Origin: Streptomyces antimycoticus
Lineage (GTDB): Bacteria > Actinomycetota > Actinomycetes > Streptomycetales > Streptomycetaceae
Length of the DNA: 64,000 bases
Direction of reading: 5' to 3'
Assembly: GCF_005405925.1 (NCBI RefSeq)
Contig: NZ_BJHV01000001.1
Span: 8,060,001-8,124,000 of the forward strand
Part shown: in pieces, positions 1 to 64,000 of the stretch
Numbering within the stretch: the stretch's first letter is position 1
Layout: each line of letters begins with the position of its first letter
Made by a program: the position numbers and the translations under genes
Notes under the pieces: model-generated
Seen by the model: only the letters and a program-made list of their open reading frames with translations
Databases searched by the model: none
Told to the model about the DNA's origin: nothing

Positions 1-1
1 G

Positions 2-943
2 GGGAACATCTTTACCCACCCCTCCGAGGACCAGCGTTATCTCCCCCTGTACGAAGCGAAGATGCTCCACCACTTCGACCACCGGCTCGGCACGTACGAG
101 GGGCAGACGCAGGCCCAAGCCAACGTGGGCACGCTGCCGCGGGTGACGGCAGAGCAGCACGACGACCCGGACTTCGCGCCGCTGCCGCGGTATTGGGTGC
201 CGGAGTCCGACGTGGACTCCGGTAAGCGGGAGAAGAAGGGGAACCGGATCATGTGGCCGGGGGTGGCGTCGCGGCTCTCGGAGCGAGAGTGGGGGAACGG
301 GTGGCTGATGGGGTGGCGGGACATCGCTCGGTCTACGGATACCCGGACGGTGATCGGTACGCCGTTGCCTGCGCATGGCGTCGGCCATAAGTTCCCTCTG
401 ATGTTCGTCACGGCGGGGGCCGCGGCGTTGAGCGGAGTCCTGGCTTCGTACGTCTTCGACTACGTTGCTCGGCAGAAGGTCGCAGGAACCTCGATGACGT
501 ACGGCTACGTCATGCAGTTCCCGGTGCCGGCGCCGGATGCCGTCTTGCCCTTTACGACAGGTGACGGGACGGACTTGGTCGACTGGCTCACGCTTCGCGT
601 GCTGGAACTCTCGTATACGTCACGAGATATGGCCGCTTTTGCCGAGGACCACGGGGGCGAAGGTGCCCCGTTCCGCTGGGACGCAGGACGCCGCGAGCTG
701 CTACGCGCGGAGCTGGATGCCGCACTTTTCCATGGGTATGGGCTCGGCCGTGATGACGTGGACTACGTGATGGAGACGTTCCCCACGGTCAAGAAGCGCG
801 AGGAGGCTGTATGCGGCACCTACCGCACCAAGGCCCTCATCCTCGACGCCTACGACCGGATGGAAGAGGCTCGCGTCACCGGCGGCGCGTACCAGACGCT
901 GCTGGACCCGCCGCCGGGCAAGGGACCTCGCCACGATGCTTGA
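2..943 (+). CDS. C-terminal part of an N6-adenine DNA methyltransferase / restriction protein (5' end outside window)
   Basis: The frame is open from the window edge, so the start lies upstream. The visible 313 residues begin with IFTHPSEDQRYLPLYEAKM and FDHRLGTYEGQT, followed by a substrate-recognition-like stretch ending in VFDYVARQKVAGTSMTYGY. The FDHR..TYEGQ and DYVARQK.GGT.(L/M)TYG signatures are, from family knowledge, typical of the C-terminal target-recognition part of large Eco57I/DISARM/PglX-like adenine methyltransferases. The SAM-binding and NPPY motifs must lie upstream and are not seen. The protein probably methylates or modifies host DNA in a restriction system. With no upstream sequence I cannot say whether it belongs to a type IIG, DISARM or BREX locus; none of the other core genes of those systems is visible. 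Confidence 0.75.
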   Translation, partial: GNIFTHPSEDQRYLPLYEAKMLHHFDHRLGTYEGQTQAQANVGTLPRVTAEQHDDPDFAPLPRYWVPESDVDSGKREKKGNRIMWPGVASRLSEREWGNGWLMGWRDIARSTDTRTVIGTPLPAHGVGHKFPLMFVTAGAAALSGVLASYVFDYVARQKVAGTSMTYGYVMQFPVPAPDAVLPFTTGDGTDLVDWLTLRVLELSYTSRDMAAFAEDHGGEGAPFRWDAGRRELLRAELDAALFHGYGLGRDDVDYVMETFPTVKKREEAVCGTYRTKALILDAYDRMEEARVTGGAYQTLLDPPPGKGPRHDA

Positions 944-1134
944 GCGGGGAGGCAGCGGGCGGGGCGGTGAGGTCAACCGACCCCGCCCGAGGCCGCGATG
1001 AGCCCGGCCCATATGCCAGGGGAGAACGCGAGCTGCGGGCCGTCGGATCACGCAGACCCGCTACCGCGCGACCCTGCCCTCCGGCCGTGCCGCCATCGTG
1101 TACCACCGCACCACAGATACTGCTGCATGGCCAG

Positions 1135-1404
1135 GTGCGCGGACGAGAGGCGGGCTCAGTCCCGCTCGAGGAGGCGGAGATCCGGGTCGAGGTCACCGAC
1201 GCCCGCGGCGACCGCCTGCCGGTGAAGTGTCCGGGTGAGGGTGGTGAGTCGGGGCGCGGACTGCTTCTCGTAGAGCCTCTGGCCGACGACTGGGCCGTGC
1301 GGCCACAAGGCCCCGACGGGAAGACGGTGTGGAATATGCGCTACCGGCAACGACGGGAATTCATGTGTAAACTTAGTCAACACTCAGTCGGTGGCAGGTC
1401 TTGA
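1135..1404 (+). pseudogene. Remnant of an RsbW-type ATP-binding (HATPase_c) protein
   Basis: This frame contains EIRVEVTDARGDRLPVK, then GESGRGLLLVEPLADDWAV and GKTVW. That is the C-terminal half (N-, G1- and G2-box side) of the small anti-sigma-factor-like ATPases abundant in Streptomyces. The N-terminal half with the first ATP-binding helix is missing. Just upstream, at about 1046-1130 in another frame, lies TRYRATLPSGRAAIVYHRTT, which looks like a piece of a different small protein. The whole 944-1422 interval therefore looks like joined fragments rather than a working gene, left by deletions between the restriction gene and the helicase. It has no proper start and the end of the frame is unrelated to the family. 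Confidence 0.55.
1366..1380 (+). promoter_or_regulatory. Shared island motif, copy 1 (upstream of helicase)
   Basis: TGTAAACTTAGTCAA lies 42 bp before the helicase start. Near-identical 15-mers occur upstream of the methyltransferase (3619) and between the kinase and the pPIWI operon (7484, minus strand). The core is a weak dyad, RAC-N3-GTY. It could be an operator or promoter element; this is an inference from three aligned copies. Confidence 0.5.
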
Positions 1405-1422
1405 CGAGGGGGCGGGGCTGGC

Positions 1423-3588
1423 ATGCCGCAGATCGCGATCACAAACACCTTCTGGCAGGGGGTGGACCGGCTGGACAAGCCGGCCCGCGCCCGGGTCCAC
1501 AAGGCCATGGAGAAGTTTCAGCAGCTCACGATCCACCAACTGCACGCGGACAAGGGGCTTCATCTGGAGTCCGTGGTCAGCTCGCGCGACCCGCGCATGC
1601 GCACGATCCGGGTCGACGACGGGGTGCGTATCGTTCTGCTCGCCCCCGACGACGCCAGCGACCTCTTCGTCTTCGTGCACGTCGTTCCGCACGACAAGGC
1701 GTACTCCTGGGCCAAGCGGCGGCTCTACACGGTCAACGCCGTGACCCGCTGCCTCGAGGTGCGCGACCTTACCGCGATGGAGCAGATCACCCCGCTGTTC
1801 GCGCAGGAGGCCGAGGCCGCGCCCCAGCTCCTCTTCGCCGCCTGGTCGGACACCGCGCTCAGGCATCTCGGCGTCGACGATGTGACCCTTCGCGCCGCGC
1901 GTACCATCACGGGCAAGGCGCAGCTGGAAGCGTTCGGTTCGCTGATGCCGGAGGACCAGTTCGAGGCGCTCTGGCTGCTCGCCGAGGGTTTCAAGGCCGA
2001 GGACATCTACCGTGACCTGGTCGCGGCCCGGCAGAGCACGTCGCCCGAAGGCGACGCCTCAGAGCAGGGCGAGCTGGCCGCCGCCGTCAGCCGCACCCGG
2101 AGCCGGATCGCCCTCGTCACCGGACCCGAGGAACTCGCCGACATCCTCGCCAAGCCCTTCGATGCCTGGCGGGTCTTCCTCCACCCCGCCCAGCGTCGTA
2201 TCGCCTACCGGCCCAGCTATGCGGGGCCCGCCCAGATCACCGGAGGTCCCGGTACCGGGAAGACCGTCGTCGCTCTGCACCGGGTCAAGCACCTTCTCGA
2301 CCGCTCGCCCGACTCGCGCATCCTGCTCACCACCTATACCGGCGCGCTCGCCCGCTCGTTGCGCGGCGGGCTGGCCCTTCTGTTCGACCACGACCGCACC
2401 CTGCTCGACCGGGTCACCGTCACTACCGTCGACGCCATAGCCCGGCAGACTGTGCGGCAGCTGCACGGCAACCCCGGTACCGTCCTTGGCGACAAGGACG
2501 AGCGGCTGCGGTGGCAGCGCCTCGCCCGCAAACTCGAACTGCCGTGGAATGACGCCTTCCTGGCCCAGGAGTATCGGCATGTCGTCCTCGCCCAGGACCT
2601 GCGTACCCCCGAGGCGTACGGCGATTGTCAGCGGCGCGGACGTGGCAGTGCGCTCGCGCGGGCGCAGCGGGAGCGCGTGTGGCAGGCCGTGGCGAGGTTC
2701 GAGGACGAGCTCACCCGCGACGGGGCCTGCACCTGGCTCCAGCTGTGCGCTCAGGCGGTCCGGCTGCTGCACGACAAGCCTGGCGAGGGGCCGTCGTACG
2801 ATCACGTGGTGGTGGACGAGGCGCAGGACCTGCACCCTGCCCAGTGGCGGCTGCTGCGGGCGCTGGTCCCGGAAGGGCCCGACGACCTTTTCCTTACCGG
2901 CGACCCGCACCAGCGGATCTACGACGCCCGGGTCTCGCTGCGTTCGCTCGGGATCTCCGTCGCCGGGCGCGGTGCCCGGCTGCGGATCAACTACCGCTCC
3001 ACGGAAGAGATCCTGCGCTGGTCGCGGGCGCTGCTCGACGGTGAGCCAGTCGCCGACCTGACCGGCGACGACCGGGACTCCCTGGCCGGGTACCGCTCGC
3101 TACTGCACGGGGAGCGCCCCGTGTGCCAGGGCCACGACTCGGAGCCGGCGGAGGGCGCCGCCGTCGTCCAGCGCGTCCTCGACTGGGTGGCAGCCGGTGT
3201 CGCCCCCTCCGAGATCGCGGTGTGTGCCCGCTTCAACACGCAGACCGCGCGCATCGGCGACCGGCTCGCCGAGGCCGGGCTGCCCGTCGTACGGGTGAAG
3301 GACAGGGAGCCGGACGACTCTGTAGGGGTGCGGGTGTCGAGCCTGCATAGTCTGAAAGGGCTGGAGTTCCGCTGTGTGGCCGTGGCGGGCGTGACGGCCT
3401 CCGCCTTCCCGTTCCAGGCCGCGGTGACACCGGCCGAGGTGGACCGGCTCCAGCACGTGACGGACCTGGCGGCCGAGCGGTGCCTGCTGTTCGTGGCGTG
3501 CACCCGGGCCAGGGAGGCGCTGTACGTGTCGTACAGCGGTCGGCACAGCGAGTTCCTCGACGGGGTGCGGGAAGCGGGACGGCTATAG
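1423..3588 (+). CDS. UvrD-like superfamily 1 helicase with N-terminal ParE/RelE-fold domain
   Basis: A 721-residue protein. Residues 1-115 resemble the RelE/ParE toxin fold (hydrophobic strands, R-T-I-R-V-D, then VVPHDKAYSWA). The rest is an SF1 helicase: Walker A GGPGTGKT near 277-284, DEAQD near 463-467, GDPHQR near 493, NYRS near 522, SLHSLKGLEF near 640 and ACTRARE near 690. All ATPase motifs look intact. The ATG follows a GAGGGGG Shine-Dalgarno. The gene lies 147 bp before an HTH-containing DNA methyltransferase on the same strand, and both carry the same upstream motif, so they probably act together, with DNA translocation or unwinding in restriction as one possibility. The ParE-like domain may bind nucleic acid or be a tethered toxin-like module; nothing in the sequence decides this. 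Confidence 0.85.
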   Translation: MPQIAITNTFWQGVDRLDKPARARVHKAMEKFQQLTIHQLHADKGLHLESVVSSRDPRMRTIRVDDGVRIVLLAPDDASDLFVFVHVVPHDKAYSWAKRRLYTVNAVTRCLEVRDLTAMEQITPLFAQEAEAAPQLLFAAWSDTALRHLGVDDVTLRAARTITGKAQLEAFGSLMPEDQFEALWLLAEGFKAEDIYRDLVAARQSTSPEGDASEQGELAAAVSRTRSRIALVTGPEELADILAKPFDAWRVFLHPAQRRIAYRPSYAGPAQITGGPGTGKTVVALHRVKHLLDRSPDSRILLTTYTGALARSLRGGLALLFDHDRTLLDRVTVTTVDAIARQTVRQLHGNPGTVLGDKDERLRWQRLARKLELPWNDAFLAQEYRHVVLAQDLRTPEAYGDCQRRGRGSALARAQRERVWQAVARFEDELTRDGACTWLQLCAQAVRLLHDKPGEGPSYDHVVVDEAQDLHPAQWRLLRALVPEGPDDLFLTGDPHQRIYDARVSLRSLGISVAGRGARLRINYRSTEEILRWSRALLDGEPVADLTGDDRDSLAGYRSLLHGERPVCQGHDSEPAEGAAVVQRVLDWVAAGVAPSEIAVCARFNTQTARIGDRLAEAGLPVVRVKDREPDDSVGVRVSSLHSLKGLEFRCVAVAGVTASAFPFQAAVTPAEVDRLQHVTDLAAERCLLFVACTRAREALYVSYSGRHSEFLDGVREAGRL

Positions 3589-3618
3589 GGGGAGGGTGCG
3601 CGCCGCCGCTGCCCGACC

Positions 3619-3633
3619 TGTGAACAAAGTCAA
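3619..3633 (+). promoter_or_regulatory. Shared island motif, copy 2 (upstream of methyltransferase)
   Basis: TGTGAACAAAGTCAA lies about 100 bp upstream of the methyltransferase ATG, in the helicase-methyltransferase gap. It matches copy 1 at 12 of 15 positions. A TAGTAG-like sequence about 10 bp downstream could be a -10 region, so the motif may overlap a promoter. Confidence 0.5.
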
Positions 3634-3735
3634 TGGCCGTAGTAGCGTGGCGGGTGAAGGGGGTGGGGTGGCTTGATCACGCGCCCCTCGTAGGGGGGAA
3701 GTCGTTATTTGAATCCGAAATGCCTGGGAGTGCAG

Positions 3736-5757
3736 ATGTCGTCATCAGGTGTCGTACCGGTGACCTTGGCCGAAATCGCCCGCCTCGCGGGTGTGGGGCG
3801 GGCCGCGGTGAGCAACTGGCGGCGGCGCCATGCGACGTTTCCTGGGCGGATCGGCGGCACGGATGTGAGCCCGCAGTTTTCCATGGCCGAGATCGAGGCA
3901 TGGCTGCGGGAGAACGGAAAGATCCAGAAGTCCGCAGAGCGGGAGTGGCTCTGGCCTCGGTTCGAGGCGCTCGCCGGGCGCGACGAGACCGGGCTCGCCA
4001 TCGCAGAGGTGGGACGGCGGCTCGCCGGGCGGGGGGCGGGCGGCAGTGGGCTTCTGGACGAAGTGCGTCCGCTGGTCGAGCGGGCGGTGGAGATCGGGCG
4101 GAGTGAGGGGGGCGCTGAGACCTTCGAGTTCCTGTTGCATCGCTGGCTCGACGTCCATGTGCGCCAGATCGCGACGACCCCCGAGCCACTGGCCGCCCTC
4201 ATGGCGGAACTCGCCTTCCGTACGGTCGTCGACGCGAAGGGCAGCAGGCATCGTACGACGGTCATGGACCCGGCCTGTGGCACCGGTCATCTGCTGGCCG
4301 CCGCGGCAGGATCGGCCGGGGCGGGCGCGGTCACGCTGATCGGCGGCGACCGCGACCCCGTGCTGGCCGCGTTGGCCTGCGTACGCCTGGAACTCGCGGC
4401 GCATGACGGAAGCCGACCGCGCATCGACGTACGACCGGGTGACTCCCTGCGCGCCGACCCGTTCGCCGACACACCCGCCGACATCGCCCTGTGCAATCCG
4501 CCCTTCAACGAGCGCGACTGGGGATACGAGGAACTGGCCACCGACGCCCGCTGGAGCCACGGCCTACCCCCACGTACCGAGCCCGAACTCGCCTGGGTGC
4601 AGCACTGCCTGGCCCGGCTGCGACCGGGCGGGGCCGCCGTACTGCTGCTGCCGCCCGCCGTGGCGGCCAGGAGAGCGGGCCGACGCATCCGGGGCTCTCT
4701 GCTGCGCACCGGACATCTGCAGGCCGTCGTGGCGCTGCCGCCGGGTTGCGCGGCGCCACACAGCGTCTCGCTGCATCTGTGGGTTCTGCGGGTGCCCGAT
4801 CCGAAGGAAGAGGCACAGGTGGGCGGCCGGCTGCTCCTCGCCGATGCCGCTTCCCGGTTTCCGCGGGCCTCGGCCAGGGACTCCGTCCCGGACTGGGCGG
4901 CGATCGGCGCCTTCGTGCGCGATGCCTTCGACGCGGCGGACGGTACGGAGCCCTGGAGCTCCCACTACGTGAGAACCGTGCCCGTCATCGACCTCCTCGG
5001 CGACGAGGTCGACCTCACTCCGGGACGCCACATCGCCCCGTCCCCCGCAGACACCGGCCGTCAACTGGCTGTATCCTGGAAGGAGTTCAGCGAGCTGGTC
5101 ACCGGTATGGGCAAGTCGGCCCGACTGCTCGCGGGGCTCGGCCTCACATCTGATGCGGCAGACACGCCGACGGCGACCACGGTGGCCGAACTTGCCCGGG
5201 CCGGGGCGCTCACCCTGCGTGGCGGTCAGCAGCCGCCGGAGGGAACAGTAGGCGAAGGGCAGCCGGTCGGCGAGGGATTCCCCTTGCTCACCGTCCCCGA
5301 CCTGCTGGTGGACGGCCAGCCCCACGGCTGGCTCGCACCTGATGTCGTATCAGCCTCCGGGGCGGTGGTCGCAGAAGCCGGGGACGTCGTGGTGGTGGGC
5401 GTAGCGCGGGCGTTCTCCGCCTGGGTCCACGATGGGCCGCCGACGGTGCTTGGCCCTCAGCTGCACGCTGTACGGGTGCAGCCCGAGCAGCTCGACGCCT
5501 GGTTCCTCGCCGGCTCCCTACGGGCCCCGGCCAATGCCAGGCAGGCGGGAACGCATACATCCAGCTCCTCCCGTATCGATGTCCGCCGGCTCCAGGTGCG
5601 GCAGGTGCCCCTGAATGAACAGCGGCGTTACGGAGCGGCGTTCCGGGAGCTGGCCGAGTTCGAAGGGATGGTGCGCCGCGCGGACACCCTCGGTCACGGC
5701 CTCGTCCGTGACCTCGGCGACGAGCTGGCGGCCGGGCGGCTGTCCGGCGCGGTGTAG
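3736..5757 (+). CDS. N6-adenine DNA methyltransferase with N-terminal HTH and C-terminal HsdS-like region
   Basis: 673 residues from the ATG at 3736 (GGGAG 5 bp upstream); an in-frame TTG at 3709 is a weaker alternative. Residues 8-45 form a MerR/phage-AlpA-like helix-turn-helix (LAEIARLAGVGRAAVSNWRR). The class I methyltransferase core carries SAM motif I DPACGTGHLL near 178 and the catalytic NPPF near 254, the HsdM/N6-Mtase type. The last 150 residues (VVVGVARAFSAWVHD to RRLQVRQVPLNEQRRY and a terminal helix) look like half of an HsdS specificity subunit, so recognition and methylation may sit in one chain. No nuclease domain is visible here. The HTH could let the enzyme autoregulate its locus; the shared 15-bp motifs nearby are candidate sites. 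The gene is convergent with the kinase. Confidence 0.85.
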   Translation: MSSSGVVPVTLAEIARLAGVGRAAVSNWRRRHATFPGRIGGTDVSPQFSMAEIEAWLRENGKIQKSAEREWLWPRFEALAGRDETGLAIAEVGRRLAGRGAGGSGLLDEVRPLVERAVEIGRSEGGAETFEFLLHRWLDVHVRQIATTPEPLAALMAELAFRTVVDAKGSRHRTTVMDPACGTGHLLAAAAGSAGAGAVTLIGGDRDPVLAALACVRLELAAHDGSRPRIDVRPGDSLRADPFADTPADIALCNPPFNERDWGYEELATDARWSHGLPPRTEPELAWVQHCLARLRPGGAAVLLLPPAVAARRAGRRIRGSLLRTGHLQAVVALPPGCAAPHSVSLHLWVLRVPDPKEEAQVGGRLLLADAASRFPRASARDSVPDWAAIGAFVRDAFDAADGTEPWSSHYVRTVPVIDLLGDEVDLTPGRHIAPSPADTGRQLAVSWKEFSELVTGMGKSARLLAGLGLTSDAADTPTATTVAELARAGALTLRGGQQPPEGTVGEGQPVGEGFPLLTVPDLLVDGQPHGWLAPDVVSASGAVVAEAGDVVVVGVARAFSAWVHDGPPTVLGPQLHAVRVQPEQLDAWFLAGSLRAPANARQAGTHTSSSSRIDVRRLQVRQVPLNEQRRYGAAFRELAEFEGMVRRADTLGHGLVRDLGDELAAGRLSGAV

Positions 5758-5929
5758 GACAGCCGGTCACATCCGCCTGCCCGCGAGCGTGGGAGGGGGC
5801 GGTGTATGCGACTGTCCGCACACGCGAGGCGGGCACCGTGTGTCTTGCTCCCGCGCTCACGGCCGGTGCCACATATGCGCACATCCGGCCGGCCCCCGTG
5901 CATCAGGCGTCCGGGACGGAGATGATGCG

Positions 5930-7408
5930 TCACACGCCCGTGCATCCGGGATCGGCTAGCCGCGCCGTGATCTGGCCGTCCACCGCCCGTCGTACGTCCT
6001 CCACCCGCTCCGCGAGCTCGGCGGGCAGTCCGGCGGCCGTGTGTCCCGCCGCGTCGACGGCCTCGATCGCGGTCTCCATCTCGCCGAAGGCGAGCCGGCA
6101 CTCGGCGACCCGCAGCCGGAGCACGGCCCTCTCGGCCCGCTCGGCGGGGCCGTCGCCGTGCAAGAGGTCGTTGGTGATGTCCTGGAAGATCGAAGCCGCG
6201 GAGCCTAGGTCGCCTGCCAGCCGCAACCCTTCTGCCGCCAGCCGCCATACGCGTCGGACCAGAGGGCGACGTGCCCCCCATTCCTCTCGGACCCGCTCCG
6301 TCATCTCCGCAAGACTGCGGACCGCCTCGCCCGGTTCTCCCGTTTGGACCTCCGACTCGGCCTGCGCGCAGAGCCGTTCGACGGTGCGCGCGTCGAGCCA
6401 CTCCTCCTCGCCCGCGATGGAAGCGGGTGCCGTGGCGCGAGCCGGGCGCGGCACTGGCCGCTCCTTCGGCCTACGGCAGGGGGCGGTGGGGTCCGGACGG
6501 GTCCGGGGCCGGGGCTCCGGATCACCGGGGCGGGGCCGCCACGGGGCAAGGACGTCCAGAACTTCGCCGATGGCAGGACGCCGCTCGGGCTTCTTGTCGA
6601 GCATGCGCAGCACCAGATCGTCGAGGACCTCGGGGACGCCCGCGGTGTACACGCCCGGCGGCAGCGGGTCCTCGTGCAGGTGCTTGTCGATCAGTCCGGA
6701 GTCCTCGCCGAGCACGAATGGGGGACGACCGGCAAGGAGTTCGTAGACGATACAGCCGAAGGAGTAGATGTCCGTCCGCGCGGTGGGCTCCTTCTCCAGG
6801 ATCTGCTCGGGCGCCTGGTAGCCGCGGCTACCTAGCGTCGATCCGTGCGCGGTGTACCGCGTGGCATCCGCACGAAGAGGCTTGGCGATACCGAAGTCGA
6901 GGAGGGTGGGCACCCCCTCCTCGTCAATCATGATGTTCTGTGGCTTGAGGTCCCGGTGCACGACGGGGAGGGTGTGCGCGCAGGCCAGGGCCTGCGCCAC
7001 CTGCGAGGCGACGGCCACCGCTGGGGCGAGGGGCAGCGTGTTGTGCTCGTCGAGGAAGGCCCGCAGAGTCAAGCCAGTCACCAGGCGCATGGCGATGTAC
7101 GGCGAGCCCTGGTGCGATCCGTGCCCGTACAGTTCCGGGATGCCTGGGTGGTCGAGGCTGCTCAGGAGTTCGACCTCGCGCCGGAACCGGGCGTAGAGGA
7201 TCGCGAGTTCGGCCTCCCTCTCGTACGGGTCGAGGCGGCGCAGGTCCTCGGAGTCGAGGCGGAGGAATTTGACCGCCACGTCCCGGCCGGTCGCGACCTC
7301 GCGGGCCCGCCAGACCTGGGCCATGCCGCCCTGACCGAGCGGGGCCGTCAACTCGTGGCGCCCGTCGACAAGTTCACCCGAGACGGGTTTGTGTGTGTTC
7401 GCGTTCAC
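5930..7408 (-). CDS. Ser/Thr protein kinase with TPR-like C-terminal region
   Basis: 492 residues from the GTG at 7408. The kinase domain is complete: glycine loop LGQGGMAQVW near 24, VAVK, HRDLKPQN near 148, DFGIAKP near 170 and APEQ. After a proline/arginine linker, residues about 320-492 are helical with A/L-rich repeats (for example AVRSLAEMTERVREEW and AERAVLRLRVAECRLAFGEMETAIEAVDAAG) that resemble tetratricopeptide repeats. No PASTA domain or transmembrane helix is seen, so it is probably cytoplasmic. It is transcribed divergently from the pPIWI-RE operon across a 187-bp intergenic region with a shared island motif, suggesting it is the signalling partner of the defence genes. Protein kinases occur in several phage-defence systems; the link here is inference from position. 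Confidence 0.85.
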   Translation of the reverse strand: MNANTHKPVSGELVDGRHELTAPLGQGGMAQVWRAREVATGRDVAVKFLRLDSEDLRRLDPYEREAELAILYARFRREVELLSSLDHPGIPELYGHGSHQGSPYIAMRLVTGLTLRAFLDEHNTLPLAPAVAVASQVAQALACAHTLPVVHRDLKPQNIMIDEEGVPTLLDFGIAKPLRADATRYTAHGSTLGSRGYQAPEQILEKEPTARTDIYSFGCIVYELLAGRPPFVLGEDSGLIDKHLHEDPLPPGVYTAGVPEVLDDLVLRMLDKKPERRPAIGEVLDVLAPWRPRPGDPEPRPRTRPDPTAPCRRPKERPVPRPARATAPASIAGEEEWLDARTVERLCAQAESEVQTGEPGEAVRSLAEMTERVREEWGARRPLVRRVWRLAAEGLRLAGDLGSAASIFQDITNDLLHGDGPAERAERAVLRLRVAECRLAFGEMETAIEAVDAAGHTAAGLPAELAERVEDVRRAVDGQITARLADPGCTGV

Positions 7409-7483
7409 CGCCGTGCCCCTTCGCACTCCTGCGCCATCCGGCTCACCAGAGTATCGTGAATAATTCAAGGATCGAAGCGCGCG

Positions 7484-7498
7484 TGGACTTAGTTCACA
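7484..7498 (-). promoter_or_regulatory. Shared island motif, copy 3 (kinase / pPIWI divergent promoter)
   Basis: On the minus strand this reads TGTGAACTAAGTCCA. With flanks it forms a near-perfect dyad, GTGAAC-TAA-GTCCAC. It lies 76 bp before the kinase start and 98 bp before the nuclease start, so it could control both directions. It is the best palindrome of the three copies. Confidence 0.5.
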
Positions 7499-7595
7499 AC
7501 GGTATGGCATGCTCTGGTGGTGCCCGGGCTCGTGTCGAGGGTCTCGTCGTTCCGGGGCGCATTCCTGCCCATGCCGCCCTCCACAGGGGGTCACC

Positions 7596-9352
7596 ATGCA
7601 GAATCCGCCGGGTGTCACCGGCCACAGTTGGCTGATCAAAGCAAGTCCCCGTATGGCCCGGCCGGACGACGTCGCCTGCCCGACGCACCAGCGCACCGCG
7701 ATGCGGCCCCTGCTTGTCGCCGACCCGCCGGTTCCGTTTCGCCCCGCCCCGCGTGAGGAGTTCGCGTTCGGGCCGCTCTTCACGGCCCTCGACCTCTGGG
7801 AGCACAGCGGATGGCCCCTGGAGCGGATACGCGAGGAACTCCGCCGCACTCGCGGCGCCTTCCGGGGGTGGGGCGCACCGGTTCACCCCGCCCTGCTGGC
7901 TTGGACCGCCCACGCCCTGGTGCGTTACGCGGCCGCGCGCCTCCGGGAGCAGAGTGCTGCTCGCGCGGCCGGACTGCCGCCTACGGTGCCAGTCAAGCAG
8001 CAGTGGACGGTGCGTACCCGCCGAGGAGACGTCCCTGACCCGCGCGGTGTGCGGCAGTACGAGCACACGGTCTGGGGCCGCGCCTACGCGGCCGATGACG
8101 GATCGGTCCGGGACCTGTGGATTCCCTCCTTGGGCCGGGCCAAGGAGAGCCGGCCCGCGGCGGAACTGGCGGCCGTGGCTCACGTCATGGCATACGGGGC
8201 GCCCACGCCTCGACGCAAAGCCGGCACCGAGCCCCACCCACCGCCACCGACGGCACGAACCTGCCCGATCTGGTCCGTGTCTTCGACTTCGGGTGTGCCG
8301 ACGGCCTCTTCGAGCCCCTGCTCGCCGAAGGTATGGCCAAGGTGAAGAAGCGGTTCGAGGTCGATGGGGCGACGGCTTTCCGCGCCGCCGCGACAGGAGT
8401 CGGAACGCGGCCGGGGGAGAGCTGCGTCGATTGCAAGGCCATCGCCGGATGTGCGGACCTGATGCGCACTCCCGAGCTGTGGGGTGGCAAGCCTCAGGCG
8501 GTCACCCGCAAGCGCCGGTCCGTCTCCGCCTGGGACCTGCGCCTTCACGGCGAATGCCCGGCCCAGTACCACCTGGTCAGGCAACTGCACCTGAACAACC
8601 TGTCCGCCGAGGGCCGGGGTGCGCAGCGCGGCCGGGCCGTCGACACCTGGCTGAACGAACGGCACGGCGAGCGGCCGGCACGCGGCTGTCGGGAGCGGCA
8701 GTCCCCCGACACTCCCGTGATACAGGCGAAGACCGGTCTCGACGACGCATCCGCCCGGGAGGTCGCCGGCATGCTGGCGGAACACCGCCTGTTCTGTCCG
8801 CTGGGCTGGCTCGGGTCCGACGAGCAGGTACTCGTACAGCACCGGGTGACGGCATATGTACCCGAACTCGATGTCGTTGTGCTCGCCGTGCCCGACCTGC
8901 TGTACACCTATCGCGGTCGGTGGACCTGGCGGGAGACCAAGACGGCGACCCGTCCCATCTGGGAGCGGCGTTCCCTGCTCCGCTCCTACCCCCAACTCGC
9001 CCTTGCTGTGCTTCTGCTCCATGCGGGTGCGCTCGGCAACGATCCCCGGCGATCCTGGGTCGAGCTGGAGCATCTACGCGAAGGGCACGGGGAGAGCCGC
9101 CTTGAACGCATCGACCCCGGCCGTGCCGAGAACGTCGAAGAAGCCCGTGCTGTCATCACCGAACTCGCCCAGCCGCTCCTGGCCGACACGACGTACGAGC
9201 CCAGGGCAGGACGTCACTGCCACGGCTGCCAGGCACGGACCTGGTGCCGCCCTGGCACCGTGTATGTCACCGATCATCCGCGCCCGGACGTGCCCGAAGA
9301 CGAGACCGGAACCGAAGCGGGGACCACGAAGCGAGGAGACGCCCGTGGCTGA
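7596..9352 (+). CDS. RecB/Cas4-like PD-(D/E)XK nuclease with Fe-S type cysteines, first gene of the pPIWI-RE operon (apparent frameshift)
   Basis: Starts at the ATG at 7596 with AGGGGG 5 bp upstream. The first about 210 codons and the remainder lie in two frames; inserting one C in the CCCC run at 8232-8235 joins them into one 585-residue protein (TEPPPTATDGTNLPDLVRVF). The C-terminal half has a RecB-family nuclease core: VPDLL followed by RETKT (D...ExK, near 433-447) and a Y-P-Q helix (SLLRSYPQLALA). Cysteines in ECPAQY (near 320) and CHGCQARTWC (near 541-550) match the arrangement of the 4Fe-4S cluster in Cas4/AddB nucleases. Another pair, CVDCKAIAGC, precedes them. Its stop overlaps the next gene's GTG by 8 bp. 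The role is probably DNA-end processing or degradation within the pPIWI-RE system. The frame break may be a sequencing error. Confidence 0.75.
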
Positions 9353-10583
9353 CCAGCAGCTTATGCCGGACTGGCTGTCCAACCCCGATGTGGTCCTCCT
9401 GCGGGACGTCGCCACCGCCATCGTGCACCTCGCGGGCGTCGACCGCCTCGACTCCTTCGCCCTGCCCTATCCGGCTTCGGCGCAGCGGGCTCTCGACGCA
9501 CTGGTGCTGCAGTGCTTGCTCAACGGAGCGCGACCGCCGGCCGGGGTGCCCGAGATGGTCCGCTGGGGTCGGGCCCGCCCGCTGGGCAGCTGGCCGCTCG
9601 ACCGGCTGCCCCTGGACCTGTTCGCCAGGGGCGACCGACTGATCGACGAGGACTCCGGCGAGCCTTCACAGCTCTGCCACGAACTCGCCGTCGAGGGATA
9701 TAGCAGCAGCACCGGCCGGCAGTATGACCGCCTGGTCATCCAGGAAGCCTTGCGGGCCTGCCGCACCATGGCATCGCCGGAGTCCTACACCGCCTTCCGT
9801 CGACTCCTGGTCACCCGCCCCGTTCTGACCGAAGCGGACTGGATGGAGGTCAGCACCGACCTCTACCTCGACCCCGTCCGCTTCCTGATCGAGGAGATCT
9901 ACGCCCCTGCCCCTCTCGGGTACCGGCGGGGCGGCTCGTACCTCTGCTGCCACCGCTGTCTGACGTTGCTCCACCCGGTGTCCGATAAGGATTGGTGGTG
10001 CGAGCGCGACCAGTGTCGGCACCGGGGACCCGCACCACACGGCCGGGCACTCGCCGCCACGGAAGTGGGTCAGCTGCGCCAACTACGCAAACCACTGCGA
10101 CAGTTCGTCACCGGACCGGGGCAGGCGGAGGTCACCTTGGAGGGTGAACTACGCGCCATGGGCCTCACAGTCGAAATGTGGCCCGGTTTCGATGCGTACG
10201 ACCTGCGAATCACTTTCCCGGACGGGCACGTCTGGGCCGTCGACGTCAAGGACTGGGCTCACCCCGGGTTGCTCGGACGGTCCGCCACAACCGTCCGGGG
10301 CGAACCACCGTACGACGAGGCCTGCTGGGTGGTGCCGTCCTTCAGGGTCCGGATGCGCCGTGACTATCTCGACATCTTCGCCCGAGAGCGGCGCGACCGG
10401 GCGGGCGGCCTCCGTCTGCTGACTGACGACCAGCTAAAGCGGGCCGCACGGCTGCGGCTGCGAGGCGAACGCGGAGCGGAGGCGTCCATCGCAGCCAGGG
10501 CTGTACCCCCGAACGCGTCGCAGAAGACGCCACGGGCGGCATCTCGGAAAGCCGCCGACAAGAACGGAGCAGACCATGCGTGA
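9345..10583 (+). CDS. pPIWI-RE-associated restriction endonuclease (Y-domain, zinc ribbon, PD-(D/E)XK)
   Basis: 412 residues from the GTG at 9345 (GAGGAG 7 bp upstream), overlapping the upstream stop. The N-terminal 180 residues are helical and match the general picture of the pPIWI_RE_Y region. A cysteine cluster CCHRC...CERDQC (near 201-228) is a probable zinc ribbon. The endonuclease core follows, with YDLRITFPDGHVWAVDVKDW near 285-304, in which D and DVK fit the PD-(D/E)XK signature. The C-terminus is basic and A/K/R-rich. In the pPIWI-RE three-gene islands described by Burroughs, Iyer and Aravind, a REase of this type accompanies the helicase and the PIWI protein, and it is the predicted DNA-cleaving subunit. 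Its stop overlaps the helicase start (ATGCGTGA), so expression is translationally coupled. Confidence 0.85.
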   Translation: MADQQLMPDWLSNPDVVLLRDVATAIVHLAGVDRLDSFALPYPASAQRALDALVLQCLLNGARPPAGVPEMVRWGRARPLGSWPLDRLPLDLFARGDRLIDEDSGEPSQLCHELAVEGYSSSTGRQYDRLVIQEALRACRTMASPESYTAFRRLLVTRPVLTEADWMEVSTDLYLDPVRFLIEEIYAPAPLGYRRGGSYLCCHRCLTLLHPVSDKDWWCERDQCRHRGPAPHGRALAATEVGQLRQLRKPLRQFVTGPGQAEVTLEGELRAMGLTVEMWPGFDAYDLRITFPDGHVWAVDVKDWAHPGLLGRSATTVRGEPPYDEACWVVPSFRVRMRRDYLDIFARERRDRAGGLRLLTDDQLKRAARLRLRGERGAEASIAARAVPPNASQKTPRAASRKAADKNGADHA

Positions 10584-13500
10584 CCGCAGCAGCTGGTACC
10601 AGCCTGTCGTCGCCGACCTCGGCCCCTGGCCCGAGGAATTCGCCCGGACCCGTCCCGCCCTGCTGTGCCAGGTCGAACTCGCCCTGCGGCTGATGGAGAC
10701 CGTAGCCCCAGGTCATGCCGCCAACGGGGCCTGGACGCTCCTCGGCGGCTACCCCTTCGCGCGGGCCGCGGGGCTCGCCACCGGACCGGCTGAACAGATC
10801 GCGCTGTCCGCGGCCCGTCACTTGCTGTGGCCGATGCGCCGTGGGCACATGTGGCGGCGAAGCCTGGACGCCTACCGGGAACTCCCCGAACGGCTGCGGG
10901 CGTATCGCGTCCCGGTGGCCGGAGAACCCGCCCGCCGGGTCAGCCCCAGGGTGGCCGCCAACCGCTTCGCGGCTTATGACGCAGCACTCGCGAACCTCCC
11001 CGAGCACGCGGCCAAACCAATTCCCCAGGCCGAGGAGGGCGAGCACCGTTTCATGGACCGGCGCAACAGGCGCACCTCCGTCACGATCCCCGCCGAGCTC
11101 GTACGAGAGCCCTTCCCGGCCCACACCCTAACCGCCCCCCGCAAGGGAACGGCGGGGCCTATTGACGTACCGCTCGATGAACTCGCCGACGTCGCACGGT
11201 GGATGGACAAGGAAGAGCGGCGGCGTGGGCTGAAGGTCGGAAGCTGGGCCGAGCGGCTCGACCACCTTGACCTGGACACCCGTACCGCGGAGGGAACGGG
11301 CTTCGAGGAGGCGAAGGCGTTGCCCCTCGACCGGCTCACCCACCTCGTGGGCATGGTTGGCGCCGGAAAGTCGACATTGATGACTTTGGTCGCCGCCTGG
11401 GCCCACCGCAGCGGTTTGCGCATCACACTCGTCGTCGGGGACGTGGCCGAACAGCTCAATTTGACCGAGCTTTTCCGCTCACTCGGCCTTAGTGCCGCCT
11501 TGGTCCAGGGAGGCACGACCCGGCCGCAGCACACCCAGCGCCTGCACCGAAGGCTGGCCGCACGAGGCAAGCACTCGCTGCTGTCCCACACCGGCACCGT
11601 TTTCTCCCACCTCAGTACCGCCTGCCCGCTGGATGCGCTGCGTGGTCTCGACGCGTCCGAGCCGCTGCGCTACACCGACTCGCCTTGCGGCGCACTCCAC
11701 CCCGTGCGACGCAAGGAGGCCGCCGAGGAACCTCCGGCCGAGCGCGCCATGCGTGAACTTGAACGCGCCCGCGGAGCCAGGCCCGGGACTCCGGCGGACG
11801 ACGCCGACGACAGCGATGACCTGGGCACCCCGCACTCCTGTCCTCTCTGGAGCGCCTGCCCGCGGCACTCCGCGTCGCGCGACCTGGTGGACGCGCTGAT
11901 CTGGGTGGCCAACCCCGCCAGCCTTGTCCAGACGGCGGTTCCACGTCAGCTCAACGCCGAGCGCCTGCGTTACCTGGAGCTGGCCTGTCTGCGCAGCGAC
12001 ATCGTGATCGTCGACGAGGCCGACCGCGTACAGATGCAGCTCGACCAGATGTTCGCGCCATCGGCGACACTGGTGACCACAGGCCCCGAGTCCTGGCTCG
12101 ATCAGCTGCAGACCCACGAGATCGCCGAATTGGCCCGGCAGGGACGGCTGCAGCTCTCCGACCAGGACGTGGAACGGTGGTCCGCCGCGTTGGACGTGGT
12201 CGGATCGGCAGCGGACCGGCTGTACGCCATGCTCATCGACGACGAAGGGCTCCGGAAGTGGGCGCAGATCGACTACTTCAGCGCCTGGACGCTCCAGGAA
12301 AAGCTGCTGCACGCCTGGTACCCGTCGGCGTCGGGCTCGCTTGCCGGGCGACCGGACAGCCAGGACGAGGAAGGTGTCGAGGACGAGAACGCGCTCTACG
12401 ACGACGAAGAAGGTCTCGGGCGTAGCGGCACCGCCCCTTCGCTTACTGCTCCTTGGGCAGAGCGCCGCACCGAGATCACCAGGTTTTTCGACGTCTTCCG
12501 TGATGATCCGCTGGGCGGGAAAGGCCCGTACCTGACTCCCACCGACGACCTGACCGCTCTCGCCCACGACGTCCTGCACACCCTCGACGAGAAACAGACC
12601 CGGCGCCGCGTCCGCGCACTGCTCGACTCGCTCCTCGTCGGGGCACCGGGGCCGGAGCAACGCTTGGCACCCCCCTCCAGGAACGGCAAGGAGCCGGCCC
12701 CCAAGGAGGTGGCGCTGACCGAGGAGTGGCGGGAACTCAACGCACGACGCCTGGAGTTCACCCTGGTACTCGCCGCACTGCACCAGCGCCTGGACCGGGT
12801 AACGTTCCTGTGGCCCCAAGTGGAGGCCGCGCTGCGACTCGACTCGGCCAGTCATGAGCTGACCCGGCGCCCGCCCCTCGACTACGCGCCGCTGCTGCCC
12901 GAGGCTCCCATGGGCAATGTACTCGGCTTCCAGTACCTCGTGGACGAGCGGGCTGCCGCCCGCAACAAGGACGGACACCGCACCGGGACCTTGCGCTTCT
13001 TTCGATGCGCGGGCGTGGGCCGCGAGCTCCTGCTGAATCTGCCGCAGCTTGGCGCCGACCCGAGTAGTGGCCAGGGCGGCCCGCACGTCCTGCTGATGTC
13101 GGGCACCAGTTGGGCCGGCACCTCCACCCGGGCGCACGTCCTCGCCCCCGTCCGGGCCGTTCTCAAACCTCAGCGGAAGGCGCTGCGGTCGATCCGGGAC
13201 ACTGTGTTCCGTACCGAGTTCCTCTACGACGATGCCGGGCAGCCGATCCGGCTGTCGGGTCAGGACCCAGAGAAACGCGAAGGCATCCTGCGCATGATGG
13301 TGGACCGGCTCGCCCGGCCGGGGCGCGACGGGAGCGCCTCCCCGCTGCAGAGCGAACTCGCCCAGATCCCGGACCAGCGCCGCAAGCGTGCCCTGCTCCT
13401 GGTGGGCAGCTACCGCGAGGCCAGGATGAGCGCCGCCTTCCTGGACGAGATCCCGCGCTGGCGGGGACGCGTACGCGTACTGGCGGCAGACGACGAAGAA

Positions 13501-14310
13501 TTGGAGACCGCCATCGATGGCGCGTCACCGGCAGGAGGACAGGTGCTGGGAGAGGGGGCGGTGCGGCGCGGAGACCTCGCCTCGTTCGCCGACGACCTGG
13601 ATGCCGAACTCCTTGTGGCCCCCCTCCTTGCTGTCGAGCGCGGCCACAACATCCTCACGGCCCCCCAACAGCCGGGCGAGGAGAAAGTGGCGGCGTTTGG
13701 GACGGTGTTCTTCCTGGTACGCCCGCACCCACGCCCTGACGACCTCTCGCTTGCTGTCTTCGCGATCAACGACTGGGCGACCCGCTTCGTACGCGACCAG
13801 CCGGGCCTGCCCCAGGGGACCTTCAGCGAACTGGTGGCCGCAGCGGACGGCTTGGACAACGCCGGAAGCGATTTCCGGAAGATGGCGCGTGGCGTCTGGC
13901 GGCATATGCTGTCTCGGCCCTACATTTATTCGTCCCTCTCCGACGACGAGAAGAAGTCCTTCGTCTGGGACCAGCTCGTCACCATCTGGCAGGTCATCGG
14001 ACGCCTGGTACGCGGCGGGGTCCCCGCTCGCGTCGTATTCGTCGACGCGGCCTTCGCGCCGCAGCTCGCCGCAGCGGGGGCGCCCGTCACCGGACGGGAG
14101 CAACGCTCGAACCGCAGCAGCGATCCCGGGTTGCTCGTGCGCCTGCGGGATGTCCTCGCCCCGTATTTCACGGACTCCACCCCCATCGACGGGCTCGCTG
14201 ATCCTGCCGATACCGCGCTGGTCAAGCTGCTCTACCACCCGCTGTACGAGGCGTTGTGCGCGATGAGGTCCCGGCCCGCGAGGCACGGACTGATGCCGTC
14301 CAATCAGTGA
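10576..14310 (+). CDS. pPIWI-RE-associated XPD/DinG-like Fe-S helicase
   Basis: 1244 residues. The N-terminal about 230 residues correspond in position to the Z domain of pPIWI-RE helicases. The helicase core has Walker A GMVGAGKST near 258-266 and a DEAD box, VIVDEADRVQ, near 479-483. Four cysteines lie between them (TACPLD, DSPCGA, HSCPLWSAC; near 348, 369, 421 and 427), the expected place for the 4Fe-4S cluster of XPD/DinG helicases. Late motifs include VGSYREARMSAAFL and WQVIGRLVRGGVPAR (motif VI) near 1138. An acidic low-complexity linker (DEEGVEDENALYDDEE) splits the middle. It should unwind DNA, or an RNA-DNA duplex, for the PIWI protein and nucleases. It is coupled to the REase upstream; the pPIWI gene follows after 64 bp. 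Confidence 0.88.
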   Translation: MRDRSSWYQPVVADLGPWPEEFARTRPALLCQVELALRLMETVAPGHAANGAWTLLGGYPFARAAGLATGPAEQIALSAARHLLWPMRRGHMWRRSLDAYRELPERLRAYRVPVAGEPARRVSPRVAANRFAAYDAALANLPEHAAKPIPQAEEGEHRFMDRRNRRTSVTIPAELVREPFPAHTLTAPRKGTAGPIDVPLDELADVARWMDKEERRRGLKVGSWAERLDHLDLDTRTAEGTGFEEAKALPLDRLTHLVGMVGAGKSTLMTLVAAWAHRSGLRITLVVGDVAEQLNLTELFRSLGLSAALVQGGTTRPQHTQRLHRRLAARGKHSLLSHTGTVFSHLSTACPLDALRGLDASEPLRYTDSPCGALHPVRRKEAAEEPPAERAMRELERARGARPGTPADDADDSDDLGTPHSCPLWSACPRHSASRDLVDALIWVANPASLVQTAVPRQLNAERLRYLELACLRSDIVIVDEADRVQMQLDQMFAPSATLVTTGPESWLDQLQTHEIAELARQGRLQLSDQDVERWSAALDVVGSAADRLYAMLIDDEGLRKWAQIDYFSAWTLQEKLLHAWYPSASGSLAGRPDSQDEEGVEDENALYDDEEGLGRSGTAPSLTAPWAERRTEITRFFDVFRDDPLGGKGPYLTPTDDLTALAHDVLHTLDEKQTRRRVRALLDSLLVGAPGPEQRLAPPSRNGKEPAPKEVALTEEWRELNARRLEFTLVLAALHQRLDRVTFLWPQVEAALRLDSASHELTRRPPLDYAPLLPEAPMGNVLGFQYLVDERAAARNKDGHRTGTLRFFRCAGVGRELLLNLPQLGADPSSGQGGPHVLLMSGTSWAGTSTRAHVLAPVRAVLKPQRKALRSIRDTVFRTEFLYDDAGQPIRLSGQDPEKREGILRMMVDRLARPGRDGSASPLQSELAQIPDQRRKRALLLVGSYREARMSAAFLDEIPRWRGRVRVLAADDEELETAIDGASPAGGQVLGEGAVRRGDLASFADDLDAELLVAPLLAVERGHNILTAPQQPGEEKVAAFGTVFFLVRPHPRPDDLSLAVFAINDWATRFVRDQPGLPQGTFSELVAAADGLDNAGSDFRKMARGVWRHMLSRPYIYSSLSDDEKKSFVWDQLVTIWQVIGRLVRGGVPARVVFVDAAFAPQLAAAGAPVTGREQRSNRSSDPGLLVRLRDVLAPYFTDSTPIDGLADPADTALVKLLYHPLYEALCAMRSRPARHGLMPSNQ

Positions 14311-14374
14311 GGCATCGCGGCCATCGAGCGCTGGGCCAGGCCTGTATCCGTACGACATCTCAGGGAGAACCCAC

Positions 14375-17300
14375 ATGTACAAGAAGATCCGCCGCTCCGT
14401 GTACCACTTGGCCGAGGACTCCGTGCCCTGGACCGAGGACTTCCGTGCGCTCACCTTCCCTGAACAGTGGCACCCCGGACTTCTGGAACTGCACAACCAC
14501 GGACGTGACCAGGACAAGCAGCACCAGACCCTGCCCACCCGGCGACTGGACAGCGTGCTCCAGACACTCGCCCCCGACGTGATCGTCCGGCCCAGGCCCA
14601 GGACGCCGGTCGAGCCAGGGCCGCAAACCGCCGAAGACTTTTGGATGTACGTCCCGGCCTCGGCGCCGGACCCCCTCCCAGGCCGATCGACAGAGCAACT
14701 CCTCGACGCATGGCTGCGCACCCTCGGTCCCAGGGAAGCCGCGCCGGATCCCCGATTCCGCTCTCTGCTGCTTGCCCGCAGCGCTGACCTGAAACAGAAC
14801 CTGCCCAGGTGGCAGCCGGTCCCCGGCGTCGAGCTGCTGAATACCCCGATCACCCGGGGCGGCACCGCCGCCCCCGAACCACGGCAGTTCCAGCTCGCCA
14901 CCGACGCGCTGGCACGCCGTATCCTGGCCCTCGGCGCCTTCCCCTTCGAGGGCGGAGAACTGCGCTTCCGAGCCCTTCCCCGCGGCCCGCGCGATCAGGG
15001 GGCCGAACTCATGTCGCAGCCCCTGTGCCGGACCGTCAAGCGCAAGGAGTGGTGGTTCTCCGTCGTACTGAACATCTCCCTTCACACCACCCCGTTCGAT
15101 CCCCGTCCACGCCTGCACCTGCACTGGGGGGTACGCCGCTGGGCCACCCACCCCCGGGCATCCACCAAGCGCCTGAACTTGCCATACGGGGAGGCCACTA
15201 CCGTCTACCTGCGGCCCACGATCCCCTGGCTGCCCGGAGCACCGGCGACCGAGCGTTACGCCCTGGCCCGCTTGCGTCGGGACCGGGCGGCCGACGCCTT
15301 CGTCTGGGCGGAGAACGACGCGGCGGGCATCCTCCGCGGACTGAGCCTCGCCGGAAACTTCCCCGACCCCGAACACCTGCTTTCGGAGCCGATCTCCTGG
15401 ATCGGCGAGGGCAGCGGCGTACGGGCATCCGTGGTCCACAGCACAAGGATGGGACAGCATGAAATCGGCGTTGGCCTGATGCCGAACCAGCGTGCCCAGC
15501 TCACCGAATGGGCGGAAGCGGCCCTCCCACAAGAGGTGGTCCGGGTGCCCGACCTGGTGCGCGGACGCGGCAAGGGCATCAGCGCACCAGAGAACCGGAG
15601 GCCGAAGCCGAGGAGCGAGGAGGCCAAGAAGACCGAACTGCTGCGCGAGGCACAGGCTCGACGCATTGCCCTCGCGACGCAAGTCCGGACCGTAGCTGCC
15701 TGCGACCCGGGATCGGACAGCCCGCCCGTAGTAGAGGCCAGGCTGCTGTGGCAGTCACCTGAAGTGCGCAAAGAGGCGGTTTCACAGTTCGGCAAGGCCC
15801 TCGGTCTCGACGGCGACGGGGGGATCGCTGCGGCAGGGCTCACTGACCGGGAATTCGACGAGGCCACGCCCGGGGCGCCGGTCGTCCTGGAATGGCGGAC
15901 GGCGGAGCTGACGCTCCGACTGCGCTGCCTGCCGCTGGCCGATGGGCAGGGCGACCGGCTCGTGCCCGAACCAACGGTGAAGGGCAAAGGCGCAGCGATC
16001 GCCGCGGCCGTCACGACGCGGCGCCGCACTCTGCGCGAATGGCTCCGCGCGGACGGCGCCGACCCGTCCCGCCCCGCACTCGCCCTCGTGGAGATCGCAC
16101 ATCGCAGCACGTTCCGTCCGGCTTCGACGGACCCCAAATTCGCCATCCGCCTAGGATGCGCCGACGCGGGCCTGCTGACCCAGTTCATCGTGGCCCCCTC
16201 CACCGACAGGCTGATCGACAACGCAGACAGTCTCGGACATCGCGCACACAGTTCGTGGCTCGACGGACTGCGCCAGCTTGGCGTCCGCGTCCTGCCCCAG
16301 CACACACTCGGCAACGACCTCCCGGACGGACTGCAGTACGCGGCGGTGTGGATGGTGAAGCGCCGCAAGGATGGCCCGACCCGGCTGCCCAAGCACCTGC
16401 CGGTGGCCGTCCTGATGACTCCGCTCCCCGAAGGGGAGGGTCTGGCGGCCGTACGCGGCTGGGACGACAGCGCCGGGGAATGGGTGTCCTACCCTCGATT
16501 CCTCCTCGGCCTCGTGAAGCAGGCCCAGATCGACCCCGAGACGTTCGCGGAGCCCGAGGCGTTGAACGCCACCCCGGACCCGGCCGATGGCCAGAACAAA
16601 GGCCCACGGCCCGAAACACGCTGGGTCACCGGCAAGCAGTGGCGTACCAACCTCGCTCAGCAGCGGAAGGAGACCGCAGGATTCCTCCAGCGCGTGCTGC
16701 ACTCCCTTCGAGGACGGCCGACCGTGCTGATCACCCATGCGCAGAACAGCAGGCTGCACTGGCCATGGCTGCAGGACGGCCAGACCGAACGGGACCTTCT
16801 CCGAGCCGGCCACGCCCCGGCTGGTCGGCTCGACGACGAACTCCGGCTGGTGCGTGTGCGAGGGCGCGGCGGACGTGAGACCGCGCAGTGGTGGGGGCTC
16901 GCGGAACCCGGCAAGCCGCACGGACAGCCGGCCGGCTTCTGGGCGCAAGCTCCGGAGCACGAAACCCGAACATCGCCACAGGACCGGATTTTCTACAGCA
17001 CCACGGAACGCCCCGGAACCCACACGATCTCTCCCGCGCTCGACAGGCTGGCTACCCGGGTCAACGCTGCTGGCAACCTCACCTCCCAGGCGGGCACCGG
17101 CGCCTGGAACCCGACGCTGGTAGAGATCGCGGTACTGGGCTGCCACGCGAACGACGACGTAGGAGACGCCGTAACGGGAAAGCCTGACGACGCCGAGGCA
17201 CTGGCCCTCTCCATGCACCAGCTGCGTCAGGCGCCGGACTACGCTGCGGCGCTGTCCCTTCCGCTCCCTCTTCACTTGGCGGGACTTGCCCAGGCGTACG

Positions 17301-17464
17301 TCCTTCCGACGCTTGCAGAGGGCGACGGAAACCCTGGCGAGGAGGCGGCGGAGCCCACCACGGAGCAGAGCCCGGAGGATCCGGACCTGGCCGACGCGGC
17401 CGGACTGGCCACAGAACCTGACGTGGACGATGACCAGGGGGCGGAAGCGCGCAGCGCTTCGTGA
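14375..17464 (+). CDS. pPIWI-RE protein (prokaryotic PIWI of the RE family, DUF3962-type N-terminus)
   Basis: 1029 residues from the ATG at 14375 with AGGGAG 7 bp upstream. Layout and neighbours match pPIWI-RE: a large N-terminal X/DUF3962 region, a middle MID-like segment, and a C-terminal RNase H-fold PIWI module from about 640. The family is named for a conserved Arg and Glu; the likely candidates are in VRVRGRGGRET (826-836) and NPTLVEIAVLG (911-921). I do not see a clear set of catalytic aspartates, so it may guide or sense nucleic acid rather than cut. Burroughs, Iyer and Aravind predicted an RNA-guided restriction role for such islands. The acidic tail of about 60 residues is low complexity. 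It is the last gene of the four-gene operon; a 168-bp gap precedes the next gene. Confidence 0.85.
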   Translation: MYKKIRRSVYHLAEDSVPWTEDFRALTFPEQWHPGLLELHNHGRDQDKQHQTLPTRRLDSVLQTLAPDVIVRPRPRTPVEPGPQTAEDFWMYVPASAPDPLPGRSTEQLLDAWLRTLGPREAAPDPRFRSLLLARSADLKQNLPRWQPVPGVELLNTPITRGGTAAPEPRQFQLATDALARRILALGAFPFEGGELRFRALPRGPRDQGAELMSQPLCRTVKRKEWWFSVVLNISLHTTPFDPRPRLHLHWGVRRWATHPRASTKRLNLPYGEATTVYLRPTIPWLPGAPATERYALARLRRDRAADAFVWAENDAAGILRGLSLAGNFPDPEHLLSEPISWIGEGSGVRASVVHSTRMGQHEIGVGLMPNQRAQLTEWAEAALPQEVVRVPDLVRGRGKGISAPENRRPKPRSEEAKKTELLREAQARRIALATQVRTVAACDPGSDSPPVVEARLLWQSPEVRKEAVSQFGKALGLDGDGGIAAAGLTDREFDEATPGAPVVLEWRTAELTLRLRCLPLADGQGDRLVPEPTVKGKGAAIAAAVTTRRRTLREWLRADGADPSRPALALVEIAHRSTFRPASTDPKFAIRLGCADAGLLTQFIVAPSTDRLIDNADSLGHRAHSSWLDGLRQLGVRVLPQHTLGNDLPDGLQYAAVWMVKRRKDGPTRLPKHLPVAVLMTPLPEGEGLAAVRGWDDSAGEWVSYPRFLLGLVKQAQIDPETFAEPEALNATPDPADGQNKGPRPETRWVTGKQWRTNLAQQRKETAGFLQRVLHSLRGRPTVLITHAQNSRLHWPWLQDGQTERDLLRAGHAPAGRLDDELRLVRVRGRGGRETAQWWGLAEPGKPHGQPAGFWAQAPEHETRTSPQDRIFYSTTERPGTHTISPALDRLATRVNAAGNLTSQAGTGAWNPTLVEIAVLGCHANDDVGDAVTGKPDDAEALALSMHQLRQAPDYAAALSLPLPLHLAGLAQAYVLPTLAEGDGNPGEEAAEPTTEQSPEDPDLADAAGLATEPDVDDDQGAEARSAS

Positions 17465-17632
17465 ATCGGCTAGCTGATTGATCATGCTGCTCGCCACCGG
17501 GCAGTAGACCTGGTAGATGCGGGCATTCGATGTGTTGGGCGTGGCCGGTTGCCGACGGCGGCGATATCCGATCATCTGCGTCGCAAGTCGCCTATGGTAA
17601 TAGCCGCGAAGCGAGGGAGGGGACCCTGACAC

Positions 17633-19483
17633 ATGAGAGCGGACACGGTCGATCTGCGGCGAATCTTCGGCAGGGATATTCGTTACACGGTGCCGCTGTT
17701 CCAGAGGCCGTATGTGTGGAACCGGGACGACAACTGGTCAGCTCTGTGGGAGGACGTCCGCCGCACCGTCGAGGGGGCTGAGCAGGCGGCGCTGACCGGA
17801 GAGGCAGCGGCGCCGCACTTTCTCGGCGCGGTTGTCTTCGACGAGACCCCCTACCCCTCGTCAAGCCTGGAGACGCGGCAGGTCATCGACGGCCAGCAGC
17901 GCCTGACAACACTGCAGTTGTTCCTGTTCGCCGCCCGTTTGTCAGCGGCGGCTCACAACCACGAGCGGTCCGTACGGCTGCTGAGCAAGTTCCTGGAGAA
18001 CGACGACGACCTGTTCGACCGCGCCCAGCACCCCGACCACCTCTACAAAGTCTGGCCAACCAATGCGGACCGTGACGAGTTCCGCACCGTCATGCTCGGC
18101 CAGGGCGGGGCAGGACGGCTCGCTGAAGCCGTCACCTACTTTCAGCAGGAGATCGACGCTTGGCTGGCGGAAGCCTCTGAGCCTCACGAGCGGCTGGGAA
18201 TGCTGGTGCAGGCGCTGCGGGAACAGCTCCGTTTGGTCATCATCGACCTGGAAGAGCACGACGACGCGCAGGTCGTCTTCGAGACGCTGAACAGCCGCGG
18301 TACACCGCTGCAGCGCGCGGACTTGATCAAGAACTTGCTGTTCCGCAACGCCGAACGTGCTGGCGCGGACGTCGACCGGCTCTACAAAACGTACTGGGCG
18401 CCCTTCGATCAGGACGAATGGCGCATGGAACAGACGACCGGCCGCATTACGCGAAGCCGCCTCGACGTGTTCCTGACATACTGGCTCACGATGCGTACCC
18501 AGCTCGAGTTCACCGCCTCCGCCCTGTTCAAGGAATTCGAACGCTGGCTACTCTCGTCCGCCACCCCCACAGAGGACGTCTTTGCCGAGCTGGCCCGATA
18601 CGCCGAGATCTATGATCTCATCGATGGTCATCCGCTGCACGGCGTCGAGGGCCGGTTCTTGTATCGGATGAAGGTCCTTCAGACCTCTACTCCGATGCCG
18701 CTGCTCCTCTTCCTCTACGGCCTGGACGAGTCTGTGTTGCCACTGGAGCGTCGGCGACGGGCGATCCGCTCCATCGACAGCTACCTCGTTCGCCGGGCGA
18801 TGCTCAATCTCAGCACCCGCGACTACAACAACGTATTCCGCGACCTGGTCGCGGCCGCAGCACGGCAGCCCGACCGCGCGGATGAAGCCGTCATCAAGGC
18901 GCTCTCGGCGATGCAGGGTCACCACCGTCACTGGCCCGGCGACTACGAGTTCCGTACCTCGTTGGAACACGATCCCATTTACTCGCGTCTGGTCCGTCGC
19001 AGTGTACGTATCCTCCTGGAAGCGCTGGAGGACGAGCTGCGCACCGACCACACCGAACAGCTCACTGTCCCCGTCGGCGAGCAGGTGGGTTCGAAATTGA
19101 CCATCGAGCATGTCATGCCGCAGAGCTGGCGCGACAACTGGCCGCCTTTGGAGGATGATCCGTCCGAAGGCGCCGACCGCGACGAGCTGGTCCACACGCT
19201 CGGCAACCTGACCCTGGTCACCGCCCGCCTGAACCCTACCCTGGGCAACATGCCCTGGCAGGACAAGCGGGAGTGGCTCAGCAAGCACAGCCTGCTACGC
19301 CTCACCCACGGCACCCTGCTCAGTGCTCCGCCGAACACCGAAATTAGCGGCTGGGCCACCACCTGGGACGAGAACCGGATCCGCGCGCGGGGCGCCTACC
19401 TCGCCTCGCTGGCCCTGGCCATCTGGCCGTACGCCGACCATCTACTCGTCGGCCCGTTGCCCGCCGAGCACGAAGACAAGTGA
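17633..19483 (+). CDS. Fused GmrSD-type (DUF262-DUF1524) type IV restriction-like enzyme
   Basis: 616 residues from the ATG at 17633 with GGGAGGGG upstream. The N-terminal DUF262 (ParB/Srx-like, GmrS) part has VPLFQRPYVW at 20-29, VIDGQQRLTT near 84-93 and VFETLNSRGTPL near 216; the DGQQR element is the NTP-binding/hydrolysis signature. The C-terminal DUF1524 (GmrD, His-Me finger nuclease) part has TIEHVMPQSW near 489-498 and GNLTLVTARLN near 523. Such single-chain GmrSD proteins cut DNA with modified cytosines, for example glucosylated hydroxymethylcytosine in phage genomes; the modification specificity here is unknown. It stands alone between the pPIWI operon and the NLR pair, and has its own 168-bp upstream region. 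Confidence 0.88.
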   Translation: MRADTVDLRRIFGRDIRYTVPLFQRPYVWNRDDNWSALWEDVRRTVEGAEQAALTGEAAAPHFLGAVVFDETPYPSSSLETRQVIDGQQRLTTLQLFLFAARLSAAAHNHERSVRLLSKFLENDDDLFDRAQHPDHLYKVWPTNADRDEFRTVMLGQGGAGRLAEAVTYFQQEIDAWLAEASEPHERLGMLVQALREQLRLVIIDLEEHDDAQVVFETLNSRGTPLQRADLIKNLLFRNAERAGADVDRLYKTYWAPFDQDEWRMEQTTGRITRSRLDVFLTYWLTMRTQLEFTASALFKEFERWLLSSATPTEDVFAELARYAEIYDLIDGHPLHGVEGRFLYRMKVLQTSTPMPLLLFLYGLDESVLPLERRRRAIRSIDSYLVRRAMLNLSTRDYNNVFRDLVAAAARQPDRADEAVIKALSAMQGHHRHWPGDYEFRTSLEHDPIYSRLVRRSVRILLEALEDELRTDHTEQLTVPVGEQVGSKLTIEHVMPQSWRDNWPPLEDDPSEGADRDELVHTLGNLTLVTARLNPTLGNMPWQDKREWLSKHSLLRLTHGTLLSAPPNTEISGWATTWDENRIRARGAYLASLALAIWPYADHLLVGPLPAEHEDK

Positions 19484-19573
19484 CGGATCGTGATCAGCAT
19501 AAGCCCTCTCTGCCAAGGCCGTTGGATACAGTGAAGGGCTCTTACGGACGTAATCAACCCTGAGGAGAAAAGC

Positions 19574-19975
19574 GTGGATCCGTCACTTGTCGATGCGATG
19601 ATGCCGAGTTTGACAGCGGCCGTGACCGCCTACGGAGCGAATGTCTTGGTGCGTGCCGAAGACGCGGCAGCTGTGGAGACCGTGCGTCTGGGGCAACGGC
19701 TACTGGCACGGTTGCGAAGGAACGAGGTCGTGCAGCCCCGTATCGATGTCGCCGTTCAAGATCTGGCGAGCGCCCTCGATGACGAGGATTTCCTCGGCGC
19801 ATTGCGTGCCCAGATAAAGAAGGCTCTCACGGAAGACGCCGACTTGGCATCTGACCTCAAGAACCTTCTGGCTGGGTCACATGTGACGGTTCAGGCTACG
19901 GGAACACGTTCCGTCGCTGTCACGCACAACAACGGAGTCATCTCCACTGGCGACAACGCGACCATCCAGAGGTAG
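19574..19975 (+). CDS. Small helical effector candidate (Bell-like) with C-terminal amyloid-signalling-like motif
   Basis: 133 residues from the GTG at 19574, preceded by GAGGAGAAAAGC. Residues 1-100 are all-helical, starting with a hydrophobic segment (MPSLTAAVTAYGANVL) and ending in an acidic helix typical of the small Streptomyces effectors encoded beside NLRs. The tail, SVAVTHNNGVISTGDNATIQ, closely matches the N-terminus of the next protein (SVFIGDNTGVVSTGNNASIA). Paired G/N-rich motifs of this kind, one at the effector C-terminus and one at the NLR N-terminus, are the hallmark of bacterial amyloid signalling sequences (BASS), where NLR activation templates folding of the effector, which attacks the membrane. 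The gap to the NLR is only 2 bp. The Bell assignment is by pattern, not by search. Confidence 0.7.
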   Translation: MDPSLVDAMMPSLTAAVTAYGANVLVRAEDAAAVETVRLGQRLLARLRRNEVVQPRIDVAVQDLASALDDEDFLGALRAQIKKALTEDADLASDLKNLLAGSHVTVQATGTRSVAVTHNNGVISTGDNATIQR

Positions 19976-19977
19976 GC

Positions 19978-22440
19978 GTGGATCAGGGCTTCGAACGATC
20001 TGTTTTTATCGGGGACAACACCGGGGTCGTGTCCACCGGCAACAATGCCTCGATCGCCCAGTTCACCCTCGCGTCGGGCGCTCCAAAGCCTGTAGTGGCG
20101 GTGCCTGCTCCCCCCGATGTGTTCGGATTTCACAGTGGGGGAAGCCCGGTGTTCCGAGGGCGGATCAACGAGCAGAAACGCTTGAAGGGGATCCTCGATG
20201 GGGCACCCGGCTCGGTCGCTGTGATCACGGGAGGCGGCGGCGTGGGGAAAACGTCGTTGGCTGCTCAGACTGCATCAGAGTATCGGGGTAAGTACAACCC
20301 CATTTGGGAACTCTCGGCCGGAGACGCGACCCAGATCGAGTTCGGCTTGTCCCGGCTGGCCTGTCGCATCGATCCAGGTTTGGCCGATCATCCGAGCGAA
20401 GTCGCTGCGGAGTGGGCGCGAGCTTGGCTCCAGACTCATGACGACTGGCTGCTCGTTCTGGACAACGCATCATCCCCCAGGGAGGTGCGAGCTCTGCTCA
20501 ACCAGTTGCCCCGGGGACGATTCATCGTCACCAGTCAGCAGGCCACAGGGTGGCACCACGTCGGCCCTGCGATGCCACTCGGGGTTCTGGACCCGGACGC
20601 TGCGCTGGACCTACTGGTCACGATCGCCGGAGGGTCAGCCCTGGACAGTGAGGACCTGAGCAGCAGCGCCCTCGTGTGTGAAGAGCTGGGCTATTTGCCA
20701 CTGGCGATCGAGCTTGCGGCAGCGCATATGGCTCAGACCCGACTCACACCGCTTCACTACCTTGAAAACCTGCGTGTCACTCCGCTTGATGCACTCCTCG
20801 ACCATTCGGCTTCTGAGGATGCCGAGCACTCCGTAGCCAAAGTCCTTCAGGGCAACCTGGAGAAAATCAGCGGCCATCCGCTTGCAGAAGAGCTGCTACG
20901 AGTACTGGCATGGTTTGCTCCTGACGAGATCCCATGTTCGCTGCTTTTCCGAATGGATTCGCCGCAAGCTGTGCGCACAGCGGTCGGACTGCTCGCAAGG
21001 TACAGCGTGGTTCGTTGGACCGAAGGCGCCAGCGAGCCGACGTTGCATGTCCACCGCCTCGTGCAGACGCTTGTCATTGCTTGGAATCAGAACTCGCCGG
21101 ATGGAACGTTTGAGTCTTCATTCACCGCTACGAATCTTCTGCGTGAGGCGATGCGCGATGAGTATCCCGAGGAGGGTTTCAAAACGCGACGGCATCGCAG
21201 TTTGATGCCGCATCTCGATTCGCTGGCCTCCAAGATTGACACGGACGACGAAACCCTTGGAGCAGCCGCACTCTATCAGATTGCCGCACACTTTCTATTG
21301 AGTCAGGGTCAGTCGGGTCACGCAAACCACTATGCAGAGCGGTCGCATCAGGTGATGACCCGAATTGGAGGGGGACCTGCGGGCTCCCCCGATATCCAAA
21401 ACTTGCTTGGCCATATACGATATTCCACAGGAAACATGGCGGGAGCTGCTGAGTACTTCAAGCGAGCTCTGGATGAAGCGACTCCGAGTTTCGGCGAAGA
21501 TAATCGAAACGTTTTGACCTATCGGATTAACTATGCACGGGCCATCCTCGCGTGTGGCGACCATGCTGCCGCGATCTCCATGCTCGGTGACGCCGTATCC
21601 AACTGCATGAATATCCTTGGTGGAGATGACCCAATTACCCTCTCCGCGTGCGCCAATCTCGGTCACGCCTATGAGGTCAGCGGTGATATTGCCACAGCGA
21701 TATCGCTGTACAGTCAGGTCCTATTCGATCGGCTGCGCACGCTTGGTTTGGACCACGAAGCAACTGCCGCCTCATTTGCCGTGCTCGGCGGTGTCTATCT
21801 TGCCAACGGCGATCCATCTGGCGCCGCCCCTTATCTAGAACAGGCTCTGGGCGTTAGAGTTCGGGTACTGGGTGATGATCACCTGGATACAGTTATATCG
21901 CGGAACAACCTCGCGGTTGCTCTCTGTGAGGACAGTAAACCTCGCCGCGCCATTCCGCTCTTGGAGCGGGCGATCGATGATGCACCGGGAATCTTCGCCC
22001 CCGATAGCGCCGAGTTGACAAGCATGCAAGAAAGGCTCGGCAGCCTGTACATTTCAACGGGGCAGCCGAATCGTGCCATATCGATGTACAGCCAGCTGCT
22101 GGAAACTCGAATTCAAACCATCGGAGTCGACCATCCCGCGACCCTTGCAATCCAGAACATGTTGGGATTCTCGTACAGGGCAGCTGGTGACCTATCCCGC
22201 GCCATAGTTTTCTACGAACAGGCGCTGATCGGTCGCACCCGGGCCCTTGGACCGGATCATCAAGATACATTCAACTCACGGAATAATCTCGCCTACGCGT
22301 ACAAACTTGCCGGAGATCTAGCTCGCGCGATTCCGCTATACGAGGAGACGCTTGAATTTGCCGCCAGTAAACTGGGGCATAACGATCCAGCTGTCATCAA
22401 CATGCGTAACGATATTCGCTCCCTGAGAGATCAAACGTAG
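19978..22440 (+). CDS. NB-ARC/TPR (NLR-like STAND) defence protein with N-terminal amyloid-like motif
   Basis: 820 residues from the GTG at 19978. Residues 8-30 carry the G/N-rich motif (FIGDNTGVVSTGNNASI) shared with the upstream small protein. The STAND ATPase follows: P-loop GGGGVGKT at 85-92, WLLVLDNASS near 157 (Walker B), RFIVTSQQ near 180, ELGYLPLAIELA near 237 and LHVHRLVQ near 358 (equivalent to the MHD/VHR site). From about 450 to the end lie roughly eight 42-residue TPR units of kinesin-light-chain type (for example TLGLDHEATAASFAVLGGVYLANGD), the likely sensor. The second half is clearly less GC-rich than its neighbours, suggesting recent transfer. Predicted function: recognise a phage component, oligomerise and nucleate the effector. 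Confidence 0.85.
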   Translation: MDQGFERSVFIGDNTGVVSTGNNASIAQFTLASGAPKPVVAVPAPPDVFGFHSGGSPVFRGRINEQKRLKGILDGAPGSVAVITGGGGVGKTSLAAQTASEYRGKYNPIWELSAGDATQIEFGLSRLACRIDPGLADHPSEVAAEWARAWLQTHDDWLLVLDNASSPREVRALLNQLPRGRFIVTSQQATGWHHVGPAMPLGVLDPDAALDLLVTIAGGSALDSEDLSSSALVCEELGYLPLAIELAAAHMAQTRLTPLHYLENLRVTPLDALLDHSASEDAEHSVAKVLQGNLEKISGHPLAEELLRVLAWFAPDEIPCSLLFRMDSPQAVRTAVGLLARYSVVRWTEGASEPTLHVHRLVQTLVIAWNQNSPDGTFESSFTATNLLREAMRDEYPEEGFKTRRHRSLMPHLDSLASKIDTDDETLGAAALYQIAAHFLLSQGQSGHANHYAERSHQVMTRIGGGPAGSPDIQNLLGHIRYSTGNMAGAAEYFKRALDEATPSFGEDNRNVLTYRINYARAILACGDHAAAISMLGDAVSNCMNILGGDDPITLSACANLGHAYEVSGDIATAISLYSQVLFDRLRTLGLDHEATAASFAVLGGVYLANGDPSGAAPYLEQALGVRVRVLGDDHLDTVISRNNLAVALCEDSKPRRAIPLLERAIDDAPGIFAPDSAELTSMQERLGSLYISTGQPNRAISMYSQLLETRIQTIGVDHPATLAIQNMLGFSYRAAGDLSRAIVFYEQALIGRTRALGPDHQDTFNSRNNLAYAYKLAGDLARAIPLYEETLEFAASKLGHNDPAVINMRNDIRSLRDQT

Positions 22441-22797
22441 CGTCGATGGTGAGCGCTTCTGCCCTGAGGGTTCTCCTCGAGCTCCCGGACCGGCTTGCAC
22501 TCTGCATACAGACGGCTGTCCTTGTAACCCTCCGCTGATTGGGATCCTTTCTGCCGGGGACCCTGGTCGCGGGGTAGTAGGTCAGCGTGATCTCCTGGCT
22601 GTGAAGGTGGGCGACTACCTGGGCTGGTGTGGGTGGCGCCGAGTGCCTGCTGATGGAAGTCCGGCCGGGTGGGTTCAGGCGGCTGGCAAGACGGAGGTGC
22701 GGGGCCGGCAGGTGGGGCAGGACATGGTCTTCCCGCAGGTAGGCGTTGGGCAGCGGCCAAGGTCGGATTGCGTGGTGTGGCCGTAGTTGACCCGTGG
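22441..22797 (+). other. Intergenic stretch without recognisable gene
   Basis: About 360 bp downstream of the NLR gene. Short open frames exist on both strands but none has a good ribosome-binding site or a recognisable motif. It is likely spacer or decayed sequence. Confidence 0.5.
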
Positions 22798-22872
22798 CTA
22801 CGCTAGCGCCAGCACCGTCGTGAGGGGCGTGAGCCGTGGGGTATTGGTCCAGATCCCCCCTCGGACACGTAC

Positions 22873-22909
22873 CAATTCCCCACGGTTGTTCGTCGACCGT
22901 GGGGAATTG
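22873..22909. terminator. Strong hairpin, 14-bp perfect stem
   Basis: CAATTCCCCACGGT pairs perfectly with ACCGTGGGGAATTG across a 9-nt loop. It lies about 430 bp after the NLR stop and downstream of the EthD terminator, so it may end transcripts from either side. There is no long T tract, which is usual in Streptomyces. Confidence 0.6.
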
Positions 22910-22982
22910 TCGTTCTTCGAGTCGAGTGAGATCTCGGCGCGCACGGTCGCTTGCGTTGGAGCGTAGGTGAGGCGGAGGCCCC

Positions 22983-23172
22983 AACTGCCGGTAGAGCGTG
23001 CATGTGCCAGCGCATCCGCCCCTCCACGGGACACCAACACCACCGCCTCAGCCGCCTCCACCACACCCGAGGCGTCGTCGCCGATGCGGCCCATATCCAG
23101 CAGAACCGTTCCCCGGTCGCTCTCATCTCCTCGCAGCACACGCTGACCCGGGCCGGCGGCCACCAAACGCAC
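22983..23172 (-). pseudogene. MinD/ParA-like ATPase fragment
   Basis: The frame reads LVAAGPGQRVLRGDESDRGTVLLDMG and VVEAAEAVVLVSRGGADALAHAR. This resembles the middle of MinD-like ATPases of Streptomyces, in which the Walker B strand (VLLDMG) is followed by an EAAD.VVLVSRG strand. No P-loop is present upstream, and downstream the frame runs into unrelated sequence and a hairpin. It is a gene remnant. Confidence 0.4.
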
Positions 23173-23205
23173 CGCCTCCCCACACGCCCGCCACCCGCCG
23201 GTGAA

Positions 23206-23245
23206 GCCACCACACGGACCCCGAACGGCAGGTCCGTGTGGTGGC
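23206..23245 (-). terminator. Terminator hairpin after the EthD gene
   Basis: A perfect 15-bp inverted repeat (GCCACCACACGGACC and its complement) with a 10-nt loop begins 19 bp beyond the EthD stop codon. The position fits a factor-independent terminator for that gene. Confidence 0.7.
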
Positions 23246-23263
23246 CAGGGTCGGATCGGTCCG

Positions 23264-23599
23264 TCAGATGACCTTCTTCTCCTCGGTGACCATGACGGCC
23301 ACCGAGTCGATGTCGATGAAGCGTGCTTCGTCGGGGTTGACCAGCGTCCGGTAGTTGTCGGAGGCGAAGAAGGCGTCGTGGTCCTCCCAGTCCTCGAACC
23401 AGATTTCCGTCAGGCCGTCGTAGGCCCGGGGCGGGTAGTTCTCGGCGGGGACCGGGTGGGACACGGTGTACTTGCGCACGTAGCGCTCCGCCTCCGGGAT
23501 GGAGGTGAACAGCGGCGCGTGCCGTTCCCGATGGTGCTCGACGAAACGCTCGTACGACATTCCCTCGACGCGGTTGATCATGAAGATGAGTTTCAGCAT
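23264..23599 (-). CDS. EthD-domain dimeric alpha/beta-barrel protein
   Basis: 111 residues with the ferredoxin-like EthD layout: MLKLIFMINRVEGMSYERFVEHHRERHAPL at the start and EIWFEDWEDHDAFFAS near the middle. EthD proteins are small dimers acting in degradation or in quinone and polyketide chemistry; the substrate here is unknown. The gene is divergent from a MerR regulator with overlapping control region. There is no Shine-Dalgarno before the ATG, and a MerR-type promoter (19-bp spacer) places the transcription start at about the ATG, so the mRNA is probably leaderless. It is likely regulated by the adjacent MerR protein. Confidence 0.88.
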   Translation of the reverse strand: MLKLIFMINRVEGMSYERFVEHHRERHAPLFTSIPEAERYVRKYTVSHPVPAENYPPRAYDGLTEIWFEDWEDHDAFFASDNYRTLVNPDEARFIDIDSVAVMVTEEKKVI

Positions 23600-23606
23600 G
23601 GAGTTA

Positions 23607-23637
23607 ACCTAAAAGCTCACATCAATGTCAGGGGCAA
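23607..23637 (-). promoter_or_regulatory. MerR-type promoter of the EthD gene with 19-bp spacer
   Basis: Read on the minus strand: TTGCCC (-35, 23632-23637), 19 bp, then TTAGGT (-10, 23607-23612). The spacer contains the small dyad ACATTGATGT and lies inside CTCAC/GTGAG half-sites. A 19-bp spacer is the known hallmark of MerR-activated promoters. The -10 lies 8 bp from the ATG. Confidence 0.6.
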
Positions 23638-23666
23638 GTGAGTCAGCAGCATGGGAGGAGTTCGGC

Positions 23667-24041
23667 ATGCGGATTGGTGAACTGTCCGCCCGGACGGGAG
23701 CCAGCCGCCGGTCGCTGCGCTACTACGAGGAGCAGGGCCTGCTCGTCAGCTCCCGTTCGCCCAGCGGACAGCGCCACTACGAGGACGAGCACGTCCAGCG
23801 GGTGCGTCTGGTGCAGGCGTTCCTGGCGGCGGGCATGTCCAGCGGCACCATCGCCGAGATGGCGCCCTGCCTGTCCGAGCCGAACGAGGACAGGGCGCGG
23901 CAGGCACTGGAGATCATGGGCCGCGAGCGGGCCCGGCTGTCTGAGGCCATCGAGGGCCTCGCCGCCGCCAGGGCCGCGCTGGACCACCTCATCGAGGACA
24001 ACCACGCGTACCTGGCACGGTCGGCGGACGACGATCCGTGA
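23667..24041 (+). CDS. MerR-family transcriptional regulator
   Basis: 124 residues from the ATG at 23667 (GGGAGGAG upstream). The N-terminal winged HTH is classic: MRIGELSARTGASRRSLRYYEEQGLL, followed by a long coiled-coil helix (RQALEIMGRERARLSEAIEGLAAARAALDHLIED) for dimerisation. There is no cysteine cluster at the C-terminus, so it is not a SoxR or metal sensor. It is divergent from the EthD gene, with a MerR-type promoter between them. It probably activates the EthD gene, and possibly itself, in response to a small molecule. Confidence 0.9.
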   Translation: MRIGELSARTGASRRSLRYYEEQGLLVSSRSPSGQRHYEDEHVQRVRLVQAFLAAGMSSGTIAEMAPCLSEPNEDRARQALEIMGRERARLSEAIEGLAAARAALDHLIEDNHAYLARSADDDP

Positions 24042-24057
24042 ACTGGGGACGTTCGGA

Positions 24058-24132
24058 TCAGCGCGCGGACCAGGAGAAGACGCCTGCGACGTGGAGTCCG
24101 GCCAGGTAGATGGTCGCGGTCTTCCGGTTATC
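24058..24132 (-). pseudogene. 3' end of an IS5-type transposase
   Basis: The minus strand reads DNRKTATIYLAGLHVAGVFSWSAR then stop. The (T/A)TIYLAGLH.AG.F.WSAR ending is a familiar C-terminus of Streptomyces IS5-family transposases. Only about 24 codons remain. It abuts a hypothetical gene whose 5' end is missing, so an insertion followed by deletion probably removed both. Confidence 0.55.
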
Positions 24133-24742
24133 ACATCGGCGCCGAGCACATGCTCGCGACCTGCAACGCGCACTATGTGAAGCCGCAGCCCTCGAACCCC
24201 CTCCGAGTGAACGCGGAGACGTGGGCGGCTGGGGCGGCGACATCATCACCCTTTACGGGGAGTGGCGGCGGGACAGCGACAGCTACTCTTCCGGCTACAC
24301 CTACTGCGAGGACAAGTTCGCCAAGATCGGGGTGGACTCGACCTTCGGCTTCAACGACCTTCTCGAAGACGCGGACGGCTATCTGATCTCAGAACGGGTG
24401 CGCGGCGGCCAGGACATCGTCACGGCGGTCCGGAACCACTACCGCGGCAGCGGCGGCCTCACCCGGATCGGCGACTTCCTCACCAAACGGTTCAGCGGGC
24501 TTGCCAGCACCGCCACCGACATGGCCCGGAACATGCTGACGATGAGCGACGACCCCACCATCGCGCTGGGGCGGGCGAAGCTGATCTACGGCATCGCGGG
24601 GTACGACACGCTGCTGCCCGAGATGCTCCCCGCCGACAAGCTCACTGAATTCTGCCGGGGATTCGCCGACTCGCTGCTGGCCAGGGCCGGACAAGAGGGC
24701 CTGAAGAAGGCCACCTACCTCGCCAACCAAAGAAGAACCTGA
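24120..24742 (+). pseudogene. Hypothetical protein gene, 5'-truncated and frameshifted
   Basis: The reading starts in one frame (SSGYHIGAEHMLATCNAHYVKPQPS to NAETW) and continues in another (GGWGGDIITLYGEWRRDSDSYS, YTYCEDKFAKIGVDSTF, then AEDADGY-like text to ANQRRT). Inserting one G in the GGG run at 24223-24225 joins the two parts. The 5' end is missing where an IS5-type remnant begins. The C-terminal half is helical with GFADSLLARAGQEGLKKATYLA. I do not recognise the family. The two genes that follow closely on the same strand (membrane protein, Tat-exported protein) suggest a cell-surface or envelope role for the original operon. Confidence 0.5.
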
Positions 24743-24752
24743 GAGATTCGCA

Positions 24753-25181
24753 ATGATTTTCGCCGGGGCTGCCCTGCTGCTGCTCGTCTTCGTCCTCGTG
24801 AAGTCCGTGCGCCTGCTGAGGGCACGGGCCCTCTCCTGGCGTGATCCACGGGCGTGGTCGGCGGCCGCCGCGGTATGTCTCGGCATCACGTTATTCGTGT
24901 ACATGTTTGGAGCGCTGTCCGGCTTCACACAGACGAGCGAGGTCTGCGCCGTGAAGTCCGGGCACTGATCCGGAAATCGGCCCGACTCGGTCACGGAGAC
25001 CGCGTTCCCCCTGAGCTATGAGTGCCGGTGGAACGACGGCATCACGATCGATCTCGTTCCGGCCTGGGTGAACCCGGTGGTCTTCGTCTTCGCCGCAGGT
25101 TTCGTTCTGTGTTCCGCCAAGGCCGTGCATGCGGCTATCACGTCGAGAACCGTCACGTCGAGAACAGGAGCCAGTTCATGA
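24753..25181 (+). pseudogene. Small membrane protein gene with an in-frame TGA
   Basis: The first 71 codons encode two hydrophobic helices (MIFAGAALLLLVFVLV and AAAVCLGITLFVYMFGAL), ending at a TGA at 24966-24968. The same frame continues without further stops through TAFPLSYECRWNDGITIDLV and a third helix (AWVNPVVFVFAAGFVLC). It then stops in an ATGA overlap with the next gene's start. This neat coupling suggests that the full 142-codon frame was the original gene and the TGA is a nonsense mutation or sequencing error. Function unknown; it may partner the Tat-exported M15-like protein. Confidence 0.6.
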
Positions 25182-25870
25182 GCGATGCCCTACCCACCGC
25201 CTCGCGGTTCGGCCGCCGAGACTTCCTGACCGCCGGGCTCGGCATAGCGGGCGGCGTCACCCTGTGGGCGGGCGGGTTGACCGGCCCGGCCACAGCGGCC
25301 GGAGCCGAGAGAGCGTTATGGCGCGAAGAGAGATCAGCGAACGGCTGGCCGGTGACCAGCGAGGTTCACGAGCACCAGGTGGAGGGCACTGAGCAGGTGA
25401 CCATCCCCCTCCTGGCGGGCGATGTGGCCACGGTGCTGCTGTTCGTGGCCCGTCGCTTCAACTACGAGATCGCCACCCTGGACGCGGGCGAGGTCACCGG
25501 CCACACCATGGACCGCGCCGTTTCGGCGCGGTACGAGAGCAACTACCTCTCGGGCACAGCGATCGCGATCCGTCCCGTGTTGTACCCCGCCGGCTCCAAG
25601 GACGGGCTCTTCCCGCACGAGACGGTCGTCATCCGGGACATCCTCGCCGACTGCGAGGGAGTGGTGCGGTGGGGCGGGGACGAGAAGATCCCGAAGGAGA
25701 GCCACTTCCAGATCGATGTGGGCCCCGGCGACGAGCGGCTCGCCACCGTCGCCCGGAAGTTCGAACAGTGGGACCGCACCCCGGGCGCCGGCCCCGGAAC
25801 GATCAACCCCTTCGCCCCTCAGCGGCAGCGCGCCGCGAAATCCCTGGAACGGCGCCAGCGCGCGGCCTGA
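25178..25870 (+). CDS. Tat-exported M15-peptidase-like protein lacking expected metal ligands
   Basis: 230 residues. The N-terminus has a twin-arginine signal (RFGRRDFLTAGLGIAGG...LTGPATAAGA) for export. The mature part resembles M15 D,D-carboxypeptidase/L,D-peptidase domains: SNYLSGTAIAIRP sits where the SxHxxGxAxDI motif is expected, and KESHFQID where the G-x-H-F motif is expected. Compared with active enzymes the first His and the Asp are replaced (L and A), and only the last His remains, so zinc binding is doubtful. It may bind peptidoglycan or act as a pseudo-enzyme. It overlaps the membrane-protein frame by ATGA and is followed by a strong terminator. Confidence 0.7.
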   Translation: MSDALPTASRFGRRDFLTAGLGIAGGVTLWAGGLTGPATAAGAERALWREERSANGWPVTSEVHEHQVEGTEQVTIPLLAGDVATVLLFVARRFNYEIATLDAGEVTGHTMDRAVSARYESNYLSGTAIAIRPVLYPAGSKDGLFPHETVVIRDILADCEGVVRWGGDEKIPKESHFQIDVGPGDERLATVARKFEQWDRTPGAGPGTINPFAPQRQRAAKSLERRQRAA

Positions 25871-25899
25871 ACCCCGCCCCTGGGCCGGGCCACCGGCGG

Positions 25900-25930
25900 C
25901 CCCGGGCAGACCTAGGTGTTCTGCCCGGGG
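25900..25930 (+). terminator. Terminator hairpin after the M15-like gene
   Basis: CCCCGGGCAGA and TCTGCCCGGGG form a perfect 11-bp stem with a 9-nt loop 30 bp after the stop codon. Confidence 0.75.
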
Positions 25931-26492
25931 AGGTTGGTGACGCGGCTGGCGGGGTGCGGCCGTAGACCCGGTGTGGGGTCGGACGCCCCGCTCGCGAAGA
26001 TCGTCTGGGTAATGCCGAGGACTCGAACCTGTCGCTACGGCAGAAGCAGCTCACCGCGCAACACCGGCGTGTACGTATGGTGTGTGTCGGTCCTCGGACA
26101 CAACGTTTCCCCGCACTGCCCGTTTCTAGGGCAGGCGGAATCGGCACCCGCCTCCGGCTCCGCGCTGGACGCGGGTGTTCGTCGTTTCGGCCCTCCCCTG
26201 CGCTTCTCCCTTCGTCGGGGCGGGCGTCGCGAACGTTCTTCAGCTGGAAGAACGAAGTACGGGGCAATCAGCCGGCCGCCAAGGATGCCGGCAAGGAGAG
26301 CGACACAACGCTCCGCCGGGACGAGCGCTCCCAAACCCCGAGCGGGTCCCACTCGGCCTCGTAGAGCGCGGTGAGGACGCGGTCGCCGCCGCGTACATCG
26401 CGGCAGCCGGCGAGGTCCTGGACGCGCTCGCGAAGATCTCCGCCGCCCACACCCGCCGCGACTGTGTGACGCCGCCTTCGCGTTGGGGCGGA
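25931..26492. other. Gene-poor stretch with an 18-bp repeat and a possible minus-strand remnant
   Basis: No complete gene is recognisable. GTGTCGGTCCTCGGACAC at 26084-26101 recurs exactly at 56689-56706. On the minus strand around 26300-26450 the phrase RVLTALYEAEWDPLGVW resembles the start of small Streptomyces proteins of unknown function, but the frame breaks soon after. This is probably decayed sequence. Confidence 0.35.
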
Positions 26493-27350
26493 TCAGCTCC
26501 AGCTCGGCGAGGGTCCGAGTGACGGTTTGTAGGGCATTGGTCGGCCGGTGTGTGCGTCGAGCAGGATGCCGTCACCCAGCGATCGGTCCAGCTTCACCGT
26601 CACCTCCTGCGACTTCCCCTGCTTGGTACAGGTGCCGCCATCTTTGCGGGGCTTTACGGAGGCCGACAGGACCACGCTGCCGGGCGCTTCCAGGACGTCC
26701 ACTGCGGGGCCGTGGTCGCAGACGCGGTGCAGGGCGACTACGGTCACCGATAGGCCGTCTGCGGCAATCCGGACCAGGTGCCTGAGCGGATACCCGGGGA
26801 TGCCGCGGGCCCGCTCGATCGGCGACCGCGGAAGTTCCGATGGGACGGCGGCGGCCTGCTTGAGGGGTGAGTCATAGCCCTCCAGGCTGAACAGCCAGGC
26901 CGGGACCATCGCCGGACCACGGCTGGTGACGACGCTCATCTCGCCCAGCTTCGCCCCCGTCACGGTGAGGTACGGCTTTCCTTCGGCACGGGCGCTGACC
27001 AGGGCCTGGTACGCCTCTTCCGGCCGCGTCAGTGGACGGGTGAGCGATTTCCCTCGGGCCCAGGTCACCCGGCCGTCATGAGGTCCATTGGTAGGCAATT
27101 CGTCGCCCAGGACGAAGCTCCGTTGCCGGTAGGCCTGCTTGTCTGCCTGACTCAGCAGTCCGCCGCGCGGCGGCTGGACCACCTCCCCCATGGGGTGGTA
27201 GCCGCTACGCCACGCGGCGGCCGCGGTTGACCCGTCCCAGGCCGCAGCGACCTGCCGGGCACGCTTCGCCAGGGCTTCTGGGCTGTCTCCGGCCACCTGC
27301 GGGCCGTCACCGGCGACTTGCGTGCTGCCACACCCGGAGGCAGCCCCTAG

Positions 27351-28316
27351 ATGAATGAGTCCGATGTTCTCAGTGGTCGTAGGCGATCAGGGATCGCTTG
27401 ATCTTGGCGCCGGTGGTCCAGTTGTGCCAGACGCTGGCTGCGAGGGCGAGGAGGCGTTGGCCGGTGCGGGCGAACACCCCAAGCAGGGTTCTGCCACCGT
27501 GTTGTTCCAGGCCGAGCTGACCCTTGAGCGTGTCGATGACGGCTTCGATCCACTGGCGGACGCGGGCGAGGCGGCCGTGCCGGACCGGCTCGTCCTTCCG
27601 ATCCGGCCGTACCAGATGGACACCCAGGCGCTCGGTCAGGAACGCCTCGAACTCCCGCCCGGCGAAGCCCTTGTCCGCAAGGATCACCTGACCGGCGCGG
27701 ACGAGGTGGTGGTCGCGTTCCAGCAACGCGCACATCACCTCCCGCTCGCCGAGCTTGGGGTTGGCCAGGCACCAGGAGATCGGCATGCCCTCGGCGGTGG
27801 TCAGCAGGTAGAGCCGGAAGCCCCAGAAGAAGCGGGAGTGGCTGCGGCAGTAGCCGTATCCGGCGTGCCCGGCCAGGTCGGAGCGTTTGACCGTCTCGCG
27901 GGAGGCCGCACACGGCAGTGGGGTGGAGTCGATCAGCCGCAGGTCGTCGTGCCAGCTCGGCACCTGCCTGGCCAGTGCCTCGATCACGGTGCTGATCAGC
28001 GGTCCGGCGGCGTTGAGCCGCTTGTTGTAGGCGGACTGCTGGGGCAGGTAGCGAAACAAGTGCCCGAGCCGGGCGTGGGCGAAGCGAATCCAGTGCCGTG
28101 CGGAAGGGAAGCCCAGCAGGACCTGGGCAACCGCCAGGCACAGCAGTTCGGCGTCCGTCAGTTTTGGAGGTCGCCCGATCCGGCGACGGGGAGCCACATG
28201 GTCGTCGATGAACACGTACAGTGCCGCCAGAAGGGCGTCCAGGCAAGGAGTCACAACCAAGCCAACGGGCGCCCTTCGCCATAGTCGCGGCCAGCACAAA
28301 CATCGGACTCATTCAT
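27351..28316 (-). mobile_element. IS982-like insertion sequence, 966 bp
   Basis: The ends are a perfect 18-bp inverted repeat (ATGAATGAGTCCGATGTT, 27351-27368, and its complement, 28299-28316). The direct repeat CTAG flanks it on both sides (27347-27350, 28317-28320), a 4-bp target duplication. One transposase gene fills it. The ends and the open reading frame are intact, so the element may still be active and the insertion looks recent. Confidence 0.92.
27370..28254 (-). CDS. IS982-like DDE transposase
   Basis: 294 residues from the GTG at 28254 (VTPCLDALLAALYVFIDDH). A TTG at 28299, inside the terminal repeat, is less likely. Features familiar from Streptomyces transposases annotated as IS982 family are LTDAELLCLAVAQVLLGF, YLPQQSAYNKRLN, the catalytic LIDSTPLPCA (first D), ILADKGF (second D) and RQWIEAVIDTLKGQLGLEQHGGR (E), ending in RSLIAYDH. 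All three acidic residues of the DDE triad appear present. It cuts and pastes its own element. The family name is by pattern; the 4-bp duplication is shorter than I would expect for IS982 and is closer to IS5 behaviour. Confidence 0.9.
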   Translation of the reverse strand: MTPCLDALLAALYVFIDDHVAPRRRIGRPPKLTDAELLCLAVAQVLLGFPSARHWIRFAHARLGHLFRYLPQQSAYNKRLNAAGPLISTVIEALARQVPSWHDDLRLIDSTPLPCAASRETVKRSDLAGHAGYGYCRSHSRFFWGFRLYLLTTAEGMPISWCLANPKLGEREVMCALLERDHHLVRAGQVILADKGFAGREFEAFLTERLGVHLVRPDRKDEPVRHGRLARVRQWIEAVIDTLKGQLGLEQHGGRTLLGVFARTGQRLLALAASVWHNWTTGAKIKRSLIAYDH

Positions 28317-28472
28317 CTAGGCCAGCCACGGCCAAGGCCGCCGCAGTAAGCAGGCCGACGGAGCGCGATGGCCTGATCCGCATGTGACCTCCCGGAAGAA
28401 TGGCGTGGCGAGCCGACCTGTCACTGTGACGTGGCTGGCCCAAGGCCGGTTTCACCCGTTGTGGCAGGCGCC

Positions 28473-29270
28473 TCAGTAAACGTGAAGGCCTCGTGCATTC
28501 AGGACCCTTTGCACCGGCATGAAGTAGTTCCGATAGGTGCCACTGGAATCGGAGTTGCACACTGTCTCGTCGGTGCCGCCGGAGAGCAGACCTAGGGCCG
28601 TTGTACCGCGGAGCGCGGGTCCACCACTGTCGCCACCGAGCGCGCAGACGTTCGACTCAAACATCTGCTCCAGCTGCACCCCATCGATGGTGACGGTCAC
28701 AACTTCGCTGGTTACATAGCCCGTTGTATCTTCGCTGGAGACCCCGACTCGATCCATGTCAACGCCAACAGTCGGCCAGGCGGAGTTGTCGATCTGCTTG
28801 TAGATACCGCCCCAGTATCTGACCGTCCCGAGTGGGTTGATGCCAGGATCATCGGCCTTGATGGTTGCCCAGTCGCCCGCAGCGCCTCCGAAGCCATACG
28901 CGGTCTGGTTGCCAATCCTGGCGTTATTCCAGTCCATGCGCCATTCGTTGCCGGTGCCTCGGACGCAGTGGCCAGCGGTGAGCGTGTAGATAGTGCCTGA
29001 CGAGTTCTTGGTGTTGAACCCGGCACTGCAGAGCCAGCCCTCGGAGGTAATCCCGTTGCCGCCCCGAAGATCGGTGACTTTGAACTTCAGCCCGCTCCTG
29101 ATGCGGTCAACACGCACCGCACCCGGGTGAGCCGCAGCGACCTTTTCGATCCGAGCCCGGCCGTCTGCGGGCGCTCCATCGAAGATCTCGACGGACACCT
29201 GGTTGGTATCTGCCTTGATCCCCCACGCCGTGTTGGAGATGGCGCCCAGCTCGTCGAGCTTGCCGGGGGG
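28473..29270 (-). pseudogene. Streptogrisin-like S1 serine protease, 5' end missing
   Basis: The frame covers the end of a propeptide (LDELGAISNTAWGIKADTNQVSVEIF) and a complete chymotrypsin-fold domain: YTLTAGHC (His), GDWATIKAD (Asp) and ALGGDSGGPAL (Ser), ending at RVLNARGLHVY. Signal peptide and first half of the propeptide are absent. At about 29270 the sequence changes abruptly into an HD-domain gene on the other strand, also lacking its start. The catalytic triad is intact but the product cannot be exported as it stands. In Streptomyces these enzymes are secreted, alpha-lytic-protease-like and self-processing. Confidence 0.85.
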
Positions 29271-29777
29271 AAGCGCAGCGGTTGGTGGATCGCCGGCGTC
29301 AAGGATTGCGAGACCATCGCCGAGCACTCGTTTCGCACCGCGATCATCGGCGCCGTGCTCGCGATGATGGAGGGCGCCGACCCGGCGAAGGTCGCGCTCC
29401 TGTGCACGTTCCACGACACCCAGGAGACCCGCGTCGGGGACATCCCCTGGATCGGACGCCGCTGCCTCGAAGCCGCGACGAACGAGAAGGTCACCGCCGA
29501 CCAGGTCTCGAAGGCCCACCCAGCCGTAGCGGACGGGATCAAGGCCGTGGTCCACGAGTACGAGAACGGCGACTCGCTGGAGGTCCTCGTGGCACACGAC
29601 GTGGACAAGCTCGAATGCATGCTGCAAGGCATGGAGTACCTGGAGCAGGGCTACCGCAACGCCCAGGAATGGGTGGACACCAGCCGGGCGAAGCTGAAGA
29701 CAGCATCGGCGCTCGCGCTCGCCGAAGCAGCCCAGGGCATGTCGTCCGCTGAATGGAAGCACACCTACCTCAGCTGA
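29271..29777 (+). pseudogene. HD-domain phosphohydrolase (YfbR/HDDC2-like), 5' end missing
   Basis: From KRSGWWIAGVKDCETIAEHSFRTAII the frame shows a clear HD hydrolase: AEHS...(first His), FHDTQETRVGD (HD motif) and VAHDVDKLECMLQ (distal Asp), ending SAEWKHTYLS. The family dephosphorylates 5'-deoxynucleotides. The normal N-terminus of about 30 residues before GWW is lost; upstream the frame is antisense to the protease. An in-frame start inside the protease antisense could still give a chimeric protein, but no ribosome-binding site supports it. Confidence 0.75.
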
Positions 29778-29789
29778 TCGGGCACGAAT

Positions 29790-30416
29790 GCGCCTCTGCC
29801 TGCGCGGCGGGGTCAGTTGCTCCGGGACGGAGGGTGGCGGAGCCTCGGTGGTAGTGGCGGAACGGTGTGCTGATGCCGGAAGGGTGAGCGTCACCGAGAA
29901 GACCCCTGCGGTGGTGTGGGTGAGGGTGCCGCCCATCGCCTCCGTGAGGTCGCGGGTGAGGAGGGCGGCGTCGGCGATGACGTACGGCAGCTCCTCCGGC
30001 AGCCGCAGGGTGATGGCGTGGCCGCCGGTGCCGAGGTCGTCGAGGGCCGCGGTCAGTGCCTCGTCGAGGTCGACGGGGCGGAGGTAGAGGTCCAGGGCTC
30101 CGGTGTGCAGTCGGCTCAGGTCGTCCAGGTCGGTGAGGAGCTGGGCGACGCGGCGCACTGAGGAGCTGGCGGTGGCGAGGTGGCGTGTCTCGACGGACAG
30201 CGGGGGCAGGCGTCTGAGCGCCTCCTCCGCCGTGCACAGCGGCGCCCGCAGATCGTGGCTCGCGGTGAGGAGCAGCGAGGCGCGGGTGTGTTCGGCGGCG
30301 GCGAGGGTGTCGGTCTCGGCGGCGTGCCGGGTGAGCCGGCCCTTACGCAGCCTGAGCTCGTTGTTAACGGTGTGCCGAGGCTCAGCCGACTCACGGTATG
30401 CGGTCTGCGCGCACAC
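29790..30416 (-). pseudogene. KdpD-like sensor histidine kinase remnant with the ATPase core deleted
   Basis: The frame contains RLRKGRLTRHAAETDTLAAAEHTRASLL, the H-box LTASHDLRAPL, DLDDLSRLHTGALDLYLRP and LPEELPYVIADAALLTRDL. It then jumps directly to TEAMGGTLTHTTAGVFSVTLTLPA, the very end of an HATPase domain. The N, G1 and G2 boxes that should lie between are gone, most likely by recombination between the similar strings ALLTR-LTE and (A)LTRDLTEAMGG. There is no proper start or stop. It resembles the C-terminal kinase part of KdpD proteins. Confidence 0.7.
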
Positions 30417-30494
30417 TTCCGCGAGTCGGGCCCACCCACTCTGCCTCGGCCATGGAATGGAGCGGTAGGGGGTTGTGATGCCGGTCCCGAGACT

Positions 30495-32069
30495 TCAACA
30501 GCCACTTGACGAAGGACGGGTCGGCGGCTCGGCGCCCGCAGGAGACCCTGTCGGGCGGTCTGTTCCGGTGTCTGCCCGTCGCGGACGGGACCGAACGGCA
30601 GGATCTCGCCACGGCCGGAGCGGGAGCCGGGTCCGGAAGACGGTGGCGCCCGGCCCGCTGGTCAGCGTGATCGTGCCGCCGTGGGCCGCGACCACGGCCC
30701 GGACGATCGCCAGCCCAAGCCCGGTGCCGCCCGCCGCCCGGGACCGGCCGGGGTCCGCGCGCGAGAACCGCTCGAACACCTCGTCCTGTAGTCCCTCGGG
30801 CACCCCCGGACCGTCGTCCGATACCGTCAGCTCCGCCCGGCCCGCACCGGCCGTGGCGAGCCGGACCGTGACCCGGGTGCCGGGTGGGGTGTGGGTGCGG
30901 GCGTTGGTGAGCAGGTTGCCCACGACCTGCTGGAGGCGGTGCTCGTCGCCGAGGACCGTCACCGGTTCCTCGGCCAGCTCCAGCGTCCAGCGGTGGTCCG
31001 GCCCGGCGGCCCGTGCGTCGCCGGTCGCGTCCAGCACCAGCCGGGTCAGATCGACCGGTCGGCGGGCCAGTGGTCGTCCCGCGTCGAGCCGGGCGAGCAG
31101 CAGCAGATCGTCCACCAGCGTGGACATCCGCTCCGACTCGGCCTGGATCCGCTCCAGGGCGTGCCGCACGTCATCCGGCACCGGGCCCGGATGGCGCAGC
31201 GCCAGCTCGGCATGGCCGCGGACGGAGGCCACCGGCGTTCGCAGCTCATGGCTGGCGTCGGCGGCGAAGTGCCGCAGCCGCTCCTCGCTCGCCTGGCGAC
31301 GGGCCAGCGCGTCCCCGACGTGGCCGAGCATGCGGTTGAGCGCGGTGCCCACCTGGCCCACCTCGGTGCGCGGATCGGTGTCCGGCACCGGCGGCGGCAT
31401 GGCCACCTCACCACTGGCCAGCGGCAGCTCGGCCACCCCGGCGGCGGTCGTGGTCACCCGCCGCAGGGGGCGCAGCGACAGCCGTACCCACAGTGCCCCG
31501 GCCACCCCGGTGGCCAGCAGCGCGCTGCCGAACACCACGCTCTCCACGATCTCCAGCCGGTGCACGGTCTCCTCCACCGGGCGCAGCGGCAGCCCGGTGA
31601 CCAGGACGTCGCCGTCGTCCCCCCGGACGGCGGCCACTCGGTAGCGGCCGAGTGCGGACAGACGCACGCTGTGGCCGTCGCCGTCCACCGGCAGCCCCGC
31701 CAGGACCCGCCGGTCGGCGCCGGTCAGCGGTACGGCGGCGTCCGTCTGGTCGCGCACCACCGCCGCGTCGGTCGTCGTGCCGCGCAGCAGCCGGGCGCCG
31801 AAGGTGCGGTCCGACTGGCCGCGGGTGTCGGGCGCGTTGTCGGCGTCGGGGTGCCGCTCACCGTGTTCCAGGCTGGCCGGGAACCGGCCTCCGGCCGCCG
31901 TGAGCTGCTGGTCCAGCCGCCGCACCAGAAACCCCTCCAGGGCGAACACCGTGGTCAGCCCCACCGCCAGACTCGCCACCGCCAGCAGCACGACCAGACC
32001 GGCGGTCAGCCGGGCACGCAGCGTACGGGGCGGCCGCCACGACAGCCCCCTGGTGAGCGGCCGCCTCAT
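30495..32069 (-). CDS. Two-component sensor histidine kinase
   Basis: 524 residues, with a TM helix near 20-45 (LTAGLVVLLAVASLAVGLTTVFAL) and another near 180-205 flanking an extracytoplasmic sensor. A HAMP linker follows (LSLRPLRRVTTTAAG), then the H-box FAADASHELRTPVAS, N-box VVGNLLTNARTH, G1 SDDGPGVP, F-box RFSR and G2 GTGLGLAIVRAVVAAHGG. It is a complete EnvZ/MprB-type kinase. Its start overlaps the stop of the response regulator gene by 4 bp (ATGA). The divergent flavin electron-transfer genes are the likely targets. The C-terminal about 40 residues after the kinase core are low-complexity and may be partly spurious. Confidence 0.92.
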   Translation of the reverse strand: MRRPLTRGLSWRPPRTLRARLTAGLVVLLAVASLAVGLTTVFALEGFLVRRLDQQLTAAGGRFPASLEHGERHPDADNAPDTRGQSDRTFGARLLRGTTTDAAVVRDQTDAAVPLTGADRRVLAGLPVDGDGHSVRLSALGRYRVAAVRGDDGDVLVTGLPLRPVEETVHRLEIVESVVFGSALLATGVAGALWVRLSLRPLRRVTTTAAGVAELPLASGEVAMPPPVPDTDPRTEVGQVGTALNRMLGHVGDALARRQASEERLRHFAADASHELRTPVASVRGHAELALRHPGPVPDDVRHALERIQAESERMSTLVDDLLLLARLDAGRPLARRPVDLTRLVLDATGDARAAGPDHRWTLELAEEPVTVLGDEHRLQQVVGNLLTNARTHTPPGTRVTVRLATAGAGRAELTVSDDGPGVPEGLQDEVFERFSRADPGRSRAAGGTGLGLAIVRAVVAAHGGTITLTSGPGATVFRTRLPLRPWRDPAVRSRPRRADTGTDRPTGSPAGAEPPTRPSSSGC

Positions 32070-32800
32070 GAAGGCTCCGCCTTCAGCACGTAGCCGACCC
32101 CGCGCACCGTGTGGATCAGCGGCGCCCGCCCCGCGTCGATCTTCTTGCGCAGATAGCTGATGTACAGCTCGACCACATGGGCCTGGCCGCCGAAGTCATA
32201 GCTCCACACCCGATCCAGGATCTGCGCCTTGGACAGTACCCGCCGGGGGTTGCGCATCAGGAACCGCAGCAGCTCGAACTCGGTGCGGGACAGCTCCACG
32301 GCCACACCCCCGCGGGTCACCTCCCGCGCCTGCTCGTCCATCACCAGGTCCGCGACCACCAGCCGGTCGTCGCCCGGCTCCCGCGCCATCCCGGCCCGGC
32401 GCAGCAGTCCGCGCAGCCGGGCCAGCACCTCCTCCAGGCTGAACGGCTTGGTCACATAGTCGTCGCCGCCGGCCGTGATACCCGCGATCCGGTCCTCCAC
32501 CGTGTCGCGCGCGGTCAGGAACAGCACGCACACATCCGGCAGCTCCGCCCGCATCGCGCGCAGCACCGCGAGTCCGTCGGTGTCCGGCAGCATCCAGTCG
32601 AGCACCACCGCGTCCGGGCGGAACGCCCGCGCGGCGTCCAGTGCGGACGCGCCATCGGCGGCGGTACGGACCTCCCAGCCCTCGTAGCGCAGCGCACCCG
32701 ACAGCACCTCGGTCAGGTCGGGTTCGTCGTCGACGACGAGGACGCGGACCCGGGCCCCGTCAGGTCGCAGCAGAAAACGGCCGGTGGAGTGCGTATCCAT
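32066..32800 (-). CDS. OmpR-family response regulator
   Basis: 244 residues. Receiver: VLVVDDEPDLTEVL (acidic pocket), VVLDWMLPDTDG (phospho-Asp), FLTARD and VTKPFSLEEVLARLR (Lys). Winged helix: VELSRTEFELLRFLMRNPRRVLSKAQILDRVW and YISYLRKKID...IHTVRGVGYVL. It overlaps the kinase gene by 4 bp. It is transcribed away from the ferric-reductase gene, with about 150 bp in between that could hold a shared control region. It probably regulates that neighbouring operon. Confidence 0.95.
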   Translation of the reverse strand: MDTHSTGRFLLRPDGARVRVLVVDDEPDLTEVLSGALRYEGWEVRTAADGASALDAARAFRPDAVVLDWMLPDTDGLAVLRAMRAELPDVCVLFLTARDTVEDRIAGITAGGDDYVTKPFSLEEVLARLRGLLRRAGMAREPGDDRLVVADLVMDEQAREVTRGGVAVELSRTEFELLRFLMRNPRRVLSKAQILDRVWSYDFGGQAHVVELYISYLRKKIDAGRAPLIHTVRGVGYVLKAEPS

Positions 32801-33025
32801 GGTGCATCCAGCATCCCTCGCGGTGCGCGGTGCCGAGACCCGCCCTTCCTCTGAGTTTCCTCTGAATCCGAACGCGTCCGCCCGGGTTCAGAGGGTCCTC
32901 AGAGCTTCTCGGGCCACGCTGACCGGGCACATCACCGAGAGGACCCCCATGACCAGCACGACGCCGCCGGCCCGGCCAGGGCCCGCCCGTCCCGGTCGGC
33001 ACCGCGCCCGCCCAGCCCCGTCCCG

Positions 33026-34312
33026 GTGCTCGCACACGTGATGGTCTGGGGCGGGGCCGCCGCCGTCCTGGCGCTGTGGTGGCACGACACCCCCTCGGTC
33101 GTCGGCGCCGCCGGCTGGCTGACCGGCGCGGGGCGGATCACCGGGCTGCTCGCCGGTTACGCCTGCGCGATCCTCCTGCTGCTGATGGCGCGCATACCAC
33201 TGCTCGACCGCGCCATCGGCACCGACCGGCTGGCCCGCTGGCACGCCCTGGGCGGCCGCTACACGATCTCGCTGGCCTGCGCCCATGTCCTGCTGATCAT
33301 CTGGGGGTACTCGCTGGAATCGCGCACCGGGCCAGTGGAGCAGACCACCACCCTGGTCCTCCACTATCCGGACCTGCTCAAGGGGACGATCGGCTTTCTG
33401 CTGTTCCTGATCACCGCGATCGTGTCCGCGCGCGCCGTGCGCCGTCGCATCCCCTACGAGACCTGGCACCTTCTGCACTTCGCGACCTATCTCGCGGTCT
33501 TCCTGGCCTTCGGGCACCAGCTCTCCGACGGGGCCGACTTCACCGGAGACCGCCCCGCCCAGCTGGCCTGGTACGCCCTCTACATCGCGGTGGCGGCGCT
33601 GCTGGCCTGGTACCGGTTCGCCGTCCCGGTGCGCCGGGCGCTGCGCCACCGGCTGTACGTCTCCGAGGTCCGGCCCGAGGCTCCGGGCGTCGTATCGGTC
33701 TATCTGTCGGGCAGCGGACTGGCGGAGCTGCGCGCGGAGCCCGGCCAGTTCTTCCGGTGGCGGTTCCTGACCCGCGGCCTGTGGTGGGCCGCCAATCCCT
33801 ACTCCCTGTCGGCCGCGCCGCACCCCGCGTATCTGCGGATCACGGTCAAGGCGTCCGGCGGCCACAGCGCCGCGCTGGCTCATCTCCGGCCCGGCACCCG
33901 GGTATTCGCGGAGGGCCCGTACGGGGCCTTCACCGCACGCCGCCGCCGTACCCGCAAGACCCTCCTGCTGGGCGGCGGCGTCGGGATCACCCCGCTGCGG
34001 GCCCTCTTCGAGACACTGCCCGGCGAGGTGATCCTCGTCTACCGGGCCCGGCGCCCCGAGGACCTGGCCCTCCGTGGCGAGCTCGACGCGCTCGCCGCCG
34101 CGCGCGGGGCGGCCGTTCATTACGTCGTCGACGAGCCGGCCGCCTACTCCTCTCCGCTGACCGCCGGGGCACTGCGCGCTCTGGTGCCCGACATCGCCGA
34201 ACGGGACGTCTACCTGTGCGGCCCGCCTGGCATGACGGAGGCCGCGCTGTGCGCCCTGCGCGAGGCGGGGGTGCGGCGCCGCCGTGTCCACCACGAGTCG
34301 TTCGCGCTCTGA
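33026..34312 (+). CDS. Ferric-reductase-like membrane flavoprotein (FAD/NAD(P) binding)
   Basis: 428 residues from a GTG at 33026. A better start is the ATG at 32949, preceded by GAGAGGACCCCC, but it is out of frame; one extra C in the CCC run at 33011-33013 would join it (adding about 26 residues). The N-terminal half has about six TM helices with heme-binding-type histidines (RWHALGGRYTISLACAHVLL, WHLLHFATYLAVFLAFGHQL), a ferric-reductase-like domain. The C-terminal half is an FNR-type reductase: NPYSLSAAPHP (FAD), LGGGVGITPLRALFETLPG (NAD(P)) and YLCGPPGMTEAAL. It would pass electrons from NAD(P)H across the membrane. The FMN-binding protein and ApbE genes follow in the same direction. Confidence 0.88.
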   Translation: MLAHVMVWGGAAAVLALWWHDTPSVVGAAGWLTGAGRITGLLAGYACAILLLLMARIPLLDRAIGTDRLARWHALGGRYTISLACAHVLLIIWGYSLESRTGPVEQTTTLVLHYPDLLKGTIGFLLFLITAIVSARAVRRRIPYETWHLLHFATYLAVFLAFGHQLSDGADFTGDRPAQLAWYALYIAVAALLAWYRFAVPVRRALRHRLYVSEVRPEAPGVVSVYLSGSGLAELRAEPGQFFRWRFLTRGLWWAANPYSLSAAPHPAYLRITVKASGGHSAALAHLRPGTRVFAEGPYGAFTARRRRTRKTLLLGGGVGITPLRALFETLPGEVILVYRARRPEDLALRGELDALAAARGAAVHYVVDEPAAYSSPLTAGALRALVPDIAERDVYLCGPPGMTEAALCALREAGVRRRRVHHESFAL

Positions 34313-34346
34313 GTCCGATCCGCGCCACGTCCGAAGGAGATCCACC

Positions 34347-34799
34347 GTGCGCAAGGCCGCCGTGACCACCGTCTCGACCGTGGCGGGAGTGATCCTGCTG
34401 CTGTCGCTCAAACCGCACCAGAACCCGGCCCCGGACATGACGGCATCGCCACCCTCCTCCGGGACACCGGGAGCGTCGCCGTCCCCCCCGCCGACTGGGC
34501 ACAGGCCCACGGGTGGCGGCGCCTCCGGCACGTACACCGGCAGCGTGATCAGTACCTCGTACGGACCGGTCCAGGTGTCCGTCACGCTCTCCCACGGCAG
34601 GATCACCGCCGTCAGGGTGCTCCGGACACCGTCCGACCGCCCCCGCTCCCAGCAGATCGCCGCCGACGCCGTGCCCCGGCTGACGCGGGAGGCGCTGAGC
34701 GCCCAGAGCACGCACATCGACGCGGTCTCCGGTGCCACCTACACCAGCGAGGGGTACACCAGGTCCCTGCAGAGCGCGCTGGACAGAGCTGGTGTCTGA
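34347..34799 (+). CDS. Exported FMN-binding domain protein (NqrC/RnfG-type)
   Basis: 150 residues from the GTG at 34347, with GAAGGAG 9 bp upstream. An N-terminal membrane anchor (VTTVSTVAGVILLLSL) is followed by a Pro/Ser/Thr-rich linker. The FMN-binding domain (about 70-150) ends in THIDAVSGATYTSEGY, where SGATYTS is the flavinylation motif whose threonine carries FMN. ApbE, the enzyme that attaches FMN covalently, is the next gene and overlaps this stop by 8 bp. The likely role is an extracytoplasmic flavin electron carrier fed by the upstream ferric-reductase-like protein. Confidence 0.92.
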   Translation: MRKAAVTTVSTVAGVILLLSLKPHQNPAPDMTASPPSSGTPGASPSPPPTGHRPTGGGASGTYTGSVISTSYGPVQVSVTLSHGRITAVRVLRTPSDRPRSQQIAADAVPRLTREALSAQSTHIDAVSGATYTSEGYTRSLQSALDRAGV

Positions 34800-35574
34800 G
34801 GCGTCCGCCGCCGTGCGCGGAACGCGCCATGTCGAGCACGCCATGGGCACGGTGTTCTCCTTCGACCTCCGCGACCCGGTCACCCCGCCCGTCCGCCACG
34901 CCCTGAAGGATGCCGTGGCCTGGCTGCACCATGTGGACGAGGTCTTCTCCACCTACCGCCCCGGCAGCGCGATCAGCCGCCTGAACCGGGGCGAGCCGGT
35001 CCCGGAGCGGTACGCGCCGGAGGTGGCCGAGGTGTTCGCGCTGTGCGAGGAGGTGGCACACACCACCGGCGGCTGGTTCAGCCACACCCCCGGCGGCCGG
35101 CTCGACCCCTCGGGGATGGTCAAGGGCTGGGCCGTCGAGCGGGCGTCACGGATGCTGTACGAGGCGGGCGCGCACAACACCTGCGTCAACGGCGGCGGCG
35201 ACATCCAGCTGCGCGGCGAGGCCGCCCCCGGCACACCCTGGCGGATCGGCATCGCCCACCCCACCCGCCCCGGGGAGCTGGCCGCCGTGGTCACCGGCCG
35301 CGATCTGGCCGTCGCCACCTCGGGGACGGCCGAGCGCGGTGCGCACATCCTGGACCCGCACACCGGCGGGTCCGCCACCGCCCTGGCCTCCCTTACTCTG
35401 ATCGGCCACGGCCTCACCCGGACCGACGCCTACGCCACGGCCGCGTTCGCCATGGGCGCCGGGGCCCGTGACTGGGTCGAGGCTTGGGACGGCCACGAGG
35501 GGCTGGGGATCACCACGGCGGGCGAGACCTGGCGTACCCCGGGCTTTCCCGGGGCCACCGGGGCGGGGCCGTGA
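34792..35574 (+). CDS. apbE: FAD:protein FMN transferase ApbE
   Basis: 260 residues from the GTG at 34792, overlapping the FMN-binding gene. Motifs are family-typical: HAMGTVFSFDL near the start, EVFSTYRPGSAISRLN, DPSGMVKGWAVERA (flavin/metal site), CVNGGGDIQLRGE and the late ATSGTAERGAHILDP and TRTDAYATAAFAMG with the Mg-binding T-D-A. It transfers FMN from FAD to the threonine of SGATYTS in the adjacent protein. The protein lacks the lipobox of many bacterial ApbE proteins, so it may act on the cytoplasmic side or through an unusual export route. Confidence 0.93.
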   Translation: MSEASAAVRGTRHVEHAMGTVFSFDLRDPVTPPVRHALKDAVAWLHHVDEVFSTYRPGSAISRLNRGEPVPERYAPEVAEVFALCEEVAHTTGGWFSHTPGGRLDPSGMVKGWAVERASRMLYEAGAHNTCVNGGGDIQLRGEAAPGTPWRIGIAHPTRPGELAAVVTGRDLAVATSGTAERGAHILDPHTGGSATALASLTLIGHGLTRTDAYATAAFAMGAGARDWVEAWDGHEGLGITTAGETWRTPGFPGATGAGP

Positions 35575-35605
35575 GGCCGCGCCGCCACCCCGGCCGCCGG
35601 CCGGC

Positions 35606-38226
35606 TCAGCCATGGGCTGGGGCGGGTGCCGAGCGGCTGCGGGGCGGGCGCTCCGGGAAGAGCCATCGTTGTACACGCATGACGACATGCCCCAGGCCGG
35701 ACAGCGCACCGGCGATCGCGAGGTCGACGAGGGGCAGTGGCTCCGTGCCCAACAGGGCGCGCAGGGGTGGGAGATAGACACCCGCCACCTGCAGGGCCAG
35801 GGCCGTCCCCACGGCCAGCAGCAGGAACGGGTTGGCGAGGCTGCCGGGGCGGGCGCGGGAGCCCAGCGCGACACCGAGTTGGGTGGCGCCGAGGACCAGG
35901 AACGTCACGGACTGCCAGGGTCGTCCGGCCTCCCGGGCCCAGACCGCGGCGACCAGGGTGACACCGGCGACGAAGACCCCCATGGCCAGGAGCCGGGGCC
36001 AGAGTCCGGCGCCCAGGACGCTCTCCTCGGGCGGGCGTGGTGGGTGGCGCATCACCCCAGGCTCGACGGGTTCGGCTCCGAGTGCCACACCGGGGAGGCC
36101 GTGGGTGAGCAGGTTGATCCACAGGATCTGGGCGGGGAGCAGGGGCAGGGGCATGCCGAGGAACGGGCCGAGGAGCATGACCAGGATCTCCGCCGTTCCT
36201 CCGGCGAGGGCGTAGAGCAGGAACCGGCGCACGTTGGCGTAGACGCGGCGGCCCTCCTCCACGGCGGCGACGACGGTGGCCAGGTTGTCGTCGGCGAGCA
36301 CGAGGTCGGCCGCCTGGCGGGCCACTTCGGTGCCGCGCTGTCCCATGGCGACGCCGATGTCCGCGCGGCGCAGCGCGGGACCGTCGTTGACGCCGTCGCC
36401 GGTCATCGCCACCACATGGCCCGCCGCGCGCCATGCCTGGACGATGTCCAGCTTCTGATCGGGCGTGGTCCTGGCGTAGACGCGCGAGGCGGTCAGCGGG
36501 CCCGCGGTGCCCTGGCGGATCCGCATCCCCGTGGTGACCTCGTCCTCCCGGGCCACGATGCCCGCGCGCGCGGCCACCGCCCGTGCCGTGAGGGGGTGGT
36601 CGCCGGTGATGAGGACCGGGGCAATACCGGCATGTTCGCACGCCGTGACGGTGGTTCGGGAGGTGTCGCGGGGCGGGTCGAGGATGCCGACCAGGCCGAG
36701 CAGTGAAAGCCCCGATTCCCAGGCATCGGTGCTCCGGGGTGGTGTCTCGTCGTGGTCGGCCGAGGCCACGGCTAGGACTCGGTATCCGTCGCGGGCCAGT
36801 GTCTCGGCCCGGGCGGCGGCCCGGGTCCGCGTGTCCGGCGCGTCGATGAGGACCGGCGGCCGGAGCATGACCTCGGGGGCTCCCTTGCACACGATCCGCA
36901 GTGCGCCGTCGGGTGCGCGGTGCACCGTCGTCATGCGCTTGCGCGCGCTGTCGAAGGGGATCTCGTCGACCCGTGGCGCTGCGCGTTCCACCGCGGCCCG
37001 GTCCAGGCCGAGCCTGGCTCCGGCCGTGAGAGGGCCGCCTCGGTGGGGTCGCCCATCGCACGCCACCGTCCACTGCCGTCCGGAGGAGGCTCCAGCCCGG
37101 CGTCGTTGCACAGCAGCGAGGCGCGCAGCAGCTCGGCCAAGTCCGGGGCGTCGCGCGCGGTCACCGGGTGGCCGTCGCGTATGACGTGGCCTTCGGGGTC
37201 GTAGCCGATGCCGCTGGCAGTGGCCTCGCCCTGTGGCGTCCATAGCCGCTCCGCGGCCATCCGGCCCTCGGTCAGGGTGCCGGTCTTGTCCGTGGCGAGC
37301 ACCGTGACCGAGCCGAGGGTCTCCACCGCGGGCAGCCGCCGGACGATGGCGTGCCGCTCCGCCATCCGGCGTGCCCCCAGGGCCAGGGCGAGGGTGACCA
37401 CGGCGGGCAGGGACTCGGGTACGGCCGCGACGGCGAGGCTGATCGCGGTCACGACCATCAGCTCGACGGGCTGTCCGCGTACCAGCCCCAAGGCGAGCAC
37501 CACCGCGCACAGTGCGACGGTGACGGCCGCCAGCACCCTGCCGAACCTGGCCAGTCGGCGCTGCAGCGGGGTCAGTCCGGGTGCGGTGCCCATCAGCGCG
37601 GCGATCCGGCCGAGCGCGCTGTCCGGGCCGGTGCCGGTGACCTGGACCCGTCCGCGGCCGCGGACGACCACCGTGCCCGCCGATACCGTGTCCGCCGACA
37701 CCGTGGACGGCGGCCGGTCCGCGTCGGCGGCCTTCTCCACCGGGACGGACTCGCCCGTCAGCGCCGACTCGTCGACCAGGAGCAGGGCCGCGTCGACGAC
37801 CTCTCCGTCGGCGGGCACGATGTCCCCCTCGCCCAGCAGTACCAGGTCTCCCGGTACCACGTCGGCTGCGGGTACGGAACACTCCGCGCCGTCGCGCAGC
37901 ACCCGGGCGGTCGGCGCGCTGAGGGCCGTCAGGGCGGCCACGGCCCGTTCCGCCCGTACCTCCTGGACGACACCGGCCACGGTGTTCACCGTGATGACGA
38001 GCAGGATCACCGAGGCGTCGGGGAGATCTCCCGTGGTCAGGGTCAGCACGGCGGCCACGAGCAACACCACGATCAGCGGGTCGCGCAACTGCTGCAGCAC
38101 ACGACGCCACACCGGAGTGCGCCGCTCCCGGGCGACGACATTGGCCCCGCACTCCTCCAGCCGCCGCGCCGCCTCCTCCCGCGACAGACCCGCGGCGAAG
38201 CGCTCGGCGCGGTGAGGGGTCGGCAT
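35606..38226 (-). CDS. P-type cation ATPase (PacL/CtpF-like), apparent frameshift
   Basis: About 873 residues if one base is restored near 37031 ([15 protein letters not shown]); as written the 5' and 3' parts lie in two frames. The start ATG at 38226 gives [19 protein letters not shown]. All landmarks are present: [15 protein letters not shown] (actuator TGES), [16 protein letters not shown] (M4), [14 protein letters not shown] (phosphorylated D), [40 protein letters not shown], and four C-terminal TM helices. The PEGL-like PESL in M4 and overall layout fit Ca2+/Mn2+/Na+-type P2 ATPases. In Mycobacterium tuberculosis, the related CtpF belongs to the DosR hypoxia regulon, and the neighbours here match that theme. 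It is divergent from a universal stress protein gene. Confidence 0.82.
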
Positions 38227-38402
38227 GCCTTCATCGTGTGGCCGATGTTCCCGGATCGCATCCGGCGCCCACGGGGCCGGGTGATGGGGCCCCAGGACGA
38301 CCAGCTCCGCCATCAGAGCTGATCGGTCCAAGCGAGGAAGCGGGGCGGTGTGTGCGTGGCCAGGGGGTACCCGAGGCGGACGAGACGACCGGAGGAAAGG
38401 CG

Positions 38403-39290
38403 GTGGGGATGATGGCGCTCCCGCTGGTCGTGGGTGTCGATGGATCGGAGTCCAGCCTGGAGGCCCTGGACTGGGCAGTGGACGAGGCGGCACGCCATGA
38501 GCTCCCCTTGCACCTGGTCAATGCCTCCCGATGGGAACGGTACGAGGGACGCCTGCCCTCTTTCGGCACCGACCGTCCCACTGGGGATGTGGCGGCCGAG
38601 AACATCGTCGCCGCCTGCGCGGAACGTGCGACGTTGCGCAACCCTGACGTGAAGGTGTCCGCTGAGGTCCTGGCCGAGGACACGGTGATGGCGCTGCTGG
38701 AGCAGAGTCGTGAGGCGTTCGCCGTGGTCACCGGGTCCCGTGGCAGGGGTGCGGTCGCGGGAGCGCTTCTGGGGTCGGTCAGTCTGGCGGTGGCGGCGCG
38801 TGCCGTCTCCCCGGTGGTCGTGGTCCGGGGCGGGGAGAGGAACCGCGCAGGCGCTCTCCGGCGCGTGGTCCTGGCCGTCGGAGATCTGGTGGAAGGGTCG
38901 GCGGCCGTACGGTTCGCCTTCCGTGAGGCGCGGGCGCGGGACGCCGCACTGCACGCCGTGCGTTCCTGGCGGCGCCCCGCGCACCCTCGCGCCGGTCAGT
39001 CGCCGCTGGAACGTGAGGCGAGCAGCCTGATCTACGAGGAGCAGGCGGCGGGCGTCCTCAGCGAGGTGCTGGACCAGGTCGAGCGCGAGCAGGATGACCT
39101 CACGGTCCACCGCGAAGTCATCGAAGGACCGGCGCACCAGGTCCTGCTGGACGTGTCGGAGCAGGCCGATCTGCTGGTCGTCGGTGCTCTCCGGAGTCGT
39201 GACCACAGCGGGCTTCAGCTCGGCCGGGTCAGCCACGCCGTACTCCACCGCTCGGCATGCCCGGTCGTGATCGTGCCCCAGCGGGTGTGA
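38403..39290 (+). CDS. Universal stress protein (tandem USP domains)
   Basis: 295 residues from the GTG at 38403, with GGAGG 7 bp upstream; ATGs at 38409 and 38412 are alternatives. Two USP domains: the first starts LPLVVGVDGSESSLEALDWAVDEAARHELPLHLV and has VVTGSRGRGAVAGALLGSVSLAVAARA; the second has RRVVLAVGDLVEGSAAVRFAFREARARDA and LLVVGALRSRDHSGLQLGRVSHAVLHRSACPVVIVP. The G-2x-G-9x-G(S/T) pattern that marks ATP-binding USPs is well kept in domain 1. It belongs to the dormancy-type cluster. It is convergent with the GNAT/acyl-CoA synthetase gene (22 bp apart). Confidence 0.93.
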   Translation: MGMMALPLVVGVDGSESSLEALDWAVDEAARHELPLHLVNASRWERYEGRLPSFGTDRPTGDVAAENIVAACAERATLRNPDVKVSAEVLAEDTVMALLEQSREAFAVVTGSRGRGAVAGALLGSVSLAVAARAVSPVVVVRGGERNRAGALRRVVLAVGDLVEGSAAVRFAFREARARDAALHAVRSWRRPAHPRAGQSPLEREASSLIYEEQAAGVLSEVLDQVEREQDDLTVHREVIEGPAHQVLLDVSEQADLLVVGALRSRDHSGLQLGRVSHAVLHRSACPVVIVPQRV

Positions 39291-39312
39291 GCGCGCACGC
39301 CACCAGGCCCGC

Positions 39313-42041
39313 TCAGGTCCGCCACTGCCGGGCGGCACGCAGTCGCCGCAGGTAGGGGTCGTGCGCATGGCGTGGCAGGAGGCGCAGCCGGACGTCCAGG
39401 GCGACGATTCCGTCGGGCCGGGCCACCACCGGGTTGAGGTCGGTCTCGGCGAGCTGAGGCAGATCACAGGCCATCCGGGACAGCCTCAGCAGCAGCTGCT
39501 CCAGCCCCTCCAGGTCCATCGGCCCTCCGCCCCGGTAGCCGAAGAGCAGCGGGGCGCAGCGCGGGGCGGTGAGGAGGCTGTGCACATCGCGGTCGGTGAG
39601 CGGGGCAAGCCGCGCGGCGTGGTCGGCGAGGAGCTCGGTGGCGGTACCACCGAGGCCGAAGAGCACCAGGGGGCCGAACACCTCGTCCTGGACGACGCCC
39701 GCGAACAGCTCGACACCCCGGGGCGCCATGGGCTGGAGGAACGCACCGGCCATCCGGTCACCGAAACGCGCGCGCAGGTCCCGGTAGGCGTGGCGCACCT
39801 GGTCCGGCCCCTCCAGATCGAGCCGCAGCGCTCCCAGGTCGCTCTTGTGCACCAGCCCCGGCCAGTACGCCTTGACGGCCACCCGGCCGCGTTCGTCCGC
39901 CACCAGGTGCCGTGCGGCGGCCAGGGCGGTGTCCTCGTCCTCGGCCCAGGCCCAGGGCAGCTGGGGGATGCGGTAGCGGTCGAGCAGGGCCGCGCAGTCG
40001 CGGGGGTCGGGCCATCCCCCGTCGGGGTGATGGGTGAGGAACTCCTCAACGATGGCCGTGGCACCGGCGGGATCGATGCCCGACAGCGGTGGCACGCTGC
40101 CCGGCGGTTCGGCGCGCCAGCGCGCGTAGCGGGCGGCGTGGACGAGTGCGCGGGCCGCCGACTGGGGCTCGGAGTAGGCCGGGACAGGGTGGTCGGCGGC
40201 GCTCGCGAGGAGCCGTACGGGGGCCTCCTGGTCGAGGAGGACCGCGGCCACCGGCCGGGGTCGCGCTCCGGGTGCGCCGGTGAGAGCAAGCAGCGGATCG
40301 TCCCGCGTTCCGGTGGCCAGCGCGGTGGGCACGAGCACCACCAGCACGGCGTCCACGCTTCCGTGTGCCGCCAGCCGGTTCACACAGGAGCGCATCCGCT
40401 CGGCGGTGACGGCGGCCGTGGTGTCGATGGGGTTGCCGGTGGCGGCGCCGGGCGGCAGGACCGCCCGCAGTCCACCGGCCAGACCGGGGTCCAGCGCGGG
40501 AACGGTGAGTCCGGCGTCGACGCAGGCGTCAGCCGCGAGCACACCGGCACCTCCCGCGTTGCTCACCACCGCGACGCGGATGCCCGCGGGCAGTGGCTGG
40601 GCGTGCAACAGGGCCGTGGTGTCGACCAGTTCGGCGATGCTCCGGGTGGCGATGATGCCCGCCTGTGTGAACAGGGCACCGCGGGTCATGGTGGGGGTGG
40701 CCGCGGCGGCGGTGTGCGAGGCGGCGGCGCGCCGTCCGGCCTCCGAGCGGCCCGCGTCCACGGTGAGCACGGGCATGGTGCGGGCGACGCGGCGTGCGGT
40801 GCGGGAGAAGGCCCGGGGATTGCCGAAGGACTCCAGGTGGAGTACGGCGAGCCGGGTACTGGGGTCCGCCTCCCACCACTGGAGCATGTCGTTGCCGCTG
40901 ACGTCGTACTTGTCACCCAGCGACACGAAGGTGGACACGCCGACGCCGAGCCGGCCGAACCGCTCGAGCAAGGCGATGCCGACCCCTCCGGACTGCACGG
41001 CGACCCCCGCGCACCCCGGAAGCGGAGGATGCGCGGCGAACGTGGCGTTCAGCCGCGCCTCGTCGGCCGTGTCGGCGATCCCCAGGCAGTTGGGGCCCAC
41101 CAGCCGCATCCCGTGGCGTCGGCAGCAGGTGAACAGCGCCTCCGCCTGACCGGTGTCGAGCCCCGCCGTCAGAACGACCAGCGCCCGCACACCCGCCGTA
41201 CCGCACTCCCCGGCGATGTCGGCCACGGCGGGCGCCGGTACGGCGAGTACGACGAGATCCGGTACGAGGGGAGGTCCGCCACGGAGGGGAACGCCGGTAC
41301 CCCCTCGATGACCTGGGCGTGCGGGTTGACCGCGTAGAGCGCCCCGGTGAAACCACCCGACCGCATATTGCCCAGTACGGCCCGCCCGACCGATCCGGGC
41401 CGCCGACCCGCCCCCGCGACGGCCACCGAGCGCGGCAGCAGCAGTGGCCGCAGGCTCGCCACGTCGGCGATCCGGCCCCGTCGGTCCACCGCCGCCAGGT
41501 AGTGCTCGTCCTGCTCCAGGTGGACGGTGCAGCGCACGTCGGTGCCGTCGAAGTGGCGGGAGGTGCGCAGCCCCAGATCGGCGAAGACCTTCAGGACCTC
41601 GTGATTCTCGGCGAGCGCTTCGGCGGTGAAGCCGGAGATGCCCGCCGCCCGGGCCGCGTGGACCAGGTGTTCCAGCAGCAGTGTGCCGATGCCCTGCCCG
41701 TGACGGCCCTCGGCGACAGCCAGGGCGATGTCGGCGGACACCGATCCGCCGGGGGCCACGGACAGCATGGTGTACTCGGCCACCCCGACCACCCGGCGGT
41801 CCGCCAGCGCGAGGAGCGCACGGTAACCGCGGTGTCCAGGCGCGCACACGCGATCCGCCGCCTCCTGCGCGTAGCGCGGGTTGACGGCGAAGAACCGCAG
41901 CCGCATGGCCTCGGGAGACATCTCCTGATGCATGCGCAGGACCTCGTCGCGGTCCTGGGGCCGGGCGGGGCGTATCTCGACGGTGGAGCCGTCGGCGAGC
42001 AGGGCGTGGACGGTATCGGGACGGGAGGTGGTGTCCGTCAT
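39313..42041 (-). CDS. GNAT acetyltransferase fused to ADP-forming acyl-CoA synthetase (apparent frameshift)
   Basis: Two frames join if one base is restored in the GGGG run at 41268-41271 (SVADLPLVPDLVVLAVP), giving about 909 residues from the ATG at 42041 (GGAAGG upstream). Residues 1-190 are a GNAT domain (DIALAVAEGRHGQGIGTLLLEHLVHAA, the acetyl-CoA loop). Then come a CoA-binding domain (SVAVAGAGRRPGSVGRAVLGNMRSGGF), a succinyl-CoA-ligase-like part (NCLGIADTADEARLN, VQSGGVGIALLERF, SHTAAA with the probable catalytic His) and a C-terminal ATP-grasp (VAVKAYWPGLVHKSDLGALRLDL). Related fusions are protein lysine acetyltransferases of the Pat type. It overlaps the PPK2 stop by 4 bp, so both are one operon. 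Confidence 0.82.
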
Positions 42042-42919
42042 CGGTGTCCCTTCCCGTCGGCCGGGTCCGCGTCGGGAGCCGGTCCGCGGTCCGGTGCCCG
42101 GAGCGAGGCCGAGTGGTCGGGCACGAAGGTCTGCAGGTGCTTGGGCGGCCGCTGGTAGCCGGTGGGCGCGGGGCGGGGCGGCAGACGCAATTCCGGGAGC
42201 CGGACGTCGCCGTACGGAACGGTCGACAGCAGATGGGCGATCATGTTGATCCGGGCGGCGCGCTTGTCGTCGCTCTCGACGACGTACCACGGGGCCTCGG
42301 GGGTGTCGGTGTACGCGAACATCTCGTCCTTGGCACGGGAGTACGCCTCCCAGCGGGTGATGGACTCCAGGTCCATCGCGGAGATCTTCCAGCGCCGCGT
42401 GGGATCGCTCAGGCGCTGTCGGAACCGCCGTTCCTGCTCGGCGTCGCTCACCGAGAACCAGTACTTGCGCAGCAGGATCCCGTCCTCGACCAGCATCCGC
42501 TCGAAGACCGGGCACTGGCGGAGGAAGCGCTGGTGCTCCTCCTCGGTGCAGAACCCCATGACGCGTTCTACGCCGGCCCGGTTGTACCAGCTGCGGTCAA
42601 GGAGCACGATCTCCCCCGCGGCGGGAAGCTGCTCGACATAGCGCTGGAAGTACCACTGGGTGCGTTCGCGGTCCGTGGGCACGGGCAGGGCGACGGTGCG
42701 GACGACACGCGGGTTGAGTCGTGCGGTGACCCGTTTGATCGCGCCGCCCTTCCCGGCCGCGTCCCGTCCCTCGAAGACCACCACCATGCGCTGTCCCTCG
42801 GCCCGCACCCACTCCTGGAAGGTGACCAGTTCGATCTGCAGACGGCGCAGTTCCTTCTCGTACGGGGCACGCGGCAGTCGTCCCGGTTCACTCTCATTCG
42901 GCGGTGTGCGGCGCGCCAT
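42038..42919 (-). CDS. ppk2: Polyphosphate kinase 2
   Basis: 293 residues. Walker A is FEGRDAAGKGGAIKR near 49-60, followed by the typical PPK2 signature: QWYFQRYVEQLPAAGEIVLLDRSWYNRAGVERVMGFC and KYWFSVSDAEQERRFRQRLSDPTRRWK. PPK2 uses polyphosphate to phosphorylate nucleotides, mostly GDP or ADP, or runs in reverse. The length fits class I single-domain enzymes. Its stop overlaps the start of the GNAT/acyl-CoA synthetase gene. In a low-oxygen, low-energy setting it could supply NTP from stored polyphosphate. Confidence 0.95.
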   Translation of the reverse strand: MARRTPPNESEPGRLPRAPYEKELRRLQIELVTFQEWVRAEGQRMVVVFEGRDAAGKGGAIKRVTARLNPRVVRTVALPVPTDRERTQWYFQRYVEQLPAAGEIVLLDRSWYNRAGVERVMGFCTEEEHQRFLRQCPVFERMLVEDGILLRKYWFSVSDAEQERRFRQRLSDPTRRWKISAMDLESITRWEAYSRAKDEMFAYTDTPEAPWYVVESDDKRAARINMIAHLLSTVPYGDVRLPELRLPPRPAPTGYQRPPKHLQTFVPDHSASLRAPDRGPAPDADPADGKGHR

Positions 42920-43011
42920 GGGTTCTCCCTTCCGGACCGGCTGAGCACAGTGGACCGTGAGCGAACACGGAAAGATGACTCATCGGGATCTCCGAGGATG
43001 GCCGCGTCCCG

Positions 43012-43878
43012 TCATTCGTGGGGGACGACGGCGACCGAACAGCTCGCGTGGTGCAACGCCGCCTGCACCACGGGGCCCAGGCGGGGCCCCAGCGTGGGCG
43101 GGTGTTTCCGCCGTCCGACCATCAGCAGATCGCTGTCGGCCGCGGCCTGGACGACGGCCTGGGCGGGGCTCTCCAGCCGGATCTCGTCGACGACCTTCAC
43201 CCGGGGGAACTTCTCCCGCCACGGTCGCAGCACCTCGTCCAGTTCCCGTCGGGCCCGCTCCGCGGTGTCCCGGGCCATGTCATCGCCCCCGGTGGCGGCA
43301 TGCGCACGGTCGGGCTTGCGTCCGTGGACGGCGTGCAGTGGCACATCGCGGGTGAACGCGGTGACGTAGGCGAACTCCAAGAGGTTGTCCTGTGGACCGT
43401 GCAGGCTCAGGCCCACGACCACACGCCCCGGGTGTTCTTGTGCTCCCTGCCCCGCGCGCATCAGCACCACCGGCCGCTCCGCGCGGGCGATGGTGTGCAG
43501 CCCGATGTCACCGAGGAAGAAACTGGCCACCCGGTCCAGCCCCCGCGATCCGAGCACCAGCATGCGGGAGTGCGCCGCCGCGTCGAGCAGGGCCGTCTCG
43601 GCCTCGTCCGCCACCAGCTCCTCGATGATGGTCAGCTTCGGATGGTCACGGGCCAGCTCGGTGTGCGCGTCGTGCACGATCCGCTTCGACCAGTAGTTCT
43701 GGTCATCGGCCGCGGGGCTGTCGGGTGTGGCCGGGCACAGCAGGATCCAGGCGTGTGTCAGGCGCAGCGCCAGCTCACGCCGCTCCGCCTCGTCGGCGGC
43801 CCAGTGCGCGGCGGTCAGGCTCTCGGGCGAGCCGTCGAGCCCCACGGTGACCACTTGTTCCATGACGGCTTGTTCCAT
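43012..43878 (-). CDS. Universal stress protein (tandem USP domains)
   Basis: 288 residues. Domain 1: VVTVGLDGSPESLTAAHWAADEAERRELALRLTHAW, then MLVLGSRGLDRVASFFLGDIGLHTIARAERPVVLM. Domain 2: VVVGLSLHGPQDNLLEFAYVTAFTRDVPLHAVHG and LLMVGRRKHPPTLGPRLGPVVQAALHHASCSVAVVPHE. A start at MEQAV (43878) or the ATG six codons later (MEQVVTVG) is possible; the repeated ATGGAACAA is a short tandem duplication. It lies 93 bp upstream of ppk2 and follows the CBS-BON gene on the same strand. Confidence 0.93.
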   Translation of the reverse strand: MEQAVMEQVVTVGLDGSPESLTAAHWAADEAERRELALRLTHAWILLCPATPDSPAADDQNYWSKRIVHDAHTELARDHPKLTIIEELVADEAETALLDAAAHSRMLVLGSRGLDRVASFFLGDIGLHTIARAERPVVLMRAGQGAQEHPGRVVVGLSLHGPQDNLLEFAYVTAFTRDVPLHAVHGRKPDRAHAATGGDDMARDTAERARRELDEVLRPWREKFPRVKVVDEIRLESPAQAVVQAAADSDLLMVGRRKHPPTLGPRLGPVVQAALHHASCSVAVVPHE

Positions 43879-43925
43879 GGCAGTGCCTCCCGCCGGGTTT
43901 CCTGGCTTCCTGGGTCCCCCGGGCT

Positions 43926-44600
43926 TTACGCGGCCAGGGCCGAGCCGCCGGTGTCATCGGTGTCGTAGGTGAGGTGTTCGGTGACCGAGACGACCCCGTC
44001 CACGCCCCGGCAGAGCCGCACGATGACCGGGACCAGGCTCCTCGTCTCGACCGATCCGGCCAGGGTGACCTCGCCCTCCTGTACGTCGACCGTCATGGCA
44101 GAGGGCGCCAGTCGCAGGGTCCGCAACAGCAGATCCCTTTCGATCTCGTCGCGGATCGCGTTGTCGTGGCGCAGGAACACCCGCAGCAGATCGCCACGGC
44201 TGATGATGCCGAGCAGCTTGTCGGTCTCGTCCACCACGGGGAGCCGCTTGACGCTCCGGTCCGACATCACCCGGGCTGCCTCGACGACCGTCCACTCCGG
44301 ACGCGCGCACACGGCGGGCGCCGACATCAGCTGCTCCGCCCTCGCCCCCTCCGCTTTCGCGCGCTCCCACGCCTCCAGGTGCGGGACCGGCAGGAGACCG
44401 GAGGGGTCCGCCTGGCCGGACGACTTGCGCAGCAGATCGCCCTCGGAGACCACGCCGATCGGGCGTCCCGAACCGTCGACGACCGGCACGGCGGTGACGT
44501 CGCTCTCCGCGAGCAGCGCCACGAGTTCCTTGAACGGCATGTCACGGGGCGCCTGGACCACCGGGCGCGTCCTGAGGTCTCCGACCGTTCTGTGGTGCAT
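43926..44600 (-). CDS. CBS-pair plus BON domain protein
   Basis: 224 residues from the ATG at 44600 (GAGAGGAG upstream). Two CBS motifs form a pair: VVQAPRDMPFKELVALLAESDVTAVPVVDGSGRPIGVVSEGDLL and VCARPEWTVVEAARVMSDRSVKRLPVVDETDKLLGIISRGDLLRVFL. A C-terminal BON domain follows (LRLAPSAMTVDVQEGEVTLAGSVETRSLVPVIVRLCRGVDGVVSVTEHL). CBS pairs sense adenine nucleotides, and Hrp1 of M. tuberculosis (Rv2626c) is a comparable hypoxia-induced CBS protein. BON domains bind membranes or proteins. It shares a divergent control region with the nitroreductase gene. Confidence 0.93.
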   Translation of the reverse strand: MHHRTVGDLRTRPVVQAPRDMPFKELVALLAESDVTAVPVVDGSGRPIGVVSEGDLLRKSSGQADPSGLLPVPHLEAWERAKAEGARAEQLMSAPAVCARPEWTVVEAARVMSDRSVKRLPVVDETDKLLGIISRGDLLRVFLRHDNAIRDEIERDLLLRTLRLAPSAMTVDVQEGEVTLAGSVETRSLVPVIVRLCRGVDGVVSVTEHLTYDTDDTGGSALAA

Positions 44601-44694
44601 GTTCCGACTCCTCTCGCACTTATCGAGCCTGCCAGCTCGCCCGCGCCGCCGAATGAGCCTCATGGCTCCCCCTGACGGCCACACGGCCCACCAC

Positions 44695-44710
44695 GGGGCC
44701 ATCCGGCCCC
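44695..44710. promoter_or_regulatory. Palindrome GGGGCC-ATCC-GGCCCC, possible DosR-like box
   Basis: A perfect 6+6 palindrome in the CBS-BON / nitroreductase divergent region. Its GGGNC-N4-GNCCC layout resembles the mycobacterial DosR box, but such GC-rich palindromes arise easily here. It lies 95 bp from the CBS start and 75 bp from the nitroreductase start. Confidence 0.3.
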
Positions 44711-44784
44711 TCGATCCAGGGCGTTCCGTCCCCAGGACACCGCTCACCTGCGGTGACACTTTGGATATGAGGCGGAAAGGCGGG

Positions 44785-46017
44785 ATGTCGATGCGTGCGC
44801 ATGTCGGCGACCAGTTGATTGTCGAAAGCCCCACCACCGGTGCCACCAAGCGGGACGGTGAGATCGTCGGACTCCACCATGACGACGGGACACCTCCCTA
44901 CGAGGTCCGGTGGTCGGACACCGACCAAGTCACCCTTGTGTTCCCTGGCCCGGACGCACACATTCACCCCACCGGGCACGAACCGGAACGGGAGGGGAGG
45001 GGCCACCGCGGCTCCGCGACGACACCCCGCGGCGTTCGTTCGCTCTCCGAGGCGGTGGTCATGTCGTTGGTGGCGGACGCGACGGCCGCGCCCTCGATGC
45101 ACAACGCCCAGCCCTGGCGGTTCGAGTACTCCCGGCGCAGCCGCGTGTTCCGCATCAGGGCCGACCTGCGGGGCGCCCTGCCGCACTCCGACCCCGAGCT
45201 CCGCGCCCTGCACATCGGCTGCGGCGCCGCCCTGATGAACCTGCGGGTCGCGGTGGCCCACGAGGGCTGGGAGGCACAGACCCGGCCGCTGCCCGACCCC
45301 GCCGACCCGATGCTGCTGGCCTCCGTGACACTGACCCGCCCGCTCGGCGACGAGGCCGATCCAGCCGACTTGTACCCGGCCGTGCACACCCGCCACACCA
45401 GCCGGTACCCCTTCGCCGAGACCGAGATCCCCCCATCGGTGCGGACGGCCCTCGCCGACGCCGCAGACCGGGAACACGTCTCGCTGTCCTTCGTCTCCGG
45501 CTGGCATCTCCAGTACGTGGTGGACCTGGCGCTGGAGGCCGAGGCCCGCAACCTCACCGACGCGGGCGTCGCCGCGGACCTGGCCCGCTTCACCCGCGCC
45601 ACGGACGACACGCGGCCGGCCACCGAAGGGGTCCCGGAGTACGCTTTCGGGCCCCGCCGCCGGGTCGGCAACGCTCCCATGCGTGACTTCGCGGGTGGCA
45701 AGTCCCTCCCCGGCCGTCCGGCAGCCGACTTCGAGACCTTGCCCCATCTGGTGTTGCTGAGCACCTCCCGTGACCGGCCCGTGGACTGGCTGCACACCGG
45801 CCAGGCGGTGGAGCGCGTGCTGTTGCGGGCCACGCTGGAGGGGTTGTCCGCCTCGTTCGTCACCCAGGCCCTGGAATGGCAGGACCTGCGCTGGCCGCTG
45901 CGCGACCCGATGTCGGGCATGGCCTACGTACAGATGGTGCTCCGACTCGGGTACGGCCCTCCGGGCACGCAAACGCCCAGGCGGCCGGTCGACGACGTGC
46001 TGGACATCGAGCCGTAG
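44785..46017 (+). CDS. DUF1918-nitroreductase (Acg-like) fusion protein
   Basis: 410 residues from the ATG at 44785. Residues 1-62 are a DUF1918 domain (MRAHVGDQLIVESPTTG, DGTPPYEVRWSDTDQVTLVFPGPDAHIHP). After a basic linker the nitroreductase-like domain begins (LSEAVVMSLVADATAAPSMHNAQPWRFEY), with HTGQAVERVLLRATLEGLSASFVTQALEW and QMVLRLGYGPPG near the end. This matches the Acg (Rv2032) group, DosR-regulated flavin-sequestering proteins of M. tuberculosis. The two modules are usually separate genes as far as I know. It lies in the hypoxia-type cluster, divergent from the CBS-BON gene. Confidence 0.85.
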   Translation: MSMRAHVGDQLIVESPTTGATKRDGEIVGLHHDDGTPPYEVRWSDTDQVTLVFPGPDAHIHPTGHEPEREGRGHRGSATTPRGVRSLSEAVVMSLVADATAAPSMHNAQPWRFEYSRRSRVFRIRADLRGALPHSDPELRALHIGCGAALMNLRVAVAHEGWEAQTRPLPDPADPMLLASVTLTRPLGDEADPADLYPAVHTRHTSRYPFAETEIPPSVRTALADAADREHVSLSFVSGWHLQYVVDLALEAEARNLTDAGVAADLARFTRATDDTRPATEGVPEYAFGPRRRVGNAPMRDFAGGKSLPGRPAADFETLPHLVLLSTSRDRPVDWLHTGQAVERVLLRATLEGLSASFVTQALEWQDLRWPLRDPMSGMAYVQMVLRLGYGPPGTQTPRRPVDDVLDIEP

Positions 46018-46054
46018 CCATAGCCCCGGCCGTGCGTCCTTGGAGGAATCGCCT

Positions 46055-46216
46055 TCAGGGCGTGCGCTCAGCCTCGTCCCGTCCCACGCCGCGGAAGTGG
46101 CATTCCACATCCACGACCCCCTCAACGGCCCGGGCAAGGCGCGCGGCCACCGGGATCAGCGCGGTGTCGCGGAGCTGTCCGCCGAGCGTGACGACTCCTT
46201 GGGAGGTCTCGGACAC
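46055..46216 (-). CDS. 53-residue BON-domain microprotein
   Basis: Starts at a GTG (46216) with GGGAGG 8 bp upstream, and reads VSETSQGVVTLGGQLRDTAL, IPVAARLARAVEGVVDVEC and HFRGVGRDEAERTP, then TGA. The pattern is that of a single BON module, very like the C-terminal BON of the CBS protein at 43926 (VTLAGSVETRSLVPVIVRLCRGVDGVVSV). It lies 92 bp downstream of hypE and may be cotranscribed. It could be a real small gene or the last piece of a decayed CBS-BON paralogue; the good ribosome-binding site favours a gene. Confidence 0.6.
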   Translation of the reverse strand: MSETSQGVVTLGGQLRDTALIPVAARLARAVEGVVDVECHFRGVGRDEAERTP

Positions 46217-46307
46217 GGGAGTACCTCCCTCCGCGCGGTGTTCCGGCGGCTTTCCCTTTCAGTGTCCGGCCTGCCGGTGTCCCCCGGCCACCCGAGGACC
46301 GCGCCGT

Positions 46308-47369
46308 TCAGCAGATCCGGGGCAGTTGCTCGCCGAGCGGCAGATCCACGATCCGGGTCCCGCCCAGTCCGGTACGGGCCACGACCATGCCGGGGTGCTC
46401 GGCCACGCACGCGCCGATCACGCCCGCCTCACGGCCCATCGGATGCGCGCGCATAGCGTCGAGGACCGCGTCGGCGTGGGTCCTGGGCACGAAGGCGACC
46501 AGGCGGCCCTCGTTGGCCACGTACATCGGGTCCAGGCCGAGGAGAGCACATGCGCTGGCCACCGCGTCCGGGACGGGCACTGCCCCCTCCTCCAGGACGA
46601 CGCCGGTGTCCGAGGCTGCCGCGATCTCGTTGAGTGCGGCGGCCAGGCCGCCTCTCGTGGGGTCGCGCAGAACGTGGATCTCGGGGGTGACGGCGAGCAT
46701 CGCCTGGACCAGTCCGGCCAGGGGCGCGGTGTCACTGACCACCTCGGTGCCGAAGGTCAGCCCTTCGCGGACGCTGAGGATGGCGATGCCGTGCTGTCCG
46801 ATCGGCCCGCTGACGATCACCATGTCACCGGGTCGGGCACGCTGCGGGCGGATGTCCACCCCCTCGGGGATCAGCCCGATCCCCGCCGTGTTCACGTACA
46901 CCCCGTCGCCGTGGCCGGAGTCGACCACCTTGGTGTCGCCGGTGACCACGGTGACGTCCGCCGCTCGGGCGGCGGCGCCGAGCGCCTGGGCGACCCGGCC
47001 GACGGTGCTCAGCTCCGTGCCCTCCTCCAGGATGAACGCGCAGGACAGGTGGGCGGGAACGGCTCCGCTCATGGCCAGGTCGTTGACGGTGCCGTTGACC
47101 GCCAGGTCTCCGATGTTCCCGCCGGGGAAGAACAGCGGGCGGACGACGTAGGAGTCGGTCGAGAAGGCCAGCCGGGCACCGCCGAGCGTGACGGTGGCCG
47201 AGTCGGTGAGTCCTGCCAGCGTCTCGCCGCCGTAGGCCGGGAGGAAGAGGTGCCGGGTCAGCTCCGCGGAGAGCGCTCCTCCGCCACCGTGGCCCATGAC
47301 CACCACCGGGTGGTCGCGCAGTGGCATCGGGCAGGACCAGCCGGTGGTGTCGGCGGTGATGTCAGTCAA
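46308..47369 (-). CDS. hypE: Hydrogenase maturation protein HypE
   Basis: 353 residues. PurM-like fold: [63 protein letters not shown] and [25 protein letters not shown]. The C-terminus is exactly PRIC, the conserved cysteine that HypF carbamoylates and HypE dehydrates to thiocyanate for the Fe(CN)2CO centre. It overlaps hypD by 8 bp. It is the last hyp gene of the hypF-C-D-E operon, and no hypA or hypB follows. Confidence 0.97.
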
Positions 47370-48483
47370 TGGAAGTCGTCTCCTCCATGCGGGGCGTGGC
47401 CAGACGCCGGTACAGGTAGTAGGCGGCGCACGCGCCCTCGCTCGAGACCATGGTCGCGCCGAGCGGTGTGCGCGGAGTACAGGCGGTGCCGAAGGCCGCG
47501 CATTCGTGGGGCCTGATCAGCCCCTGGAGTACCTCTCCGCTGCGGCACACCGTGGGCTCCTCTGTGGTCAGGCCGGTAACCTCGAACCGGTGCTCGGCGT
47601 CGTAGTCGCGGTAGGTGTCCGTCAGCCGCCAGCCGCTGTCCGGAATGGTGCCGATGCCGCGCCATGCGCGGTCGGTGGTGGTGAACACCTCTCGTAGCAC
47701 ACTCAGGGCGACCTGGTTGCCCTGCGGGCGCACGGCGCGTGGGTAGGCGTTCTCGACGCGGTGTTCGCCCCGTTCGAGCTGGCGGACCGCCCGCCGGATG
47801 CCTTCCAGGATGTCCAGTGGCTCGAATCCCGTGACCACGATGGGCACCTTGTGGGTGTCGGCGAGGGCGGGGTATTCGAGGGTGCCCATCACGCTGCACA
47901 CGTGCCCTGCGGCGAGGAACGCCTGGACGCGGCAGTCCGGGGATCGCATGATCGCTTCGATGGCCGGTGGCACCCGAACATGGGAGACCAGCAGGCTGAA
48001 GTTCCGCACATCGAGCCGTTTGGCCTGGTGGGCCGCCATGGCGATGGCGGGAGCGGTGGTCTCGAAGCCGACACCGAAGAACACCACCTGCTGGTCCGGG
48101 GTCTGCTGGGCGATCCGCAGCGCGTCCAGCGGTGAGTAGACGACTCGGACGTCACCGCCGTCGCCCCTGACCCGGAACAGGTCACGGTCGCTTCCCGGCA
48201 CCCGGAGCATGTCGCCGAACGAGCAGAAGACCACGCCCGGGCGGGAGGCGATCTCCAGCGCCTTGTCGATCACCTCCAGCGGAGTGACGCAGACCGGACA
48301 CCCCGGCCCGTGGATCAACTCGATCTGCTCGGGCAGCAGTTGGTCGATGCCGTGCCGGATGATCGAGTGCGTCTGACCGCCACAGACCTCCATCATCGAC
48401 CAGGGTCGGGTGACCGTCCCGGCGATGTCGTCCAGGAGCCGTCGGGCCAGGGCGGGGTCCTGGAACTCGTCGATGTATTTCAC
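47362..48483 (-). CDS. hypD: Hydrogenase maturation protein HypD
   Basis: 373 residues. Iron-sulfur scaffold protein: [41 protein letters not shown] and [16 protein letters not shown]; the C-terminal cysteines ([26 protein letters not shown]) bind the 4Fe-4S cluster. With HypC it holds the Fe ion while CN and CO are added. It overlaps hypC by 4 bp and hypE by 8 bp, a tight operon. Confidence 0.97.
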
Positions 48484-48779
48484 CGGTTCTCCTCCTCGGG
48501 CGCCCTTTCCGTCTCGTCCGCCGCACGTGCCCAGGCATCGCCGAACTCTTCGTCCAGTGCCCCGATCCGCTCGAAGAGCCGGAGGGTGGCCAGGGCGGAC
48601 TCCTCGTCGAGCCGTTGGATCGCGAAGCCCACATGGACGATCGCGTACTCACCGACCTCGATCTCCGGCAGATAGGCGAGGCAGACATCCTTGACCACTC
48701 CGCCGAAGTCGACCCGCGCCATCGGCGTACCGTCGCGTTCCTCGATGCCGACCACGCGGCCGGGTACCGCCAGGCACAT
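48480..48779 (-). CDS. hypC: Hydrogenase assembly chaperone HypC
   Basis: 99 residues beginning [17 protein letters not shown], the invariant N-terminal MC that binds iron with HypD, followed by the OB-fold [29 protein letters not shown]. The C-terminal 25 residues after the fold are an acidic extension ([16 protein letters not shown]). It lies 18 bp after hypF and overlaps hypD. Confidence 0.96.
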
Positions 48780-48797
48780 GTGCTCCTCCTCGATTCC

Positions 48798-51119
48798 TCA
48801 CGTCTCGGCGACACGGGCGGCGATGACCGCCTGTCCCAGGGCCAGGCCGCCGTCGCCGGGCGGGACCACCGTGTGCCCGAGGACGGTGAATCCGTCCTCG
48901 GCCAGCCCGGCGGTGCACATCCCGTCCAGGAGGGCGTTGGCGAACACCCCGCCGGTGAGGACGACCGTCCGCACACCCGTGCTCCGATGTGCCTTCCGGC
49001 AGGCCGTGCGGACCGCACCGGCGACCGCCAGATGGAAGCGGGCGGCGATCAGCGGGACCGCCACACCCGCGCGGAGATCGGCCACGATCGCCGCCAGCAG
49101 CGGGGCGGGATCCTCGAGCGTGAAGGGGTAGCCGTCCCGCACCCCGTCGGCGGTCGCGGCCGCGGCCTCCAGCTCCATGGCGGCCTGGGCCTCGTAACCC
49201 GCCCGGTGACAGACGCCCACCAGCGAGGACACGGCGTCGAACAGCCGCCCCATGCTGGAGGTCGGCACACATGCGATGCCGCGTGCCAACTGGGTTTCCA
49301 GCACACGACGTTCCTCGGGCGGGCAGGTGGCGGCACACGGCAAGTCGGGCGACCAGGCGAGGCCGGCCGCGCGCAGATGGGCCAGTGCCATCCGATACGG
49401 GTGGCGCACCGCCGCGTCACCGCCCGGCAGGGGCACATACGCCAGGTGCGCCAGGCGGCGGTAGCCCGCGTAGTCGGCCAGCAGTACCTCGCCGCCCCAT
49501 ACGGCGCCGTCGTCGCCGTAGCCGGTGCCGTCGAAGGCGACACCGAGCACCGGCTCGTCCAACCCGTGTTCCGCCATGGCGGAAGCGATGTGGGCGTGGT
49601 GGTGCTGGACCAGGGTGAGCGGTCGGCCGTCACGCCGTGCCCATCGCGCGGACCGGTAGCCGGGGTGACGGTCGGCGGCGATGTGGGCCGGCTCGACGCG
49701 GGTGAGCGCCCGCAGATGGCTCTCGGCGCGTTCGAAGGCATGCTGGGCGGACAGGCTGTCCATGTCCCCGATGTGGGCGGACAGCCAGGCGGCGTCGCCC
49801 TCCGCCAGGCACAGGGTGTTCTTCAGGTCCCCGCCGACCGCGAGGACCGGACGGACGGCCACCGGAAGCCGGATGCGCGCCGGGGCGAAGCCGCGCGAGC
49901 GGCGGATCGGCAGGGGCGAACCGGCCGTGCGGACCCGGACCACCGAGTCATCGCAAGCCACCACGATGGGCCGGTCATGCCAGAGCCAGGCGTCGGCCAG
50001 CCCGTCCAGGCGGAGCATGGCCTCCCGGTCGTCGGTCACCAGCGGCTCGCCGGAGAGGTTTCCGCTGGTCATCACCAGGACGCCGGGGCCTGGTGGGTCG
50101 CCCGGGAGGCCGAACAGAAGCCGGTGCAACGGGGTGTAGGGCAGCAGCACCCCGATGTCCGGGCTCCCCGGGCACACCTGCGGTGCCAGCGGAGTCGGAG
50201 ATCGGCGGCGCAGCAGCACGACGGGGCGGGACCGCCCGGTGAGGACGCGGCGCTCCGCCGGGCCGAGGTGGCCGAGCCGGGCGGCGGTGTCGGCATCGGG
50301 GGCCATGACGGCGAACGGCTTGTCGCCACGGGCCTTGCGGCGTCGCAGTTCGCCCACGGCCCTCGGGGCGGTCGCGTCGCAGACCAGGTGGTAGCCGCCG
50401 AGGCCCTTGACCGCCAGGATCGCCCCGGCCGCCAGCATCCGCCGGGCCTCGGCCAACGCGGGCCCGCCCTCCCGTCGTACGGAGCCGGTCAGCCTCAGGC
50501 GTGGCCCACAGGCCCAGCAGGCGATGGGCTGGGCATGGAACCGCCGGTCGGACGGGTCCGTGTACTCCGCCGCGCAGTCCGGGCACATCGGGAAGGCCGC
50601 CATGGTGGTGGTGGCCCGGTCGTACGGCATGGTGGTGGTGATGGTGAAGCGTGGGCCGCAGTCGGTGCAGGTGATGAACGGGTGCCGGTGGCGGCGGTTG
50701 GCCGGGTCGGCCAGCTCGGTCAGACACGCGTCGCAGGTGGCGGCGTCGGGCGGGACCAGAGTGCGGCCGTGGCCCGTCGTCGAGGGCCCGATCGCGAAAC
50801 CGGTGCCGCCGGTCGGGCGCAGCTCTGAGGTGGCCACCGCGGCGATGTCCGCCAGCGGGGGTGCGTCCGCCGTCAGCCGGTGGCAGAAACCGGCCACCGC
50901 CTCGGGGCCGCCCTCGATCTCGATCCGCGCCCCGGACGGTCCGTTCTCCACCTGCCCGGACAGGCCAAGCTCGGTGGCCAAGGCATGGACGAAGGGCCGG
51001 AAGCCGACTCCCTGCACCACGCCACCGACCGTCACCAGGCGACGGACCGGCCGTTGCGAGCCTTTGGTGTCCGGCTCCGCCGCGGCGGAGCCGGACACCA
51101 AAGGCTGTTTCATGGACAC
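48798..51119 (-). CDS. hypF: Carbamoyltransferase HypF
   Basis: About 773 residues. The acylphosphatase domain is [20 protein letters not shown]. Two zinc fingers follow ([18 protein letters not shown]...[13 protein letters not shown]...CWACG), then a YrdC-like domain ([28 protein letters not shown]) and a Kae1-like domain ([34 protein letters not shown]). It converts carbamoyl phosphate to a carbamoyl group on HypE. The annotated start (GTG 51119, or ATG 51113) adds a non-family tail of about 25 residues encoded by a 48-bp perfect palindrome; initiation at the GTG at 51035 would remove it but also trim the first strand. The domain order and length are otherwise normal. Confidence 0.95.
51059..51106. 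repeat. 48-bp perfect palindrome at the 5' end of hypF
   Basis: Twenty-four base pairs match without interruption: arms 51059-51082 and 51083-51106, centre CCG|CGG. It overlaps the first codons of the hypF frame. In RNA it would form a very stable hairpin that could stop transcription coming from the hydrogenase structural operon or block hypF translation. Confidence 0.85.
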
Positions 51120-51298
51120 GGCTTCCGTCCGGAGTGGTCGAGCCTGCGCGAGAGTTCTGGCCGTGCTGTGAAACCCGTCCGACCAGGTCGTTCGTCATGT
51201 TAGGAACGGGTCCGGTCACCGTGGGAGACCACGCCCGCACGGCGGCCCAACGCACCCCGAACGGCCCAGGCGACGCACCATGTCGCCCAGCGGGCGGA
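51107..51298. other. Gap between the maturation protease gene and hypF
   Basis: About 180 bp with no gene. This is the only real break in the hydrogenase/hyp gene run, so hypF-C-D-E may have its own promoter here. I see no convincing -35/-10 pair. Confidence 0.4.
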
Positions 51299-51808
51299 CT
51301 ATGCGATTCCCCGGTCGTCGGCCAGCGTGCTCGCGCGCCGAAGCCGGTCGTGCGCCTCGTCGATGGCCTCGGCCACGTGGCGGATCAGCTCGGGGAGTGC
51401 GTCGGCCACCGCGGTGCTGAGCCCGCGGCCGAGACCGAAGTCGCCCCCTTCCACCGCGTGCACCGTCAGCTCTCGGGGCATCCGGTCGAGCGCCGCGGCC
51501 AGGGCGAAGGTCTCGCCGAGTCCGAGGGCGTGGGTGCTGGCGGAGCGTGCTGCGCACCGCGCGGCCCGCTCCGCGGTCAGGGTGTGCAGCCGCCCTGGCT
51601 GCCCGGGGTGGGCGTGCACCACCTCGACCACGACGACGGCGTCGTGACGGTGCCAGAGCCCGAGCATCCGCCCGGGCTCGCCGTCGCTGTCGGTCAGCAC
51701 CGTGCCCTCGGGCACTCGGGCGCGCAGGGCATCGATGACGGCCGGGCCGGCTCCATCGTCCCGTCGGTAGGGATTGCCCACGCCGATGACCACGACCCGG
51801 CCCGTCAT
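51299..51808 (-). CDS. Hydrogenase maturation protease
   Basis: 169 residues from the ATG at 51808. The N-terminus is characteristic: VVVIGVGNPYRRDDGAGPAVIDAL (the E/D of the nickel-binding site is D here), then DAVVVVEVVHA (an Asp-like acidic site) and HALGLGETFALAAAL with the conserved His. This HybD/HyaD/HycI-type protease removes the C-terminal peptide of the large subunit after nickel insertion. It overlaps hydA by 4 bp. It ends the structural operon. Confidence 0.92.
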   Translation of the reverse strand: MTGRVVVIGVGNPYRRDDGAGPAVIDALRARVPEGTVLTDSDGEPGRMLGLWHRHDAVVVVEVVHAHPGQPGRLHTLTAERAARCAARSASTHALGLGETFALAAALDRMPRELTVHAVEGGDFGLGRGLSTAVADALPELIRHVAEAIDEAHDRLRRASTLADDRGIA

Positions 51809-53160
51809 CCGTGCTCCACCGTCAGGTCCAGGAAGTGCGCGGAGCAGGAGATGCACGGGTCGTGGTTGCGGACGGCCCGCTCGCACAGCGCGGTCAGCTC
51901 CTCGTCGCCGGGCGGCTCGCCCGGCCCGTCCAGGCGGGACTGCACCTGGCGGCGCAGGTCGTCCTCGATGGCCGCCTGGTTCTGCGCGGTGGGCGGCACG
52001 ATCCGGGCCAGGGTCAGGGTGCCGTCGGCGTCCATGGCGTATCGGTGATAGAGCAGCCCGCGCGGCGCCTCGGTGGCCGCGCAGCCGGTCGCCGGGCGCG
52101 GTGGCACCGCGACGTACGACCGGGAGGGCGGCTCGTAGGCGTCGATGATCCGCAGCGCCTCGGCCACGGCATGGGCGACCTCGACGGCGCGGACGATGAT
52201 GCTCCGGAACGGATTGCGGCACACCGCGCCGGTGGCCGGATCGCCGAGTCCCGCCGCCCGCGCGGCGTCGAGGGCCGAGGGGTGGAGCCACCGTCCGCTG
52301 ATCGCGTACCGGGCCAGGCAGCCGGTCAGGTAGTGGTCGCCGTCCAGTTGGGACACCAGGGCGGTCGAGTGGGGGACCTGGTGTTCCACCACGTGGCGCT
52401 CGAACTCCTCTACCGGAAGCGTTCGTACGGGGGTGGCGCCGTCCGAGCCTGCCACCGCGGCCATGACGGCCGGGGTTCCGGAGTCGATGGCGTACCGGCC
52501 GGGGTCGCGCATCGCCAGCAGCGGGCCGTCGTACGCGACGTCGGGGAAGTCGAAGCCGGCCACCCAGCGCACGGTCTCCAGCGCGTCGTCATGGGCCCGG
52601 CGCAGCCGCTCGGCCAGCGGGACGAGTTCGGCCGGAGTGGGCACGTGGTAGAAGCCTCCCACCCGGACGTTGATCGGGTGGATGGCGCGGCCGCCGAGCT
52701 GCTCCATGATGGTGTTGCCCGCCTGTTTGATCCGCAGGCCGCGCTCCACGGCCGCGGGGTGCTCGCGGGCGAGTTCGACGGCGCTGGGGTGGCCGAGGAA
52801 GTCGGGGGCGTGCAGCAGGTGGATGTGCAGGGACTGGCTCTCGATCCATTCGCCGTAGTAGAGCAGCCGCCGCAGTTCCGTGAGTGGTACGTCGACCGTC
52901 ACCCCGCAGGCCCGCTCGATGGCTTGGCATGCGGTCGTCTGGTATGCGACGGGGCAAATTCCGCAGATCCGTGAGGTGATGTCGGGTGGTTCGCCGTGGC
53001 CGCGGCCGACCAGGAACGCTTCGAAGAAGCGGGGCGGCTCGTAGATCCGCAGTTGCGCCTCGGTGACCGTCCCGTCGCGCACGGCCAGGTGGAGGGCCGC
53101 TTCCCCTTCCACCCGGGCGAGTGCGTCCAGTCGCAGCACACGGGATCCGCGGTGGCTCAT
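51805..53160 (-). CDS. hydA: [NiFe] hydrogenase large (alpha) subunit, group 3b-like
   Basis: 451 residues from the ATG at 53160. The nickel ligands are all present: [10 protein letters not shown] (L1) near 63-72 and [11 protein letters not shown] (L2) at the C-terminus. [11 protein letters not shown] near 15 is also family-typical. Nine residues follow the L2 His (FLDLTVEHG); cleavage after H by the adjacent protease matures the enzyme. With hydD, hydG and hydB this forms a bidirectional NADP-linked cytosolic hydrogenase (sulfhydrogenase type). The assignment to group 3b rests on the hydBGDA-like gene order and the type of reductase subunits. Confidence 0.95.
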
Positions 53161-53999
53161 CGGGGCTCTTCTTCCGCCGGGGGCTCGGGGGCCTGCTGGG
53201 TCGCGAGCTCGGGCACCGGGCCGTATTCGGGCGAGGCCGCGTTGAAGGTGCGGAAGACCCGCACGATGTCCCGCTCGGTCATGCCGTCGTGCCGCAGCTC
53301 GCGCACCATGGCCTCCAGGTTGGGCTGGGCCATCGGCCCGAAGCAGCCGTAGCAGCCGCGCCCGTAGGCGGGGCAGAGGGCGCCGCACCCGGCGTGGGTG
53401 ACCGGCCCCAGGCAGGGGATGCCCTGGGCGACGGTGATGCAGGTCGTGCCGCGCCGCTTGCACTGGAAGCAGACGCTGTGGCTGGAGATGTTCGGCTTGC
53501 GCCCGGCCAGAAAGGCCGTGATCACCTCCAGCAGCTGGCCGCGGTCGATGGGACAGCCGCGCAGTTCGAAGTCGACTGGTACATGCGCCGAGATGGGCGT
53601 GGAAGTGTCCAGGGTGGCGATGTACTCCGGGTCGGCGTAGACCGCGGCCCGGAATTCCTCGACGTCCGCGAAGTTGCGCAGCGCCTGGATGCCGCCTGCG
53701 GTGGCGCAGGCGCCGATGGTGACCAGGCGACGGGAGATCCGCCGGATGTGGTGGACGCGCCGGACGTCCTCGGCGGTGGTGATGGACCCGTCCACCAGGG
53801 AGAGGTCGTACGGTCCGGTCCCCGCGAGGGTGGCCGGCTCTCTGGAGTCCTCCGCACTGGACATCTCCAGGAAGTGCGTGATGCGCACCCGGTCGGTGAG
53901 CGGGAGCAGTTCGTCCTCGCAGTCGAGCAGGGTCAGCTGGCAGCCGTCGCACGAGGCGAACTTCCACACGGCGAGGGAGGGGCGGGGATCGGGTTCCAT
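53157..53999 (-). CDS. hydD: [NiFe] hydrogenase small (delta) subunit
   Basis: 280 residues with no Tat signal, so the enzyme is cytoplasmic. The proximal cluster ligands are in [24 protein letters not shown] and [13 protein letters not shown]. The distal clusters are [33 protein letters not shown] and [10 protein letters not shown]. It overlaps hydA by 4 bp. The C-terminal 20 residues are a low-complexity acidic/proline tail. Confidence 0.96.
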
Positions 54000-54000
54000 G

Positions 54001-54813
54001 TCACAGCTCCCTGACGGCGAGCAGGGGCCGGGCGCGGTCGTAGCCGACCACCGGGCCGTCCCGGCACAACAGCAGGGGCCCGAGCTGGCAGTGACCGCAG
54101 TGGCCGGTGCCGCAGCGCATGTTCCGTTCCAGTGACACCTGGATCCGACGCGCGGGCAGGCCGCGGGTGAGCAGCGCCCGGGCGGTGTGCCGGATCATCA
54201 CCTCGGGGCCGCAGAGCAGCGCGGCGGTCCGATCCGGGCGCCAGTCGACCCGGTCCAGCAGGGTGGTGACCACGCCCACGCTGCCACGCCAGCCAGGGCC
54301 GGGCCGGTCGACGGTCACCTCCACCTGAGAGGAGGCGCGCCGCCAGTGCTCCAGTTCCTCCCCGTAGAGCAGATCCTCAGGCGTACGGGCCCCGATCAGC
54401 ACGTTGAGGCGGCCATAGTGTCCGGGGTGGTCGAGCAGACGGCGCACCACCGGGCGCAGCGGGGCGAGTCCGATGCCGCCGGCGACCACCAGGACGTCCA
54501 AGCCGGCCGCCGCGTCGAGGTCCCAGCCGGTGCCGTAGGGGCCCCGCAGGCCGATCGCGTCCCCGGCCCTGAGCCGGCACAGCGCACCGGTGACCGCGCC
54601 GATCGCGCGCACGGTGTGCACCAGACGGTGGCCGTCACCGGTCGCGCTGACCGAGATCGGCACCTCCCCGACGCCGAAGGCGTACACCATGGCGAACCGG
54701 CCCGGCGAGAACTCCGGCAGCGCCCGCCCCACCGGTGCCACCTCCAGCGACACACAGTCCGCGGTCTCCGCCGAAACGGCGGTCACCCGGTACGGCACGG
54801 GCACGGTGGTCAC
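54001..54813 (-). CDS. hydG: Hydrogenase FAD/NAD(P)-binding (gamma) subunit
   Basis: 270 residues from the GTG at 54813, which overlaps the stop of the upstream gene (GTGA). FNR-like: [23 protein letters not shown] (FAD), [29 protein letters not shown] (NAD(P)) and [19 protein letters not shown]-terminal iron-sulfur motif follows: [25 protein letters not shown] (2Fe-2S, C-x4-C-x2-C-x8-C). It is the diaphorase that links the hydrogenase to NAD(P)H. One base separates it from hydD. Confidence 0.94.
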
Positions 54814-55265
54814 GACGGGACGCTTCCGTGCGGCGTGTACAGGTCGAGCAACCGCAATCGGGTGGCCTGGAGCCGGTCGGCGATCAGCGCCGCGCACCGC
54901 AGCATCAGCTCGTATCCCAGCTCCGTGTCGGCCATGCACAGCTCACGCACCTCGGCCGCGGGAAACTCCCAGGTCCGCACGGGCCCCAACGCCCGGGCGC
55001 CCAGATGCCAGCGGTACGGAGGGAAGATCCACGACCAGCCGAGCTGCTGCCGCGGTCCGAGGGTCTCCACCACCTGGGCCCGACGCCCGGGAACGTACAC
55101 ATCCAGGGCGACCTCGCCGGAACGGATCAGCCAGAACCGGTCGGCGACGCCGCCCTCGTCGAACAGGGCACTGCCGGCGCGGAAGTCCCGCTCGTCGGCG
55201 AGCGTGAACAGCCGGTCGCGCTGCACCTGCGGAAGGGTGTCCAGCAACAGTGGCCCCCCGGTCAT
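54810..55265 (-). CDS. Cyclic-nucleotide-binding-domain protein inside the hydrogenase operon
   Basis: 151 residues from the ATG at 55265. It has a CAP/cNMP fold (RLFTLADERDFRAGSALFDEGGVADRFWLIRSGEVALDVYVPGRRAQVVETLGP) and a helical C-terminus, but no HTH, so it is not a Crp/Fnr regulator. The typical phosphate-binding cassette R is only partly conserved (WIFPPYRWHLGARAL). It overlaps both neighbours by 4 bp (ATGA, GTGA) and is cotranscribed between hydB and hydG. It may bind cAMP, heme or another ligand and tune the hydrogenase. Confidence 0.88.
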   Translation of the reverse strand: MTGGPLLLDTLPQVQRDRLFTLADERDFRAGSALFDEGGVADRFWLIRSGEVALDVYVPGRRAQVVETLGPRQQLGWSWIFPPYRWHLGARALGPVRTWEFPAAEVRELCMADTELGYELMLRCAALIADRLQATRLRLLDLYTPHGSVPS

Positions 55266-56419
55266 CGTGACTCGTCCTCCGCACGCCGGGTCCAGTCGTA
55301 CAGGGCCGCGGCCTCCTCGGTGATGTCGATGGCGACCGGACACCAGACGATGCACCGACCGCATCCCACACACCCCGACGATCCGAACTGGTCGTACCAG
55401 GTGCCCAGTTTGTGGGTGAGCCACTGCCGGTAGCGGCTGCGCGGCGAGGCGCGGACGGGGCCGCCCGGAAGATAGGAGAAGTCCAGGTCGAAGCAGACGT
55501 CCCAGACCCGCCAGCGCTCGGCGTGGTCCCCGGTCAGGTCGGTGACGTCCTCAGTGGTGGTGCAGAAGCAGGTGGGGCACACCATGGTGCAGTTGCCGCA
55601 GGTCAGGCAGCGGGAGGCGACGTCGTCCCAGCGGGGGGCCTCCAGCGTTTCCGCCATCAGCCGCCGCATGTCGGTGTCCGGCATCGCCCGGCCCATCCGC
55701 TCGGCGGCGGACGAGACGGCGCCCGCGGCGGCCCGGCAGACGGCCTCCGAGGCCGGTTCGCCCGGTAGCTCCGCCAGGATCTCGGCACCCTCCGCGCTGC
55801 CGCCTCGGATCCAGAACCGGTGCCCATCGTCATCGACCAGCTCGGTGAGGACCAGGTCGTACCCGGGCCCGACGGCGGGACCGGTGCCCATCGAGACGCA
55901 GAAGCAGGTCCCACCGGGCTCGGTGCACTCCACCGCCACCAGAAACGCCCCGGACCTCCTGCCCCGATAGACCGGGTCGGAGTGCGGCCCGCCGGTGAGG
56001 ATCCGGTCCTGGACGGCGATGGCCCGCAGATCGCAGGAGCGGACACCGAGGAACGCGAAACGGGGAGGCGCGGTGTCGTCCGCCTCGGTGACCAACTCCC
56101 CGCCCGCGCGTTCGGCCGTCCACTGGCGGACCCGGGCGGGGTGCAGAAACGTCTTCCACGACTGCGGACCGGCCGCGTTGGCGAATGCCGCGCCATCCGT
56201 ACGCGACCGCAGCCGGTACTGCCCGGCCTCAAGGTCCACACCCCACCCGTACGGCAGCTGAGCGGCGGATTCCAGCTCCCGCAGGACAATGGCACCGTCC
56301 CGCACAGTGGGCCCGACCACCGTGTAACCGCGTGCCCGCAGAACATCGACCAGAGCGGTCAACCCGTCCGGGCCGATCACGGCCCCCTCGGCCGAAGGAA
56401 GCGCCGACGCACTCACCAC
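55262..56419 (-). CDS. hydB: Hydrogenase 4Fe-4S (beta) subunit
   Basis: 385 residues, starting at a GTG pair (56419, 56416). Two iron-sulfur sets: CLTCGNCTMVCPTCFCTTTEDVTDL and CVGCGRCIVWCPVAIDITEE. An N-terminal domain of about 230 residues includes FAFLGVRSCDLRAI and ECTEPGGTCFCVSMG, as in HydB/anaerobic sulfite-reductase A proteins. It conducts electrons between the diaphorase and the hydrogenase core. First gene of the operon, so the promoter should lie in the 56420-56828 gap. Confidence 0.95.
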   Translation of the reverse strand: MVSASALPSAEGAVIGPDGLTALVDVLRARGYTVVGPTVRDGAIVLRELESAAQLPYGWGVDLEAGQYRLRSRTDGAAFANAAGPQSWKTFLHPARVRQWTAERAGGELVTEADDTAPPRFAFLGVRSCDLRAIAVQDRILTGGPHSDPVYRGRRSGAFLVAVECTEPGGTCFCVSMGTGPAVGPGYDLVLTELVDDDGHRFWIRGGSAEGAEILAELPGEPASEAVCRAAAGAVSSAAERMGRAMPDTDMRRLMAETLEAPRWDDVASRCLTCGNCTMVCPTCFCTTTEDVTDLTGDHAERWRVWDVCFDLDFSYLPGGPVRASPRSRYRQWLTHKLGTWYDQFGSSGCVGCGRCIVWCPVAIDITEEAAALYDWTRRAEDESR

Positions 56420-56736
56420 TACCCACCTCGGTCATCGCCCGACAACAAGGTCCATCTGTGCACACGTCCCGTCATGAGGACGGGTATTCCAGCCCAGACA
56501 CGGCCGTGATCGCCCGAATGCGCAGAGCCCCACCGCTGTGTGGGCGCATCAGCGATACCTCACAGCGCGCTTGGCCACCCTCCGGGGATCGTCGGTCCCG
56601 CTCAAGGAAAGGCGTCCGAACGAACGCAGGGCGGCATTCAGCCCACCACCAGCCGCGTCTGCTGTGCCATGGCATGTGCGTAGTGGTCGTGTCGGTCCTC
56701 GGACACGTAACTGGTAGCCCTTGGGCTTCACGAGAG
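56420..56736. other. Control region of the hydrogenase operon, without a gene
   Basis: About 320 bp upstream of hydB. It holds a small hairpin (CCCGTC-ATGAG-GACGGG near 56467-56483) and the second copy of the 18-bp repeat (56689-56706). No clear -35/-10 or DosR box is visible. A minus-strand frame here (ending AHAMAQQTRLVVG) resembles the one near 26050, hinting at a shared decayed gene. Confidence 0.4.
56689..56706. repeat. 18-bp repeat, second copy (first at 26084-26101)
   Basis: GTGTCGGTCCTCGGACAC occurs exactly twice in the window. The neighbouring 20-30 bp are also partly similar, and on the minus strand both copies read VSEDRH in one frame. It may be the 3' end of a common mobile or chromosomal gene family. 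Confidence 0.5.
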
Positions 56737-56768
56737 TGCTGGTCGAGTCTCAACTCGGCCAGCATTTT
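56737..56768 (+). terminator. Intrinsic terminator with T-tract
   Basis: TGCTGGTCGAGT and ACTCGGCCAGCA form a 12-bp stem (one G-T pair) with a 4-nt loop, followed by TTTT. The direction is plus strand, but no plus-strand gene is recognised upstream, so an unseen small transcript is possible. Confidence 0.6.
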
Positions 56769-56828
56769 GCGTTTCCAGGATTCGTAGATGTGCCGCACCC
56801 CGAGCTGCCGCGGGAGCGATGATGGGGC

Positions 56829-57812
56829 ATGGCGTTGTCGACGGAGTTGACGGAGTTGTTGGGCCTGCGGCACCCGATCGTGCTGGCACCGATGGGCGGT
56901 GCGGCCGGGGGCGCGCTGGCCGCGGCCGTCTCGCGGGCGGGCGGGCTCGGTCTGGTGGGGGGTGCCTACGGGGACCGGGCTTGGCTGGAGCGGGAGCTGC
57001 CGATCGTGGCGGAGGGCACCGACCAGCCGTGGGGCGTCGGGTTTCTCAACTGGGCCATCGAGGGTGGCGCGGTGGAGCAGGCGCTGGAGTTCCATCCCGC
57101 GGCGGTGATGTTGTCCTTCGGAGACCCGAGCCCGTTCGCCGACCGGATCCGCCGGTCGGGCGCGGTTCTGATCGTTCAGGTCACCGATCTGGACGAGGCC
57201 GAGCGGGCCCTGGACGTGGGCGCTGACGTCATCGTGGCGCAGGGAACCGAGAGCGGTGGCCACGGGGCTCGTCGCGGGCGGTCCACGCTGCCGTTCGTGC
57301 CGCTCGTGGTGGACCTCGCGGCACCGGTACCGGTCCTGGCGGCCGGCGGTATCGCCGACGGCCGCGGCGTCGCCGCGGCCCTGGCCCTGGGCGCCGCCGG
57401 CGCTCTCCTCGGCACCCGCTTCCAGGCCACGACCGAAGCCCTGGTCGACCGCTCCGTCAGCGAGGCCCTTGTCGAAGGACGCGGCCAGGACACCGAACGC
57501 AACAGCGTGCTGGACATCGCTCGTGGCGCGAGCTGGCCGCTCGAGAAGTACAGCGCCCGTACGCTCGGCCACCCCTATCTCGACCGCTGGCGCGGCCGGG
57601 AGGCCGAGCTGGCCGGCGACTCCCGGGCGCGTCAGGACTACCAGGACGACGTGGCACGAGGGGTGATTCCGCCCCTGCCCGTCTGGGCGGGCGAGGGCGT
57701 CGACCTCATCACCGATGTGCCGTCCGCGGCCGACCTCGTCACCGAGCTGGCGGCCCAGGCCGAAGATGCACTGCTCCGGGCCGGAAGGCTCCGGCCGAAC
57801 GACCGCTCTTGA
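56829..57812 (+). CDS. Nitronate monooxygenase-like FMN flavoprotein
   Basis: 327 residues. TIM-barrel of the nitronate monooxygenase (2-nitropropane dioxygenase) family: LLGLRHPIVLAPMGGAAGGALAAAVSRAGGLGLVGG, VIVAQGTESGGHGARRG (phosphate and catalytic-His region), VLAAGGIADGRGVAAALALGAAGALLGTRF and ERNSVLDIARG. Such enzymes oxidise nitronates or act as NADH:quinone reductases; the true substrate is unknown. It runs convergently into the GH97 gene only 8 bp away. The upstream terminator isolates it from the hydrogenase control region. Confidence 0.92.
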   Translation: MALSTELTELLGLRHPIVLAPMGGAAGGALAAAVSRAGGLGLVGGAYGDRAWLERELPIVAEGTDQPWGVGFLNWAIEGGAVEQALEFHPAAVMLSFGDPSPFADRIRRSGAVLIVQVTDLDEAERALDVGADVIVAQGTESGGHGARRGRSTLPFVPLVVDLAAPVPVLAAGGIADGRGVAAALALGAAGALLGTRFQATTEALVDRSVSEALVEGRGQDTERNSVLDIARGASWPLEKYSARTLGHPYLDRWRGREAELAGDSRARQDYQDDVARGVIPPLPVWAGEGVDLITDVPSAADLVTELAAQAEDALLRAGRLRPNDRS

Positions 57813-57820
57813 ATTGACGG

Positions 57821-59860
57821 CTAATGCCGCGCGGGGCGGAACCGGATCGCGGTGCCGCCGCCGGCGACGAGTCGCAGGGTGAGCACCGTGGACGATCGCA
57901 CCGTTGTGGTCTGGACATCGATCGGGAGCGGGTTGTCGTGCCAGCTCGTGTCGGCGGCATCGCGGTAGATCTCGGCTCGGTACCGACCCGGTCCCAGGAA
58001 CCGCAGCGGCACCCGCAGGGTCCGGTCCTGCTCGTCGGTGATCGCGCCGAGGTACCAGGTGTGGCCCGTGCGGCGGGCGGCGACCGTGTAGTCGCCGATC
58101 ACGCAGTCCAGGAACCGGGTCTCGTCCCAGGTGGCCGGGATGTCCTTCAGATAGGCGGAACCCGGGTGGGAGCGGTAGTTCTCCGGGGTGTCGGCCAGCA
58201 TCTGTAGCGGGCTGAAGAACAGTGAGTACAGGGCGAGTTGAGTGGCCGATGTGGTCTGCACGCGGGTACCGAGCCCGGCCGGGTCCCAGGTCACGTTGAG
58301 CACGCCCGGGGTGTAGTCGGCCGGCCCGCCCATGAACCGGGTGAACGGCAGGATGGTGGCCTGCTCCGGCGGATTCCCGAGCTTCCCCATGTAGTTCTGC
58401 TGCTCCATCCCGGCCACCCCCTCACCGGTCATCATGTTCGGGTACGTGCGTGCCAGTCCGGTCGGCTTGATGGCCTCGTGAGCGATGACCATGATCTTGT
58501 AGCGGGCCGCGGTGGCGACGACCCGCTGATAGTGGTGCACGGCTTCCTGGTCGAAGTGGCTGCGGTTCACCCCGCCCAGCTCGAACCTGGTGGCATAGCC
58601 GGTCTTGACCGAGTGGATGCCGAGCTCGGCGTACCGCGCGAAGATCGTGTCCAGGTGCTGCTCGTAGTAGTCGACGAAACCGCGGGTCTCGTTGTGAGCG
58701 GTGAACCCGATGCCATTGGCCCGTGCGTAGCGCAGCACCTCGGGCAGATCGAAGTCCGGCTGTGGCGTCAGGAAGTCCTGGCCGGTCCACTGGCCGCCGG
58801 CGTTGGTGTTCCAGCCCTCGGCGAGAACACTGCTCGCGCCCGCCTCCCTGGCGAAGTCGATGTACTGCTTGACACGTTCGGTCGTCGCCCCATGGCGTGG
58901 CCCCGCGGTCCAGGTCGTGTGGCGCCGCTGCAGTTCCCACCACACGCCGACGTATGTGCCGGGCGAGATCCATGACGTATCGGCGAGCGCACACGGCTCG
59001 TTCAGGTTCTCGATCAGGTGCGATTCGGCGAGATCACCGGGACGGTCGCCGATGGTCAGCGTGCGCCACGGGGTGGAGAACTCGCCCGACAGCCGGGCCT
59101 TCGTGCCGTCGGGAAGGCTGATCAGTTCACTGGTGAACGTACCCGGCCGGCTGGTCTCGGCGGCGAGGGTCATACTCGGATAGTCGATCAGCGCCGCCTC
59201 GTGCACGACGACGTACTGACCATCCGTCGTGGCCAACGTCAGCGGGGTCTGCGCGGTGTCCACGTCGGACAGTGGGGCCCGCCGGTAATGCTGTTCGTCG
59301 GCTCTCCAGTCGGTGCCCGCCTTCAGCGACCAGCTCGTGGCCGTCGGCGGCAGTGCGAACTCCGTGCGCTCGGCGGTGACCGTGTAGGTGTCGAGCCCGG
59401 TCTGCGCCGGCAGGTGGTAGCGGAAGCCGACGCCGTCGTCGAAGACCCGGATGACCAGGTCCAGCCGTATCCCACTCGCCGACTGCACGGACCGCACCAC
59501 GCACTCCCTGGCATGGTTGCGGACGAGCGCGTCGGGGCCCCACACCGGACGCCATGACTCCTTGATTGTTCTGCGCCTGACGGATTCCACCACCAGGCCG
59601 CCGGTGAGCGATGGCCGGCCGGCCAGGTCGAGCCCGAGCCCGGAGGGCGCGACCAGGACCCGGCCGTCACGCACGACCTGATACCGGAGAGACCCGTTCG
59701 CCGTGAGAACGGTGACCCGCAACCGGCCATGGGGCGAGTGGACCGTGACATGGCCGGGCGTCTCGGCGAACGAGGTGGTGGCGGGGGCGCTGAACGCCCC
59801 GGTGAGTGCGGCGCCGGCGGTGGCGCCAAGAACCGTACGACGGTCTGGCCTGCTGACCAC
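57821..59860 (-). CDS. Exported glycoside hydrolase family 97 enzyme
   Basis: 679 residues from the GTG at 59860 (GGAGG 5-7 bp upstream). The Tat signal is RPDRRTVLGATAGAALTGAFSAPATTSFA. The GH97 beta-sandwich N-terminal domain and (beta/alpha)8 barrel are visible. The putative catalytic region reads FTAHNETRGF, HSVKTGYATRF, IAHEAIKPTGL and MTGEGVAGMEQ. From memory, retaining GH97 members have an Asp at the position occupied here by G in KTGY, whereas inverting SusB-type alpha-glucosidases have Gly and use glutamates in (H)NET and (A)HEA as base. So inverting alpha-glucosidase-type activity is likely. The protein is secreted or periplasmic-side, in a decaying neighbourhood with no other sugar genes. 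Confidence 0.9.
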   Translation of the reverse strand: MVSRPDRRTVLGATAGAALTGAFSAPATTSFAETPGHVTVHSPHGRLRVTVLTANGSLRYQVVRDGRVLVAPSGLGLDLAGRPSLTGGLVVESVRRRTIKESWRPVWGPDALVRNHARECVVRSVQSASGIRLDLVIRVFDDGVGFRYHLPAQTGLDTYTVTAERTEFALPPTATSWSLKAGTDWRADEQHYRRAPLSDVDTAQTPLTLATTDGQYVVVHEAALIDYPSMTLAAETSRPGTFTSELISLPDGTKARLSGEFSTPWRTLTIGDRPGDLAESHLIENLNEPCALADTSWISPGTYVGVWWELQRRHTTWTAGPRHGATTERVKQYIDFAREAGASSVLAEGWNTNAGGQWTGQDFLTPQPDFDLPEVLRYARANGIGFTAHNETRGFVDYYEQHLDTIFARYAELGIHSVKTGYATRFELGGVNRSHFDQEAVHHYQRVVATAARYKIMVIAHEAIKPTGLARTYPNMMTGEGVAGMEQQNYMGKLGNPPEQATILPFTRFMGGPADYTPGVLNVTWDPAGLGTRVQTTSATQLALYSLFFSPLQMLADTPENYRSHPGSAYLKDIPATWDETRFLDCVIGDYTVAARRTGHTWYLGAITDEQDRTLRVPLRFLGPGRYRAEIYRDAADTSWHDNPLPIDVQTTTVRSSTVLTLRLVAGGGTAIRFRPARH

Positions 59861-60144
59861 TTCACCCTCCATCAAGGCTGGCCGGGGCGTGGACAACAGA
59901 CGGGATACGTCCTGTCCCGGATCATGGCTGCCCGGCGTTGGCTTCGTAGGCGCCTCCTGACGTTTCGCGCTGCGCGGCCGGTCTTGCGCGCCAGGAGTTC
60001 TGATCGGATGTGGGGGGTTGTTCCATGGCTCGGGATGCGGTGAGGACGGTGCCGTCGTCTCCCTTCCCCGAGCCACCGCCCCGAACCGGATGTGCGTGCC
60101 TCAGGTATCCGGCTCTGAGGCTCGCCATGAGATGCGTCCCGGGT

Positions 60145-60589
60145 TCAGCCGCCATCCACCAGGTCGTTCCGGTAGGCGTAGCCCACCGCCTGGGCGCGGT
60201 CGGTCGCGCCGATCTTCGCGAAGATCCGGTTGATGTGCGTCTTCACGGTGGCCTGGCTGACGACGAGCCGGGCGCAGATCTCGGTGTTGGACAGACCGTG
60301 GGCGATGAGGGTGAGCACCTCGGCCTCGCGGGGGGCAGTACGGCGCTGCCCGGCACCTTCTCGCGGAGGGCCGCCGTGGCCGCGACGCCGTCGAGGACCG
60401 GCATGTTGAGGTCCATCAGCACCACGTCGGGGCGGAGCCGCTCGGTGAGCTCCACCGCCTCGGCACCGTCGCGGGCCGCGCCCACCACCTCGATGCCGTC
60501 CAGCATGCCGATCAGCAGCACGAGCCCGCCTCGTACGACCTGCTGATCGTCCGCGATCAGCACCCTGATCCGCTCGCCGGGCCCGTCAT
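60145..60589 (-). pseudogene. NarL/LuxR-type response regulator with the receiver half deleted
   Basis: The N-terminal receiver is recognisable (RVLIADDQQVVRGG, VVLMDLNMPVLDG) and the C-terminal HTH too (PREAEVLTLIAHGLSNTEICARLVVSQATVKTHINRIFAKIG to RNDLVDGG). Between KVPGSAVL and APREAEVL about 80 residues are missing, including the receiver T and K sites. The two halves are also out of frame at a six-base G/C run (about 60340). The expected ATG (60589, overlapping the kinase stop) is out of frame by one base at about 60583. The gene cannot give a normal regulator. Confidence 0.8.
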
Positions 60590-61557
60590 GCCGGGACCTC
60601 CATCCGTACCTTCCAGCCGTCCTGGGTCGGCCCCGCGTCGGCGCTTCCGCCGACTTCGCGCAACCGCTCCCGCATGCCGGTCAGGCCCAGGCCGGAGCCC
60701 ACGACCAGGGGCGAGGGGACCGGGCCCGGTGCGGGCCACCGGTCCTCGATCGTCAAGACGGTGGCATTCGGTTCGTAGCGGAGGGTCACGGTGGTGCGGG
60801 CGCCGCGTGCGGAGCGGGCCGCGTTGGTCAGCGCCTCCTGTGCGCCGCGATACAGGGTGAGATCCGCGTCGGCGGGCAGGGCGCGAGGCGCCCCGACGAC
60901 GGACAGCCTCACATCGAGCTCCAGGTCCACGCGGTAGCGCTCGACCAGCTCCGTCAGACGCTCCAGCGAGGGCGTTCGCTCTCCGCGCAGGGCGCTCACG
61001 GGCCCAGCGTGCGTCGCCCAGCCCCTCCTTGACGAGTGTGCCGGCCCGGTCGAGCAGCCCCCGCAGATCGTCGCCGGCCTGATCGCGCCGGGCCATCCGC
61101 CGCGCGGCCTGTACCTGTGGACGGCGAGCCCGGACAGGGTCTGGGCGAGTACGTCGTGCGGGTCCTGGGCGATGCGGGTGCGCTCGGCCGGCGCGGCGGC
61201 CTCGGCCTCCGCCTCCCGGGCGTCCTCGAGCTGGGCGAGCAGCAACTCCGCGCGCTCCTCGTTGTCGCCTGCCTGCCGCATGCTGATCGCCATCAGGGCG
61301 AGGACCACGCAGAACAGCAGCTGGCCGGCCAGGTTGGCCACGCCGCCGTCCGCACCGGCGACCGCGGCGGCGATCAGACCTGCCACGAGGGCGCCGCCGA
61401 GCAGTGCGGCCTGCCGTCGCCGCAGCACGAGGAAGGCGGTCAGCACGGCCGCCGACGGCGGCAGGACGGACATCGAACCGGGCTGGAGGACGCCGAGCGC
61501 GAGCCCGAACCCGGCGACCGACAGGCAGAACGCCATGCAGGTGAGGGGCTTCGTGAC
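60586..61557 (-). pseudogene. DesK/NarL-type sensor histidine kinase, damaged
   Basis: Four to five TM helices (LTCMAFCLSVAGFGLALGVLQPG, LLFCVVLALMAISM) lead to a HisKA_3 H-box, TRIAQDPHDVLAQTLSGLAV, where the expected Leu after D is Pro. The next about 40 residues (HRYRPRGGWPGAIRP) are out of frame: the correct phrase (VQAARRMARRDQAGDDLRGLLDRAGTLVKEGL) lies in another frame, with +2 and +1 insertions restoring the frame by ALRGERTPSLERL. The ATPase part looks intact (EALTNAARSARGA, GSGLGLTGMRERL). The frame continues upstream into a different membrane protein. Translation would give a corrupt H-box helix. Confidence 0.7.
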
Positions 61558-61964
61558 CGTCCACGCCGCGGAACCGGTGATCAGGTTGTCGCGGCTGAAC
61601 TGTGCGACCGTCGTGGAGCCGCCGTGGGCCGCCCAGTACTCGAATCCGGTGCGCGAGGCCATACCCACGATCCACAGGGCCGCGGCGACCGCTCCGGCCT
61701 TGGCCAGGGCGACTCCGTCCGAGCCGCGCTGCACACCGGTGGCGGCGCCACACGCGGCACCCAGGACCGCCCCGGCGAGGACCCCACGAGGTCGAGCTGG
61801 ACGTCGTGCCCCTGGGTCGGGAAGGACCGCAGGTAGTACGCGGCCGCGGCGGCGACGGCCACCACGGGCAGCAGTGCGTTGCGCGGCGTCTGGCGGGTGC
61901 CGCGGATCTGCGGGATCACCAGGAGGACCAGGGCGACGGAGATCAGGTAGTCGGTGGTCGTCAA
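61558..61964 (-). pseudogene. Integral membrane protein remnant (DUF1453-like), fused to the kinase
   Basis: It begins MTTTDYLISVALVLLVIPQIRGTR and has helices LLPVVAVAAAAAYYLRSFP. Restoring one base in the CCCC run at 61782-61785 links to VLAGAVLGAACGAATGVQRG and FEYWAAHGGSTTVAQFSRDNLITGSAAWT, a pattern known from Streptomyces membrane proteins of unknown function. After SAAWT the text switches to the kinase (VTKPLTCMAF), so the C-terminus was lost in a fusion or deletion. Confidence 0.6.
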
Positions 61965-62004
61965 TGGCGTAGAGCGTGCCGCGTACGCCGTCGCGGAACG
62001 TCGG

Positions 62005-62044
62005 CCCGTGGGTTGATTGCCCCGGTCAACCCACGGGTTGAGGC
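62005..62044. promoter_or_regulatory. Three GGGTTGA half-sites in the divergent region
   Basis: CCCGTGGGTTGA, 9 bp, then TCAACCCACGGG (12-bp perfect inverted repeat), immediately extended by GGGTTGA (62035-62041), so that the last two half-sites form TCAACCC-AC-GGGTTGA. It sits between the membrane protein remnant and the phosphatase-like gene. It is either a hairpin or a three-half-site operator. Confidence 0.4.
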
Positions 62045-62090
62045 GCCACCGCCTTCGTCGGTCCCGCGGGCGCGGCGAATCCCCTGGCTA

Positions 62091-62104
62091 CCCAGCATGC
62101 TGGG
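62091..62104. promoter_or_regulatory. 14-bp palindrome just before the ribosome-binding site
   Basis: CCCAGCATGCTGGG is perfectly symmetric and ends 5 bp before the strong GGAGGTGAT ribosome-binding site (62109-62117) of the next gene. It could be an operator or an RNA hairpin controlling translation. Confidence 0.4.
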
Positions 62105-62121
62105 AGGTGGAGGTGATTGCC

Positions 62122-64000
62122 GTGGCCGGTGATACCCCGCTGATGATCGTCGACAGCAGTGGCAAGGTGGTGGAGTGGAGCCACCGGGCAGAAGAGCTGC
62201 TCGGCCGCCCGGCTGACGAGGTGATCGGGCGCCCGGTGACCGACCTGCTCGGCTCCGCCCCGCCCACCGGCGGTGAGGATGTGGACTACCCCCGCCAGGT
62301 CGATCCGCGTGATGTCGCGTCCGGACCCGCCGGCGAAGGGCTGCACATCCAGCCGCTGCCGCGGCACGACGGTTCGGTGGTATGGAAAATCTTCCTGCCA
62401 CTGGCGAACGGGACGCTGCCCGCCCCCATCAAGGCCGCAGTGCTCGAAGCGTTGCACGTCTACGCGCCAGGACCACTGTTCGTCATCGACGGCGAGCTCC
62501 GCGTGATGTCGGCCAACGCGGCCGCGCAACATATGTGCGGCACGGACCTTCAGGAGGTGAAGGGACGTTCCCTCACCGCCGTATGGTCCCTCTCGGCCCC
62601 GGCCGATGTGGAACGGATACTGCGCCAGGTCCTGGCAAGCGGTGCTCCCGTGCCGGTGCAGGTCGTGCCCGCGCGGCCGAAGAACGATCTCCAGCGGACG
62701 CACCTTGCCATCTCGGCGTTCCCGTTGCGGGACAGGCTGGGGGCGGTGGTCATGGCAGCCGATGTGACGGATCAGGAGAAGTCGCGCCGCAGGCAGCGGA
62801 CCATGCGCGCCGTGCGGGAGCGGGTGGGACGCACCCTGGACGTGGTGACCACCTGCCAGGAGCTGGTCGAGGCGTTGGTGCCGGGCTTCGCCGATGTCGC
62901 TGTGGTGGAGGTGGTCGAGCCCGTGGTGCGCGGGGAGAAACCGCCGCTCAGCCCGCTGGGACGGGATGTGCCGCTGCGCCGCGCCGCCTTCGCTCACAGC
63001 GGCGGTGAACGGCAGACCCGGGCGCATCCGGTGGGCGACGTGCGCGCCCTGTTCTTCCCCACGCCCTACACCCAGGTGCTGGTCGACCTCAAGCCCCGCG
63101 CGGTCGTCCTGGGCCCAGACACCCCCTGGCTGGCCGCCGATCCCGCGCGGGGCCGGGCGATCCTCGAATCCGGCGTACGTGCCCTGCTCACCGCGCCCCT
63201 CACACTGCGCGGAACGGTCCTCGGACTGCTCAGCCTCTACCGCGTCCGGCAAGCCGACATCTTCGATGACAGGGACGTCGCCCTCATCCTGGAACTGGCC
63301 ACACACACCGCCCTGAGCATCGACAACGCCCGCCGCTACACCCACGAGCACACCATCGCCGCGGCGCTCCAGCGCCACATGCTGGCCCCGGTTCCCGCCT
63401 CCCAGACCGCGGTCGAGACCGCCCACCTGAACGTGCCCGACGACCAGGGAGGTGGCGGCTGGTTCGACGTCTTCGGCCTGCCCGGTGCCCGCACCGCCCT
63501 GGTGGTCGGCCAGGTCGCCGGCCATGGCATCCAGACCGCGACCACCATGGGACAGCTGCGGACCGTCATGCACTCGCTCGCCGCACTCGACCTGGAACCC
63601 GACGAACTCCTCGCCCGGCTCGACGACACCGTCACCCGCCTCGTGTGGGAGCGGAAGGCGCTGCCCGCGGATGACCCGCTGCGCAGGCAGCCGCTCAGCG
63701 CGACGTGCCTGTGCGTGATGTACGACCCGTTCTCCCGTACCTGCGCCATCGCCTCCGCCGGACATCCGCCGCCCATGCTCGCCGGGCCCGAGGAGACCCC
63801 CAGCGTTCTCGACCTGGCCGTCGGTGCGGCCCTCGGCGGCGGGAGCGGCCCCCCGTTCTCCACCACCACCGTCCCCGTCGCCGACGGTGATGTCCTCGCC
63901 CTCTACACGGCCCCGCTGTCGGCCGCCGACCGGCCCGAGGACGGCACCGGCGGCCCCCGGCTGCTCCCGCGCGTGCTCGCCGACGTCGACCGACCCGTGC
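62122..64000 (+). CDS. PAS-PAS-GAF-SpoIIE-type protein with degenerate phosphatase site (3' end outside window)
   Basis: Starts at the GTG at 62122, with an ideal GGAGGTGAT 8 bp upstream, and stays open to the window end (over 626 residues). Two PAS-like domains come first (PLMIVDSSGKVVEWSHRAEELLG; LFVIDGELRVMSANAAAQHMCG), then GAF (LLTAPLTLRGTVLGLLSLYR), then an RsbU/SpoIIE PP2C-like domain (QRHMLAPVPAS). The metal-binding sites are altered: GGGWFD for GGDWYD, VGQVAGHG for VGDVMGHG, and YTAPLS for YTDGLVE. All three Asp ligands are missing, yet the frame is intact, suggesting a pseudophosphatase sensor rather than junk. Normal family members control anti-sigma antagonists by dephosphorylation. 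Confidence 0.85.
   Translation, partial: MAGDTPLMIVDSSGKVVEWSHRAEELLGRPADEVIGRPVTDLLGSAPPTGGEDVDYPRQVDPRDVASGPAGEGLHIQPLPRHDGSVVWKIFLPLANGTLPAPIKAAVLEALHVYAPGPLFVIDGELRVMSANAAAQHMCGTDLQEVKGRSLTAVWSLSAPADVERILRQVLASGAPVPVQVVPARPKNDLQRTHLAISAFPLRDRLGAVVMAADVTDQEKSRRRQRTMRAVRERVGRTLDVVTTCQELVEALVPGFADVAVVEVVEPVVRGEKPPLSPLGRDVPLRRAAFAHSGGERQTRAHPVGDVRALFFPTPYTQVLVDLKPRAVVLGPDTPWLAADPARGRAILESGVRALLTAPLTLRGTVLGLLSLYRVRQADIFDDRDVALILELATHTALSIDNARRYTHEHTIAAALQRHMLAPVPASQTAVETAHLNVPDDQGGGGWFDVFGLPGARTALVVGQVAGHGIQTATTMGQLRTVMHSLAALDLEPDELLARLDDTVTRLVWERKALPADDPLRRQPLSATCLCVMYDPFSRTCAIASAGHPPPMLAGPEETPSVLDLAVGAALGGGSGPPFSTTTVPVADGDVLALYTAPLSAADRPEDGTGGPRLLPRVLADVDRPV

Follow-up and report, generated by a model that had tools for sequence, protein, structure and literature searches.

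A pPIWI-RE operon with a putative tandem Cas4-like nuclease as a regular fourth gene in an actinobacterial clade

In one branch of pPIWI-RE loci, an actinobacterial clade, a PD-(D/E)XK nuclease gene is regularly present. Its product resembles a tandem of two Cas4/RecB-type Fe-S halves. In a side branch of the clade whose REase has no catalytic triad, the Cas4-like nuclease appears, judging from the residues retained, to be alone among the DNA-cutting enzymes in having kept its active site. We see an even chance that these genes form a four-gene pPIWI-RE defence operon in which the tandem nuclease is the executing nuclease and the REase protein is a structural partner and optional second cutter. 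What the present analysis contributes is the tandem Fe-S anatomy, the limits of the clade and the loss of the REase active site.

The window analysed is a stretch of 64,000 nt from Streptomyces antimycoticus (NZ_BJHV01000001.1, 8,060,001-8,124,000; GCF_005405925.1), with the operon at positions 7596-17464. Comparisons were made with a census of 111 pPIWI-RE loci, nearly all from a draw on one genus (Streptomyces); in this draw 111 of 392 genomes had a PIWI match. A second set of 22 close named loci was kept apart from the census; because the two sets partly overlap (e.g. L007, L063), their counts were never summed.

Operon layout and anatomy of the fourth protein

All features described lie on the forward strand (+). 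The pPIWI-RE REase, DinG-like Fe-S helicase and PIWI genes occupy 9345-17464 and are preceded by the nuclease gene. The REase protein (9345-10583, GTG start) comprises a Y domain, a zinc ribbon (9945-10016) and an REase domain, and matched PF18156 (8.5e-54), PF18154 (3.6e-41) and PprRE (4.1e-137). Its PD-(D/E)XK triad (D286, D300, K302; 10194-10208 and 10242-10256) is intact in the window. The DinG/XPD-like helicase with pPIWI_RE_Z (10576-14310; PF18155 7.9e-56, PprDinG 1065 bits) has a Walker A motif at 11350-11376, a DEAD box at 12010-12024 and four cysteines between 11620 and 11865. The Walker Lys, D-E-x-D and the four cysteines were invariant in all 107 census helicases whose motifs were checked. 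The pPIWI-RE protein (14375-17464; X, MID and RNase H) gave strong family matches to pPIWI_RE_X (PF13111, 3.8e-124), MID (PF18157, 2.2e-41) and RNaseH (PF13032, 1.6e-81). In a PADLOC profile search, the window proteins matched PprPDDEXK (in two pieces), PprRE, PprDinG and PprPIWI. An NCBIfam search returned no family for six proteins, and a PDB search gave no sequence match to the PIWI protein. An earlier note, made from the sequence of the window, had described an operon with two nucleases, an Fe-S helicase and a PIWI protein; the profiles and motifs agree with it, and the 8-bp overlap it reported between the nuclease stop and the REase start was found at 9345-9352.

The nuclease gene of the window is divided between two frames. 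The 5′ piece (7596-8265, end approximate), whose start is common to relatives, is open in the frame of 7596 to 8345; it had no Pfam match and matched PprPDDEXK at 8e-44. The 3′ piece (8235-9352) lies in another frame, open from 8117, and matched PF12705 (5.1e-19) and PprPDDEXK (5.2e-145). PprPDDEXK aligns to each of the two pieces (positions 3-124 and 110-443); similarity to the unbroken copies of relatives switches frame at ~8235-8265. That the gene is not one open frame was only hinted at in the earlier note, which spoke of a joined 7596-9352 product. The gene was in a single frame in all 20 gene-bearing named loci (of 22) and in 51/51 census copies, so a programmed frameshift was rejected in favour of a lesion or a sequencing error. 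The S. antimycoticus copy may thus be inactive or mis-sequenced. Its apparent database copy is a 339-residue stub (P0001), identical (100%) to the second piece across 82% of that piece.

The 5′ piece encodes the greater part of the N-terminal Cas4/RecB-like half, which is probably inactive. The first cysteine of this half's set is encoded at 7677-7679, and its CxxCx5C motif at 8423-8452, in the 3′ piece. The catalytic C-half has its first cysteine in 8549-8566, the Asp motif at 8885-8908, ExK at 8930-8944 and CxxCx5C at 9218-9247. Both four-cysteine sets and D434, E447 and K449 of the C-half were kept in all 63 aligned nucleases, and every copy has the Cas4/RecB/AddB-type pattern D..ExK plus C...CxxCx5C in this half. 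The cysteines of the C-half are accordingly predicted, as in nucleases of that type, to hold an Fe-S cluster. When predicted folds were compared, the catalytic half matched AdnA, ACE1, RecE, AddB and EXO5, and the N-half was hardly covered. A PD-(D/E)XK nuclease with Cas4/AddB-type cysteines, as first proposed, is what the PF12705 match, the motifs and the fold all indicate.

The N-half has its own cysteine set and lacks a full triad, so that it looks catalytically dead, judging from a profile alignment that is itself weak (E 0.0003, probability 39%). Its helix and strand order matches a Cas4/RecB-type fold in a model of 90.5 pLDDT, with a weak profile match; modelled alone from 20 close sequences, it reached a pLDDT of only 50.2. 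Pfam PDDEXK_1 was found in 4 of 36 N-halves, weakly (best E 0.01). A PDB sequence search with the 36 N-halves gave a single match, a ribosomal protein at E 0.8, and the nuclease profile had no sequence match among PDB chains at E 1, ACE1 included.

Distribution of the nuclease and state of the active sites

The nuclease was present in 51 of the 111 census loci; 49 of these, together with the window, form one clade, and the rest belong to a small second lineage. The pairing seen in the window recurred among relatives, the nuclease gene adjoining PIWI genes in these 51 loci and in 20 of the 22 close named loci. In the 40 of 51 copies listed, 12-123 bp separate the nuclease stop from the start of the REase domain downstream. 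Placed on the helicase tree, nuclease presence required 2 changes, compared with a shuffled mean near 36. A PIWI match was found in 53 of the 55 genomes with a strong nuclease match, compared with 111/392 across the draw. Nuclease and helicase distances were correlated (Pearson 0.955; PIWI versus helicase, 0.980). Spearman values were modest for the nuclease versus the other three proteins (0.46-0.64), compared with 0.79-0.86 among those three. The nuclease tree does not reproduce the helicase tree: 3 changes are required on it for the clade label, and nucleases may therefore have been exchanged. In a midpoint drawing of the nuclease tree, the L118-type group stands beside PIWI-free copies; PIWI-free members of the family are L174, L175, L177 and L178.

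REase and helicase were present and the nuclease absent in 56 census loci, indicating that the nuclease is not essential to this kind of system. A common upstream open frame of 235-515 residues was seen in 21 nuclease-less loci; by eye, these frames are mostly HTH-regulator-like (7 of 21 listed). A search of 50,697 phage records gave no match to the nuclease. Plasmids gave two distant matches, both with no PIWI, REase or helicase within 21 kb around. The PIWI search in plasmids found two Nostoc records, and the one inspected has the three genes and no nuclease.

Within the clade, the REase triad is intact in 36/49 loci, lost in 12/49 and partly changed in 1/49; outside the clade it is intact in 58/58 and lost in 0/58. 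The 12 triad-less loci form one monophyletic set; the loss is thus one evolutionary event, and the 12 loci count once. The cleaving REase is evidently dispensable in these loci. In 12/12 of them the nuclease retains its D, E and K, with a median nuclease dN/dS of 0.25 (31 pairs; only pairs with dS of 0.02-1 were kept throughout). For the catalytic half of the REase, split off crudely at 64% of alignment columns, dN/dS was 0.65 in triad-less loci (40 pairs) versus 0.34 in triad-intact loci (202 pairs among 30 of the 36), and the helicase median also varies, from 0.31 in the 12 triad-less loci to 0.41 in the others. We infer from this pattern that the fourth protein may be able to replace the REase as cutter.

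The PIWI protein of the window keeps the conserved MID residues D586, K588 and Q603. W659 stands where an active RNase H fold is expected to have its first Asp, the catalytic columns having been placed by residue pattern and conservation rather than by structure; at this column 0/111 residues are acidic, with one gap. R827 and E917 were taken, on the same footing, as the conserved RNase H Arg/Glu pair (R in 98/112 rows, E in 104/112), and the 12 triad-less loci have L at position 827. The PIWI protein is therefore probably catalytically inactive; the earlier note had already described it as lacking obvious catalytic acids. Such inactivity was considered as an explanation for the presence of the fourth gene and rejected: nuclease-less loci likewise showed no acid at this column, and the four-gene form is thus not distinguished by it.

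Relation to known systems

The partner of the Cas4-family protein ACE1 is a classical long-A pAgo, whereas that of the window nuclease is a pPIWI-RE protein. The two have in common a Cas4-family fold beside an Argonaute relative; however, ACE1 chains have 266-269 residues (PDB 9iab, 9iac) and the window-type nuclease is a tandem of ~575, beside pPIWI-RE and a helicase. The pairing of an Argonaute relative with a Cas4-type nuclease is thereby extended to another PIWI branch, and the protein is unusual in that it seems to carry two clusters. Unlike the AdnA and AddB nuclease domains, the window-type nuclease is not fused to a UvrD-type helicase part; the neighbouring gene encodes a DinG-type helicase.

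pPIWI-RE operons were predicted as defence systems in 2013 by Burroughs, Iyer and Aravind (PMC3702460). As described in the main text of that paper, the three-gene island shares with the window the REase with Y and zinc ribbon, the DinG-type helicase with Z and the pPIWI-RE protein with X, MID and RNase H, in the same order. In that island the REase gene comes first, whereas in the window the tandem Cas4/RecB-like gene precedes it; the sub-lineage without an REase triad is a further difference. The same main text contains 0 occurrences of Cas4 or RecB, and its passages on the island name no fourth nuclease. The earlier suggestion that the gene set was possibly undescribed does not stand, since PADLOC-DB 2.0.0 already holds PprPDDEXK and all four of its Ppr models (PprPDDEXK, PprRE, PprDinG, PprPIWI) were matched, in rows that carry no description. 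A published description of the fourth gene was not found in a search that covered few subscription papers or preprints, nor in the accessible text of PMC3702460, PMC7641849, PMC10991935, PMC10653904 and PMC10620215.

PsPIWI-RE of Pseudomonas stutzeri likewise has its gene beside dinG, and is reported to cut DNA and to need D525 and D610 (PMC10991935), whereas the window PIWI lacks an acid at what is probably the first catalytic position. That study is the only laboratory test of pPIWI-RE found in the literature searched. BPAN, as its authors describe it, also combines an inactive Argonaute relative with a PD-(D/E)XK DNase effector (PMC10620215); however, it is a simple pAgo-plus-nuclease operon, and the likeness is one of description.

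Proposed mechanism and alternatives

The direct results are the anatomy, the clade-wide conservation and the distribution of active sites that are intact or degenerate. In the mechanism that we propose, the PIWI protein, without catalytic acids and with its MID residues kept, would use a guide or an RNA-DNA hybrid to find foreign DNA. The Fe-S helicase would then open this DNA, and the tandem nuclease, as executor, would degrade the unwound strands in a presumed defence role. The Y/zinc-ribbon/REase protein would be a structural partner whose own active site, an optional second cutter, was lost once in the sub-lineage. An inactive long-B pAgo with a PD-(D/E)XK nuclease effector is a precedent (PMC10620215). 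Somewhat more tentatively, the pattern could record a catalytic hand-over, in which a recruited tandem Cas4-like protein, with one dead and one live Fe-S half, took over DNA destruction and the ancestral REase decayed to a zinc-ribbon scaffold. If so, a large living lineage of helicase plus single-nuclease machines would be aimed by a non-cutting PIWI. The REase site loss singles out the fourth gene as the first enzyme to assay, and one genus offers matched loci with REase intact, REase dead and nuclease absent, a set that allows REase, nuclease and PIWI functions to be told apart.

The best surviving alternative, although an unlikely one, is that the fourth protein makes or trims guides, in the manner of ACE1 or of Cas4 in spacer capture, so that DNA-end fragments are loaded by PIWI and other proteins cleave or silence. 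The Argonaute-associated Cas4 protein ACE1 reportedly serves guide supply. However, in the triad-less loci, where PIWI also lacks an acid at the inferred column, the operon showed no further nuclease with an intact site that could do the killing, and a different guide source would be required in the 56 nuclease-less census loci.

An abortive mode is improbable: the PIWI complex would recognize the invader and turn the nuclease into an unspecific DNase that attacks host DNA as well, as in BPAN. The inactive long-B pAgo with its PD-(D/E)XK nuclease is reported to act in this way (PMC10620215), and Pfam showed nothing besides PDDEXK_1 in the nuclease pieces. The catalytic half, however, resembles helicase-coupled or exonuclease domains (AdnA, AddB, RecE, EXO5) and a helicase gene lies alongside, which fits end-fed degradation better than collateral cleavage.

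The division of labour put forward in the earlier note, with a cleaving REase and a fourth protein confined to end processing, both required, agrees with the 36/49 clade loci in which both active sites are intact, and with the window, which carries both motifs although its nuclease is in two frames. As a general scheme it is doubtful, and we regard it as quite improbable: the REase site is gone in 12/49 clade loci, and 110/110 proteins found with one of these REases lack D286 and K302 and keep three zinc-ribbon cysteines.

That a repair-type nuclease gene merely travels beside the operon is very improbable, since the PIWI-free copies, the departure of the nuclease tree from the helicase tree and the broken nuclease frame beside three open partner genes are set against the 8-bp overlap in the window and tight spacing elsewhere, the clade-wide retention and low dN/dS of the nuclease, and an REase loss that was seen only in loci with the nuclease.

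Operon structure and the nuclease reading frame

The window lies in a genome of 11.17 Mb in 3 contigs. All six pPIWI-RE profiles named by the earlier note matched the genes at 9345-17464, far over curated cut-offs, confirming the core that it had proposed: the REase (9345-10583; GTG start at 9345), the DinG-like helicase (10576-14310) and the PIWI protein (14375-17464). The gene ahead of the REase matched PDDEXK_1 and PADLOC PprPDDEXK, as expected of the PD-(D/E)XK nuclease described in that note, and its stop at 9352 gave the noted 8-bp overlap with the REase start. The three-gene core has been known since 2013 (PMC3702460). The suggestion that the four-gene form is possibly undescribed was not supported for the gene set: the fourth gene is already in PADLOC-DB 2.0.0, where its entry has no description, and none was found in the portions of the literature searched. 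Within the scope of these searches, three results reported here are new: the tandem anatomy of the nuclease, the census of its clade and the loss of the REase triad.

The window nuclease consisted of two pieces in different frames (7596..8265 and 8235..9352), with homology switching between them near 8235-8265. We compared 22 close named loci (21 Streptomyces and 1 Streptantibioticus). In 20 of them a single-frame nuclease gene stood ahead of the REase, helicase and PIWI genes; thus, intact copies exist, and the frame break in the window is either a mutation or a sequencing error. The other two were L025, in which no nuclease and only a partial REase were seen, and L026, near a contig end, with a broken PIWI only. 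L025 (positions 1-10000; Streptomyces violaceusniger NBRC 13459) retained helicase and PIWI, and the end portion of its REase shared one open frame with the helicase. In locus L179, from a low-completeness genome (G760, 55%), PIWI, helicase and REase were broken across many frames and the nuclease occupied a single one; this cautions that sequencing error can produce such breaks in this group.

Distribution and phylogeny of the nuclease

An even phylum draw of 396 genomes contained the nuclease family in 3 and the PIWI RNase H domain in 6, including those 3. In a genus draw of 392 genomes (taken as Streptomyces), the PIWI domain was found in 111 and the nuclease in 62 at E 1e-3 (55 strong full matches, 6 weak C-terminal matches and 1 fragment); 53 of the 55 genomes with a strong match also had the PIWI domain. 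Named nuclease relatives were all actinobacterial (the best 120 of 267 in one search, 89/89 in another; both scored only ~8,000 top candidates).

The 139 PIWI places in the genus draw yielded 110 fetched loci; the window itself was left out, as were 28 pieces that were short or interrupted, some with E below 1e-20. Together with G346 from the phylum draw, these formed a census of 111 loci, 107 of which had REase and helicase. The nuclease adjoined pPIWI-RE genes in 51 of the 111 census loci and in the same 20 of 22 named loci.

On the helicase tree (FastTree, 108 rows; the method readily joins long branches), the nuclease label took 2 changes, vs ~36 when shuffled. Loci with the nuclease fell into two groups: a clade of 49 from the census together with the window, and a second one of L131 and L138. 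On the nuclease tree (88 rows), L131 and L138 fell inside the family, PIWI-free copies formed a separate group, and the clade label took 3 changes; therefore, the nuclease and helicase histories are not identical.

Catalytic residues of REase, PIWI and helicase

The REase triad was read as window D286, D300 and K302 across the 107 census loci having REase. Within the 49-locus nuclease clade, it was intact in 36, fully lost in 12 and lacked the first Asp in 1 (L091). It was intact in 58/58 other loci, 2 of which had the nuclease. On the helicase tree, a single supported set held all 12 triad-less loci and no others. Four of their REases were scanned: all had a strong Y domain match, and the REase profile was down to 23-28 bits in three and absent in one. 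Nuclease D, E and K were intact in all 12, and the PIWI column taken for the signature Arg was Leu in all 12.

Pairwise dN/dS medians were compared between the 12 and 30 of the 36 triad-intact loci. The REase catalytic half had a median of 0.65 in the 12 (40 pairs) vs 0.34 in triad-intact loci (202 pairs). Corresponding values were 0.34 vs 0.43 for the REase N-terminal part, 0.31 vs 0.41 for helicase and 0.27 vs 0.26 for PIWI. The nuclease median in the 12 was 0.25 (31 pairs). A protein search with one triad-less REase returned 110 proteins, the named members of which belonged to Streptomyces, Kitasatospora, Nocardiopsis and Streptacidiphilus. Being ranked by similarity to that query, these proteins indicate lineage persistence rather than frequency and say nothing of gene neighbours. 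D286 or K302 was found in none of the 110; the first three zinc-ribbon cysteines were present in 110/110 and the fourth in 109.

No acid was seen at the inferred first catalytic position of the PIWI protein, in line with the earlier note, which saw no obvious catalytic acids: the expected first RNase H Asp column, placed by pattern with no structure used, was H in 57 rows, W in 48, Y in 5, K in 1 and a gap in one. A Nostoc PIWI protein, read by eye, also had W there. MID residues D586 and K588 were present in 111/112 rows, and Q603 in 110. Helicase Walker A Lys, D-E-x-D positions and four cysteines were invariant in 107/107. At column 917, eight PIWI rows (L126, L129, L134, L136, L141-L143, L145) carried Q, D or R in place of the Glu taken for the signature residue, and L126 and L136 deviated from the signature Arg as well; the Arg/Glu pair that gives pPIWI-RE its name is not universal in this alignment.

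Proposed mechanism and neighbouring genes

REase triad loss was seen only where the tandem nuclease was present, which argues that this nuclease may take on DNA cutting. A non-cutting PIWI protein would find foreign nucleic acid via a guide or hybrid, as predicted in 2013 (PMC3702460); the DinG-type helicase would unwind it and the tandem nuclease would degrade it. In contrast, the 2013 model assigned cutting to REase, plus PIWI where active. The proposed arrangement resembles the inactive Argonaute and PD-(D/E)XK DNase tested in BPAN (PMC10620215). The main rival is that the fourth protein may make guides, by analogy to Argonaute-Cas4 pairs (PMC10653904 and PDB entry titles).

Four tandem nuclease copies examined had no PIWI: L177:9252-13055, L178:8563-12347, L174:9434-13136 and L175:9683-13254, from two genus-draw chromosomes and plasmids of S. 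albidoflavus and Rhodococcus antarcticus. Downstream of each lay an uncharacterised gene of about 265-280 residues and a convergent one of about 390-404 residues. Annotation or a scan identified the convergent gene as an ImmA/IrrE-type peptidase in L174, L175 and L177; in L178 it was assigned by position only. The nuclease and these two neighbours are possibly a separate system.

An upstream open frame (235-515 residues) preceded REase in 21 nuclease-less pPIWI-RE loci (L089, L092-L094, L099-L101, L105-L109, L111, L112, L114, L121, L127, L128, L132, L133, L140) and resembled an HTH/winged-helix regulator in most of 7 copies inspected. Directly downstream of the window operon lay a GmrSD/DUF262 type IV restriction-like gene (17633-19483; GmrSD_N 4.2e-34, GmrSD_C 7.6e-24). 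Of the named loci, 22 in number and most of them covered with 10 kb of flank, only L019 showed a GmrSD-like match, farther away and on the opposite strand. A nearby TPR-repeat protein (19978-22440), with a weak AAA/NB-ARC-like match under curated cut-offs, may be a STAND-type NTPase. Before the operon were a UvrD-like helicase gene (1423-3588) and an N6 DNA methylase-like gene (3709-5757), followed by a protein kinase gene (5930-7849) on the strand opposite to that pair.
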